From Ostrinia nubilalis (lineage: Eukaryota > Arthropoda > Insecta > Lepidoptera > Crambidae), in assembly GCF_963855985.1 (NCBI RefSeq), contig NC_087118.1, positions 11,118,501-11,182,500 on the forward strand: a stretch of 64,000 nt of DNA. Reading direction: 5' to 3'. A program made the position numbers and the translations under genes. Under the pieces are notes generated by a model. It was not told the DNA's origin, ran no database searches, and saw nothing but the letters and a program-made list of their open reading frames with translations. Below are positions 1-64,000 of this stretch, in pieces; the stretch's first letter is position 1, and every line of letters begins with the position of its first letter.

Positions 1-1136
1 TTTTGTTTATCTTTAATGTAGCTCCAAAATTTGGCAGGAGCTTGTAATATATTATTTTCTAACATTTTAATATGCAATTTGTAAGATTTTTTTACCATGA
101 GTTTGACCTTCCATCGGTAGTATTTGAAAAGTTCAAAATTGAATGATTTTCCTACAGATTTATATCGTTTCCAATGAAAGTGTTTCAACTTTATGTTACT
201 AATGATATCAGGAGTAAACCATGATGGATAATTATATCTTCTAGGAGCTGCTGTTTTCTTTAAGGGGACATGAGCATCGATTTGCTTATTGATCGTTTCA
301 TAGAAAATATCGACCGCTCTATCTACGTCCTTTTCTATGTACAAATTGGACCACTCTATGCCAATCAACGAACTGTACAGTGCGCCGAAGTCAGCTTTGC
401 GAAAATTCCAATTTTGAGTATCACCCGACGCCGTGGTGGACCCTGACACAGGATTAAATTGGTTTATGTGTGTATTTTGCTTCCAAGTGACTACCACTTC
501 TAACGGGGGATGATATGCGTCGATAGGTACTAATGTATCGCTTGCGACGGAGGTGGCTATAGTATCATGAGAAAGGTTGCACAAGACTAAGTCCAACATA
601 CCTCCGTGATTGTTAGGTACAGTATTGGCTTGATAAAAGTTACAAAAGTTTAAAAAGCTCTCAAACTGGTTTTTTACATTAACACTACAGGAGTTAAGGT
701 TGAAATCACCAACTACAACAGTATCCAGATCCGGATATTCACAAACAATATTTTCTATACAATTTAAAACTTTAAGATATTGCTCATCTTTATAACTCGG
801 TGGGAGGTATACAACGCCAAGAAGAAATTTAATATTTTTACAAGTTATGATAGCAAACAATAACTCCATATCGGAACTATGTCCATCAATGTTACAAACG
901 CTATGTACACAAAAGATATCTCGCACTGCCATAAGCACTCCACCCCAACCAGCGTCACCATTGCGGTGCTTTCACATCACATTAAATCCAGACGGGAACA
1001 ATTCACCGTCGGTCACCGAACTAGTGAGAAACGTTTCGGTCAACAAAATAATGTCACTATTGCTCATACCAACATTGTTCTGGAAGAGTGCTGTTCTAGA
1101 GCGTAGACCGCGTACGTTCTGGTAGTAGATGTTCAT
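1..1136 (-). pseudogene. LINE ORF2, N-terminal part (endonuclease), cut by window edge, one nonsense codon
   Basis: Reading the minus strand from ATG at 1136 gives a 378-codon frame, open to the window edge apart from one stop. It starts MNIYYQNVRGLR, the usual start of an AP-type endonuclease of a Jockey/CR1-like LINE. TET follows near residue 33, then the GDFNL motif near 150 and a YHPPL motif near 210, so the Asn, Glu, Asp/Asn and His positions of the active site are all present. After the domain comes the linker typical of these ORF2 proteins (WFTPDII, then HWKRYKS). The reverse transcriptase would lie left of position 1. The only lesion is TGA at 974-972 (codon 55), where an Arg CGA codon may have mutated. 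The endonuclease would nick target DNA for target-primed reverse transcription. The element looks young but is disabled as it stands. Confidence 0.85.
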
Positions 1137-1140
1137 TTCC

Positions 1141-2256
1141 TTAATTAGTTTTCGTTGGCTTGGTCGTTTCAGTGCTCCTACGAAAGTTCTGGCGCCAAGG
1201 TTTTATACATATGTCGGCAGCCCAGTGATCTGTATCCATGACTGTTTCCAGCAATCTGGCAGGAGCACCAATTTTAAATGATGCATAACTTCCCCGAGCT
1301 TTAAGTGTCTCGGCTGTACAGACATCCTCGCGACATATTGCTCTAAGGTGGTCAAGTACCTGGTTTGTTGTTGTTCCCTGTTTTACATAGAAAAGATGAA
1401 GATATTTCCATCTCTCGGAAGCCTCAAGCGTCGTCGCCCCAGGAGCCGCAGTACCGCGCCGAACTGAAGAGGCTGCGGAATGCCGGCGTTTCTTCTTTAC
1501 CTCCGTCCATTCCTCGCTCTCATCGTTATCACCAGCTAGAGAAGGCCTGTGCTGGGACGGTTGAAGTGCGATAGATTGGCTGGGCATTGCTGAATCAACT
1601 CTATTTGTCGTAAGCGTGAGTGTGGGACTAGATACAATTTTCTGAGGAACAACACTAGCCATTTTAAGATCTCTCAATTGGCTATTGATAGAATTGATCT
1701 TTTTTCCCATATCTTCAATCTGCCGCGACAGTTCGGTCATCCTGCCAAACAATTTAGTTCTTAGGGTGTCATAGTGCTCAGTAAGTAACATGCTTATTTT
1801 ATTTGTAAGGCGTTTTTCGAATTCACAATGCATTTCCTTCATCTCCTGCACAACAGAAAGACGCAGGTTGTCCAGGATGCTGTCCATTGTGTCAATTGCG
1901 CAGCTTTCGTTTGATGTGTAGCGAGCACCTCTGCGCACCGTAACGTTTTCCATGTCACAGGCGGACAAGTCCGCCGAGAGATCTCCAACAGTAATATTAA
2001 CATCGTGTATGAGCGGCGCCTGGCGCACGGGTGTGCATGTGTTGTCGCTTTTGGGTAATTTACTGCGACACTCAAAACATACCCAAGATTTTTTGTACTC
2101 TGTTGACAGCGCGACATAGGTGCTCTCCGTGAAATTGGCACATAAAATGTCAAATGATTGCCTACATTTAGCGCACCGCATAAACGCACTATTCGCGCTG
2201 ATAATACCGCGGCATCCCGCACAACACTCAATGTCTCCAGGCGCCATCCCGTCCAT
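1141..2256 (-). CDS. LINE ORF1 protein with PHD-like zinc finger
   Basis: This is an intact 371-codon frame from an ATG. Residues 11-63 carry paired cysteines (CCAGC, CAKC, CFEC) with a Trp before the last pair, the layout of a PHD/treble-clef finger as found in ORF1 of several insect LINEs. Residues about 125-205 are rich in Leu, Lys and Glu with heptad character and probably form a coiled coil for multimer formation. A basic stretch (KKKRR) sits near 255. The last 90 residues (LHLFYVKQG to IKPWRQNF) match the conserved C-terminal domain of this ORF1 class. The protein should bind element RNA and help bring it to the target. The stop is four bases ahead of the ORF2 start on the same strand, which identifies the element. 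I cannot name the family. Confidence 0.8.
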   Translation of the reverse strand: MDGMAPGDIECCAGCRGIISANSAFMRCAKCRQSFDILCANFTESTYVALSTEYKKSWVCFECRSKLPKSDNTCTPVRQAPLIHDVNITVGDLSADLSACDMENVTVRRGARYTSNESCAIDTMDSILDNLRLSVVQEMKEMHCEFEKRLTNKISMLLTEHYDTLRTKLFGRMTELSRQIEDMGKKINSINSQLRDLKMASVVPQKIVSSPTLTLTTNRVDSAMPSQSIALQPSQHRPSLAGDNDESEEWTEVKKKRRHSAASSVRRGTAAPGATTLEASERWKYLHLFYVKQGTTTNQVLDHLRAICREDVCTAETLKARGSYASFKIGAPARLLETVMDTDHWAADICIKPWRQNFRRSTETTKPTKTN

Positions 2257-2603
2257 TTCTGCTATGTTATGTGTATGTTAATCATGTAAATCTTGTAAAT
2301 AATAATTTTAAGATCTCATTGTTCCCTGCTCTGTTTAATGGATAATAAAGGATTTTATGGATAATAAAGAAGTAAGTACGTTGATATTTCAAATCAAAAC
2401 AACTTCTTCTGTGAGGTCAATGATGAATTCAACTCAAATTAGTATCTGATATTTAGTTGCAAAAACAAATTGAATTTACTATGAGAAAAAAAGTTTAGGA
2501 ACCTTCCATTACTTTTATAGCAAAAGTTTCATTTTTCGAAACTTATCTGGCATTCAATAAAAATTTATAATTATTAGGACATGTCTAGTTTCTTTAATTA
2601 AAC
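2257..2603. other. AT-rich stretch without a recognisable gene
   Basis: This should contain the 5' untranslated region of the LINE to the left, but I could not place its 5' edge. A short direct repeat GGATAATAAAG occurs twice near 2340-2370. Nothing else is recognisable. Confidence 0.5.
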
Positions 2604-3369
2604 GGGTGAATATCCCAAACACGTTTTTTACGCGGCGGAGCTGAGAATCGATGGGAGAAATGTAACTAGAGCGATGATTTTTTTTCTGTATATAGTTTAA
2701 ACAGCGTTTTACACGATAGCAAAGTCTTCAGGACAATAGCTAGTTATTTTATGTGCTAAAAATTTTTTCAAAGACCCAAAATTTAATAGCGGTGGCGCGT
2801 CCTAACTCTATTTCTACTCATAAATTGTGTTATTCCTTCTTTCTCGGGGATTCTAGTAATTTAACAATAGTATAGCCATAAAATACATTAAATAAGACTT
2901 CCAAATGATATGAAAGAAATGTGATATTTCATATTTTAAGAGTTTTAAATATCCTTTCAAAACTGTCCCACGAAAAAAAGCAATTAGCTACAGTGGCTCA
3001 ATTTCGACACTCTCTTACTTCTCCAAAGAAGCTTTGAGAGACGTAGAGTTCTTCTTCCCTGCATCACTCAGCTGTGTCCTCCTGATCGGGCTATAAAGAC
3101 TTGCGACTTGTGGTATTGTTTTTCCAGCAGACCCGTAAATGTTTGTATCAGCGGCACAGGAATACAAAATTTTTCAATTTCGGTGACAAGTGTATGATTG
3201 AAAGCTACTTACTTAGATGCTAAACGATTCTTTAACATGATTAAAGTTTGGTATTTTGTTGTATCTGCATACAGAAATTATTGATCAGAATTATAGTTTT
3301 CTTTTTAATTTGAATTTTGTTACAGTTTTTTAATTCCGGTGGCGCAATTTCGGTGGCTCCGGTGGCGAA

Positions 3370-3765
3370 TCTATTGCAAGAATTGGTCTTATTGGATCTG
3401 GAGCATTGTACCTAGGTCTACTAAGGTCTCAGTCATAACTACAATATCGTCAGTTAATCGAAGTTGTGTGATGTACTCGCCGTATCTTGATACTGAGCTC
3501 GGTCTAGCTCTGAAGCTTGAAAACCTCTAAGTGGGAGGTAGTAAAGACTTTAAGAGATTATGGTGTCTCCAACTCTGAACCCTCGCAGCAATCAGATAAG
3601 TTTCGAGTTCTGATCTTGGGGGAGGGCTGATAATGATGAAGTTTTCATACGAATACTTCAGAAGTTGCATGTATCGACAGTCAATTTGACGCCATTAAAG
3701 AGACTGTAGCACAGCCCAGGTATTGACCGAATCGAAGAAGGTACAAAAAGGCCAATAATAATGAC
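3370..3765 (-). pseudogene. RTE-type LINE reverse transcriptase remnant
   Basis: The minus-strand translation gives broken but recognisable RTE reverse transcriptase blocks. Near 3750-3690 is FDSVNTWAVLQSL, matching the RTE block usually read KAFDSV..WAVLQSL. Near 3560-3520 is KVFTTSHLEVFK. Near 3475-3405 is GEYITQLRLTDDIVVM, where LTDD stands for the catalytic [FY]ADD box. Stops and frameshifts separate the blocks. The reading strand and order agree with the endonuclease remnant at 5070-5150, so both probably belong to one minus-strand element inserted in the 2604-5744 element and strongly decayed. Confidence 0.7.
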
Positions 3766-5069
3766 TGATTATAGTCCTCAGTCTTCTGCATAATTTGACG
3801 CAGCATTAAATATGTACGTAGTATTACGAACGTCTTTTCGAAAATGAGGTTGTCTGGGAGACTGGATGTTGGATAGCGAGAGTGTCATATTTCAGGAAAA
3901 AGCGGTAAAGCCCGAAGCAAGAGGCCTCACCTGACTCTGGACCATCGCCAACGTCCATTCCATTCCAGTCTCTACCACCACCACCATGTCTTATTTTTTG
4001 CTTTATCGGCCAATAAACATGGTGGTATTTAAGGGAACTTTAGTACTAGCATTCCATCTGATTTCATAAGCTCAGTTGTGATTTCATTATCTCCTGGTAC
4101 ATACCTTGTTGTTTTTAATAGGGCATTCTAGGATATCTTCGCTAAAGTGTCGGAATAATCTCGATCTTCAGCCTAATTACTAGTAGTGCTTCTTAATCTC
4201 CCCTAGCAGCTTAGGCATTTACCAAAATGGTTCTGCTATCCTCGTTATTCATGTTGGTATATTCAATTTGGTCCTCGCAAATACATACTTTCGATTTATT
4301 ACAAAAAATCGTCACTATAATACACTTTGTATCAGCATGAGGACTTGGATAGCTATTTATACATCGATACTAAGCAGAATCTTGAAAACAGATGAGAATA
4401 GTTCTGAAACAGCTAAAATTTCCCTAGTCTCGTAGGTTGCAATCTATTCTGCCACTCGAGCTGAAAATTCGTGGGGTTTTGGAGCTGGATTGGCACTGGT
4501 CGTGGCTTAGGCTTCATCAGTCGACATATTTTGAGCATCTTTTATGCGGCATTCTTCTATTTCGGTGATCACTTCTTCTTCTTCCTCGGTCCTTCACTGA
4601 TGAGGATCGCGACCGCAGATAGTGTTCCTCCATAGACTGCGGTCATATGCTGTGTGGTGATCGGAGAATGCACATGTGATTAAATTGCCTGTTCGTCTAA
4701 AAATGATTACTACATTTTGATTTTTGCAGTACTATTAGGGTGCAGCTCAGTACGCTTTTACAGTTCTGGCTTTTACATTGCTAGGTCTTCTCTCTCTATG
4801 AGGCTGGCTGGATTTAGTCCCCGTTTCTTAATTGTACTACTTTCATTTAGCTCATTGTCGCTAGGTTCGCATAGTTTTCCGTTAAATTACCCTGTCACAA
4901 ATATGTAATGTGTTAGTTCAGTAGCTGGTATAGATCTAGAAATATCTTCATACTTAATCTCCAGTTCGCATGGTCTTTAGCGAATAATTAGTTGCGTAAT
5001 TCTGAGTGTAGGATTGGTATGATACCATCATGAAAACTTGGCTAGCCTGGACCAATATTTTTACTTATG
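3766..5069. other. Interior of the decayed RTE insertion, no readable gene
   Basis: This stretch lies between the reverse transcriptase and endonuclease remnants. Around 4662-4575 the minus strand reads AYDRSLWRNTICGRDPHQ and then stops, which resembles the C-terminal tail of a LINE ORF2, possibly of another copy. Around 3990-4030 there is a short palindromic patch, with ACCACCACCATG and CATGGTGGT facing each other. No other coding or RNA feature is visible. Confidence 0.35.
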
Positions 5070-5150
5070 GAAGATAAACCTAACACCAACCTGGGGCAGT
5101 TGGTCGCCCTCCCGGGACTAGAGTTGGTTTCTGGGTTTGAGGGTCATGTA
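5070..5150 (-). pseudogene. RTE-type LINE endonuclease remnant
   Basis: Minus-strand DNA here (containing TCCCGGGAGGGCGACCAACT) aligns with the RTE endonuclease fragment at about 7530-7650 (FREGDQQSQGGVGFIVHK). It holds several stops. It marks the 5' side of the decayed RTE LINE whose reverse transcriptase lies at 3370-3765. Confidence 0.6.
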
Positions 5151-5744
5151 TGATGTCTTTGTGATGAGTCTAGAATAACGGGGCTGTTGGCGGCTAGAGC
5201 CAAAAAGTTTTGGATTTGTTCTCTATGGAGGGATTTTGCCGTTATCACCATGCTTAGCAGGCTGGTTGGTAGTTCCAGTATGGTAGTATAATACCTGGAA
5301 AGATGCTGCAGCCCACCCTCCAGTATTTTGATTGCTTAGTCGGCTCTTACGACTCACATGGGAAGATCTGATGCTTTTTTAGGGTCACAACATAGGCCTG
5401 AATATTGTTTTTAATTATAAACATCTTTACTGGATAATAATACTTAATTGATTACAAATAAATAAGTAATTTGAGACAATCATCCATAACATTCCGAATT
5501 CCGCTGTATAAATAAATTTCGGTGCATTGATTCTTAATTCCGGTGGCTCAAATACAATTTCGGTGGCTCTTGATAATTTCAAATTAACATATCTCGAGAA
5601 GTATTAATAATATTTTGATCTCTACCATATCATTTAATAATAAAAGTTATTTACTATTATTTCTGCCACAAAAAAGTTTTGGAAAGTGGAAATTAAAATT
5701 CGCCACCGGAATTAGGCAAAAAACGAGTTTGTTGATATTCACCC

Positions 5745-6064
5745 AAACCATTGCGAGTTTTATGTTAACTTCTTTGATTTTACTTTTCTGATAAACGAAA
5801 TTAACTATGAAGACCCATATGAACTAAAAGTCCAGAAGTCCTGATAATGTATAGGATGCACATAGTTTTTCTTCTGTGTATTTGCTTTAAAATAGCCTAG
5901 GCGTTTAAATATAGAAGCACAATGTGTAGTATCAAATTTCATTCACCGATAATTAATTTCGTTCAAATACAGGCGCGGTAGGTAAGAACTACGCTAAGAT
6001 ATCAAATTGCAAGTTCCGGCGCGCGTGCACACCAAGGTTGCGCAGTGAAAATCGTCATCATGAC
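5745..6064. other. Intergenic, nothing recognised
   Basis: Mostly AT-rich, with one GC-rich patch near 6015-6050 (CCGGCGCGCGTGCAC). No frame, repeat or RNA signature was recognised. Confidence 0.4.
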
Positions 6065-6315
6065 CCAATTTTTACGTTTAGGTTTTATGTGTAGTTATTT
6101 TATTATTCAACTTAAAAAATAAATCCGTCCAATTATCTCACCACACCAATTACCTAATCACCAACTAAGTGAAACTTGTACTGTTGCAACTACGATCACG
6201 TCTCAGTTATAGGTGATCGTGTTCATAACAGAAACATTTGCTCCTTACGGGATTCGAACCTGCAACCTAGCTTAATATTACTAGGTGCGCGCTACTAGAG
6301 CATGACCGCACTCAT
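6065..6315 (-). repeat. tRNA-derived SINE
   Basis: Read on the minus strand, the segment starts GCGGTCATGCTCTAGTAGCG, a degenerate A-box region. About 40 bases on it contains GGTTCGAATCC, an exact pol III B-box (T-loop). The spacing is that of a tRNA, but no acceptor or anticodon stem folds, so this is a tRNA-related SINE head and not a functional tRNA. The body that follows is unrelated to tRNA and AT-rich. The end near 6065 is approximate. Confidence 0.6.
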
Positions 6316-6391
6316 AATTAGAATACACGCTTATCGTGTTGTCAAATGAACGAACGAAAATGAAATTATTTTGAGTGATCCTTGAATAAAT

Positions 6392-6436
6392 GTTTTTGAG
6401 AGTTTCTCGCTGGAATGAGCGAGAACTCTCAAAAAC
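6392..6436. repeat. Short perfect-type hairpin
   Basis: GTTTTTGAGAGTTTCTCGCT faces AGCGAGAACTCTCAAAAAC across a 6-base loop, with one base unpaired. The function is unknown. Confidence 0.7.
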
Positions 6437-7074
6437 TTACTACTATCTTTGTTCAACAATTACGTCGAAACTAATAGACGTAGACTAATAAATTTACATT
6501 CGTTTTGTAGAATAGCTCAAATACTAATAATAAAATGCAAATAAAACATACCTTAACGACCTGGTTTTTCTTGTGTTGGGAAATAACTGAAAAAGATGTG
6601 AAAAAAATCGTGTTTATTTCTAATTAAATCCATTCTTACACCCTTAAAATGTATGAAACTTGTATCTGTTTTCTACTTCTACTAATAGATAATTTTATTG
6701 GCTATCGCATGATATAAAATTTTTGCTTATTAATGTTAAACTAATCACGCTATCACTTGTTTTTGAAGGAAGCGGTGAAAACTTAAAATTAAAAACTTAA
6801 ATCCTTGTAAATATGCGAGAAATGGGTCAAGCCCCAAATTTAAAGTATTTTCACCGATAAAATTGTCCATAGATTTCTTACAAAACTTTGCGCGCAAAAA
6901 GCAAATCTAGTATGAAAATCATCAAACTTCTGATGCTCGTAACTCAGTTCAGACTGAGTTTAGAGGTATACATGTCATAGTAAGTTTGTTTTATTACACT
7001 ATTTTGTAATCAAAAAACAAAGTTTGAACGATGGCCGCGCGAAAAAAAAAGACGCCAATTTCCGGCATTGTCTT
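6437..7074. other. AT-rich stretch without recognisable feature
   Basis: No coding frame with a recognisable product. It leads into the mariner-like remnant at 7075. Confidence 0.4.
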
Positions 7075-7361
7075 TTATCAAATAACCAAAAAAACACGAA
7101 TTTAAAAGCAGATTTTTTTCAAAAAGTATCATATTTGTTTAGTATTGCCTGTTATTTAGCATTATTACTGTTTTTATTTTATCAGAATATACCGCTTAGT
7201 TTAAAAGTTATTACGTTTTCTTTACAATCAGTAATTGGAAGAAATAAAATTCTATAAAAAATTTAAAAAAATCTCAAAAAAATTTTGACCTCTTTTTTGT
7301 CGATAAAAATAGGTCTAGTTTCATCTATTTTCATATGTACACTTTAACGTGACTCACACTG
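7075..7361. mobile_element. One arm of a mariner-like foldback element
   Basis: This segment is nearly identical to the right arm of the foldback element at 58201-59304, ending in the same inverted terminus (CTTTAACGTGACTCACACTG) followed by TA at 7362-7363. The left arm is missing, so this is a truncated copy. No transposase is present. Confidence 0.75.
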
Positions 7362-7479
7362 TATAGCTGTATGACCTTTTAAGGAAATAACTTTCTACAT
7401 TTAAATCGTTTTATATACAATAAGAGTCAGAGATGTAAAAACAATAAAATACTGTATCTTTTTCTTAAATGTTTTATTT

Positions 7480-8365
7480 AAATTTAAAGAATGTAATGAC
7501 ACAAAAAAACAGTATGTTTTTGACTGGGGAGGACACCATAATCCTGAAATCCGGAAACCTGCTCTATTTCCGGGAGGGCGACCAGCAGTCCCAGGGTGGT
7601 GTCGGGTTTATCGTCCACAAGTCCCTTGTCAACAACGTGGTCCAGATCGAGTGTTTCGGCGAGGGTAGCGTACCTTATACTCAGAATCACCAAATGGTAT
7701 TCGCTGAAGGTCATACAGGTATACGCACCGACCACGGAACACCCCGACGACGAAGTGGAGACTATTTATGAGGATATTTCCAGACCCATACATAGCTCCC
7801 GGTCCCATTTTACCGTTGTGATGGGGGACTTCAACGCGAAACTAGGTAGGTATACGAAGCGATAATGAGCTGAAAGTGGGGCAATTTGGGTATTGAGAGA
7901 GAAACGCACGTGGCCAACTGCTGGCTGGCTTTATGGAGAGGGAAGGCCTCTTTATGATGAACTCCTTCTTTAGGAAGCCAAAACAGCGAAAGTGGACATG
8001 GCTGCATCCCAATGGCGCTATAAAAAATGAGATCGACTTCATCTTGTCGACGAAGAAGCATGTATTCAATGATGTCTCTGTGATCAACTCGGTCAAAACA
8101 GGACGCGATTACCGAATGGTAAGATGCACATTGAATATATCGTCGACTGATGAAGTCTACGCTCCGCCCAGCGCCCATTCAACTCCAAAACCCCGAAAGC
8201 TTTCAGCTCGAGTTGCAAAATCGTTTCGCATGCCTGGGAGACTGCGAAAATGTGGACGAATACAATGACAGGTTCGTGGAAATTGTCCAAACGACTGGGT
8301 CTAAGTTCTTAAAAACCCGTCGTTCAAAAGAAACCAAAAAGATCTCTGACCTCACCAATAAACAT
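7480..8365 (+). pseudogene. RTE-type LINE endonuclease fragment
   Basis: Three frames together give a nearly full RTE AP-endonuclease: GNLLYFREGDQQSQGG (frame from 7469), then VIQVYAPTTEH and VVMGDFNAKLG (7596-7865), then GLFMMNSFFRKPKQRKWTW and KNEIDFILS (from 7933), and finally the linker KETKKISDLTNKHKEER. At least two frameshifts and one stop break it. The box that normally reads SDHR is RDYR here, so the catalytic His appears to be Tyr. The fragment stops at about 8365, just where a separate fragment at 63177 begins in protein terms. It is a dead copy. Confidence 0.8.
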
Positions 8366-8438
8366 AAGGAAGAGAGGGGTATTTCTCATCGCCACGGTTC
8401 TCATCGTCACCTTCGTGGCGAATTTTATTTCTAACTTA

Positions 8439-10661
8439 CTAGCTTTGGTCGCCCGCTACGCGGGCTACAAAAGCTAGATCTGCGATGCTGGCCGCTCCGG
8501 GCTTCGCCCTACGCGGCGCTCGGCCTGCGGCCTCGCATTCGGAGCTCGGCCTTCGGCCTCGCAAAAATTACAGGGGGTGTTTATTGTCTGTCACTGTGCT
8601 CTTGTGCTTTTTTGACGCAACACAAGTTTAACTATGGTAACTCTCGGGATTTGAACCATCGCTCGGCCTTCGGCCTCGCCTTTCTGTCTGTCACTGGGCT
8701 CTAGTCCTTTTTTGACGCATTAAAAATAAATCTATGGCGACTCACAGGCTTTAAACTATCGCTCGGCCTTCGGCCTCGCCTTTTTCTACGTTAACCAAGC
8801 CCCCCTGCATACAATTTGTATGGAAAACTCAGTTCCATTTGGAAAATGGGTAACTGCTTGGCGGCCATCTTGGATTTCCAAAATTTTGCATTTTTCCCTT
8901 AATCTAGACCATTTTCCGCGCCGAACGCCATTTTTACTTTTTTTCTAACTTCACCCAATCCCGTAAAACAATTCCTTGAAACCACCCATGCCCCAAAACT
9001 TTGAGTTCCCCTAACTCCCAGTGTTGCCAGGTGATCGAGATGAAAATGGTCAAATGTCATTAGTTTGACCTATGTGCAGGAGGCGTCATCCAAATTTTTG
9101 ACCGGAAGTCGTTATTTCCATTTTTTAAATTTTTGGACCAAATCTCCCAAAGCATGGCAACACTGGAAATTTTTGGTTTTTCAATCGATACTCCTTGACA
9201 AACTACGTAATCGCCCCATACAACTCGACTTTCCCAAATGTTGCCAACTGCCCGAAAAATGCATTTGAAAAATCAGAAATCTGAAACTTTTTACAAAATG
9301 GCCGCCCGCTCAGCCGCCATCTTGATTTTCCATGATTTCGGATTTTTCCCATAATCTGGGTCGTATAACCGACCAAACCCCATTTTCAGATTTTCCCTGC
9401 CATGTCTCCTTCTGTCCGTCCTTAACTTTAAAGACACCCATGTCTCAAAAAATACTTTTCCCCATAACTTCCAGTGTTGCCAGGTGATCGAGACTAAAAT
9501 GGTCAAATGTCATTTGCACGGCCCCTTTGCAGGAGGCGTCATCCAAATTTTTGACCGGAAGTGGTTATTTCTACTTTCGACATTTTTGGACCAAATCTCC
9601 TAAGGTATGGCAACACTGGAGAAATTTCTTCACCCAAGCGAAACTTCTCGACAAGACACACAACCGCCTCATACAACTCGACTTTCCAAAGTGTTGCCAA
9701 CTACTCGAAAAATGCATTCTAAAATTTCGAAATTTTCAACTTTTTACAAAATGGCCGCCCACGCCGCCGCCATCTTGATTTTCTGACATTTCGGATTTTT
9801 CCCATAATCTGGGTCGTATATCCGACCAAACCTCATTTTTATTTTTTTTCTGCCATGACTCCTTCTATCCGTCACTAACTTTAAAGTCAGACATGTCGTG
9901 AAAATTTGTTTTCCCCATAACTTTCAGTGTTGCCAGACTTTTTTGATAAAAATGGTGAAATGTCATTCGGATCCCCAAATGTCACCAAACTGCATACCAA
10001 GTTTTTGGAATTTTTGGATATTTCCATTTTCTACTATCCGGGGCCGTGGTGGAAAGTTTTCTTCTAAAATGGTAGTTTTTTCCGATTCATGGCAACACTC
10101 GAATAACAGACCGACAATCGCCCGGAACATTGTACCCCACTCCGGTGTCGCCATCTGCCGCAAAATTGCTACCAAAATTTGGGAATTTTTTGATCCATCT
10201 TGTTTTTTGATAATCTGTAAATGTGGCACTTAAGAAGACTATACATGTCACAAATACCTAAAAGAATTTTTCAAAAACAATGGCGCATCTCGGAATGACA
10301 CCTCCCCAAAAACACCCCTGAAATCGCGTTTTCAATCCAAGATGGCGGCGCGGCCATTTTGTTTTTCCATTTTTTTCTCACATTTTTAGCACACCTTGGC
10401 AAGCCCAACAAACCACCAAAAAAGAAAAAATTCAGGACCAGAGACAAAAAAGTTGATGTCTCAAAAAATGCCGCCATTTTGTTTTTTGGTTCAAAAAATA
10501 TAAAAAACCTGGGTGTCAAAAAATCTAGTTTAAAATAAACACCAACAATTTTACCCCTCTCCCCTCTAAATACCCCAAAAATACCCCTGATCAGTGAGTC
10601 AGTCAGTGAGTGAGTAGGAATCGAGCTTTATATATTATAGATAGATAGATAGATAGATAGA
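8439..10661 (-). mobile_element. Non-autonomous Helitron, array unit 1
   Basis: Read on the minus strand, this unit starts with a TCTA-repeat and TATAATATATAAAGCTCG. It ends with a GC hairpin (GCCCGC, loop, GCGGGC), eight bases, then CTAG at 8442-8439, with T as the next host base. TC start, 3' hairpin and CTRR end are the Helitron signature. There is no Rep or helicase frame; the many short frames inside are chance frames repeated from unit to unit. The interior has blocks of about 454 bp, each carrying ACAAAATGGCCGCC facing GCCGCCATCTTG, and four copies of the hairpin GCTCGGCCTTCGGCCTCGC or a close variant near the 3' end. The first 1 kb (left) looks identical to unit 2. Confidence 0.75.
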
Positions 10662-13565
10662 CTAGCTTTGGTCGCCCGCTACGCGGGCTACAAAAGCTAG
10701 ATCTGCGATGCTGGCCGCTCCGGGCTTCGCCCTACGCGGCGCTCGGCCTGCGGCCTCGCATTCGGAGCTCGGCCTTCGGCCTCGCAAAAATTACAGGGGG
10801 TGTTTATTGTCTGTCACTGTGCTCTTGTGCTTTTTTGACGCAACACAAGTTTAACTATGGTAACTCTCGGGATTTGAACCATCGCTCGGCCTTCGGCCTC
10901 GCCTTTCTGTCTGTCACTGGGCTCTAGTCCTTTTTTGACGCATTAAAAATAAATCTATGGCGACTCACAGGCTTTAAACTATCGCTCGGCCTTCGGCCTC
11001 GCCTTTTTCTACGTTAACCAAGCCCCCCTGCATACAATTTGTATGGAAAACTCAGTTCCATTTGGAAAATGGGTAACTGCTTGGCGGCCATCTTGGATTT
11101 CCAAAATTTTGCATTTTTCCCTTAATCTAGACCATTTTCCGCGCCGAACGCCATTTTTACTTTTTTTCTAACTTCACCCAATCCCGTAAAACAATTCCTT
11201 GAAACCACCCATGCCCCAAAACTTTGAGTTCCCCTAACTCCCAGTGTTGCCAGGTGATCGAGATGAAAATGGTCAAATGTCATTAGTTTGACCTATGTGC
11301 AGGAGGCGTCATCCAAATTTTTGACCGGAAGTCGTTATTTCCATTTTTTAAATTTTTGGACCAAATCTCCCAAAGCATGGCAACACTGGAAATTTTTGGT
11401 TTTTCAATCGATACTCCTTGACAAACTACGTAATCGCCCCATACAACTCGACTTTCCCAAATGTTGCCAACTGCCCGAAAAATGCATTTGAAAAATCAGA
11501 AATCTGAAACTTTTTACAAAATGGCCGCCCGCTCAGCCGCCATCTTGATTTTCCATGATTTCGGATTTTTCCCATAATCTGGGTCGTATAACCGACCAAA
11601 CCCCATTTTCAGATTTTCCCTGCCATGTCTCCTTCTGTCCGTCCTTAACTTTAAAGACACCCATGTCGAAAAAAATACTTTTCCCCGTAGCTCCCAGTGT
11701 TGCCAGGTGATCGAGATGAAAATGGTCAAATGTCATTTGCACGACCCCTTTGCAGGAGGCGTCATCCAAATTTTTGACCGGAAGTCGTTATTTCTACTTT
11801 CGACATTTTTGGACCAAATCTCCCAAAGTGTGGCAACACTGGAGAAATTTCTTCACCCAAGCGAAACCTCTCGACAGGACACACAACCGCCTCATACAAC
11901 TCGACTTTCCAAAGTGTTGCCAACTACTCGAAAAATGAATTCCAAAATTTGGAAATTTTCAACTTTTCACAAAATGGCCGCCCATGCCGCCGCCATCTTG
12001 ATTTTTTGACATTTCGGATTTTTCCCATAATCTGGGTCGTATATGCGACCAAACGTCATTTTTATTTTTTTTCTGCCATAATTCTTTCTGTCTGTCACTA
12101 ACTTTAAAGACACCGACACAAGAAAATTCCCAAATGTTGCCAACTACCCGAAAAACGCATTTGAAAAATCGAAAATCTGAAACTTTTTACAAAATGGCCG
12201 CCAACTCAGCCGCCATCTTGATTTTCTGACATTTCGGATTTTTCCCATAATCTGGGTCGTATAACCGACCAAACCACATTTTTGGATTTTTTCTGCCATA
12301 TCTCCTTCTGTCCGTCCTTAACTTTAAAGACACCCATGTCGAAAAAAATACTTTTCCCCGTAACTCCCAGTGTTGCCAGGTGATCGAGATGACAATGGTC
12401 AAATGTCATTTGTACGACCCTTTTGCAGGAGGCGTCATCCAAATTTTTGACCGGAAGTCGTTATTTCTACTTTCGACATTTTTGGACCAAATCTCCTAAG
12501 GTATGGCAACACTGGAGAAATTTCTTCACCCAAGCAAAACCTTTCGACAGGACACACAACCGCCTCATACAACTCGACTTTCCAAAATGTTGCCATGTAC
12601 TCGAAAAATGAATTCCAAAATTTCGAAATTTTCAACTTTTCACAAAATGGCCGCCCGCTCAGCCGCCATCTTGATTTTCTGACATTTCGGATTTTTCCCA
12701 TAATCTGGGTCGTATATCCGACCAAACGTCATTTTTATTTTTTTTCTGCCACAATTCTTTCTGTCTGTCACTAACTTTAAAGTCACCCATGTCGCAAAAA
12801 AAACTTTTCCCCATAACTTTCAGTGTTGCCAGACTTTTTTCATAAAAATGGTGAAATGTCATTCATGTCCCCAAACGTCACCAGACTGCATTCCAAGTTT
12901 ATGGAATTTTTGGAAATTTCCATTTTCTACTATCCGGGGCCGTGGTGGAAAATTTTCTTCCAAAATGGTAGTTTTTTCCGATTCATGGCAACACTCGAAT
13001 AACAGACCAACAATCGCCCGGAACATTGTACCCCACTCCGGTGTCGCCATCTGCCGGAAAATTGCTACCAAAGCTTGGGAATTTTTTGATCGCAACAAAA
13101 TGGCCGACGGTTCAGCCGCCATCTTGTTTTTCGATAATCTGTGAATAGGGCTCTTAAGAAGACTATACATGTCACAAAAACTCAAAAGAAATTTTCAAAA
13201 ACAATTGCGCATCTCGGAATGACACCTCCCTAAAAACACCCCGAAATCGCGTTTTCAATCCAAGATGGCGGCGCGGCCATTTTGTTTTTCCGTTTTTTTC
13301 TCACATTTTTGAACACACCTTGGCAACCCCAACAAACCACCAAAAAAGAAAAAATTCAGGACCGAAAACAAAAAAGTTTGTGTTTCAAAAAGTGCCGCCA
13401 TTTTGTTTTTTGGTTCAAAAAATGTAATAAAGCTGGCAGTCGAAAAATCTAGTTAAAAACAAACACCAACAATTTTACCCCCCTCCCCTCTAAATACCCC
13501 AAAAATACCCCTGATCAGTGAGTCAGTCAGTGAGTAGGAATCGAGCTTTATATAATATAGATAGA
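10662..13565 (-). mobile_element. Non-autonomous Helitron, array unit 2 (longest)
   Basis: Same family and orientation as unit 1. Its CTAG end at 10665-10662 directly abuts the TCTA-rich start of unit 1 with no host sequence between. It is about 680 bp longer than units 1 and 3 because the internal block with ACAAAATGGCCGCC is present in additional, partly truncated copies (near 11519, 11972, 12191 and 12645). Confidence 0.75.
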
Positions 13566-15820
13566 CTAGCTTTGGTCGCCCGCTACGCGGGCTACAAAAG
13601 CTAGATCTGCGATGCTGGCCGCTCCGGGCTTCGCCCTACGCGGCGCTCGGCCTGCGGCCTCGCATTCGGAGCTCGGCCTTCGGCCTCGCAAAAATTACAG
13701 GGGGTGTTTATTGTCTGTCACTGTGCTCTTGTGCTTTTTTGACGCAACACAAGTAAATCTATGGCGACTGTGGGGATTTGAACCATCGCTCGGCCTTCGG
13801 CCTCGCCTTTCTGTCTGTCACTGGGCTCTAGTCCTTTTTTGACGCATTAAAAATAAATCTATGGCGACTCACAGGCTTTAAACTATCGCTCGGCCTTCGG
13901 CCTCGCCTTTTTCTACGTTAGCTAAGCCCCCCTGCATACAATTTGTATGGAGAATTTAGTTCCTTGAGGAAAACGGGTGAACGCTTGGCGGCCATCTTGG
14001 ATTTCCAAAATTTTGCATTTTTGCCTTAATCTGGACCATTTTCCGCGCCGAACCCCATTTTTACTTTTTTTCTAACTTCACCCAATCCCGAATTCATTTG
14101 TTTCTACAATTCCTTATTCCTCCGTTGTCCCAAAACTTTGAGTTTCCCTAACTCCCAGTGTTGCCAGGTGATCGAGTTGAAAATGGTCAAATGTCATTAG
14201 TTTGACCTATTTGCAGGAGGCGTCATCCAAATTTTTGACCGGAAGTCGTTATTTCCATTTTTTACATTTTTGGACCAAAACTCTCAAAGTATGGCAACAC
14301 TGGAAATTTTTGTTTTCCCAAACGATACTCCTTGACAAACTACGTAATCGCCCCATACAACCCGACTTTCCCAAATGTTGCCAACTGCCCGAAAAATGCA
14401 TTTGAAAAATCGAAAATCTGAAACTTTTTACAAAATGGCCGCCCGCTCAGCCGCCATCTTGATTTTCCATGATTTCGGATTTTTCCCATAGTCTGGGTCG
14501 TATAACCGACCAAACCCCATTTTAAGATTTTCCCTGCTATATCTCCTTCTGTCCGTCCTTAACTTTAAAGACACCCATGTCAAAAAAAATACTTTTCCGC
14601 GTAGCTCCCAGTGTTGCCAGGTGATCGAGATGAAAATGGTCAAATGTCATTAGTACAACCCTTTTGCAGGAGGCGTCATCAAAATTTTCGACCGGAAGTC
14701 GTTATTTCTACTTTCGACATTTTTGGACCAAATCTCCCAAAGTGTGGCAACACTGGAGAAATTTCTTAACCCAAGCGAAACCTCTCATCAAGACACACAA
14801 CCGCCTCATACAACTCGACTTTCCAAAGTGTTGCCATGTACTCGAAAAATGAATTCCAAAATTTCGAAATTTTCAACTTTTTACAAAATGGCCGCCCACG
14901 CCGCCGCCATCTTGATTTTTTGACATTTCGGATTTTTCCCATAATCTGGGTCGTATATCCGACCAAACGTCATTTTTATTTTTTTTCTGCCATGACTCCT
15001 TCTATCCGTCACTAACTTTAAAGTCAGACATGTCGTGAAAATTTGTTTTCCCCATAACTTTCAGTGTTGCCAGACTTTTTTCATAAAAATGGTGAAATGT
15101 CATTCGGGTCCCCAAATGTCACCAGACTGCATACCAAGTTTTTGGAATTTCTGGAAATTTCCATTTTCTACTATCCGGGGCCGTGGTGGAAAATTTTCTT
15201 CCAAAATGGTAGTTTTTTCCGATTCATGGCAACACTCGAATAACAGACCAACAATCGCCCGGAACATTGTACCCCACTCCGATGTCGCCATCTACCGGAA
15301 AATTGCTGTCAAACTTTGACAATTTTTATGCTCGCAACAAAATGGCCGACGGCTCAGCCGCCATCTTGTTTTTTGATAATCTGTAAATGTGGTCTTGAAG
15401 CAGACTATAAAAGTCACAAAAACTCAAAAGAAAATTTCAAAAACAATGGCGCATCTCGGAATGACACCTCCCCAAAAACACCCCTGAAAACGCGTTTTCA
15501 ATCCAAGATGGCGGCGCGGCCATTTTGTTTTTCCATTTTTTTCTCACATTTTTGAACACACCTTGGCAACCCAAACAAACCACCAAAAAAGAAAAAATTC
15601 AGGACCAGAGACAAAAAAGTTGGTATTTCAAAAAGTGCCGCCATTTTGTTTTTTGGTTCAAAAAATCTAGTAAAGCTGGCAGTCGAAAAATCTAGTTTAA
15701 AACAAACACCAAAAATTTTACCCCTCTCCCCTCTAAATACCCCAAAAATACCCCTGATCAGTCAGTGAGTCAGTCAGTGAGTAGGAATCGAGCTTTATAT
15801 AATATAGATAGATAGATAGA
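13566..15820 (-). mobile_element. Non-autonomous Helitron, array unit 3
   Basis: Complete unit with the same TC start (near 15808) and hairpin plus CTAG end (13569-13566). It differs from units 1 and 2 at scattered positions, for example in the subterminal region near 13750 and 14100, so it is an older or separately diverged copy. The junction with unit 2 is again seamless. Confidence 0.75.
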
Positions 15821-15871
15821 CTAGCTTTGGTCGCCCGCTACGCGGGCTACAAAAGCTAGATCTGCGATAGA
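15821..15871 (-). mobile_element. 51-bp Helitron terminal stub within the array
   Basis: This is a second copy of only the last 47-48 bp of the Helitron 3' end (GC hairpin and CTAG), sitting between units 3 and 4. Its inner edge is again GA followed by TAGA, the same kind of junction as full units. It looks like a minimal terminal unit trapped by a rolling-circle or template-switch event. Confidence 0.7.
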
Positions 15872-16215
15872 CTAGCTTTGGTCGCCCGCTACGCGGGCTA
15901 CAAAAGCTAGATCTGCGATGCTGGCCGCTCCGGGCTTCGCCCTACGCGGCGCTCGGCCTGCGGCCTCGCATTCGGAGCTCGGCCTTCGGCCTCGCAAAAA
16001 TTACAGGGGGCGTTTATCGTTCGTGGCAAGGCTCTTTTGCTTTTTTGACGCAACACAAGTAAATCTATGGCGACTGTCGGGATTTGAACTATGGCTCGGC
16101 CTTCGGCCTCGCCTTTCTGTCTGTCACTGGGCTCTAGTCCTTTTTTGACGCATTAAAAATTAACCTATGGCGACTCTCGGGCTTGTAACTATCGCTCGGC
16201 CTTCGGCCTCGCCTT
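15872..16215 (-). mobile_element. Truncated Helitron, array unit 4
   Basis: Contains the 3' end (hairpin, CTAG) and the GC-rich subterminal hairpins, then breaks off at about 16215 after the last GCTCGGCCTTCGGCCTCGC copy. The 5' part is missing. It marks the right edge of the Helitron array. Confidence 0.75.
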
Positions 16216-16461
16216 TATTTTAGGTTATATGCTTGATTCAATTAGCTTATCTACCTTAGTTATTTGTTGGCTATATATTACGGAAGTAGGTACCTATGAG
16301 ATTCTCCTAACAAATTACAAATTATTTTATAATAATCAACTCTATTGTAAAATCTTATGCATTCATAATAATAAAAGTAATAGCTAGTGTACCTACTTGT
16401 TTATTATTTTTATTGTCGTTAAGAATGAATGTAGTCTATCATGATAATGTGCTGAAATTAC

Positions 16462-16565
16462 AGAATGCTTTAGAAATAATACCGACAGGAGGCGCATCGT
16501 AGCGCTATCATCATTGATTACTATTTAACAATGCGCCACCTATCGATTTTATTTCCAAGCATTCT
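16462..16565. repeat. Imperfect inverted repeat, MITE-like
   Basis: AGAATGCTT and GGCGCAT on the left (16462-16496) face ATGCGCC and AAGCATTCT on the right (16531-16565), with about 85 percent pairing over 35 bp and a 34-bp centre. No target duplication was identified. Confidence 0.5.
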
Positions 16566-16695
16566 CTAGTTACCGTTGTTAATGGAGTGCTATGTTACAT
16601 GAAAGTTTGAGTGCAGTTTAGTTTAGTCATATTATTAAAATTTAATCATCTTATGTTGTACCTAAATGAAAGCTGTTTAGGAAACAGATATCAAA

Positions 16696-16778
16696 GATAT
16701 TAAGCCTGTGTGCGAGATAGTTAAGTCTGTGTGTTAGATATTTAAATCTGTGTGCGAGACAGTTAAGCCTGTGTGTGA
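16696..16778. repeat. 21-bp minisatellite, four units
   Basis: Four tandem units of 20-21 bp with the pattern GATA.TTAAG.CTGTGTG.GA. Units 1 and 4 share AAGCCTGTGTG, while units 2 and 3 have variants. The rest of 16216-17294 is AT-rich without a gene. Confidence 0.8.
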
Positions 16779-17294
16779 TTATAACTCAACCTACATTGTG
16801 TTTATTAATTAATTAATGAATAAAAAACAAAAAATTGCTTCAAATAGTATATTTATAACGATTAAACAATTAATCTACAACTTTTGAAAGCATACATTTG
16901 ACTGTAATATTACTATGTCTCTGTAAAGGAGCAATCTACTTTCGTAATTGATCTATCATTTAGTACATTAAATAAAAAGACAAAAGCTTATAAGTGAAAA
17001 AAGTGCTACATGTAGCTTCAGTGCTGACAGTCGGATTTAAAAATCTAAGTTATCTAGAATGACTGGATCAAGCTACGATTTTAATATAAGCGAAAAATAT
17101 TAAATTCCAATGATAGTGAAATTCGAGTAGTTTTACTTAGCTAAGACATGTTTAATTCCAAAATATTATGTAATCATAATAATCATCATTTCAAGTGCAA
17201 TATTTATAATATGAATGCAAATTGACATTGGCTAAATGATTATGTTACATTTTCCTATACAAATGAAAATATAAAAAATAATCTGGATCAGAGA

Positions 17295-17432
17295 TGGAAT
17301 TGTGTAAAGCAATCGTAATCATTTGACAGTTCATAACGTACGATAAAATCAGTTAAAGCGTTTGACAGAATTATCGTACGTTATGTTACGTACGTAACTG
17401 TCAAATGATAACGATTGCTTTACACAATTCCA
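17295..17432. mobile_element. 138-bp MITE with long inverted ends
   Basis: TGGAATTGTGTAAAGCAATC at the left is matched exactly by its reverse complement at the right end. Pairing continues inward (ATCATTTGACAGTT, ACGTACGATAA) with small gaps. The compact size and near-full hairpin mark a MITE. No transposase-bearing partner occurs in the window. Confidence 0.8.
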
Positions 17433-17773
17433 CCTCAGTTTAAAAAAAAAACTTATGGGCTGATATCTCAATCGTCGTAGAACTTTTAACAGAAGAATAG
17501 TATGAGATATGTCAAAATGTTTATTCTTCAGCAGATAGGTATTCAACGATTAAAAAATCAGTCCCAAGTCACCTACATATCCGAGTAGCTGGCATTTTAT
17601 GTTCACTAAATTAATATTAGAAAATGAAAAATAAAGAAAAAAAATCAAAAGAGCCATGATGAGGTTCAGCATAGGCTGCTACAAGTCTTGGGTTATGGTA
17701 TTATTACTGATCAGTAAACAATATTAATTTGAATAAAAGTGCATAACTACTATGTTTTAATCTGTAAATATCT

Positions 17774-17921
17774 CTAATTATTATTTTCTTGCTTCCTCTG
17801 TAGAACGTCAAGCATCTTCAAATCAGTGTTCATCGATAGTTGACTGCTGTCCTCAATCCAATACCGGAACTGCAACTGAGATTTCAAGTCCAATGTCGAT
17901 AATTCCATGATACTGATGAAC
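17774..17921 (-). CDS. Candidate last coding exon of an unidentified host gene
   Basis: On the minus strand a good splice acceptor (TTTTTATTTCCAG) is followed by a 48-codon open stretch and a TAG at 17776-17774. The peptide starts FISIMELSTLDLKSQLQFR and ends LQRKQENNN; I do not recognise it. The exon would enter in phase 2 (one base completes the previous codon). An AATAAA on the minus strand at about 17524-17519 could be its poly(A) signal. It stands out because it is not part of any repeat I can see. It could be the far end of the gene whose first coding exon lies at 46851-46906, but that exon leaves in phase 1, so another exon is needed. It may equally be a chance frame. Confidence 0.35.
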
Positions 17922-18256
17922 CTGGAAATAAAAAGACAGTTGTAATTATTTCGTTTTAATGATTTCATTCTCTTATATTTTATTCGCAAAAAAGGACTAT
18001 AGGTAATTAAGAAATGACAACATAGAGGTGAGTGGATGCGTGGTAGTAATATCACATAATACCTAATTATTAGTTAAAGTGACATCTAAATAAAATGCGG
18101 CAGGCATTTATTGTGTGACATTTGCGTTTAAAATAAGATTTCAAATTATGCATAGAATTAATTTTATAAGAGTAATATTGAACATGTCTCGGAAATGGAT
18201 TTGCAATAATATACAATAGGGATGATGACTGGGTAATGAAATCAAAATTATATTTA

Positions 18257-18479
18257 GTCCGTCAGACAGATAATTAGAAAATATTAGACTTATATTTTTT
18301 TTTCTATAATCGAATAATTATAGTATTAAATTGAGTTGAAATGTCGCGTGTCATCATTTTTGAGTAAAAATTCTACTCAAGCGTGACCATTTCAACTCGA
18401 TGTAGCTCTGTTATTATTTAATTATAAAAGAACATAAAAATTATGAGTCTAATATTTACTAATTATCTGTCTGACGGAC
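18257..18479. mobile_element. 223-bp MITE with inverted ends
   Basis: GTCCGTCAGACAGATAATTA at the left end is matched exactly by its reverse complement at the right end, and pairing continues into AATATTAGAC. The interior is AT-rich, with a second smaller inverted pair (GAGTTGAAATG, CATTTCAACTC). No coding capacity. Confidence 0.8.
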
Positions 18480-19427
18480 AAATAATTGAAATTTTGTCAT
18501 CTAGCCTATTACTTATCTCATATTTCTTGGTCGTTTAGCGTAATAATGTTAGGTACACTTACTTGTCGTGTCGTGAACTACTATTTGCGTCTTGCGTTTA
18601 TGTTTTGCTTTCTTTTCTTTCTTTATTCTTAGCCTTCTTGCTTCGTAGAGTAATATTTTACGCATTGAGACAGTAATTTCTTCTTGGCGATATCACTCCT
18701 CCTTCCTTGTGAGATGTGATCAATTCTATTTTATTCATGGCGTTTTACCTGTTGGTTAAATTTTGTTAAAAGTATTTTTTATAAAAAAAATGCCTTTAAA
18801 CAAAGGTAGTAGGCGCGCGTGAACACCTGCCAGTAGAGAGGTTATATGACCTAACGACAGTTGGTGAAAAGAAAAAAGAACACTGGCTGAGTACTCCAAA
18901 GATATGCCCAAGCTTAATGTTTATGGTATCTTAACACTTACTATTGATTATTGCGATTGAGTTGTAAAATTGTTTTACTTACATAATCAGAAAAAGGTCG
19001 TGTGGTGCATTGTCAGACTCCGGTTCAGTTCAGTATGAAGTAGCGAAACGTAGGTAGCTAAGTATTATATTACATTTTAATTTTTATTATTTCTTCTAGT
19101 CTATACCTGAAATAGATGGCATATTAATATTATTAATAATGAAATGTAATAAGACAATTATAATTGTATAATTTATATAAATATAAATCTGAAGATTGAA
19201 GTTGCGTTTACCTTAATTAGTAGTTAGTTCTTTTTATGTTTATGAATTCTTCAAATTTGCATTATTTTGTCAGGGCTGCGTTATTAATGCTTCATCTTGA
19301 GGAACTTGACTTGCGAGTAGATGTGGTGAGCACCATCGTAGCAATTTTAACTTTTGCATCACTCAAGTTTCTCTTTTGGCTTCTATACCTGAAATAATTA
19401 ATGTAAAATATGTAGTACAGATTAAAA
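18480..19427. other. AT-rich stretch, no firm feature
   Basis: The sequence TATTTCAGGTATAGA occurs twice on the minus strand (near 19110 and 19390), each looking like a splice acceptor. The frame after the second is open for about 31 codons before a stop. This is too weak to call an exon. Confidence 0.3.
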
Positions 19428-19614
19428 TACTAATACATATTAGAAATGCGAAAATTTGGATGTCTGTTACTTTTTCACGCAAAAACTACTGAACGGATTT
19501 TGACGAAACTTTACAGTATTATTGTTTATAACCCAGAATAACACTTAGGCTATAATTTATGACGATCTGTGACAAACAAAATTTCACGCCGGTGAAGCCG
19601 TGGGCAAAAGCTAG
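19428..19614 (+). mobile_element. Short non-autonomous Helitron
   Basis: The element starts near ACTAATACATATTAGAAATG, a decayed form of the usual lepidopteran Helitron start, and runs through CAAAAACTACTGAACGGATT. It ends GCCGTGGGCAAAAG, CTAG (19611-19614), then host T. This is a widespread short Helitron type in butterflies and moths, recognised from memory. No coding capacity. Confidence 0.7.
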
Positions 19615-20019
19615 TCTTTTTATAAATTAAATAATAATTTTATTAATATTTTTAATACTTACTCTTAGTATCTTTTGAGTGAACGAGTGACAGTCATCTT
19701 GATGTCTAATTGAGTATCTTATCCAGATAAGATATAAACAGTGATATTACTAATAAATCGTTTGTCATCTGTAATATAAAACATATTAAAATTAGATTTA
19801 TATTTGGCTATGCATTGTTAGAGTTTACATCGATGTATAATTAGAGACACATCAAAGCATTGCACGGCTCATCTGTGTTTTGTGTGAATGAGATGTTTCC
19901 ACATTTATAAACAAGTTAGCTGCCACACACTGCCAGCCTGGTTAGTCCATCTGCAAGCTCTATAACATGACATACAATGTTAGTAAAAGACAGCCATAAA
20001 TATTAGTTAAAGCCAGAGC

Positions 20020-20125
20020 CTCGTCAGTAAGACAGCAGGGAGCACCGCAGCGGAGCGTCTCACTCTCGCGGTGAGCCACGCCGCTGCCGCCAACAGCCGG
20101 CTGTTGGCGCGAGCAGGTGAGGTTG
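20020..20125 (+). other. GC-rich island, possible untranslated first exon
   Basis: A sharp GC-rich patch in AT-rich surroundings contains an exact 20-base palindrome (GCCAACAGCCGGCTGTTGGC) and ends at GAGCAG followed by GTGAGG, a good plus-strand splice donor. CGTCAGTAAG near its start could be an initiator. There is no supporting coding sequence. The rest of 19615-20455 shows nothing. Confidence 0.2.
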
Positions 20126-20455
20126 GCACATGGGATAGTACCATAACATTAATTTGATCTTATAATTAATTAAAGGCAAGCCAATGGTTAGTAAGATTAG
20201 TTTTGTTATGCACTCTCCCTTCTACTCCCCATCTACCTACATGAAATGTATAACATTAAAAACTGATTTTAATCATTCGCGTCCCACCCATTATAACTAA
20301 ACGTCAAGCAGTGAGTACATAATGTAACTCATTCATAAATATCGCGTCAAGACATACCTAGACACATAGAAAGACACGGGTCTTTCTATTTTAAATAAAA
20401 ACCATTTCATGTAGTTAGATCGCCCTACTGGGCGAATTCGATCTTCTAGCTACAA

Positions 20456-21125
20456 TTAGTTAGCAAATAAATAATATGAATATGAATGAATTCTAAGCCA
20501 AAGCAGCGCAAGCATTTTAAAGCAGCAAGCAATTGCAAAGCAGCTACTGAAATGAATCCAAAATTTGATAGATTTGCCCGGGTAAGCCGATATTGTATAT
20601 GATGAGTGTTTACGTGTGCAGTAATGTAAGAGAAGATGGGAAAGCAAAGTGAAATGGAATATGAAAAATATCACCCCATTACTGTAAGAGTGGTATATCG
20701 GAATATAACGTAATCACTTTGGAATCACCATGACATTAGCGCCTGATTCGGAACAGGAGCCTCCTCAGCCAACCAAACGAAGGAAGAGAGAATGATACCG
20801 CTGACTGAACGAACTGATTGACAGGGGAAGACTGTTAGGACGACACCCCCAGCCTGCAGGGGACGTCACTGATCCACGTGGGTGACACAGGCAGACGCCT
20901 CAGAGAGGGTGACGCCAACGAAGCGAAGAGTGTGAAGGCGACAGCCAACACAGCACGAGCATAAAGTTGAAGAGGTCGAGCGGAGGGAAGATGCAGGGTT
21001 AACGAATCAGGGCAGAGAAAATAACCGGTCGATAATGTCCCGGGTGTCAATCAAACACCTCAGCGTCGACGGAATATCAGGGTGTCCAGGTACAAGTACG
21101 AGTATGTCAATATAACAAACAACAC
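20456..21125 (-). repeat. Unclassified dispersed repeat, copy A
   Basis: The reverse complement of this segment aligns over its whole length with 37005-37625. Shared landmarks include ATACTCGTACTTGTACCT, ATTCCGTCGACGCTGAGG, CACACTCTTCGCTTCG and AAATTTTG.ATTCAT. The central part is GC-rich. It could be an LTR or a non-coding transposon body; there are no diagnostic ends, and the short frames inside differ between copies, so it is probably not coding. Confidence 0.65.
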
Positions 21126-22259
21126 GTGGTTCAGAAAGCAATGAGCAATGGATGTGTTCAAATGTAGTTAGTTAATGCCGTCATAAGCGAAACTGAACGA
21201 AATTGTTCTCACCAGCATAATAAGGATCGTCGTATAATTGTCATTTTGTAAAATTAATAATGTAACTGTCGCCTTTTTTCGCATTTCTTAAATAAACATT
21301 GCAAATACATCATAGGTCTCACTAAAAAACAGGTACTTTTAAAGGTATATAAAGTGTTATAAACGGTTACAAAAACAAAGTCAAAATTTATTTACTTGTA
21401 ATTTTAAATAGTACTTAAATATTAATTAACAAGAATAAACATTCTAAAAAATAGCAAGTTACACTTAAAACATAACGTTACTTATTTATTTCAAGAATAC
21501 TCAAATTTTAACAACTTTTAGTTATTGTTAATTTTATGAAATTGATCAAGTAGCAATTCCTGGCAAAGAAAGAAAATGTCACGTCCATTATGAAAACCCT
21601 CTCAACAATAAAATTACCTCATGCATGATAGCAACAACAAACTTGTAAATAAAAGGAGTAACTTTAATATTAAGAAAGTGAAAGAATAATGGTAATAAAA
21701 TAACAATACCATAAGAAAATTCTAAACTGAAAATATAGTAAACATTCGGTACAAAAGAAGTGAAAACCCAAATAAAAACAAACGGTGTAGTCGATATCCA
21801 ATGCTCACTTGTCTTCAGCAAGACAAGCGATAGGATGTTTTAACACCTACGACCTACAGTGCTCGAGATCCGTCGCACATCTATCTCATCAACGAGAGAA
21901 GAAGGAGGAAAATATTGAACAGAGTAGTTGAAACTGATAAATTATTAATTTTAACTTCAAAGACATGAGGTAATTAGGATAATATTTAGCGAGGGAACAG
22001 ACAGCAGTTCTCAAAATGAGACCCATTTTTATCACAATTTCATTGTTAGGTTAAAATGGACGAACATAAAATATGTACCTACGTAGGACATTAAAAACAG
22101 TGCACCCAAAACAAAATTCTTATTGTTTAAATAAATGAAATTATTAAAAAGTACTATTCTGTAATATGTGAATAAGCTAACAAACATAACAAACTGAATT
22201 ACAATAAAAACATTATAGGTAGGTGGTAGTCAATATTCATTATTAATTTATAGTTAATA
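21126..22259. other. AT-rich stretch, nothing recognised
   Basis: No coding frame with family resemblance, no inverted ends and no RNA gene signature were found here. Confidence 0.4.
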
Positions 22260-22746
22260 CTAGCGGCCGCCCGCGACTTCGTGCGCGTGGATCTCGTTTT
22301 ACCCCCCCTTCATCTATCTTACGCGGTTCAGATTTTTTCATACAAATGTTTTTTCCCGCTAACTCCCGTTCCCGTGAGATTTTTGCAATATCCTGTTGTA
22401 ACTAAGCTTTAAGTTTACTAAGGTACCTGCATGCCAAATTTCAAGAGTCTATCTTACGCGGTTTAGATTTTTTCATACAAATGTTTTTTCCCGCTAACTC
22501 CCGTTCCCGTGGGAATTTTGCAATATCCTGTTGCAACTAAGCTTTAAGTTTACTAAGGTACCTGCATGCCAAATTTCAAGCGTCTAACTTAAGCGGTTTA
22601 GATTTTTCGTACAAAAGGATTTTCCCGCTAATTCCCGTTCCCGTGGGAATTCCTAAGTATCCTATAACCTGCCCAGGAGTATGAAGAATAATTGTACCAA
22701 GTTTCGTTAAAATCCGTCAAGTGGTTTTTGTTTCTATAAGGAACAT

Positions 22747-22803
<57 letters not shown>

Positions 22804-22922
22804 AATTTTACTGATTGCATTTTTGGCATCAGTATCGATCACTAATCACCCCCTGATAGTTATTTTGAAAATATATTTCATGTACAGAATTGACCTCTCT
22901 ACAGATTTATTATAAGTATAGA
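22260..22922 (-). mobile_element. Lep1-like Helitron with tetranucleotide core
   Basis: On the minus strand it starts TCTATACTTATAATAAATCT and ends GTCGCGGGCGGCCG, CTAG (22263-22260). The flanks are A at 22259 and T at 22923, fitting Helitron insertion between A and T. It carries about 13 copies of GACA (22747-22801) in its core. A 134-bp internal unit occurs about 2.5 times in tandem at 22311-22625 (ACGCGGTT.AGATTTTT, CCCGCTAACTCCCGTTCCCG). A microsatellite core is known for Lep1-type Helitrons. Non-coding. Confidence 0.8.
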
Positions 22923-23339
22923 TGTACACATTAAGAGAAAAAAGTTTTTGGTTTTATATTAAGTTATTGCAAATTTTAATATTATTAACAAAGACAGGTA
23001 CTAATTAATAAAAAATATTATTAGTTGTGTAGCAACATTTATGACTTAAATGTGATTAAAAATATGAATTCCTTTTAACTATTCGTATAGTGTCGATTCG
23101 AATTAAAAAAGTATGTCCTAAATGTATAACAAGAAAAGCAACGTTATGTTTTAAATGTTTTTAGTTATAAAAAAAAAACAATTTCTTGTAAAATTGTTAA
23201 AAAATCTTAATATCATTTGGTTTTGGACTATTATGTATTCGTTAAATATTGATTAAAACCCAGTATTCATAAAAAAACTGAATACTCCATGCAACAAAAT
23301 ACGTTAAGAAGTGTTTAGGATTTTAATTATTAACAGTTT
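22923..23339. other. AT-rich stretch, nothing recognised
   Basis: No feature supported. The stretch separates the Lep1-like Helitron from a Helitron helicase remnant. Confidence 0.4.
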
Positions 23340-23440
23340 AATGTCAGAGTTAGTTCTAGCTTTAACTACAACACGGATATTTAACCGGATATGTCCTGCG
23401 AAAATTGATTTTCTCGCCAAAAATCTTGTTAAATCTTCTG
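23340..23440 (-). pseudogene. Helitron helicase remnant
   Basis: The sequence aligns with the helicase part of the large Helitron gene (its 38700-38810). The minus strand reads KSIFAGHIRLNIRVVVKART, against IVIFAGDFRQIPPVVVKAKS in the intact gene (residues about 1514-1533, helicase motif III). Motif residues are lost and no frame extends further. It is the decayed trace of an older coding copy. Confidence 0.6.
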
Positions 23441-23642
23441 CAGCCATAACGTGCAGTAACTAATAATATGACGTGATTGGATTACTAATGTTTGGCCAAA
23501 AACGTTTCCCAAATTATCACATCGCAAACAACTTATTTCATTCTTTTTATCGAAATATTCATTAACAAGAGGTGATTCTGGCGCTCGGCGGCCGCTACCG
23601 CGGCACGCTGCGCTCGCCTTCGCGCGTTAATGGTCACTGTTC

Positions 23643-23658
23643 TAACCTAACCTAACCC
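23643..23658. repeat. Three interstitial TTAGG-type repeats
   Basis: TAACCTAACCTAACCC equals the insect telomere unit (TTAGG) read on the other strand. The run is too short for a telomere and probably arose by chance or as a polypyrimidine-type tract. Confidence 0.5.
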
Positions 23659-23904
23659 ACTATTTTCTGCAATACCTACTTTTTGCAAACATACAATTTT
23701 ATTATTAAAATTATTGTTTAAGAAAACTATGATCATGTGCCTTATGCTTTGATTTGTGGGTAAGTATATGAAGTGTTAATTTGATCAATCAAATTATTTG
23801 GATATTTGGCAAAAAACATTTGCTATACAAAAATTTGCCATAAAAAAACTTGAACAAGTAAAATTTTGCCAAATGATAATATGACCAAATGAATTATCGC
23901 ATCC

Positions 23905-24892
23905 CACCGCTCCTGCCAAAAGGCCACGGCATCCTCTCTAATGGTGCGCTTCAATTCCCGGCGCTCCCTGGGGGCCAGTTGGATTCCCTCCTCCGCAAGT
24001 CGTCCTGCACGAGAGACTTACAGGTATCGCTGCCGTGCTGCACGACCTGTAAGCCTTCGTGAGTAAAATGAGCGCCGGTCGCTGAGTATTCCCTCCAACC
24101 ACCTTTGTCATCACAAAAATCGACGAGCATCGGTACCATACGGCCGCAGCGTATGTCATCGTGGCCACATAAATGCCTGCGTACAGCACACTTAGGGCGG
24201 GGTATCTCACGCCCCATGACGTCTTGCCAAAACCATTGGCAGCTTGTAAATCAATCAATTTCGCATGCGGCACATAGGACCTAGCCTCGTCGAGGGTCAC
24301 ACCAAGCGATTGCCACATCGTCTGCGTACGCTATTACGTGTACCCACTCAGGACACGGCAGCATCAGGAGGTCGTTGAGCAGGAGGTTCCAAAGTGTCGG
24401 GCCCAACATTGATCCCTAAGGACATCCCATGGTACTGCGCTTCCACGACGTTTGAGCCCCTACATAGAGGCCCACACGCCGGTCTGTAAAGTAACTAACC
24501 AATGACCTGAAGATATTAGGTGGAGCTCCGGTCTGTTTGGCCTTCAACAAAATCATCGGCCACCACGCGTTGTCAAAAGCACTGGAGATGTCCAGGAAGA
24601 TCAGCTGCACGTATGACGCAGTACTGTTCTCGGTGATCGAGTTAATGAACTTGAGCGCCGTGACCGTAGACCGGCCACGGGTGAAACCGTGCTGAGCGTC
24701 AGATATATGTCGGTGCAAGCAGGGAGCGCAGGAGATGATGACGCGCTCCAGGATCTTACCCAGGATTGGCAAAAGAGTAATAGGCCTATAGGCCTTCGGG
24801 TCAGAGAGAGGCTTACCGTTTCCCTTCGGGAGGACCAATAGTCTACCTACCTTCCAGATGTCTGTAAAAGAACCTTCAGCAAAGGTGGTGCG
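23905..24892 (-). pseudogene. R1-clade LINE reverse transcriptase fragment
   Basis: Minus-strand frames give a typical R1-type reverse transcriptase: LVLPKGNGKPL, KAYRPITLLPILGKILER, HGFTRGRSTVTAL, FLDISSAFDNAWW, then GCP, a TAG at 24418-24416 in place of Gln, GSMLGPTLWNLLLNDLL, and an intact YADD catalytic box near 24325. After YADD the frame changes and much of the thumb is deleted. The C-terminal block resumes (ARSYVPHAKLI, YAAAVWYR, QRPALILLTKAYRS). It is a truncated dead copy with neither ORF1 nor endonuclease. Confidence 0.85.
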
Positions 24893-24915
24893 ATAATAAC
24901 TTTTAAAAAAAATAA

Positions 24916-25317
24916 AACCGACTTCAAATGCGTGAACACAAAAAAAAACTAAAAATTAAAAATATTGCGTATAAAAAAGTTCATCCCCAATTTTCCACCC
25001 TTGGGGGTGAAATATTTTCTTCAAATTCGCATGAAACCACCCTTTTGATAATACCTATTCAACAAAAAAATAATCGTTCAAATTGATTTATAATCGGCGG
25101 AGATATTGCGTATAAAAAAGTTCATCCCCAATTTTCCACCCTTAGGGGTTGTTTTTTCTATTATTAAATTTAAATGGGACCACCCTTGAGGTATTACCTA
25201 TACGCCGAAAAAAGATTTGTTCAAATCGGTTCATAATTGGCGGAGTTATCGCGTAACAAACATAGAAAAAAAACATACGGGTCGAATTGAGAACCTCCTC
25301 CTTTTTTGAAGTCGGTT
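24916..25317. mobile_element. MITE ending AACCGACTTCAAA, copy 1
   Basis: Starts AACCGACTTCAAA and ends TTTGAAGTCGGTT, giving 13-bp perfect inverted ends flanked by A- or T-rich sequence. Internal blocks such as AAAAAAGTTCATCCCCAATT occur twice within the copy. This end sequence is common in lepidopteran genomes. No coding capacity; the one long frame is not conserved. Confidence 0.75.
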
Positions 25318-25511
25318 GAAAAGTAACAGTTGCTAAAAGTTTATTTGGGAAATGAAACATTGGCGATAAGTTGTTTGCGAAGCGAAATTTGGCGAAAAGT
25401 AATTTGGCCAAACGGAAGGATACCGACGCGATTACTATTAAATCGTAACAAATAAGTTTATGAAATGTTTATTTCTAAATGTAATAATATCAATATAACT
25501 TTAAAAAAAAA

Positions 25512-25949
25512 AACCGACTTCAAATGCGTGAACACAAATAATACCTATTCAACAAAAAAATAATAGTTCAAATTGGTTCATAATCGGCGGAGATATTGCG
25601 TATAAAAAAGTTCATCCCCAATTTTCCACCCTTGGAGGTGAAATATTTTCTTTAAATTTGCATGAAACCACCCTTTTGATAATACCTATTCAACAAAAAA
25701 ATTATCGTTCAAATTGGTTTAAAATCGGCGGAGATATTGCGTATAAAAAAGTTCATCCCCAATTTTCCACCCTTGGGGGTTATTTTTTTATTATTAAATT
25801 TAAATGGGACCACCCTTGAGGTATTACCTATACGCCGAAAAAAGATTTGTTCAAATCGGTTCATAATTGGCGAAGTTATCGCGAAACAAACATAGAAAAA
25901 AAAACATACGAGTCGAATTGAGAACCTCCTCCTTTTTTTGAAGTCGGTT
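25512..25949. mobile_element. MITE ending AACCGACTTCAAA, copy 2
   Basis: Same ends and the same internal blocks as copy 1, 195 bp downstream in the same orientation. The two interiors match closely. The right end lies about 10 bp from the start of the satellite-bearing element. Confidence 0.75.
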
Positions 25950-25958
25950 GAAAAAAAA

Positions 25959-26010
25959 GGTGGCATAGGGGCCCGAGCGCCAGCCTCGCCGCACCTTAAC
26001 CTATTTATTA
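25959..26010 (+). repeat. Left terminal sequence of the satellite-bearing element
   Basis: GGTGGCATAGG, GGCCCGAGCG, CCTCGCCGCAC and AACCTATTTATTA match, in inverted orientation, the block at 36456-36508 on the far side of the satellite. They also match a third copy at 47699-47750 in direct orientation. The three copies align over about 45 bp. Confidence 0.65.
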
Positions 26011-26061
26011 CACTGCATTAACTTAAATTATACTGGTAAATTACTAATATTAGTTAACCAT

Positions 26062-29000
26062 GCCACCACCCCAGAGACATTTTAGTGAGAATGACAAATC
26101 CAAGATATCTTTTTTCATATTCTAATGATAGTAATAATTCAGACTGAAAAAACTTAAACACAATAAGATTGAAGAGGATCCCTTTCAATCGTGTAATGTG
26201 TTATTACCAATAATGTGACTGTTTTGACACTAAAGTAACCAAAAATATTTTTGACTATCTATGGGAACTGTGGCAAAGTAATGCTATAACATCACCCCAT
26301 TCAAAATTAAAAGCGTAAAAATATGGACAACTTGGTTTGACCAGTCCCCGAAGGCAGCGCCTGTTCACAGACATGACGGATGAGCCAGCCATCGCTTCAC
26401 TCGATCATATTTTAGAGAATGTAACGACCCGCCTCACCACGCCACCACCCCAGAGCCATTTTAGTGAGAATGACAAATCCAAGATATCTTTTTTCATATT
26501 CTAATGATAGTAATAATTCAGACTGAAAAAACTTAAACAATAAGATTGAAGAGGATCCCTTCCAATCGTGTAATGTTTTATTACCAATAATGTGACCGTT
26601 TTGACACTAAAGTAACCAAAAATATTTTTGACCATCTATGGGAACTGTGGCAAAGTAATGCTATAACATCACCCCATCCAAAATTAAAAGCGTAAAAATC
26701 TGGACAACTTGGTTTGACCAGTCCCCGAAGGCAGCGCCTGTTCACAGACATGACGGATGAGCCAGCCATCGCTTCACTCGATCATATTTTAGAGAATGTA
26801 ACGACCCGCCTCACCACGCCACCACCCCAGAGACATTTTAGTGAGAATGACAAATCCAAGACATCTTTTTTCATATTCTAATGATAGTAATAATTCAGAC
26901 TGAAAAAACTTAAACACAATAAGATTGAAGAGGATCCCTTTCAATCGTGTAATGTGTAATTACCAATAATGTGACTGTTTTGACACTAAAGTAACCAAAA
27001 ATATTTTTGACCATCTATGGGAACTGTGGCAAAGTAATGCTATAACATCACCCCATCCAAAATTAAAAGCGTAAAAATCTGGACAACTTGGTTTGACCAG
27101 TCCCCGAAGGCAGCGCCTGTTCACAGACATGACGGATGAGCCAGCCATCGCTTCACTCGATCATATTTTAGAGAATGTAACGACCCGCCTCACCACGCCA
27201 CCACCCCAGAGCCATTTTAGTGAGAATGACAAATCCAAGATATCTTTTTTCATATTCTAATGATAGTAATAATTCAGACTGAAAAAATTTAAACACAATA
27301 AGATTGAAGAGGATCCCTTCCAATCGTGTAATGTGTTATTACCAATAATGTGACTGTTTTGACACTAAAGTAACCAAAAATATTTTTGACTATCTATGCT
27401 ATGGGAACTGTGGCAAAGTAATACTATAACATCACCCCATTCAAAATTAAAAGCGTAAAAATCTGGACAACTTGGTTTGACCAGTCCCCGAAGGCAGCGC
27501 CTGTTCACAGACATGACGGATGAGCCAGCCATCGCGTCACTCGATCATATTTTAGAGAATGTAACGACCCGCCTCACCACGCCACCACCCCAGAGCCATT
27601 TTAGTGAGAATGACAAATCCAAGATATCTTTTTTCATATTCTAATGATAGTAATAATTCAGACTGAAAAAACTCAAACACAATAAGATTGAAGAGGATCC
27701 CTTCCAATCGTGTAATGTGTTATTACCAATAATGTGACTGTTTTGACACTAAAGTAACCAAAAATATTTTTGACTATCTATGGGAACTATGGCAAAGTAA
27801 TGCTATAACATCACCCCATCCAAAATTAAAAGCGTAAAAATCTGGACAACTTGGTTTGACCAGTCCCCGAAGGCAGCGCCTGTTCACAGACATGACGGAT
27901 GAGCCAGCCATCGCTTCACTCGATCATATTTTAGAGAATGTAACGACCCGCCTCACCACGCCACCACCCCAGAGCCATTTTAGTGAGAATGACAAATCCA
28001 AGATATCTTTTTTCATATTCTAATGATAGTAATAATTCAGACTGAAAAAACTCAAACACAATAAGATTGAAGAGGATCCCTTCCAATCGTGTAATGTGTT
28101 ATTACCAATAATGTGACTGTTTTGACACTAAAGTAACCAAAAATATTTTTGACCATCTATGGGAACTGTGGCAAAGTAATGCTATAACATCACCCCATCC
28201 AAAATTAAAAGCGTAAAAATCTGGACAACTTGGTTTGACCAGTCCCCGAAGGCAGCGCCTGTTCACAGACATGACGGATGAGCCAGCCATCGCTTCACTC
28301 GATCATATTTTAGAGAATGTAACGACCCGCCTCACCACGCCACCACCCCAGAGCCATTTTAGTGAGAATGACAAATCCAAGATATCTTTTTTCATATTCT
28401 AATGATAGTAATAATTCAGACTGAAAAAACTCAAACACAATAAGATTGAAGAGGATCCCTTTCAATCGTGTAATGTGTAATTACCAATAATGTGACTGTT
28501 TTGACACTAAAGTAACCAAAAATATTTTTGACTATCTATGGGAACTATGGCAAAGTAATGCTATAACATCACCCCATCCAAAATTAAAAGCGTAAAAATC
28601 TGGACAACTTGGTTTGACCAGTCCCCGAAGGCAGCGCCTGTTCACAGACATGACGGATGAGCCAGCCATCGCTTCACTCGATCATATTTTAGAGAATGTA
28701 ACGACCCGCCTCACCACGCCACCACCCCAGAGACATTTTAGTGAGAATGACAAATCCAAGATATCTTTTTTCATATTCTAATGATAGTAATAATTCAGAC
28801 TGAACTTAAACACAATAAGATTGAAGAGGATCCCTTCCAATCGTGTAATGTTTTATTACCAATAATGTGACTTTTTTGACACTAAAGTAACCAAAAATAT
28901 TTTTGACTATCTATGGGAACTGTGGCAAAGTAATATTATAACATCACTCTATTAAAAATTAAAAGCATAGGAATCTGGACACCTTGGATTGACCAGTCCC

Positions 29001-32000
29001 CGAAGGCAGCGCCTGTTCACAGACATGACGGATGAGCCAGCCATCGCTTCACTCGATCATATTTTAGAGAATGTAACGACCCGCCTCACCACGCCACCAC
29101 CCCAGAGACATTTTAGTGAGAATGACAAATCCAAGATATCTTTTTTCATACTCTAATGATAGTAATAATTCAGACTGAAAAAACTTAAACACAATAAGAT
29201 TGAAGAGGATCCCTTTCAATCGTGTAATGTGTTATTACCAATAATGTGACTGTTTTGACACTAAAGTAACCAAAAATATTTTTGACTATCTATGGGAACT
29301 GTGGCAAAGTAATGCTATAACATCACCCCATCCAAAATTAAAAGCGTAAAAATCTGGACAACTTGGTTTGACCAGTCCCCGAAGGCAGCGCCTGTTCACA
29401 GACATGACGGATGAGCCAGCCATCGCTTCACTCGATCATATTTTAGAGAATGTAACGACCCGCCTCACCACGCCACCACCCCAGAGACATTTTAGTGAGA
29501 ATGACAAATCCAAGATATCTTTTTTCATATTCTAATGATAGTAATAATTCAGACTGAAAAAATTTAAACACAATAAGATTGAAGAGGATCCCTTTCAATC
29601 GTGTAATGTGTTATTACCAATAATGTGACTGTTTTGACACTAAAGTAACCAAAAATATTTTTGACTATCTATGCTATGGGAACTGTGGCAAAGTAATACT
29701 ATAACATCACCCCATTCAAAATTAAAAGCGTAAAAATCTGGACAACTTGGTTTGACCAGTCCCCGAAGGCAGCGCCTGTTCACAGACATGACGGATGAGC
29801 CAGCCATCGCTTCACTCGATCATATTTTAGAGAATGTAACGACCCGCCTCACCACGCCACTACCCCAGAGACATTTTAGTGAGAATGACAAATCCAAGAT
29901 ATCTTTTTTCATATTCTAATGATAGTAATAATTCAGACTGAAAAAACTCAAACACAATAAGATTGAAGAGGATCCCTTTCAATCGTGTAATGTGTTATTA
30001 CCAATAATGTGACTGTTTTGACACTAAAGTAACCAAAAATATTTTTGACTATCTATGGGAACTGTGGCAAAGTAATGCTATAACATCACCCCATCCAAAA
30101 TTAAAAGCGTAAAAATCTGGACAACTTGGTTTGACCAGTCCCCGAAGGCAGCGCCTGTTCACAGACATGACGGATGAGCCAGCCATCGCTTCACTCGATC
30201 ATATTTTAGAGAATGTAACGACCCGCCTCACCACGCCACCACCCCAGAGACATTTTAGTGAGAATGACAAATCCAAGATATCTTTTTTCATATTCTAATG
30301 ATAGTAATAATTCAGACTGAAAAAATTTAAACACAATAAGATTGAAGAGGATCCCTTTCAATCGTGTAATGTGTTATTACCAATAATGTGACTGTTTTGA
30401 CACTAAAGTAACCAAAAATATTTTTGACTATCTATGCTATGGGAACTGTGGCAAAGTAATACTATAACATCACCCCATTCAAAATTAAAAGCGTAAAAAT
30501 CTGGACAACTTGGTTTGACCAGTCCCCGAAGGCAGCGCCTGTTCACAGACATGACGGATGAGCCAGCCATCGCTTCACTCGATCATATTTTAGAGAATGT
30601 AACGACCCGCCTCACCACGCCACCACCCCAGAGACATTTTAGTGAGAATGACAAATCCAAGATATCTTTTTTCATATTCTAATGATAGTAATAATTCAGA
30701 CTGAAAAAATTTAAACACAATAAGATTGAAGAGGATCCCTTTCAATCGTGTAATGTGTTATTACCAATAATGTGACTGTTTTGACACTAAAGTAACCAAA
30801 AATATTTTTGACTATCTATGCTATGGGAACTGTGGCAAAGTAATACTATAACATCACCCCATTCAAAATTAAAAGCGTAAAAATCTGGACAACTTGGTTT
30901 GACCAGTCCCCGAAGGCAGCGCCTGTTCACAGACATGACGGATGAGCCAGCCATCGCTTCACTCGATCATATTTTAGAGAATGTAACGACCCGCCTCACC
31001 ACGCCACCACCCCAGAGCCATTTTAGTGAGAATGACAAATCCAAGATATCTTTTTTCATATTCTAATGATAGTAATAATTCAGACTGAAAAAACTTAAAC
31101 ACAATAAGATTGAAGAGGATCCCTTTCAATCGTGTAATGTGTAATTACCAATAATGTGACTGTTTTGACACTAAAGTAACCAAAAATATTTTTGACTATC
31201 TATGGGAACTATGGCAAAGTAATGCTATAACATCACCCCATCCAAAATTAAAAGCGTAAAAATCTGGACAACTTGGTTTGACCAGTCCCCGAAGGCAGCG
31301 CCTGTTCACAGACATGACGGATGAGCCAGCCATCGCTTCACTCGATCATATTTTAGAGAATGTAACGACCCGCCTCACCACGCCACCACCCCAGAGCCAT
31401 TTTAGTGAGAATGACAAATCCAAGATATCTTTTTTCATATTCTAATGATAGTAATAATTCAGACTGAAAAAACTCAAACACAATAAGATTGAAGAGGATC
31501 CCTTCCAATCGTGTAATGTGTTATTACCAATAATGTGACTGTTTTGACACTAAAGTAACCAAAAATATTTTTGACCATCTATGGGAACTGTGGCAAAGTA
31601 ATGCTATAACATCACCCCATCCAAAATTAAAAGCGTAAAAATCTGGACAACTTGGTTTGACCAGTCCCCGAAGGCAGCGCCTGTTCACAGACATGACGGA
31701 TGAGCCAGCCATCGCTTCACTCGATCATATTTTAGAGAATGTAACGACCCGCCTCACCACGCCACCACCCCAGAGCCATTTTAGTGAGAATGACAAATCC
31801 AAGATATCTTTTTTCATATTCTAATGATAGTAATAATTCAGACTGAAAAAACTCAAACACAATAAGATTGAAGAGGATCCCTTTCAATCGTGTAATGTGT
31901 AATTACCAATAATGTGACTGTTTTGACACTAAAGTAACCAAAAATATTTTTGACTATCTATGGGAACTATGGCAAAGTAATGCTATAACATCACCCCATC

Positions 32001-35000
32001 CAAAATTAAAAGCGTAAAAATCTGGACAACTTGGTTTGACCAGTCCCCGAAGGCAGCGCCTGTTCACAGACATGACGGATGAGCCAGCCATCGCTTCACT
32101 CGATCATATTTTAGAGAATGTAACGACCCGCCCCACCACGCCACCACCCCAGAGACATTTTAGTGAGAATGACAAATCCAAGATATCTTTTTTCATATTC
32201 TAATGATAGTAATAATTCAGACTGAACTTAAACACAATAAGATTGAAGAGGATCCCTTCCAATCGTGTAATGTTTTATTACCAATAATGTGACTTTTTTG
32301 ACACTAAAGTAACCAAAAATATTTTTGACTATCTATGGGAACTGTGGCAAAGTAATATTATAACATCACTCTATTAAAAATTAAAAGCATAGGAATCTGG
32401 ACACCTTGGATTGACCAGTCCCCGAAGGCAGCGCCTGTTCACAGACATGACGGATGAGCCAGCCATCGCTTCACTCGATCATATTTTAGAGAATGTAACG
32501 ACCCGCCTCACCACGCCACCACCCCAGAGACATTTTAGTGAGAATGACAAATCCAAGATATCTTTTTTCATACTCTAATGATAGTAATAATTCAGACTGA
32601 AAAAACTTAAACACAATAAGATTGAAGAGGATCCCTTTCAATCGTGTAATGTGTTATTACCAATAATGTGACTGTTTTGACACTAAAGTAACCAAAAATA
32701 TTTTTGACTATCTATGGGAACTGTGGCAAAGTAATGCTATAACATCACCCCATCCAAAATTAAAAGCGTAAAAATCTGGACAACTTGGTTTGACCAGTCC
32801 CCGAAGGCAGCGCCTGTTCACAGACATGACGGATGAGCCAGCCATCGCTTCACTCGATCATATTTTAGAGAATGTAACGACCCGCCTCACCACGCCACCA
32901 CCCCAGAGACATTTTAGTGAGAATGACAAATCCAAGATATCTTTTTTCATATTCTAATGATAGTAATAATTCAGACTGAAAAAATTTAAACACAATAAGA
33001 TTGAAGAGGATCCCTTTCAATCGTGTAATGTGTTATTACCAATAATGTGACTGTTTTGACACTAAAGTAACCAAAAATATTTTTGACTATCTATGCTATG
33101 GGAACTGTGGCAAAGTAATACTATAACATCACCCCATTCAAAATTAAAAGCGTAAAAATCTGGACAACTTGGTTTGACCAGTCCCCGAAGGCAGCGCCTG
33201 TTCACAGACATGACGGATGAGCCAGCCATCGCTTCACTCGATCATATTTTAGAGAATGTAACGACCCGCCTCACCACGCCACTACCCCAGAGACATTTTA
33301 GTGAGAATGACAAATCCAAGATATCTTTTTTCATATTCTAATGATAGTAATAATTCAGACTGAAAAAACTCAAACACAATAAGATTGAAGAGGATCCCTT
33401 TCAATCGTGTAATGTGTTATTACCAATAATGTGACTGTTTTGACACTAAAGTAACCAAAAATATTTTTGACTATCTATGGGAACTGTGGCAAAGTAATGC
33501 TATAACATCACCCCATCCAAAATTAAAAGCGTAAAAATCTGGACAACTTGGTTTGACCAGTCCCCGAAGGCAGCGCCTGTTCACAGACATGACGGATGAG
33601 CCAGCCATCGCTTCACTCGATCATATTTTAGAGAATGTAACGACCCGCCTCACCACGCCACCACCCCAGAGACATTTTAGTGAGAATGACAAATCCAAGA
33701 TATCTTTTTTCATATTCTAATGATAGTAATAATTCAGACTGAACTTAAACACAATAAGATTGAAGAGGATCCCTTCCAATCGTGTAATGTTTTATTACCA
33801 ATAATGTGACTGTTTTGACACTAAAGTAACCAAAAATATTTTTGACTATCTATGCTATGGGAACTGTGGCAAAGTAATACTATAACATCACCCCATTCAA
33901 AATTAAAAGCGTAAAAATCTGGACAACTTGGTTTGACCAGTCCCCGAAGGCAGCGCCTGTTCACAGACATGACGGATGAGCCAGCCATCGCTTCACTCGA
34001 TCATATTTTAGAGAATGTAACGACCCGCCTCACCACGCCACCACCCCAGAGACATTTTAGTGAGAATGACAAATCCAAGATATCTTTTTTCATATTCTAA
34101 TGATAGTAATAATTCAGACTGAAAAAATTTAAACACAATAAGATTGAAGAGGATCCCTTTCAATCGTGTAATGTGTTATTACCAATAATGTGACTGTTTT
34201 GACACTAAAGTAACCAAAAATATTTTTGACTATCTATGCTATGGGAACTGTGGCAAAGTAATACTATAACATCACCCCATTCAAAATTAAAAGCGTAAAA
34301 ATCTGGACAACTTGGTTTGACCAGTCCCCGAAGGCAGCGCCTGTTCACAGACATGACGGATGAGCCAGCCATCGCTTCACTCGATCATATTTTAGAGAAT
34401 GTAACGACCCGCCTCACCACGCCACTACCCCAGAGACATTTTAGTGAGAATGACAAATCCAAGATATCTTTTTTCATATTCTAATGATAGTAATAATTCA
34501 GACTGAAAAAACTCAAACACAATAAGATTGAAGAGGATCCCTTTCAATCGTGTAATGTGTTATTACCAATAATGTGACTGTTTTGACACTAAAGTAACCA
34601 AAAATATTTTTGACTATCTATGCTATGGGAACTGTGGCAAAGTAATACTATAACATCACCCCATCCAAAATTAAAAGCGTAAAAATCTGGACAACTTGGT
34701 TTGACCAGTCCCCGAAGGCAGCGCCTGTTCACAGACATGACGGATGAGCCAGCCATCGCTTCACTCGATCATATTTTAGAGAATGTAACGACCCGCCTCA
34801 CCACGCCACCACCCCAGAGACATTTTAGTGAGAATGACAAATCCAAGATATCTTTTTTCATATTCTAATGATAGTAATAATTCAGACTGAAAAAATTTAA
34901 ACACAATAAGATTGAAGAGGATCCCTTTCCATCGTGTAATGTGTTATTACCAATAATGTGACTGTTTTGACACTAAAGTAACCAAAAATATTTTTGACTA

Positions 35001-36297
35001 TCTATGCTATGGGAACTGTGGCAAAGTAATACTATAACATCACCCTATTCAAAATTAAAAGCGTAAAAATCTGGACAACTTGGTTTGACCAGTCCCCGAA
35101 GGCAGCGCCTGTTCACAGACATGACGGATGAGCCAGCCATCGCTTCACTCGATCATATTTTAGAGAATGTAACGACCCGCCTCACCACGCCACCACCCCA
35201 GAGACATTTTAGTGAGAATGACAAATCCAAGACATCTTTTTTCATATTCTAATGATAGTAATAATTCAGACTGAAAAAACTTAAACACAAGATTGAAGAG
35301 GATCCCTTCCAATCGTGTAATGTGTTATTACCAATAATGTGACTGTTTTGACACTAAAGTAACCAAAAATATTTTTGACTACCTATGGGAACTGTGGCAA
35401 AGTAATGCTATAACATCACCCCATCCAAAATTAAAAGCGTAAAAATCTGGACAACTTGGTTTGACCAGTCCCCGAAGGCAGCGCCTGTTCACAGACATGA
35501 CGGATGAGCCAGCCATCGCTTCACTCGATCATATTTTAGAGAATGTAACGACCCGCCTCACCACGCCACCACCCCAGAGACATTTTAGTGAGAATGACAA
35601 ATCCAAGATATCTTTTTTCATATTCTAATGATAGTAATAATTCAGACTGAAAAAATTTAAACACAATAAGATTGAAGAGGATCCCTTTCAATCGTGTAAT
35701 GTGTTATTACCAATAATGTGACTGTTTTGACACTAAAGTAACCAAAAATATTTTTGACTATCTATGCTATGGGAACTGTGGCAAAGTAATACTATAACAT
35801 CACCCCATTCAAAATTAAAAGCGTAAAAATCTGGACAACTTGGTTTGACCAGTCCCCGAAGGCAGCGCCTGTTCACAGACATGACGGATGAGCCAGCCAT
35901 CGCTTCACTCGATCATATTTTAGAGAATATAACGACCCGCCTCACCACGCCACCACCCCAGAGACATTTTAGTGAGAATGACAAATCCAAGACATCTTTT
36001 TTCATATTCTAATGATAGTAATAATTCAGACTGAAAAAACTTAAACACAAGATTGAAGAGGATCCCTTCCAATCGTGTAATGTGTTATTACCAATAATGT
36101 GACTGTTTTGACACTAAAGTAACCAAAAATATTTTTGACTACCTATGGGAACTGTGGCAAAGTAATGCTATAACATCACCCCATCCAAAATTAAAAGCGT
36201 AAAAATCTGGACAACTTGGTTTGACCAGTCCCCGAAGGCAGCGCCTGTTCACAGACATGACGGATGAGCCAGCCATCGCTTCACTCGATCATATTTT
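26062..36297. repeat. 380-bp satellite array, 27 tandem units
   Basis: About 10.2 kb of tandem units averaging 380 bp. Each contains CCACCCCAGAG, TTTTAGTGAGAATGACAAAT, AGAGGATCCCTT and CAGTCCCCGAAGGCAGCGCC. Units differ by point changes and small insertions, such as an extra CTATG before GGGAACTG. A block of about seven units starting near 27960 recurs almost unchanged 3,422 bp (nine units) later near 31382, so the array has higher-order structure. Two units near 35188 and 35947 share a rarer variant. A 62-codon minus-strand frame is open in only four units and broken by TAG elsewhere, so it is not coding. Confidence 0.95.
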
Positions 36298-36508
36298 AGA
36301 GACATTTTAGTGAGAATGACAAATTCAAGATCTTTCTTTTTAATTTAATAAAAATAACAATTCAGACTGAAGATAATCTTGACAATGGAGGGGATCACTT
36401 TATTGTCATAATGTTTTATTACTAATTTATGATATTAATTTATGCAACATAGTATTAAAAATAGGTCAAGTTGCGGCGGGAGTGGCCCCTTGGCCATCCC
36501 TAAAGCCA
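36298..36508 (-). mobile_element. Degenerate last unit and right terminal sequence of the satellite-bearing element
   Basis: From 36298 a strongly diverged satellite unit follows (TTTTAGTGAGAATGACAAAT, then AATTCAGACTGAAG). It runs without a break into the terminal block at 36456-36508 (AATAGGTCAAGTTGCGGCGG, TGGCC, CCCTAAAGCC), the inverted counterpart of 25959-26010. This suggests the satellite grew out of the element's own interior. No transposase is visible. Confidence 0.55.
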
Positions 36509-36529
36509 ACTGCATTTTTTTACATACAA

Positions 36530-36692
36530 TATAAAAAAAATCGGAAAACCGCGGTTTAGATAGCAAGAAACAAACGGACATTTTCATTACGTCACGGTCA
36601 TTGCATGGGTTCAAATATTATATGTGCTCCCTCGAAAACCTACTCTCTACATAACCGTTTAAAGCACTTTATATATCTATAAAAGTACCTAT
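36530..36692 (-). pseudogene. Helitron Rep remnant with internal deletion
   Basis: The minus strand reads CFKRL..E, AHIIFEPM and then SVCFLLSKPRFSD. These match residues about 623-643 and 732-744 of the intact Helitron protein (CFKRLSQE, AHLIFEP, RCLLLSEPRFSE). About 90 residues between the two blocks are missing and a stop interrupts the first. It is a decayed relative lying only 1.1 kb from the intact copy. Confidence 0.65.
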
Positions 36693-36773
36693 GTTATTCA
36701 GTGTAACCTACGACGCAGCGTGCATTGCTTATTCAAGTAATGCGAAAAAAAGGCTACCCCTGTACATTATTTC

Positions 36774-36907
36774 AGCTTCAACCAAACCAACGCGTGCAGA
36801 TTGCCATCGCCGGCGCGATCATAGGCCAATGACTGGTCGTGCGACCTGTCATTCGCCTATGATCGCGTCGGCGATGGTGATTTGCACGCGTTGGTTTGGT
36901 TGAAGCT
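36774..36907. repeat. 134-bp near-perfect palindrome
   Basis: The left arm starts AGCTTCAACCAAACCAACGC and the right arm ends with its exact reverse complement. Arms of about 58 bp pair with only a few mismatches around a short centre (ACTGGTCGTGCGACC). It could be a MITE or a snap-back rearrangement; short frames through it are artefacts of symmetry. Confidence 0.85.
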
Positions 36908-37004
36908 TACTTTTACAAAATGACAATTATACGATATCTATTATATGCTGGTAAGAACAATTCCGTTCAGTTACGCTTAAAACGGCATATAACTAACAAA
37001 AAAT

Positions 37005-37625
37005 CAACACACCCATTGCTCATTGCCTCCGGAACCATGCATATGTTTGTTATATTGGCATACTCGTACTTGTACCTAGACTTCCTGACATTCCGTCGAC
37101 GCTGAGGCATTCAATTGGCACAAGTGGGACATTATCAAGCGGTTATTAACCTTACCTTGATTCGTCACCCCTGCATCTTCTCTCCGGTCTCTTCCCCCTC
37201 AACTTCACGCCCGCAGCTATGCGGCTGTCGAACTCCACACTCTTCGCTTCGATGTCGTTACCTTCCCCAAGACGTCCGCCGGTGTTTCCCACAGCATCAG
37301 CAACATCAGCCCACAGGCTGGCGTGTCCCCCCAACAGTCGTCCACGTCTATCCTTCAGTTCGCCCTTCAGCGATATCATAACATCTCTTCTTCAATTTGG
37401 TTGACCGAGAAAGCTCCTATTCTAAAATCAAACACCAATGTAAATGGATTTATACTCCAAGTGACGACGCTATACCGATCCACCCCTACAGTGTAGAGAT
37501 GATATTTAACATAGCCCATTCCCCCGATACTTCACTATCTCCACTCACACCACCACACACGCATAACTCATATACACAAAACCAACATGCCCAAACAAAA
37601 ACCACCAAATTTTGAATTCATGCGA
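37005..37625 (+). repeat. Unclassified dispersed repeat, copy B
   Basis: Aligns along its length with the reverse complement of 20456-21125. The two copies are inverted relative to each other and bracket about 16 kb. The central GC-rich part resembles coding sequence in composition, but no frame is shared by both copies. Confidence 0.65.
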
Positions 37626-37805
37626 AATGAGTATAAAAAAGCAAAAATAAATAAATAATGCACGTGTATAGGCGTGTCAGCTTGATTTTAATTGATTTTA
37701 AAATATATTTACACAAAAGAATTGTCAATTGATTGATGAGGTGAATTATATTTACACTTTCCGAGAAACTGCGTAAAAATAAAAAAATATATAAAAAAAA
37801 GTAAT
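37626..37805. other. 3' flank of the Helitron gene
   Basis: AT-rich 180 bp after the stop codon of the Helitron gene. A small hairpin-like patch (GCACGTG...GGCGTG, near 37659-37677) is present, but no CTRR follows at a suitable distance, so I cannot place the Helitron 3' end. Confidence 0.35.
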
Positions 37806-40800
37806 CTAAAGAAGCTGCGGGTACACTACATTATTAAGCAAAAGTTTATCGTCGACTAATTTATCGCGCGAAACTAAAATTTTGATATCCGATTTTTCTT
37901 GGACCCGACCTAACGCTACGTACAATTGGCCATGACTGAACACGTCCGACCGCAAGTCTACGCCTACCCGATTTATAGTCTGCCCCTGACTCTTATGAAC
38001 AGTCATGGCATAACACAGAGCTAAGGGGAATTGCCGTCGCGTCATTTCGATGGGGCTGTCCGGTTCGATTGGAGCTTTAAACAAGATACGCGGAATCAAA
38101 AATTCGTTTGTTTCGCCTGGCTTGCGAACGGTTATTATGCGCGGCGTAGTTTTCACGACGATAACTTTTGTGCCATTGACCAGTCGGTCTGAAAAACTAA
38201 GATTGCGGATTATCATGCACACGCATCCTACTTTTAGTGTTAGATCATGTTCTGGAACACCCTTTGGCTGCAGTTTATTTAACGCGTCCGCGCCTAAAAA
38301 TATATCGTCCGCGTTATCGGAAAGGACTTTATCGATTGAATAAAAGTGTAACGGTTCCGACTCTACTCTATCTAATACTATGGAATTAATTTCCCTAACG
38401 TTTTGATTGTGTGTGGTGAGTATTGCTCGACCAGCACACGTGTCCGGTTCAACAATGACAACATGTGAAAAAACAAAATCTATTAAATCGTTCAAATCTG
38501 TAACATAAGAAAGGTGGGAAGTTAAATCTACTAAATTTAAAATTGAACGATTCACCTTTACTGTTTGAACCGGCAATTGATTCGATCCCAGTTTTAATAA
38601 AAAGTCAGAATACTCTGGGTCGTCTCTGTTACGTTGGGAAGTGCTCAAGTTGAAAATTTTAATTTGTTCCCAAATCGGTGAGGACTTGACTGAACAATTG
38701 ATTACGTCAGAGTTACTTTTAGCTTTTACTACGACAGGAGGTATCTGACGGAAATCTCCTGCGAAAATTACGATTTTCCCACCAAAAAGCCTGTTACACT
38801 TCATCAAATCGCGGAGAGACCTATCAAGCAGGTGAATTAAATATTTGTGAGCCATAGGGGCTTCGTCGTAAATAATAACGTCAGCTTGTCGAACAAGCTC
38901 AGCGCGCTGCGAACCATTGGTAATGCTCCAGTAACCAAGATCATCTACGGGGTTGAGGGGGAATTTAAACATGCTATGTGCCGTAATGCCGCCTACGTAA
39001 TTTTGCGCCGCGATACCTGAACTCGCCGTACACAAGACAATTCCTGAATTTCCGCGTGCGTGTGCAGTAATTACATTTAAAAGCAAAGTTTTACCTGTTC
39101 CGGCAGGCCCGTCAATGAAAATGGCAGTATTGTTAGAGTTTCGGAACTCGCTGTCACTCAGGAGAGTGTGAATATAACTAAACACGAGGTTTTGGTCGGG
39201 GGATAATTTTGGTAGCCAGCTACTCACGAACGTGTTTAACTCGTCGCGATTATATTCGACGCGCTCGCGGCCTACTTCGGTCGAATCGTCTATAACGCCC
39301 GGTAACCCTTGCTCGACAAGGGATGTCCCATGTTTACGCAATAACCGGTCGATTTGGACGAGACAAAGTTTGTACGCTTTTTCTGCGTCATCGGATAAAC
39401 GCTGCAAAAAATCCTGACCAATTAAATGTTTGTACTTATCCCACAAAGAAACGACCCTAACCCCGTTCACAGCTAAGAGTACGAAAAAGCTACGCAGCCG
39501 TGGTCCAGTCAAAAATGTAGATGCTTCCTGCATAGCAATCTCATACTCCGCTTCATCGTCCGCGATCCCGAGAGCTTTCGCAGCTTCCTGGAAAGTTTTG
39601 CACAATGGACCACCAAGTTTATATAAATCGTCGTAACTACGACACGGCTGAGACGCTAAAAGTAGACGCAAGTAAAATAATTCACCTCTGTTTGGCGCGA
39701 CCCAGAATAAACGCGATACTAATTCGCCCCTTTGCCGTCTTGTCAAAAATTTATTATTGCTCAATTCAAAGATTTCTACATTTTTTGTGGTGGGACGTCG
39801 TGAATGTACAATAAACCGCTCGTAAAAATCCAAGTACGTTATGTTATCAAACTGTTCACCGAGAGGCCTTTTAAAATAAGTTATTAAATCCGAATGAGCG
39901 CGGCGCGCGGCATCTGCTTCGGTTCCCGGCTTGAAAAAGATGGATTGTTGGCCCTCAAGGTGTACGGCGAGCTGCTTTACGTTCGGTTCGCGAGCTGTTA
40001 CGTCAAACTCTAAAATGCGCCACGTCGCTTCGCAAGAACCAAGGTAACGTTTGGTGACATACTGCTCGATTTCATTGTTTTTATCTGAATCGGGAACGAC
40101 AGTAACGCGCGATTCGTCAGGACCTTTGGTCATGTATTTGAATAAATATTTGACGATCGCGCGTGCGGAATATGCTAATAAATTTATGTGACAGTCATAC
40201 TTGAGGAGAAGAGCGGCATTGTACGGAACAACCCACAAATCACTAACCGTTACGTCTCTATTTCTAAATTTAATCGTGGCTTGGTTTTTACTATCACGGC
40301 GTAAATGAACAAAACCTTTGTCATCGCAGTAAGTTACAGCCGTTTCAGATTTGGGGAAATACTTTGTGCATTTCATTTTTTCAGTATCCCAACATGGCAA
40401 ATCTGTTCTATGTGGAGGTCCACATGGGCCGTGTATCATGTGATCAAGCACAGCCTTGCGTAATCTACCACCTGCCTCAGAAGGAGGAGGGATATCTGCC
40501 CTTACAAATTGATCGATTTCAAAATTTTGTATGGGACCACCCCCTTCGATTCTAAAACAAATGTGGGCATGGGGCAGTCCTCGTTTTTGAAACTCTATGA
40601 CATGCATAATATACATACATCTACCAAACCAAGCACCAGTTCTAAGGTCTTTTAAAAGTTGTGCGAGTTTCAAGTTAAAAACTCTCGCACAAATTAAAGG
40701 ATTAGGCCTTTGTCCTTGTGGAGTAGATTGTTGGATCTCGGGCCACTTTGGATTGCATGTCATCGTTAAAAAGTATGATGGAGTGCCCAGTCTATTGACC

Positions 40801-43313
40801 AGTGCAATCGCATCCATATATTTAGTTTTCATATACCGTGGACCTCCAGTAAATGTATTGGGCAGATAGACACGTCCCGGCACAACACCACCCTCTCCCC
40901 GTATGGTTTCATCTGCTGCTATCTGGTTACTAATTTCTACCGAGTTTTCTACTTCCTGAAGGGGAGCAGATCTAAGAGCAGCATCTGAGGAATGATTCTG
41001 CATGTTAAAAATGTACCTAAGTCGTTCCTCTGAAATTCTACAGAACATATCTACTATCCATTCCTCAGAAAGTCTGCTCAACTCTGAAAACCGCGGCTCA
41101 GATAGCAACAAACAACGGACGTATTTATTTTGTGTTAGTTTTACGCCGTTGTTATCGAGTCTATTCGGTAACCAACCGGGATTACCGTGTGGATACAGCA
41201 AAGGATATTGGAAAGTTTCATACAGCGGATGTAAAATGTCTACAGTGTGCGGTTTTCGAGCACCTATGCGCCATATCACTATAGCTTTAGGAATATAGCG
41301 TTCGCGTTCTGTGCTCAGAATTGCGGCTATTTCCGAACCGATTGGCATGTCTCCCAAAATATTACCATGGGAGCGTCGCGACGTGGGTTCAAATATCAAA
41401 TGTGCCTCCTCGGAAGGCTCCTGACTTAAACGTTTAAAACAATCTATGTACGGACTAACATTATGCATAAAATTGGTAATGCAGCGAACTACCTCCATGT
41501 CTAAATTTTGGCTTACAGCTGTCCTTTCCCTTTCGTCGTAAATGTACATACCGATAGGATTATATGTGTCAGTGTAAGCTAAATCAAAAACGCGATGGTA
41601 AGTTCGGCCTTGAATTTTTAAGAAAGACACACCGGAATTTGGTTGATGAAAACCATGAGAAACGCCTAATGCGCTAAACGAAAACAAATTATTGAAAGCT
41701 CGCGGTCTTAGAAGGAAAGCTGGGTGGGTATAGAACTCTTCGGTTAACGGCGGTAAATTTTGAACATTATATGCTCCAGAACCACAACACCATTTGACTC
41801 TACCTTTTTCCTCTACAAAAATTCGCGCCTGACATTGAGGACATCTGAGAATATCATTTAAAGACAGTTTTTTGAAAGAATGAGTTTGAAGTGAATCTAA
41901 ATCGTCGTTTTGTTTTTGCCCGATCAAAATATTGGAATTACGCAACGCGGGTTCTAAATTTCTGTTTACTACATTATATTGTTGTGACGCTTCTTTATTA
42001 ACTTCCGGATTTTGTTGCGAATACCGTTTTACCGCGTCCCTATTAACCGAGGGATTATTTTGCGCGTACCGTTTAACCGCGTCCCTGTGAACGGAGGGAT
42101 TGTTTTGAGAGTATCGTTTGACCGCGTCCCTGTGAACGGAGGGATTGTTTTGAGAGTATCGTTTGACCGCATCCCTGTGAACGGAGGGATTGTTTTGCGA
42201 GTATCGTGAAACTGCGTCCCTATGAACCGAGGGATTTTTTTGAGTGTACCGTTTAACCGCGTCCCTATTGATAGTTGGGTTCTGGGCAGCATATCGTTTA
42301 ACAGCCTCTCGGTGTCTAATAGTTTTAGTTGACGCTACGTTTTCATCGACCCGATCAATTACAACGACTGGCTTTAATTTTAATTTGACATCAGAATGTG
42401 CAATACTGACGGACAAAGGTTTCGCATCATGGGCAATTTTTAACGCAGTTAAATCTACTCGCTCAAGAACCACAACTGGTTTTAATTTTTCATTAATTAA
42501 TTTAGATTTTTTCGGTGCGGAAGAATCTACTTTAGATTTAGATGATCTCTTTTTTTTGGGTCGACCTCGTTTGGTTGATTGCACCGGTGCAATGTCTATT
42601 GATTCTAACTCAACTTTTTCAAGGACTACGACAGGTTTCAACGTTGTTAATTTCGCGTCGCGTGGCTCGAGTGGGACGACGGGATCTAAGTTTAGCGCAA
42701 AATTTACTACAGTTAATTTATGTATAGAATATTGCGCCGAGGTATACGCATGTCCTATGAACAGTAATTTTGCGAGATCTTCTAAATTTTGGCAACAAAA
42801 CAAACGCGCCTTATTTTGAGTTTCGTCCCGATGATTAAATTTATTATTGATGCCAACCGCATGGCTATTAAATAAATAAAATTTGTTGCCAAATTTCCAA
42901 AAAGAAACCGTATAATTGTTCCCGGTGAACAAGTAACTATCCCGAGTATCGTTACGTTCGCGAGTGAATACACGGTCGCGCAAAATATGAACTAACTGCA
43001 ATGTTGCAACATCAACATCGCGCAGTGAAGCTGGAAAAAGCCCGTTTTCAATCCAGTTGGGTTCCATTGCATTAATTTTAACAGCGAAGTTCCCTACTCG
43101 ATAATCATTTGGCAATTCGTCTGGTAATAAGAAAACGTGGTCCCGAGGTTTACACTGCAAGTAAAGTAAATCACCGTACTGAAGAATAGTATTGATATCC
43201 GCAACATCAAACACGGCCCGATTTTTAATAACTGACAAAGCGGATGCACATGCTGACATGGCTACACACTGTGCATTATTACCTTTATACCGTGCATCGC
43301 CTTGATGGGACAA
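37806..43313 (-). CDS. Helitron Rep/helicase with N-terminal cysteine-peptidase-like domain
   Basis: One uninterrupted 1,835-codon frame. Residues 1-205 look like a papain-fold peptidase of the C76/OTU kind: Cys16 in NAQCVAM and a late FNSHAVG with His151, where the usual Asp is Asn. Then come an AT-hook (KRGRPKKK, 248-255), three LKPVVVL-type repeats (225-320), seven 15-residue repeats (334-438) and a CPQC...CC zinc knuckle (491-510). The Helitron N-domain and Rep follow, with the HUH motif LPHAHICF (His915, His917) and two tyrosines in KYLFKY (Tyr1056, Tyr1060). The Pif1-type helicase has GPAGTGKT (1402-1409), YDEAP (1482-1486), GDFRQIPP (1519-1526) and VHKSQGQT (1772-1779). Rep nicks and joins DNA for rolling-circle transposition and the helicase unwinds it. 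The first codon taken here is TTG, and TAA lies seven codons upstream; the first in-frame ATG is residue 19. All core residues are present, so it may be active. Confidence 0.93.
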   Translation of the reverse strand: MSHQGDARYKGNNAQCVAMSACASALSVIKNRAVFDVADINTILQYGDLLYLQCKPRDHVFLLPDELPNDYRVGNFAVKINAMEPNWIENGLFPASLRDVDVATLQLVHILRDRVFTRERNDTRDSYLFTGNNYTVSFWKFGNKFYLFNSHAVGINNKFNHRDETQNKARLFCCQNLEDLAKLLFIGHAYTSAQYSIHKLTVVNFALNLDPVVPLEPRDAKLTTLKPVVVLEKVELESIDIAPVQSTKRGRPKKKRSSKSKVDSSAPKKSKLINEKLKPVVVLERVDLTALKIAHDAKPLSVSIAHSDVKLKLKPVVVIDRVDENVASTKTIRHREAVKRYAAQNPTINRDAVKRYTQKNPSVHRDAVSRYSQNNPSVHRDAVKRYSQNNPSVHRDAVKRYSQNNPSVHRDAVKRYAQNNPSVNRDAVKRYSQQNPEVNKEASQQYNVVNRNLEPALRNSNILIGQKQNDDLDSLQTHSFKKLSLNDILRCPQCQARIFVEEKGRVKWCCGSGAYNVQNLPPLTEEFYTHPAFLLRPRAFNNLFSFSALGVSHGFHQPNSGVSFLKIQGRTYHRVFDLAYTDTYNPIGMYIYDERERTAVSQNLDMEVVRCITNFMHNVSPYIDCFKRLSQEPSEEAHLIFEPTSRRSHGNILGDMPIGSEIAAILSTERERYIPKAIVIWRIGARKPHTVDILHPLYETFQYPLLYPHGNPGWLPNRLDNNGVKLTQNKYVRCLLLSEPRFSELSRLSEEWIVDMFCRISEERLRYIFNMQNHSSDAALRSAPLQEVENSVEISNQIAADETIRGEGGVVPGRVYLPNTFTGGPRYMKTKYMDAIALVNRLGTPSYFLTMTCNPKWPEIQQSTPQGQRPNPLICARVFNLKLAQLLKDLRTGAWFGRCMYIMHVIEFQKRGLPHAHICFRIEGGGPIQNFEIDQFVRADIPPPSEAGGRLRKAVLDHMIHGPCGPPHRTDLPCWDTEKMKCTKYFPKSETAVTYCDDKGFVHLRRDSKNQATIKFRNRDVTVSDLWVVPYNAALLLKYDCHINLLAYSARAIVKYLFKYMTKGPDESRVTVVPDSDKNNEIEQYVTKRYLGSCEATWRILEFDVTAREPNVKQLAVHLEGQQSIFFKPGTEADAARRAHSDLITYFKRPLGEQFDNITYLDFYERFIVHSRRPTTKNVEIFELSNNKFLTRRQRGELVSRLFWVAPNRGELFYLRLLLASQPCRSYDDLYKLGGPLCKTFQEAAKALGIADDEAEYEIAMQEASTFLTGPRLRSFFVLLAVNGVRVVSLWDKYKHLIGQDFLQRLSDDAEKAYKLCLVQIDRLLRKHGTSLVEQGLPGVIDDSTEVGRERVEYNRDELNTFVSSWLPKLSPDQNLVFSYIHTLLSDSEFRNSNNTAIFIDGPAGTGKTLLLNVITAHARGNSGIVLCTASSGIAAQNYVGGITAHSMFKFPLNPVDDLGYWSITNGSQRAELVRQADVIIYDEAPMAHKYLIHLLDRSLRDLMKCNRLFGGKIVIFAGDFRQIPPVVVKAKSNSDVINCSVKSSPIWEQIKIFNLSTSQRNRDDPEYSDFLLKLGSNQLPVQTVKVNRSILNLVDLTSHLSYVTDLNDLIDFVFSHVVIVEPDTCAGRAILTTHNQNVREINSIVLDRVESEPLHFYSIDKVLSDNADDIFLGADALNKLQPKGVPEHDLTLKVGCVCMIIRNLSFSDRLVNGTKVIVVKTTPRIITVRKPGETNEFLIPRILFKAPIEPDSPIEMTRRQFPLALCYAMTVHKSQGQTINRVGVDLRSDVFSHGQLYVALGRVQEKSDIKILVSRDKLVDDKLLLNNVVYPQLL
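41973..42317 (-). repeat. 45-bp coding repeat inside the Helitron gene
   Basis: Seven tandem 45-bp units plus a degenerate eighth encode the 15-residue pattern HRDAVKRYSQNNPSV. The middle units are nearly identical in DNA, which points to recent unequal exchange. A basic, tyrosine-containing motif ending in NP is reminiscent of repeats in other helicase-type mobile proteins; its role is unknown. Confidence 0.9.
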
Positions 43314-45589
43314 TCCTTTACCAGAAATTAATAATTAATAATAGTCTGATTGACAATGAAGTCGCGCTTATTATGCATTACGAATCCTACATAATTTAAA
43401 AGAAAGTAATTTGCTTCGAAATACAAAATGCAGGTGGTTTCTTTATTTTCAGATAATATGCTGATACCTTATCAAGACAAAAATAACGAAAACTCTAAAA
43501 AGATTCAAGTCAATCTTCTCTTAAAATTATTGTCATAAAATATAAACGTGTAAAGAATGCAACTTCAGTATCTAAATTGAATGATAAAAAGTGTTATAGA
43601 TTTATATGACACAGGGAAGATAATTAAAAGATTGGTCACATAATTAATGCTAATTTTCAACTCAGTTATGTAATATTATAAAAATACTTTCATTATCTTC
43701 TAACACTCTCCGCTAAAATATCTAAAGTATTTTGACAAGGCCTTAGAACATCACCTTAAAGCAATATCAATCATGCTAATTTTGAGGTACACACAGAAAA
43801 CAAAATGACAAACTATAGTGCCAACAAATTTTCTGAAAATAAATAGTCAATAAATTCATATTCAGTTATAAATGGTTATGCAATGAACAAGTGATAAATT
43901 TTACAATGCCTACCTGATTAATTACTTTTATTGTTTTGGTAATTGAAATTAAGTTTGTTTTTTACTAATAAATAAAAGAAATTAAATTAAATTTAAAAGT
44001 AGATATACCTACCTATAGAGACCTACCTAAACCGAAAATCCAAACTCATACAATTAACAGCAGCTAGTGCTAATAGTAATAAGAAGTTTAATGTAAACAA
44101 AAGTTTGAAATTTTATTATAATTGAACAACAACATTACCTACTTAAGTAGGTAGGTAATGTATCCAAATTACTAAAGAAAACAGTAAATTGTATTAAAAA
44201 CAAATGCCTACCAGTTAAGGTATGTAATGATGGAAATCAATGATTATACAAATTAGTACTAACCTATTTTACTGTAACTGTACCATTTTGCAGTAAGTTC
44301 ATATTACAACAAGTAATTTTATTAGGCTAATCCTACCTAAAAATGCATTGCATTGATACAATATTTCCTAAAATAAAACTAATGCAAATTCAAATAACAG
44401 GCTTGCCTAACCCCATTGAGACAATAAGTAGGTACCTATCTACCTAATTTCTGCTTATCAAACATACCTAAATTAAATTAGTAATAATATGAATCAAAAG
44501 AAATTTAGAATTTATGTTTCTGTAAAAATGAAAAATATTATAGGACCTTAGATTAATAATCTAAGTAGATATAGGACCAATTTCAAACATGATGAATATT
44601 GATAACTTCAATCAATTGGTGCACATCTATTTGAATTTAATTAATTTATGACAAGAGATAAAAATTCAATGTTATTAATACCACTATTCAAGTAGGTAAA
44701 TTATAATTAGTATAATTATTAATCTTGATTTATAAAAGGCTAGATGTTATGGTCAGATCCAGACATATACAAGTTCAAAAAAAAGTAGGTACCTATACCT
44801 AGTAAGATGAATGTCAAATCAGAATTCAACGCACTAAATTGAAAATATTGATAAATAAATACAAATATAACAAGCGCAGGATATATTTAAGTAGTATCAA
44901 ATGCAAATAATCCTATTGCAAATCTGAAGGTTTTCAAATAATATTTAAACTGCATTGATATTACCTACCAATATTTGAGAAGGATTCAATCAAGTTCTTA
45001 TTATTGATTTGATTTCAGAGCAAATCAATTATTTTAACTACACTGAAACATTAATTAAATTAGATGTGATTCAATAAATGCTTTGTTTATAATAAGAACT
45101 AAAGTTATGCTTACTTGTGTATTTTAAATACCTAATGTAACACCAATTTCAACAGTAAATAATCCTACATGTAAAATTATTTTACATAACTATTCATATG
45201 AAAACCATCTCAGAGTAAGAAGATCCAAATAACTTTTATTGATAGATAATGTGAATTTATGTTCATCAACAATGAAATGATAACTTGCCTGTTAGGACAT
45301 TATTAATACAAGTACCTTGTGTGGAATTGACATGTTTCAAAATATAAAGATTTCTTACGTGTTATTAACTATTTACTGTTAGGCATGGACCTTTTTTTAT
45401 AGGTTCATGATTGTAGGTAGGTGTAGGTAATTTAAATAACTTGGCAAATAGAATAAGGGGCTACGCCCTTGTCAACCATATTTAGAAAATGTGTGAAGTT
45501 ATTGACTTGAAAAAGCTAAATCTTATGCAGTTATGAACTACCTACAACACCATTGCCAAGTCAATTATAAAAGAAGAAAAATGGCGGTC
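43314..45589. other. AT-rich stretch, 5' flank of the Helitron gene
   Basis: About 2.3 kb with very low GC. No Helitron 5' terminus (TC before an AT-rich start on the minus strand) could be placed. A short palindrome near 44133-44160 (CATTACCTACTTAAGTAGGT, then AGGTAATG) is the only structure seen. Confidence 0.4.
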
Positions 45590-46015
45590 CATAACTATTC
45601 ATCAAAGCCAAACATAGTATCTGGGGGCACGGCAGTGCCCCCGCCAAGTCGAGCGCGAAGCAAACACTGCCGTACCATCCTTTACTGGAACCATTTCGCC
45701 GCATTTTCAGGCCTCTATTTGAGAACCTTTAGATAAGACCAGAACGCAGAAATTTTCGTCATCTAGTAAGCTATAATCACACACTTAAAATCCAAAATTT
45801 CAAGTCTGTAGGTCAATTAGTTCCGAAGTTAAGCGAAAGCAAAGTTTCGCATTTATGACACTCACTCACTGATGATCATCAAAATAGAACTAGTACTTCC
45901 CATTAACTCAGAGAGCTGAAATTTGGTACAGAGTTAGGGTTTAATGGCCACATAAAGGGAAAACTATAAAAACTAGGAAAATCGAAGATCTGGAGTAACA
46001 CCACATTCATAATAA
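45590..46015. repeat. Dispersed lepidopteran repeat, unclassified
   Basis: Contains a GC hairpin (GGGGGCAC, GGCA, GTGCCCCC at 45623-45642). It continues into GACACTCACTCACTGATGAT and GAAATTTGGTACAGAGTTAG, phrases I recall from abundant butterfly repeats. There is no CTRR next to the hairpin, so I do not call it a Helitron. The 67-codon frame across it is not convincing. Confidence 0.4.
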
Positions 46016-46263
46016 TCAATACTACTAGCGCCACACCGGCGCCGTGGTGTTCGCCTGTACCGCTCACCGCTAGATGGCGCTAGCACTTTGAGCGTCGATT
46101 TTCTGCACCGCGGTGTCCAGATTTTTTTTCCCCTCTAGTTATTATTAAATCAATTCTGATTCGTTGTCCTTTTTAAAGATGTGTTTAATATCGTAAAAAA
46201 AATGACGATAATATTAAAGGACGACGTTAAATAATTATGCCACATTCTACAAAAAGAAGTGAA

Positions 46264-46776
46264 ATCCCACCAAAAACATTCTGTAAAAAACTAGCCAAGT
46301 CTCGATGGAGCTGCTTGTTTATCTCTAAAAAGTAATGAAATCTAGACAAAGTCGTGCCAAGTCTATGGTTCTTTACTGCGATTTCTTTTTTATTATAGTT
46401 AATGTTGTGTGACTTGGCCGTTGAACAATCTTTATTAAGTTAAGATAATCAATAATTATGCATAAGTATTATTGAAATACGCAGCTTTATTAAGCCTACA
46501 ATTCACTGGTTATTAAATCAACGTTTTCCAAGTGGCAATTTTCCATCGTCAATGGGTAGTGGTTCTGGCAACAGATTAGTGCAATGGTGTCATGGAGCAC
46601 CTGGTTTTGTACCCTTCAACGGCCAAGTCACACAGCATTAACTATAATAAAAAAGAAATCGCAGTAAAGAACCATAGACTTGGCACGACTTTGTCTAGAT
46701 TTCATTACTTTTTAGAGATAAACAAGCAGCTCCATCGAGACTTGGCTAGTTTTTTACAGAATGTTTTTGGTGGGAT
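46264..46776. repeat. Long inverted repeat, two 162-bp arms
   Basis: Arm 46264-46425 is the reverse complement of 46615-46776 with a single clear mismatch (T versus C near 46406), around a 189-bp spacer. It lies in what would be the intron directly downstream of the host exon at 46851-46906, with its near edge 75 bp from that exon. Transcribed, it would form a long double-stranded RNA. It may be a young foldback element; no target duplication is evident. Confidence 0.9.
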
Positions 46777-46850
46777 ATTTTTAACGAACCAAAGGACCTA
46801 AACACAGAAAATAATGGAAAGAAGAACAAATAAGACTATAAAAGACTTAC

Positions 46851-46906
46851 CCGTGGCGATGCAGACGGCCGTGGTGGAATCGTAGTTGAAGCGGGGCATC
46901 GTGAAA
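46851..46906 (-). CDS. First coding exon of an unidentified host gene
   Basis: On the minus strand an acceptor (ATAATTGCAG) precedes TTTCACG, ATG at 46899-46897, and 16 codons reading MPRFNYDSTTAVCIAT. One more base follows, then a strong donor (GTAAGTC at 46850-46844). GC content and codon use jump above the AT-rich surroundings, with third positions mostly C or G, as expected for a real exon. It leaves in phase 1. I do not recognise the protein. The next exon must lie to the left, beyond the 162-bp inverted repeat, and I could not find one with matching phase. Confidence 0.6.
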
Positions 46907-47209
46907 CTGCAATTATACACATTTAATTAACTAAAGAACCACAAATTATGGCACTGAAGAACCTAAAATACACTTAAAACTTCGATCATTACATTTTAAA
47001 AAGTTTTAAACCATAAAAAGTTGTTTGTTTAACATTATTTCATTTGTTTTACAATGGCGTCCCCTTCAACAAAAATGATGCCTACACTAACGGAACGATG
47101 AAAAGAAACAATTAAGTTGATATATCATCAAAATTGATTTGTACAATAGTATTTTATTATTTGACAAACCTATGGATAATAATTTTAATAATATTTACAC
47201 ATAACTTAC

Positions 47210-47300
47210 CGCGATGAAACAAGATGCAAAACAGTTGCGACCGAGAGGGAGGCGGAAGTGAATGAGCGCGAAATGTCTCAAAAGGGGCAAACTTTTTTAG
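47210..47300 (-). other. Candidate 5' untranslated exon of the same host gene
   Basis: A GC-richer stretch on the minus strand ends GTTTCATCGCG followed by GTAAGTTAT, a consensus donor. It contains no ATG. Spliced to 46906 it would place the start codon 7 bases after the junction. The upstream end (promoter side) is not defined; no TATA box was identified. Confidence 0.5.
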
Positions 47301-47698
47301 CCTACAAAACTTATGACCATAGACAACTTTTGTTTGATGATGTTTAACCTATTGGTCACCAACCTATTTCGCCTGGAACAGTAAAAAATATTTTTCTGTT
47401 TTGAAAATAAAGATTTAGGGTTTTAGGCAATCGCAAAAATACGCATAAAATAACTAAAGCATTTCTATAAGTATTTTTATCAAAGAAATATTGCACGGAA
47501 ATGTTAAACGTTTTGTATTTTAAAAAAGACCATGGCGCTCTAAAGGATATAGAACGCAACTCAGATTTTATTTAATCTGATTTGATTATGATGATTAATT
47601 ATGATAGAAAAACAATTATTAATAACAATCGGTTATTATGAATAATTTGGTAAATGTGATTAAAGAAATCATTCACGTATGTATAAAATTAAATAAAC

Positions 47699-47750
47699 TG
47701 CTTAGGGTTGGCCCAAGGTCCACCCCCGCCGCATCTAAACCTATTTATTA
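47699..47750 (+). repeat. Third copy of the satellite-element terminus
   Basis: CTTAGGGTTGGCCCAAGG, CCCCCGCCGCAT and AAACCTATTTATTA align with both ends of the satellite-bearing element. No satellite unit follows here. It shows that the terminus exists apart from the array. Confidence 0.6.
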
Positions 47751-48010
47751 AATTTTAAACAGTTCGTTTAAATTTTAAACATTCCAATCTCATTATACTA
47801 ATTTATATTAATATATTAAGATATCAAAACGTTCAAAATGTGTTGCTGTACACGCTGTACACGAGCCGGTGTTCTCTTTTAAGATATTTGTAAGTGATAA
47901 ATTAATGTGATTACTTTCTTACTTTTACCTCGACTGTCGGTAATTATTATTAATAACTGGTAAGTAACATAATATACATAAATTAAAACGAACTGTCCCA
48001 CCCGTGACAG

Positions 48011-48110
48011 TGACAGGGGGGCGCCACCACCGTCAATACCGAATCGCTGGTTCCGATTTTTGCCACGTTGGAAACTATATAGTTGAAATGATGGTGGCGC
48101 CCCCCTGTCA
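48011..48110. mobile_element. MITE-like element with GC-rich inverted repeats
   Basis: TGACAGGGGGGCGCCACCA at 48011-48029 is matched exactly in reverse complement at 48092-48110. Weaker pairing extends outward on both sides, from about 47988 to 48138. Confidence 0.7.
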
Positions 48111-48224
48111 ATGTGTTTGGTGACACGGTTCAGTTTAAATTAGTTCATCTATATGACTGTAAGTAATGAACAGCGCAGCCGCCGCCGGTCTTATTGATCC
48201 TTGAGGGGATATTGACATTAATTA

Positions 48225-50155
48225 ATCAGTAAGACGTACTATGGATCGAAATAGCGATTTATGAACATATTGATTTTTTTCTTTCACAATTTCTATTTGA
48301 AAAAAATACTTATCGAACGTAACTTACGTTATTCTGATGAATAAATGTCGTTAAAAGTTTTTCTCTAAAATCAATAGTTAGGCTGGAAAAAAATATTTTC
48401 CATTTTCGTTGTATGGAATGAAACTTAAAGTGGTCGATTTCGACTAAGCCTATGGCTTGTTGACTATAATCCTAAACTATCAGCGCGCGCCCAAAGTTGC
48501 CCGTTCAGAAGTTACAAGGTTCCAAATTATGAGTTAAATATTTGTCAGTATAGGTGTACCAGAATCTCATGGCAAACAAAAATATTGGAAAAGTGTGTTT
48601 TTCATATGGCCATTGTCTATGGCTTTATTGTCACCTGTCAAAGTAAATCACGAGATCTTTCAGCCGCTGCAGAAATTTTGTAATCTCTTCATGCCTATTT
48701 GTTATTTTTGTGAAAAAGACGAAAAAACTCAAGCAAGTCATATTGTTTTCAAAGTGTATTGTAAAATAAGGCATAATTCAAAGTCAATCTTTGATTTTAA
48801 AGCGCGTCGTTGAGTTGACAGAAAGTTGGAGTGAAATGTTTTGATACTTACCTACATTTAGTTTATTACCTAACTGCGTCAGAAAGAGGGTTATGTTTAT
48901 TTTTATATTATTCTTACCTAATAGCTGCTTTATCGGGGTTTTCAGATGTATTTCATGCATTGGTGCAGAGGAATGGTGAAAATGTTATGACCATGTAAAG
49001 AAAATTGAAAAAGATTTCATCAAGCAAGTTTGAGTAATTGAAATGCTGAAAAAGCGATTTATATTATATTAATAACTCTTTAACTTGATCATCTATTTGA
49101 AGAACAAGAAATGCAAGTGGAGTTTTTAGAATCGTTTTCTAGTTCTGAATGAAGTGATAAGTTATAAGTATGTTGGCGCCGGACACAGATGCTGCAAATT
49201 ATTATTGATGATTAATAGTAACAATCTTAATATTATGGTATCTGTATAAATCTGTAGAACGGAAGGTTTGCGATTCCTAAACGTAACACCGACAGATGCG
49301 CAGAAAAAGTTAACTGTCAATCCGTTGTGTCATGTCAAGTGTGAGCAAGCGGCTAAGAGGTTATCTTGGAAAGCGTATTGAGTTTGGTGGAACGTTAAAT
49401 TGTAGGGAAAGTGATTGTCAACCATCTAACATAATATTATCTCCTTGCCCGCTAACCCACGCCAATGGAGATTCCGCCTCTAGAGTTCCTTTTGATAGAG
49501 ACCCCGTGCCTTTAAGTATGATACTTAATAAAATTATTTACAGCACTATACGGTTTACATATTTTTCAAGACATGTTCCTATGTTAAAAACCCGATGTAT
49601 AACAACATTCTTCATACACATACATAAAATGTATAGGTAGGCATTCGTACTTCATGTTCATTAATATTAGTCATAAATAAAAATTAAACAGTATCAAGAT
49701 CGTTTAATCCAATTTCCCCAGTATTGCACTCAACAAAGTTTATTTTCCCCATTTGCCATGAGATTCTGGTACACCTATAATTTAAGGTTAATTTAAATTG
49801 TTAACGTATGGAATCTTTATATTTTCGTTGAATCTTTAAAGATATTCCAAAAAAGTCACTTTTACTAACTTTTTTTCATTTTTCAGAACCACATAACTTG
49901 TGAACGGGCAACTTTAGGCGCGCGCTGATAGTGTAGGATTATAGTCAACAAGCCATTTCATTCCATACAACGAAAATGGAAAATATTTTTTTCCAACCAA
50001 ACTATTGGTTTTAGAGAAAATCTAACGACATAATATTCATCAGAATAACGTAACGTATCGATAGGTATTTTTTTCAAATAGAAATTATGAAAAATATCGC
50101 TATGTCCATAAATCACAATTTCGATCCATAGTGTGACGTAACCTATCAATATGAA
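48225..50155. mobile_element. DNA transposon with long inverted ends
   Basis: Left (48225-48580) and right (49750-50155) segments are reverse complements with about 85 percent identity by eye. Shared blocks include ACTATGGATCGAAAT, TTATTCTGATGAATA, TTTTCGTTGTATGGAATGAA, TATCAGCGCGCGCC and GTGTACCAGAATCTCATGGC. The 1.2-kb middle has short frames (48595-48813 and 49332-49640) that I cannot assign. Terminal bases and target duplication are uncertain. It may be a non-autonomous foldback element that picked up unrelated DNA. Confidence 0.7.
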
Positions 50156-51113
50156 TTTAAAAAATAGAAGTTGTGAAAAAAAAACACTGTCCAAAATGAA
50201 GTTTGAAAATGAAATAGAAGTTTTTTTTTTTAAAACATGATGATGACATTCACAACGCTAAAAAATTATTATTTTTATCTCATAAAGATAAAAGTAAATT
50301 ATGCCTGCTCCACTTTTACCTACTTTCGAGGGACCTTAATTTTTCAGTCGTACAAAACAAAATTTGACAAAAGGGCGCTACACGGGTTAAAATTCACATT
50401 TTTGTCCTTCGACGTTTCAAAATCTTTTGATTAAATTTCCGAACGAAACATCCTATCACTCTCTAATCTATGGTCCCTACACCCCCCCCCCCTCTCTAAT
50501 CCATATCCGTGCCCCCCCTCTTGCCAAACTGTCAAACAAAAGTTTGTTTCGATTTGGTTGGTGTTGTTTTGTTCGAATGAAATTAATAAGAATAGTTACT
50601 TACATACATATCTCAAAGAAATAATCTATAGCTGAAACAAGTGATCTTAAAAATAATAGTAACAGAAGCCTTGTACAATATTGCAACAATATCTAAGTTT
50701 TCAACGTGATACTGTTACGTTAACTCTATGCATATTTTGCCTGTGTAAAATAAAGAGAATGGTGATTGCAGCGTAAGGTAATGCTTGATGATAACTATGA
50801 AACGTTTGATAATTGATGGCACTATTAATTATTCAATAATATTTAAGAGGTCAAAGTTTTTGAGAATGAATGTTTTTTACTCTTGCACTCTAAAAGTATT
50901 GTACAGTTTTGATGAAATTGTTTAACTATATGGCTGGGTTGCACCATCTTACTTTAACAAACATCAAAAATCTATCAAACTTCATTCAGAAAACACCAGT
51001 TATCGTTAAAGTTACGGTCAAAGTTAGGTAATGCAACTGAGCCTTAATGTTTACAACAAAATGTAAGCACAATATCTATCAATTTAATTAAAGTTATATA
51101 TTTTACTTTTCAG
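50156..51113. other. Stretch with no firm feature
   Basis: Contains a poly-C run near 50472-50483 and a C-rich patch with CCCCCC tracts to 50520. It is otherwise AT-rich. It leads into the candidate exon at 51114. Confidence 0.4.
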
Positions 51114-51259
51114 ATGTTAAAGTGATCAATAATGATGTACAACTTGTCCCGGAAAACCAATATTTAATGAAAATTAATAAAATCTTAACAAACCAAAGTA
51201 AACTGTTCATAATTCCAAAATATTTAATTGAACATAAATTGATTATTATTTTTAAATAA
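51114..51259 (+). CDS. Candidate last coding exon on the plus strand
   Basis: A good acceptor (ATTTTACTTTTCAG) is followed by a frame of 47 codons (VKVINNDVQLVPENQYLM and onward, ending LIIIFK), with TAA at 51257-51259. AATAAA follows at 51268-51273, where a poly(A) signal would be expected. The peptide is not recognised. High AT content means chance is possible, and no matching upstream exon was found. Confidence 0.3.
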
Positions 51260-51346
51260 GCCTTCTTAATAAATGAGTGTTTTAAAATTCATTGGGTTTT
51301 AATTAATATTAAATATCTAATAAGTTGAGATAAAAATTATATAGGA

Positions 51347-51408
51347 ATGTTATCAACTGAACTAAGTACCTAAATGTATATTTAGGTACTTAGTTCAGTT
51401 GATAACAT
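51347..51408. repeat. Perfect hairpin 1 (29-bp arms)
   Basis: ATGTTATCAACTGAACTAAG and the rest of a 29-bp arm pair perfectly with 51380-51408 around the four bases GTAT. Confidence 0.95.
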
Positions 51409-51411
51409 AAC

Positions 51412-51495
51412 GAACTCCATAACATTGATGATTGATTGATACTTTATTATAGTATTATAATAAAGTATCAATCAATCATCAATGTTATGGAGTTC
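51412..51495. repeat. Perfect hairpin 2 (40-bp arms)
   Basis: GAACTCCATAACATTGATGA begins a 40-bp arm that pairs perfectly with 51456-51495, again around GTAT. It starts three bases after hairpin 1. Confidence 0.95.
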
Positions 51496-51969
51496 AAGAT
51501 AATAGTAATATTTTGATGGTAATGATACAGACGGAGACAAGGCTATTTTCATAAATAAAAATAGATGAAAACTTTTAAGAACTATGTCACTTTTAAGAAC
51601 TTATTCTACATAATAATAGGTTTGGAAGTTCTTTACAAGCATAAACTTGTTTGTTTGGCTCTTATGCATAAAATCTTACTTTTACAGGCATGGTGTGCAG
51701 CTAAATGCATCAAATAAATTATTAAGTAAATACTTTTATCCTTCTTACTGTTAGAATTATGCTGTGTGTAGGTTTTTCATATCCAGATTTATTCTTAGAG
51801 ATGTTTTCTTTGTGTAATGAAGTACTATAACACTAACTTAATTTAGTAGTAAGTAGGCAATACTTACCACATTTAGTTTCAACAAATGTCATAATAATAC
51901 GAGTAAGTACTTTAGTAAGTCCTGTTCTTTATATTTTTAAAAATTATTTTGGGACTGGATGGCGCAATA

Positions 51970-52516
51970 CAGGGTGGAATTTTATAATGCCACCTGGAGG
52001 GAAAGTACTTTTAATATTGTAGATAGAACTTTTTTCTCAAAGAAAACATTCCTTTATTTTTGAAAAGAAATAGAACTACATTCAAAGATTTACAAACATG
52101 TTCTTGCCACACCCAGAATCAAACCAACTGAAATCTATTAAAAATTACAACCTGTATTTTTATTGCATCAATTGTTAGGGTTAAGTATAAGGATGAAATC
52201 TCTTTAACAAACTTGATAAATCAAATGAAATGAAAACCATGAAATCTTAAATTATTTTATTTATGTACAGAATACATTGTATGGTATGGTAGACAATTTT
52301 CGAAAATCTTTCAATGCAGTTCTCTTTCTTTTCAAAAACAAAGAAATGTTTTCTTTCAGTAAAATTATCTATCTACAGTATTATGAGTACTTACTGATAT
52401 GTACCATCCTAGACTGCATCTCACTTAACACCAGGTGCGATTGCGGTCAAATACCTGCCTTGTCTAACATAAAAAAAAAACTTTCCCTCTAGGTGGCATT
52501 ACAAAATTCCACCCTG
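51970..52516. mobile_element. 547-bp mariner/Tc1-type MITE
   Basis: Begins CAGGGTGGAATTTTATAATG and ends with the inverted form (two or three differences over about 38 bp, up to GAGGGAAAGT). TA lies on both sides (51968-51969 and 52517-52518), as for Tc1/mariner insertions. No transposase frame; non-autonomous. Confidence 0.8.
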
Positions 52517-52604
52517 TATATCCAATAATATTTATTTATTTAATTAATAACTACAATTTATAACACACAAAAGTTAGTGAGATGGCTGAAAGAAATTTTG
52601 GTAA

Positions 52605-52652
52605 AGGGGGTAAAACGGGATCCACGCGTACGAAGTCGCGGGAGGCCGCTAG
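52605..52652 (+). mobile_element. Lep1-like Helitron 3' end fragment
   Basis: GGGGGTAAAACGGGATCCAC, then GAAGTCGCGGGAGGCCG, CTAG, host T. It matches the 3' end of the Helitron at 22260-22922 (other orientation). Only about 48 bp are kept. Confidence 0.75.
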
Positions 52653-52769
52653 TTATTTTATAATGCGCGCACGTTGCCTCGCACAAGTACCTATTAACCT
52701 ATGTACAAGTTACTGATTCTTGCTTGAGAAATAATAAGAATTAAAATCTATAAAAATGTGTAGAATATA

Positions 52770-53460
52770 ACTACCCACAAGGGCTGCTCCCATGTGGTGG
52801 GGCTTATCACCCTGCCAGATGGGTAGGACTATATGAGTTGAGAACGCGGGACATTACCAGGAGTATTGGCGTGTGCCTTAAACATTCGTCAGCGGTCCCT
52901 ATTCGGTCTCACATAAGGAAAGCGTCATTACGCCTTCGGCTTTCAGTGTGCGGCATGAATGTATTGTCCTGGTGGCCACTGTTCGAGGCCTATTAAAAGG
53001 GCAGGGGATGAAGAAGTCGATTGGTCATGTGGAGGACTACAGCCGGCAGAAAATGGTCGTTACCTACCTAAGTGGGCTTACTGGAGCGGTATTATGACCC
53101 GTAGCCCGTCAATGCTAGTGTCATCCGGTTGGCAAATGACCATGCTACCCAATGTCGCAGTCACTATGCCTAGACAGCCTCCACCACTCGCCACTGGTAC
53201 CTCCGGAGCCGTCCTGTGAAACTACCCTTAGTGTAATTAAACGCACTGCCCTCTAATCTATAGATATAAACCAGTTAATCAAGTGCGTGTCGTGCCACGC
53301 GCAGTGTAGGGTTTCGTAGTTGCCCGTCGTTACCGCAATATATTTCTGAAGCAAGCAATTAGTACTTCATCTTAACACTTTTAATGGGGGGACGCCCTGA
53401 GTTACTCGAACAAAAATTGGCTTCAATAAAGTGCTACTTTAATATTTTGCAAACGGGATC
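52770..53460. repeat. GC-richer dispersed segment, unclassified
   Basis: Composition shifts upward from about 52770 to 53240. Plus-strand frames here do not resemble any protein I know. The texture suggests a 3' untranslated part of a non-LTR retrotransposon, but there is no tail or catalytic block to support this. Confidence 0.3.
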
Positions 53461-53479
53461 CGTTTAAATAAAAAAATAG

Positions 53480-53660
53480 TCTTAGAAACCCCTAAGCCAT
53501 TATAAAAGACCTATCCAACGATACCCCACAGATGGGGTAGAAGATGAAAAAAAAAATCCCCACTTTATATAGGGAAGCTACCCTAAAAAATATTTATAAA
53601 TTTTGTTTTATTACTTTGTCGGCATGATTAGAATACATACCTACCAATGGTAAAGTGGCA
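53480..53660 (+). repeat. Remnant of the GGCCAAGTGCGAGTCGG repeat family
   Basis: TAGAAACCCCTAAG, AAGACCTATCCAACGATACC and GGTAGAAGATGAAAAAAA recall the interior of the abundant lepidopteran repeat whose end is seen at 63745. Recognised from memory of the family; both ends are missing. Confidence 0.45.
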
Positions 53661-53861
53661 ATACCTCCTAACTAACAATACTAAAATTTTTTAAGAAATC
53701 GATTTAATTTCCTGTGGACATTTTCCATTCAAAATTTTTCTCCTAACTGATATTTATTTTTAGATAGCAATAAAACTTTGTGGAAATAGCTGCTATATGC
53801 GCAAGTAATATTCTTATAACACTGGGTTGCAGTCCTGTCTTAAATATTAAAATTAAATTTA

Positions 53862-54078
53862 TGGAAAGAAAGAAAGAAAGAAACATTTATTGCTATGGAC
53901 ATCACAGAAGACAAAAGATGTGAATAATAGAAAAAAAGTAAATAAGACATAGGTGACATAAAACATACAATGAAAGTGAAAGTAAACTGAGCAGTGCCAC
54001 CCTGTCGCACAGCGATGTCCATCGCAATGGGACCCCACTCAGCATAAATGTCGTGGCCCTCGGTGAGGGAGGCCACGA
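53862..54078 (-). pseudogene. 3' end of a LINE with (TTTC)n tail
   Basis: The minus strand has a short frame (SLTEGHDIYAEWGP and onward, through GTAQFTFTF) followed by an AT-rich tail and AATAAATGTTTCTTTCTTTC. A simple-repeat tail instead of poly(A) is usual for several insect LINE clades. The body is missing (5' truncation). The right end abuts the Helitron remnant at 54085. Confidence 0.5.
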
Positions 54079-54084
54079 CGCTGG

Positions 54085-55990
54085 TTTTCAGTGTGGCGAT
54101 TTTCGTTCTTTGAACTATCGTTCGGCCTTGGGTCTCGCCTTAGTAAGCTCCTGTATACAATTTGTATCGAGAATTTAGTTCGGTTACGAATGCGATTGAC
54201 AGCTTGGCGGCCATCTTGGATTTTCAAAATTTTGTATTTTTTCTTTGATCTGGACTACTTTCCGCACCGAATCCCATTTTTACTTTTTCTCTAAGTTTAC
54301 CGAGTTCCGAACAGCAATGCCTTAAAAACCTCATGTCCAAAAATTGTGTAATCCCGTAACTCCAAGTGTTGCCAGGTCATCGAGATAAAAATGGTCAAAT
54401 GTTATTAGTTTCACTTATTTGCACACGTTTCAGTAAAAAAAATCATCACCGGAAGTCATTATTTCCATTTCTTTCATAAAATATAAGGACCAAATCTCCT
54501 ACAATATGGCAACATTGCAAAATTTTCTTTACCCAAGCGATACCTCTTGACAAGACACATGAACGCCTCATACAACTCAATTTTCGCGAATATTGCCAAC
54601 TACCCTAATAATGCATTTTAAAAATCAGAAAAATGAAACTTTTTACCAATTGGCCGCTTGCTCCGCCGCCATCTTGATTTGCCATGATTTTTTATTTTTC
54701 TAATAATTAGGGTCATATAACTGACCAAACACCATTTTTAGATTTTTTCTGCCATATCTCCATCTGTCAGTTCCTTAACTATAAAGATACCTACCCATGT
54801 TGCAAAAAATACTCTTTCTCATAGCTTCCAGTGTTGCCAGGTGATCGAGATGAAAATGGTCAAATGACATTTGCACGACCCCTTTGCAGGAGTCGTCATC
54901 CAAATTTTTGACCGGAAGTCGTTATTTCTAACAGTTTTTTGGACCAAATCTCTCAAAGTATGGCAACACTGGGGAAATTTTGTCACCCAAGCGACACCTC
55001 TTGACAAGACACACAACCGCCTCATACAACTCGGCTTTCCAAAATGTTGCCAACTACTCGAAAAATTAATTCCAAAATTTCGAAATTTTCAACTTTTTAC
55101 AAAATGGCCGCCCGCTCAGCCGCCATCTTGATTTTTTGACATTGCGGATTTTTCCCATAATTAAGGTCATTTTTAGTTTTTTTCTGCTACAACTCCTTCT
55201 GTCTGTCCTTAACTTTAAAGTCAGACATGTCGCGAAAATTTGTTTTCCCCGTAACTTTCAGTGTTGCCAGACTTTTTTGATAAAAATGGTGAAATGTCAT
55301 TCGGGTCCCCAAATGTCACCAGACTGCATACCAACTTTATGGAATTTCTAGAAATTTCCATTTTCTACTATCCGAGGCCGTGGTGGAAAAATTTCTACCA
55401 AAATGGTAGTTTTTTCCGATTCATAGCAACACTCGAGGCACAGACCAACAATCGCTCGGAACATTGTATCCTACTCCGGTGTCGCCATCTACCGGAAAAT
55501 TGGTGTCAAACTTTAGGGATTTTCATAATCGCAACAAAATGGCCGACGGCTCAGCCGCCATCTTGTTTTTTGATAATCTGTGAATGTGGCTCTTAAGAAG
55601 ACTATACATGTCACAAATATTCAAAAGAAATTTTCAAAAACCATTGCGCAACTCAGAATGACAACTCCCTAAACACACCCCTGAAATCTAATTTTCAATC
55701 CAAGATGGCGGCGCGGCCATTTTGATATTCCGTTTTTTTCTCACATTTTCGAACACAAAATGACAACTTCAACCGGCCCCTAAAAAAATAAAAAAATCAG
55801 GACGAAAAACGAAAAAGTTGGTGTGTCAAAAAAGGCCGCCATTTTGTTTTTTAGTACAAAAAATCTGATAAGCTGCGCGTTGAAAAACCTAGTTCAAAAC
55901 AAGTGCTGTTATTCGTACCCTCCTCCTCTCTAAACCCCCCAAAAATGGCCATGATCAGTGAGTCAGTCCTTGAGTGGTAATCGTGCTAAG
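54085..55990 (-). mobile_element. Non-autonomous Helitron, second locus, unit A (truncated)
   Basis: Same family and orientation as the 8439-16215 array, but more diverged. The CTAG end and hairpin are missing at the left, where the unit begins inside a decayed GGCCT.CGGCCTCGC hairpin region. The right end stops at TGAGTGGTAATCGTGC, just short of the TC start. Internal ACAAAATGGCCGCC blocks are present. Confidence 0.7.
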
Positions 55991-57879
55991 CATACAATTT
56001 GTATGGAGAGATTAGTTTAATTACGAAATCGGCTGAAAATATGGCGGCCATCTTGGATTTCCAAAATTTTGCATTTTTGCCTTAATCTGGACCATTTTCC
56101 GCGCCGAACCCCATTTTTACTTTTTTTCTAACTTCACCCAGTCCCGAGGAGCAACGCCTTAAAAACACCCATGTCACAAAATTTTGTGTTCCCGTAATTC
56201 CCAGTGTTGCCAGGTGATCGAGATGAAAATGGTCAAATGTCATTAGTTTGACCTATTTGCAGGAGGCGCCATCCAAATTTTTGACCGAAAGTCGTTATTT
56301 AAATTTTTTACATTTTTTGACCAAAACTCTTAAAGTATGGCAACACTGGGAATCATTGTTTTTCCAAACGATACTCCTTGACAAACTACGTAATCGCCCC
56401 ATACAACTCGACTTTCCCAAATGTTGCCAACTGTTCGAAAAATGCATTTGAAAAATCAAAAATCTGAAACTTTTTACAAAATGGCCGCTCACTCGGTCGC
56501 CATCTTGATTTTCTGACATTTCGGATTTTTCCCATAATCTGGGTCGTATAACCGACCAAACCCCATTTTCAGATTTTTCCTGCCATATCTCCTTCTGTCC
56601 GTCCTTAACTTTAAAGACACCCATGTCGACAAAAATACTTTTCCCCGTAACTCCCAGTGTTGCCAGGTGATCGAGATGAAAATGGTCAAATGTCATTTGC
56701 ACGACCCCTTTGCAGGAGGCGTCATCCAAATTTTTAACCGGAAGTCGTTATTTCTACTTTCGACATTTTTGGACCAAATCTCCTAAGGTATGGCAACACT
56801 GGAGAAATTTCTTCACCCAAGCGAAACCTCTCAACAAGACACACAACCGCCTCATACAACTCGACTTTCTAAAGTGTTGCCAACTACTCGAAAAATGAAT
56901 TCCAAAATTTCGAAATTTTCAACTTTTTACAAAATGGCCGCCCGCTCAGCCGCCATCTTGATTTTCTGACATTTCGGATTTTTCCCATAATCTGGGTCGT
57001 ATATCCGACCAAACGTCATTTTTATTTTTTTTCTGCCATTATTCTTTCTGTCCGTCACTAACTTTAAAGTCACCCATGTCGCAAAAAAAACTTTTCCCCA
57101 TAACTTTCAGTGTTGCCAGACTTTTTTCATAAAAATGGTGAAATGTCATTCGGGTCCCCAAACGTCACCAAACTGCATACCAAGATTTTGGAATTTTTGG
57201 AATTTTCCATTTTCTACTATCCGGGGCCGTGGTGGAAAATTTTCTACCAAAATGGCAGTTTTTTCCGACTCATGGCAACACTCGAATAACAGACCAACAA
57301 TCGCCCGGAACATTGTACCCCACTCCGGTGTCGCCATCTGCCGGAAAATTGCTACCAAAGTTTGGGAATTTTTTGATCGCAACAAAATGGCCGACGGCTC
57401 AGCCGCCATCTTGTTTTTTGATAATCTGTAAATGTGGCCTTGAAGCAGACTATATAAGTCACAAATACTCAAAAGAATTTTTCAAAAACAATTGCGCATC
57501 TCGGAGTGACACCTCCCTAAAAACACCCCGAAATCGCATTTTCAATCCAAGATGGCGGCGCGGCCATTTTGTTTTTCTAATTTTTTCTCAATTTTTTTAG
57601 CACACCTTGGCAACCCCAACCAACCACCAAAAAAGAAAAAATTCAGGACCAAAGACAAAAAAGTTTGTGTCTCAAAAAATGCCGCCATTTTGTTTTTTGG
57701 TTCAAAAAATGTGATAAAGCTGGCAGTCTAAAAATCTAGTTTGAGATAAACACTTACAATTTTACCCCTCTCCCCTCTAAATACCCCAAAAATAACCCTG
57801 ATCAGTGAGTCAGTCAGTCAGTCAGTGAGTGGTAATCGAGCTTTATATATTATAGAATAGAATAGAATAGATAGATAGA
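55991..57879 (-). mobile_element. Non-autonomous Helitron, second locus, unit B
   Basis: Follows unit A in tandem, starting inside the unit at GCATACAATTTGTATGG. It runs to a complete 5' start on the minus strand (TCTATCTATCTATTCTATTC, then ATAATATATAAAGCTCGAT), with T at 57880. It is closer to array unit 2 in sequence than unit A is. Confidence 0.75.
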
Positions 57880-58128
57880 TTTCAACTTTTTGTAAACAAA
57901 AATTGTAGCGCTTGATGTGAAGATTGTATTCTCAGTAAATCAGTCAAATAGTGAGTCTCGTTTGGAAGCTTTAACGTTTTGAATTTTTCGATGCCACGAA
58001 AGTGATTCTGTACTTCACAGCAATAATTTTTTCAAACTTTATTGCTGTAAATGACTCTTAAGTGTTTATAAAACATAATATTATGTTTTATTTCATCGAT
58101 AAATAGCAATAACATAATATAAATAGTA

Positions 58129-59852
58129 GGGTGGTCCTTATTCCTACGAAAAAAAATTTTTTTTCTTATATTTTGCGGGGCACCACGTAATTTGAATATA
58201 CAGTGTGAGTCACGTTAAAGTGTACATATGAAAATAGATGAAACTAGACCTATTTTTATCGACAAAAAAGAGGTCAAAAAATTTTTGAGATTTTTTTTAA
58301 ATTTTTTATCGAATTTTTTTTCTTCCAATTACTTATTGTAAAGAAAACGTAATAACTTTTAAACTAAGCGGTATATCCTGATAAAATAAAAACAGTAATA
58401 ATGCTAAATAACAGGCGATACTAAAAAAATACATAAAATACACAAAAAAGGCCAACAAATAATAAAAAATGATACTTTTTGAAAAAAATCTGCTTTTAAA
58501 TTCGTGTTTTTTTGGTTATTTGATAAATTTCTCCAAAAAATGCCCCTATAACCGGTGGTTTTTACTGCTTTGTATTATTCTCTATCGTATTACCTTCGTA
58601 AAACCAAAAATCACATGTCTCTATCCCTATCACAACATTTGCAATGATCGTTTGAACTAAGCCTCTCCGGGCGCGCTATTCAACGCTTCGTTAACAACGA
58701 AACTGAAAATGGCTCTAGATTTGTAATTTAAATAAAGACAAGTTAAATTTCAAATAAAAACAAAAGATTTCGAAGTAAAATAAGCATTTTAGTTAAAATT
58801 AAAATTTTCTCTACCTGCAGCGGAGAATAATGTTGTGGCAGGCATTTGTTCGGACGCTCATAGCAAATGTTGTGATAGGGATAGAGACATGCGATTTTTG
58901 GTTTTACAAAGATAATACGATAGAGAATAATACAAAGTAATAAAAACCACCGGTTATAGGGGCATTTTTTGGAGAAATTTATCAAATAACCAAAAAAACA
59001 CGAATTTAAAAGCAGATTTTTTTCAAAACGTATAATTTTTTATTATTTGTTGGCATTTTTGGGGTATTTTATGTATTTTTTTAGTATCGCCTGTTATTTA
59101 GAATTATTACTGTTTTTATTTTATCAGGATATACCGCTTAGTTTAAAAGTTATTACGTTTTCTTTACAATAAGTAATTGGAAGAAAAAAAATTCGATAAA
59201 AAATTTAAAAAAAATCTCAAAAAATTTTTGACCTCTTTTTTGTCGATAAAAATAAGTCTAGTTTCATCTATTTTCATATGTACACTTTAACGTGACTCAC
59301 ACTGTATACCATATGAAAGTCTTTCAATTTTTTTTAAAATTTTTTAAAAGACATTTAGGGGTCGCTACCAAGTTTTGAATTTTAAGTAAAAACACAAAAT
59401 CTGTATTTGTTAGATTCATTTATTTTTATAGCCGAAAAATAAAAATATTACAAAATTATTGTTGTTGCTATGAACTAAGATATTATGTACAATGTACATA
59501 TTTGAATCAATTATTTTTAAGATATAAGAGTTGACTTGTTAGTATCTCGACGCGTCGGTACCATGGTCGGTACAGAAGAGGGGTTGAGGGGAGAAGGGGA
59601 CAAGAAGCGATTGTCTATTCTATCTATGCGATGTTCATTTGCAAGTAAAATGTGATATAAACACTTAAATAAAACATTTATGAAACCATGATTTAAGATC
59701 TTCAAAGCTTTTTGTAAATATTTTGACAGCTGGTAGCGACCTCTAAATCTTAACCAAAATGAAACAAAAAAAGCTAATTTCATATTTAGAGGTATATTCG
59801 AATGAGAAAGTGCCCCGGGGATAATTCAAAAGTCAAAAAATAAGGACCACCC
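58129..59852. mobile_element. MITE with GGGTGGTCCTTATT ends, carrying a nested insertion
   Basis: GGGTGGTCCTTATT at the left and AATAAGGACCACCC at the right are perfect inverted ends with TA on both sides (58127-58128, 59853-59854). The copy is split by the mariner-like foldback element at 58201. The remaining interior (59307-59820) is non-coding; a minus-strand frame at 59517-59783 is not recognised. Confidence 0.7.
58201..59304. mobile_element. Mariner-like foldback element with 450-bp arms
   Basis: Starts CAGTGTGAGTCACGTTAAAG and ends with its exact inverse. The arms 58201-58655 and 58850-59304 pair almost throughout around a 195-bp centre. TA flanks both ends (58199-58200, 59305-59306), so it inserted at a TA inside the surrounding MITE. 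No transposase. A truncated relative lies at 7075-7361. Confidence 0.85.
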
Positions 59853-60355
59853 TAATAAATAGGTACCTACTTAAATACAAGATAAAATTTTACCGATTAC
59901 GTCACCTACTAAGTTACAAGATTCTACGCAATTGGTTTTAAGGGTGACACTGGTGGCATTCTGAAATGCTAAAGAAGCAAAAAACGGATTATCAGTACCT
60001 CAATAAAAAGAACTCTGACTGATTATCAGTCCCTCAACAAAAAAAAAATATTTAGGCCAGAGGGCCTCGTATTTTTGTTGTACAACTTTTAACTCAAACT
60101 TCAGATTAAATTTATCTTACAAACAGATACACAGTCACATATACAGACATACATACAGTCATACAGACAGATAACAAAAATACCCTTATTTATTTATTGA
60201 TGTACTGATCTCTACTTACCACGTATAATTTATTAGTTATTAAAATATTGTAAAAACATAAACACCAGTCACTATATTTTAAAATAAACCAAAGCAAGAA
60301 ATCACTTTCGTGGCCTAAAATCACCTTCGTGTATAAAACACCACGAAGGTGATGC
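59853..60355. other. Short non-genic spacer
   Basis: Includes two related phrases (GGATTATCAGTACCTCAATA and TGATTATCAGTCCCTCAACA) and, at 60320-60350, the inverted pair CACCTTCGTG and CACGAAGGTG. No gene. Confidence 0.4.
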
Positions 60356-60517
60356 CACGAAGGCATAGAGTTATTAACCCAGGAGTGGAACTGACAGGCA
60401 ATCCCCTTTAGCAATGTGAGTGGACCAGTGGTTCACTCAGTTTATAAAAACTAGTTGCAGCGCCACCAATGACGTATTCCAAATGTCACTATTGATGAGT
60501 AACGTGCTGAGACAAAA

Positions 60518-60597
60518 ATGGTGAATTGCAGTGTATTTTATTGTAAAAAGAGATCTGAAACTTCAAATCTTGAAGAGGACAATATTACCTTCCATCA
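60518..60597 (+). CDS. THAP-domain first exon of the P-like element
   Basis: ATG at 60518 opens MVNCSVFYCKKRSE and runs on to NITFH. Cys4 and Cys9 (spacing 4) and the Phe-His pair match the start of a C2CH THAP finger, which continues after FH in such proteins. The frame is followed by GTAAAT at 60598, a fair splice donor at the position where many THAP genes have their first intron. The second half of the finger was not found downstream, so the product cannot be complete. Confidence 0.55.
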
Positions 60598-62194
60598 GTA
60601 AATATTATTTTATTTATTTTACATTAATTAATACACTAAATTTGCAAAAAACTAAATTTCAAGAAGTGTTGCCACTGGAAAGCACAAATTCCTAATTTTG
60701 TAATATTTTTAAGAATAGTGTACTTACGAATATAATCGAAATTCTATGTTAAAAATTTGATACTGCCTACCTATTGGCAGGAAGTAAGTATTTGGAAAAG
60801 AAAGTTTTTTTTTATTGGGTCAATATACTAATTAATTAATGTAAATAAATCCTATGTCCAAACGTTTGTATTAATACAATAAAATAATGTTCGTCGAATC
60901 TGCCTATTTCATTATTACATAGTACGGTCAGTGTTTGGTAACCCAAAAGTGTACATTTTTATTTCAATACGCTGGCCACCCAGCGGAAATTTTAGTGTGG
61001 TACAGCACAATATGAAATATCGATATCGACATCGACTTGGTGATTGTATTGTTAGAAAAATGTAAGAGTCGGACTTCTCCTGTAAATAATTTTACGTATA
61101 AACCGAACAAAAGAAAATTGAAACAGAGTTCCATACCATCTTTTAAAGTTGAATTTCGACGTTGAGCTACCCTTCTCAACGTCAAAATTCAATATTGAAT
61201 ATTGAAAGAGAATTAATACTCCAAATACCACCTCCTGTTCATCCTCTAAGGTCCGGTTTACACTAAGGCAGAGCGGAGCAGAAAAGTTTTTGAATAACCA
61301 ATCAGATTCCCTTATTTGCTCATCGGCACTCCGCTCCCATGAAGCTAAAGATAAAAATGGAGGCCAGACTTGGAACAAAAACTTGAGTCAAATACCTACT
61401 TATCTCTATCTCGCTCTCTGTGGGCCGACCTCTCTTTTTAGTGTGGACTGTAGTATTGCTATCTCCTGATTTAAATCTCCTAGTAAATTCTTCGAAATAG
61501 CTAATTCACAAACCAAATCAGAAGTTAAACATATAAATAATTAAATATTTCTTTTTGATATCCCATAACTCTAGGGTATTAATACGACCACATAATAGGA
61601 TCGAATGGCATATTTAATATTTTTCAATTCATTATTTCTTTTTCATTTTTCATGCAAATTCATTCGCCAAAAATACGACTATTATGTAAAACACCGTTAC
61701 ATTTCTTTTAAATTATGAATAATACAAAAGAAGAATAAACCTCACGACCATGTTGACTTAAAAATCGTCTTTATCTCCTACAAAATAAAAGCGCATATTG
61801 CATTGGAACGGTTACACTTACTGTACTGTGGTCTGTACTAGTGTAATTATTTAAACGTCGCAATTATAAAAACCAGTCATAGCGGTGACAGTTTAAGAAC
61901 TAAAAATGATGATATCTTCGAAAATATGCATTTTGGGACACATGATTCTTGGACATTATAAATTATTTTTATGTACAGAATAAACCCTTAAAGTAATGGG
62001 ATATCAAAAGGTTACACGCTGTATAAATATTAGGTACCTATTTCATGGGTAGTAGGGTAATGGTAGTAGGGTTAATACTAGGACGTTTTAAATTGCTTTT
62101 TAAAAGCCCTACTTGCATAAATAAATGGCTTGTTAGTTTTTTTTTTTTCATGTAACTCATAAACTTCACAATTCGTATTGGTGCTAAGGAAGAA

Positions 62195-62270
62195 ATGCCA
62201 AACTTCTGCGTATTTTCCTGTAAATAGAGATCTGAAACATTGAATCTTCCAGATAATAAATTAATTCATA
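62195..62270 (+). pseudogene. Second, broken THAP start
   Basis: ATG at 62195 gives MPNFCVFSCK, then TAG (62225-62227), then RSETLNLPDN. It mirrors the exon at 60518 (SVFYCKKRSETSNL) with a stop in place of Lys11. It lies in the same orientation within the same inverted ends, suggesting a duplication or a nested older copy. Confidence 0.5.
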
Positions 62271-62464
62271 TTATTTAAAACAAAAACCATAGACTATGAA
62301 CCATAGAGCAATGATTCTCATCGACAAAAATATCGATAGTGTCCCAGCGCCATCAGCTGTTACACAAATGTCATTACCTCGTCCCACTCAGGAAATGGCG
62401 AAATTTTTTGTATGGAAATAAACGCGCGCTGCTACTCCTGGGTTAATAACTCTATGCACGAAGG

Positions 62465-63170
62465 TGACGAAAATTTTAGTTTTTTATGAATTATCCTTAA
62501 ATTTGAATTTAACGGTTCAAGTCGAATACTACACAAATAAGTCTAACATGTTAAGTTTTCAATGGCAAAGTTTCAATTAAATTGTTTAAATTTTAGAGGT
62601 AGAAAATATTGTTCAAGCAAGCGACGGTATGTCTATGGATAATCACAAAAAGTTATGTATTTTTTTCGCGGAGCGACGATCGACCTATCTCACCTCCCCA
62701 ATGGTCGAAGCGCGACTGACGTTAACCGAATAGAACGCTGTGATTGGTTGCTGATGTTCGGTTTAACGACAATCTTGTATTATTACTCAAAATTTTAGGT
62801 ACCTAAAATCGTGTGACCAACGTATTTCGCTTTCTCAATTCAAAATAATTATAAGAAGATATTTTTTTGACTATTGTGTGGAAAGTATATTTAATTACGA
62901 TGATTTTAGTATATGCTACACACAAATTGAATGAAAATTGTGAATGCAGTAACCAAATGTTTCATTGCAACCGAAGGTGTGACACGATGAGAACGCGAAA
63001 AATCACCCCGTTTTTTATCGTTTCATGTGATTTTTTCATATTATTTTCGCTTCTATTACGATAAAATTTATTTTGTATGTAGCTAAATAGATATTTTATC
63101 ATCTGATTTCAAAGTTTTTGTTCTAACTTATACCGTTTATGAACTATTATTGTGTGACCATCAAATTTGA
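62465..63170. other. Non-genic stretch
   Basis: Mostly AT-rich, with a GC-richer patch at 62673-62760 around GAAGCGCGACTGACGTTAAC. No gene or element end was recognised. Confidence 0.35.
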
Positions 63171-63176
63171 GTGAAA

Positions 63177-63745
63177 ATGAGAAGTACCCAGAGACGAAAC
63201 TTGGTTCTGCAGTCCTCTGAAGATGCTGCTCAGTATCGGCGTCTTAACAGACAGATCTCCAAGTCTTTGACTCGCGACCTACGCCAATTTAATACAGATC
63301 GTATTAAAGAGGCGATTGAGCGTAACAAAGGCTCTAAAGTGTTCGCAAGGGATCTGTCTTTTGGCCAAAGTCAACTGACCAAGCTGAAGACCGAGGATGG
63401 CAGAGACATCTCGTCGGGGCCTGAGTTATTGGAAGAGGTTGAGAAGTTCTACGTACAATTATACACGAGTGTACGTACACCTGTCACAAATCTAGCCGAA
63501 GACCCAAGAGCTAGATTGACCCGACACTACACCGAAGATATCCCGGACGTCAGTCTGTACGAGATTAGAATGGCTATCAAACAGCTGAAAAACAACAAGG
63601 CACCGGGTGATGATGGAATCACGGCTGAGCTTGTGAAAGCAGGCGGAACGCCGGTACTAAAGGCTCTTCAGAGGCTGTTCGATTCCGTCATACTTGAGGG
63701 AAAAACGCCTACGGCATGGCACAGAAGTCTGGTGAAACTTTTCTT
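63177..63745 (+). pseudogene. RTE-type LINE fragment, linker to reverse transcriptase start
   Basis: An open frame of about 190 codons begins MRSTQRRNLVLQSSEDAAQY, continues ISKSLTRDLRQFN, and contains the conserved KQLKNNKAPGDDGITAEL and GKTPTAWHRS blocks at the start of an RTE reverse transcriptase. It ends abruptly at KLFLKK, where another repeat begins. No stop interrupts it, so it is younger than the RTE remnant at 3370-5150. Both 5' and 3' parts are missing here. Protein-wise it starts just after the point where the 7480-8365 fragment ends. Confidence 0.85.
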
Positions 63746-64000
63746 AAAAAAACCGGCCAAGTGCGAGTCGGACTCGCACACCGAGGGTTCCGCCGTACAA
63801 ACGTAGCGGTTTACAATTTATGACGTATTAAATCAAATTACTTACTAGATATCGTTCAAACCAATTGCATGGTAATGCGTAATGCACATCATATATTTTT
63901 TTTAGTTTTAATATTATCTTATTTTGGAAATTACAGAGAGGGGACACATTTTAATACTTTGGAAGTGACTCTCGCGCAAACCGTTCAGTTTAGAACAATC
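63746..64000 (+). repeat. End of an abundant lepidopteran repeat, running off the window
   Basis: Begins AACCGGCCAAGTGCGAGTCG and goes on GACTCGCACACCGAGGGTTC, the start of a repeat family I recall as abundant in butterfly and moth genomes. The later phrases GCATGGTAATGCGTAATGCA and GACTCTCGCGCAAACCGTTC belong to the same family. It interrupts the RTE frame at 63745. The interior suggests no coding capacity. Confidence 0.65.

Follow-up and report, generated by a model that had tools for sequence, protein, structure and literature searches.

The 1,835-codon open frame at positions 37806 to 43313 of the window (the whole 64,000-nucleotide stretch of Ostrinia nubilalis DNA analyzed here) is very probably the principal exon of a still intact RepHel gene, carried by a canonical Helitron of about 34–42 kb that has no endonuclease, was active recently and would move by the mechanism proposed below. 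The predicted protein carries, in order, a VTD (peptidase C76-like) domain, a linker with an AT-hook and repeats, a Rep domain with the HUH motif and two tyrosines, and a PIF1 helicase, while the surrounding element runs from a 5' TC to a 3' hairpin and CTAG, heads an insert at a single A|T site and has many near-identical copies, often arranged head to tail. The original prediction, made from the sequence alone, recognized the intact RepHel and its peptidase, and missed the first exon, the Asn of the catalytic triad and the 42-kb element.

Reading frame, first exon and domains of the RepHel protein

The stop-free frame announced by the original prediction, which named no strand, is real and lies on the minus strand; the plus-strand reading of 37806-43313 contains 99 stops. 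From stop to stop the frame extends from 43334 to 37806, its 1,835 codons being counted from a TTG at 43313 that is no real start, and its first ATG, at residue 19, falls downstream of Cys16. Translation from Met19 was rejected, since it would drop the conserved catalytic Cys while an upstream exon fits, and the start is hence placed, by inference, in that exon. In hemipteran and odonate relatives the protein begins some 11–16 residues ahead of an HQG motif that is preceded by C-[VI]-A-x-G, and the upstream exon was therefore sought on the coding strand, over 20.7 kb upstream, as Cys-[Ile/Val/Met]-Ala-x-G with an in-phase GT donor. This pattern has a single match, at 46863, with an in-frame ATG before it at 46899 and GTAAGT after it, and the predicted splice to the acceptor AAAG|GA at 43316/43315 gives a protein of 1852 aa with the N-terminus MPRFNYDSTTAVCIATGLSHQGD. 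The gene and its domains are laid out as follows.

46851..46899, minus strand: predicted exon 1 of RepHel, MPRFNYDSTTAVCIAT plus the first base of Gly, donor GTAAGT (pattern match, copies)
43316..46850, minus strand: predicted intron 1, GTAAGT...AAAG (from sequence)
37806..43315, minus strand: exon 2 with VTD, linker, Rep and helicase, stop at 37806 (ORF, Pfam)
42699..43313, minus strand: VTD (C76-like) domain, residues 1-205, with Gln4, Cys16, Asn149 and His151 (profile, fold)
41976..42638, minus strand: linker with three KPVVV repeats, an AT-hook-like RGRPKK (249) and eight 15-aa repeats (sequence repeats)
41781..41843, minus strand: CPQC...WCCG motif ahead of Rep, a possible zinc site (motif only)
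40122..41081, minus strand: Rep domain, HUH (PHAHI) at 914-918, two Tyr at 1056 and 1060 (YLFKY at 1056) (Pfam, motifs)
37809..39206, minus strand: PIF1-type helicase, no endonuclease (Pfam, motifs)

The exon 1 stretch is present in 19 of 23 copies (the window, two extended copies and 16 of 20 fetched 501-bp stretches); in the other four fetched stretches it was not seen and may lie outside the bases fetched. Among the 19 copies, one of its 55 columns varies, silently, whereas the neighboring sequence has 9 variable columns in 100 on the upstream side and 29 in 118 on the downstream side. An insertion at about 45620-46775, which carries 162-bp inverted repeats at 99%, further enlarges intron 1 of the window; the copies on contigs C32 and C13 lack it.

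The HUH histidines, both tyrosines and the helicase motifs claimed for the protein are all in place, the latter comprising Walker A (1402), DEAP, GDFRQ, VHKSQG and VALGR. A whole-protein HMM search, proposed as a check, recovered Helitron_like_N (5.9e-42) and PIF1 (6.3e-50) and returned no Pfam peptidase match for the VTD. A Rep with HUH and two Tyr joined to a PIF1-type helicase is the protein of a canonical Helitron; the nearest solved RepHel is Helraiser (5.7e-171 over residues 469-1834), and the C-terminus lies 31 residues past helicase motif VI, with the endonuclease absent. The AT-hook and the two repeat blocks were likewise read correctly, the eight 15-aa repeats being encoded by a 45-bp DNA repeat. 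No Pfam match to the OTU or C48 (ULP) Helitron peptidase profiles was found in the window protein; among its homologs, OTU is found in P0039 and P0066 and C48 in P0089. The Ostrinia furnacalis protein P0003 is 97% identical to the window protein.

The cysteine-peptidase-like domain with Cys16 and His151 ahead of Rep is borne out by its fold. The structure model of residues 1–205 (pLDDT 88.6) finds its best match in 8ADD, a C76-type domain, and the non-peptidase fold named beforehand as fatal to the claim did not appear. The window's own VTD, with no Pfam peptidase match, was thus recognized through its relatives and its fold, and it shares both fold and sequence kinship with VTDs. The 20 loci read all retain Gln, Cys and His, as does P0001 (59% identity), and the N-terminal Gln, Gln4 here, presumably plays the role in the VTD site that is known from M48. 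Asn149, present in 20 of the 20 loci, departs from the Asp-x-His of VTD (C76) domains, and the domain is therefore filed as a variant homolog and not as a proven VTD enzyme. In the available text of Erven et al. (2022; PMC9741609) Asp-x-His is termed invariable; in 20 homologs the triad position is Asp in 11, Asn in 8 and Glu in one. A fold search of viral proteins with the VTD model also matched uncharacterized proteins of Indivirus, Tupanvirus, Orpheovirus and Catovirus (E 8.7e-5 to 9e-4), which may possibly be unannotated VTD-like proteins; a search of viral contigs gave no match.

With Asn in place of Asp, the VTD might no longer be an enzyme and might instead bind ubiquitin or DNA partners, or be a relic, a reading we consider unlikely, though it carries appreciable weight. 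It would accommodate the Asn of the window and of eight homologs, the further erosion of the site in thrips rows P0021 (Cys and His) and P0014 (His), the inactive VTDs reported in insects in the available text of PMC9741609, and the weaker constraint on the VTD than on RepHel. Amino-acid and silent variants among copies number 14 and 19 in the VTD, 57 and 73 in the linker, and 69 and 184 in RepHel, counts on which p-values are optimistic, as the copies share ancestry. The retained Gln, Cys and His speak against a loss of function, as does the constraint on amino-acid change in the VTD, whose rate is roughly one fifth of that of silent change. In papain, too, the triad includes an Asn. Purifying selection on the VTD and its presence across the insect Helitron clade argue for a use of the domain; a deubiquitinase role would follow by analogy with the zebrafish VTDs, and the Asn triad renders it uncertain.

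Ends, contents and insertion site of the giant element

At the 5' edge of the element the sequence reads ...GAAA|TCTATCTATC. The 3' end GTAGCCCGCGTAGCGGGCGACCAAAGCTAG occurs five times in the window, ending at 15872, 15821, 13566, 10662 and 8439, and is followed by TCTATC at the first four positions and by host T at the last. The 5' edge and the recurring 3' end thus set the giant at 57879-15872, or 42,008 bp, of which the RepHel ORF makes up about 13%, and its 5' TC and 3' hairpin followed by CTRR are those of a canonical Helitron. An end looked for by eye next to the stop codon (37806-37622) was not found there, the true end lying 21.9 kb further on.

8439..57879, minus strand: whole insert of 49,441 bp at one A|T site, with the giant, a 51-bp micro-element and three short Helitrons head to tail (flanks rejoin exactly)
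15872..57879, minus strand: giant autonomous Helitron, 42,008 bp, 5' TCTATCTATC at 57879, 3' hairpin and CTAG at 15872 (termini, collinear copies)
54108..57879, minus strand: 5' block with 453-bp repeats, common to short Helitrons (repeats, copies)
26057..36302, no strand assigned: 379-bp satellite array, 27 copies, within the giant and also in the C32 and C13 copies (repeats)
15872..15913, minus strand: 3' terminal hairpin and CTAG, DNA fold -15.6 kcal/mol, z -6.4 (fold)
15821..15871, minus strand: 51-bp micro-element, TCTATC and 3' hairpin end (sequence)
13566..15820, minus strand: short non-autonomous Helitron 1, 2,255 bp (shared ends)
10662..13565, minus strand: short non-autonomous Helitron 2, 2,904 bp (shared ends)
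8439..10661, minus strand: short non-autonomous Helitron 3, 2,223 bp, CTAG then host T at 8438 (shared ends)

The insertion site was examined with a 199-base query in which the host flanks at 57880 and 8438 are joined at base 101. Of 376 candidates, 40 were scored; every one of these matches spans the joint and extends to base 161-187, and 21 are 100% identical. The 49,441-bp insert therefore occupies a precise position between A and T in host sequence that is itself repeated, no host base having been lost or duplicated. Insertion at A|T without target duplication is accordingly established for the whole 49,441-bp array and not for a lone giant. The 51-bp micro-element is perhaps a near-minimal derivative of the giant.

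Several features within the giant deserve separate mention. The segment 37621-36652, with a 74% relative at 20552-21369, was considered as a separate element and rejected, as both lie within the giant. The 3' region of the element holds a near-perfect 134-bp palindrome at 36774-36907 (66-bp arms, 91%, 2-nt loop), probably a fold-back insertion because it is absent from that relative. Fragments of another Rep coding sequence lie at 36538-36675, between this 3' region and the satellite array; they match 41080-41129 and 41384-41450 and hint that the giant may have arisen by fusion of elements. A reverse-transcriptase fragment lies at 24416-24955 (PF00078, 1.4e-14), the one clear match in a Pfam scan of five other long window ORFs.

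Genomic copies and tandem arrays

The 495-Mb genome (52 contigs) contains at least 26 RepHel copies, the window's included, spread over nine contigs; the number is a minimum, as the scoring covered 26 of 244 candidates. With so many copies, the intact frame is not a product of chance. The near-identical copies that the original prediction proposed to look for do exist, with 14 scored copies besides the window's being 96–99% identical over residues 1-1835. The frame is open from the common upstream region to its normal end in 19 of 20 loci, L018 having one TAA, and the ORFs differ pairwise by a median of 1.5% and a maximum of 4.9%, with two identical pairs.

Beyond the frame, the C32 and C13 copies are both collinear with the window, apart from indels, from the 453-bp block onward; the C32 alignment reaches into the 379-bp satellite array, within which the data end, and that of C13 crosses the array and continues to the 3' end. 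The C13 copy spans 3111221-3145068 (33,848 bp), with an exact CTAG|TC junction on either side. On contig C27 a RepHel pair has a period of 41,351 bp with an exact CTAG|TC junction between its members, and on C43 the two junctions that delimit a giant are 41,284 bp apart, with 2,246-bp short elements at its borders; the neighboring unit, of 43,527 bp, probably includes a short element with an inexact junction. In all, both ends were located in three giants only, and the letters of the ends were read in two. Genome-wide, exact CTAG|TCTATC junctions number 60 (40 of them on C31), against none for the reversed-pattern control. In a genome search with window 50000-60000, in which 7 of 13,551 candidates were scored, nine listed pieces start at query 2121-2147, near 57879, and two start later, at 2193 and 2563; most of the nine at the TC end are or may be short, and those at C31:2470164 and C36:66044 run through the 10-kb query.

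The distribution of the copies is uneven. Contig C31 (12.36 Mb, 2.5% of the genome) holds 13 of the 26 scored RepHel copies. Among the scored copies, seven neighbor spacings measure 36-48 kb. With half of these copies sharing a single contig and many copies in tandem, local duplication accounts for some of the spread, and the C31 concentration and tandem duplication weigh against every copy being an insertion; C31 being the W chromosome would fit the concentration of copies and junctions. It is improbable, though, that the mobile unit is a small Helitron and that the 42-kb units spread mainly through segmental duplication or unequal exchange of a composite region. Such a process would suit the crowding on C31 and the seven spacings of 36-48 kb, as well as the remnants of other elements inside the giant, such as the reverse transcriptase and the Rep scraps, but it sits poorly with copies on nine contigs, with the TC start shared by nine listed pieces, even if most of these are or may be short and only two run through the query, with the exact A|T insert seen in 40 of 40 scored empty-site matches, and with junctions that are exactly CTAG|TC, where duplication would bring host flanks too. 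The exact ends, the several contigs and the low divergence favor instead a giant that moves as one unit. Head-to-tail Helitron arrays are known in plants and bats, according to the available text of PMC5876387.

Proposed mechanism and comparison with known Helitrons

In the mechanism proposed here, the short first exon would supply the RepHel start, and the protein would nick at the TC end, an action modeled on Helraiser, after which its helicase would peel off one strand and the hairpin-CTAG end would serve as terminator. Should termination or resolution run on, or a circle be copied more than once, head-to-tail arrays would result. The linker probably helps DNA binding, and the VTD, in the least certain step, probably deubiquitinates RepHel itself, or repair and replication proteins at the nick, giving a longer-lived complex. 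Tentatively, and with slightly less than an even chance of being right, this would make the element an active autonomous Helitron in which one 34–42 kb unit combines a 10-kb satellite array with a papain-like Cys-His-Asn VTD variant, and whose rolling-circle overrun creates tandem arrays of 40-kb period mainly on one chromosome, seeding satellite and large tandem repeats in one step.

With many intact, near-identical copies, exact ends and an empty site, Helitron movement becomes testable on a natural and not a reconstructed element, including its circles, its size limit and its overrun into tandem arrays. The Asn-triad VTD variant offers an easy biochemical test, and the satellite arrays and one-contig concentration connect rolling-circle transposition with the evolution of satellites and chromosomes in moths. 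Furthermore, a tegument-type deubiquitinase domain, first known from herpesviruses, is common to an endonuclease-less Helitron clade in several insect orders.

That clade was delimited among the homologs. The VTD profile matches 20 of 120 homologs, among the matches listed, and a FastTree tree of 120 RepHel rows (from 121 inputs, P0038 being absent) places all 20 VTD rows, the window included, in one 31-row clade with top support, the two OTU rows falling outside. Of nine unlabeled rows in the clade, six begin no more than 37 residues from the Rep-Hel core and two others have a C48-like stretch, as judged by eye. In 25 of 32 rows (the clade and its sister P0020; seven unmeasured) the C-terminus lies 31–42 residues past helicase motif VI, as measured from two slightly different anchors (13 and 12 rows), and the VTD clade is therefore a group without endonuclease; an endonuclease Pfam domain is listed for none of the 120 RepHel rows. 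Within or beside the clade, P0020, P0026 and P0035 show by eye N-terminal adenain/ULP-like H...D...Q..DCG motifs, a label that describes these motifs, Pfam at 0.01 giving no C48-like match in P0020 and P0026, and suggests that one ubiquitin-type peptidase may have been swapped for another.

The claim that the combination of domains is undescribed was overstated, given that VTDs in Helitrons of vertebrates, insects, cnidarians and mollusks appear in the available text of PMC9741609 and that precomputed PF04843 is found in 14 of 120 homologs, among the matches listed. The same text reports that zebrafish Helitron VTDs cleave ubiquitin and that the structure 8ADD was solved, suggests that the VTD shields transposition proteins from degradation, and places VTD-Helitrons in the Helentrons, with a C-terminal endonuclease. 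It is very improbable that the present element is a Helentron (Helitron2) on the strength of its VTD, for the C-terminal AP-type endonuclease was sought and is absent, the tail ending 31 residues past motif VI in the window and 31–42 in 25 of 32 clade rows, and its TC, hairpin, CTAG and A|T site are canonical. Compared with the likewise VTD-bearing zebrafish DrT1 and DrT2 and other animal VTD-Helitrons or Helentrons, as available in PMC9741609, the canonical Helitron described here has no AP-type endonuclease, Asn-x-His for Asp-x-His, one VTD, an AT-hook and repeat linker, and canonical ends. A literature search on Helitron peptidases and tegument-type deubiquitinases (the tegument part from 2022 on) returned nothing further evidently on VTD-Helitrons. 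Also comparable are the PF04843 insect RepHel proteins P0002 (Aphantopus (Maniola) hyperantus), P0007 (Diaphorina citri), P0010 (Macrosteles) and P0015 (Ischnura), at 43–61% identity, which share the order VTD, AT-hook, 15-aa-type repeats, CxxC, Rep and Hel; P0007, P0010 and P0015 have the triad Asp where the window has Asn, and these relatives are named only as uncharacterized or hypothetical proteins.

Helraiser (bat Helibat, 7LCC) has the same Rep-Hel architecture and was rebuilt from inactive copies, in contrast to the many intact copies of the giant family; it is not known to carry a VTD and is far shorter than the giant. Its circles join ends at the 5' TC (PMC5876387, in the text available). 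A literature search on giant or large Helitrons, of incomplete coverage, returned none evidently on such an autonomous element, and no size record is claimed. The large gene-capturing Helitrons of maize are of a similar size class (up to 39 kb cited in the available text of PMC6431247), but they capture gene fragments, whereas the giant copies have an intact RepHel and satellite arrays of their own. Internal tandem repeats are also found, in the texts available, in oyster rolling-circle elements, which are non-autonomous (PMC7492417), and in Helitron-2 of Drosophila virilis, where they form an 850-bp region (PMC12910113); the giant, by comparison, has a 10-kb array within an autonomous element.
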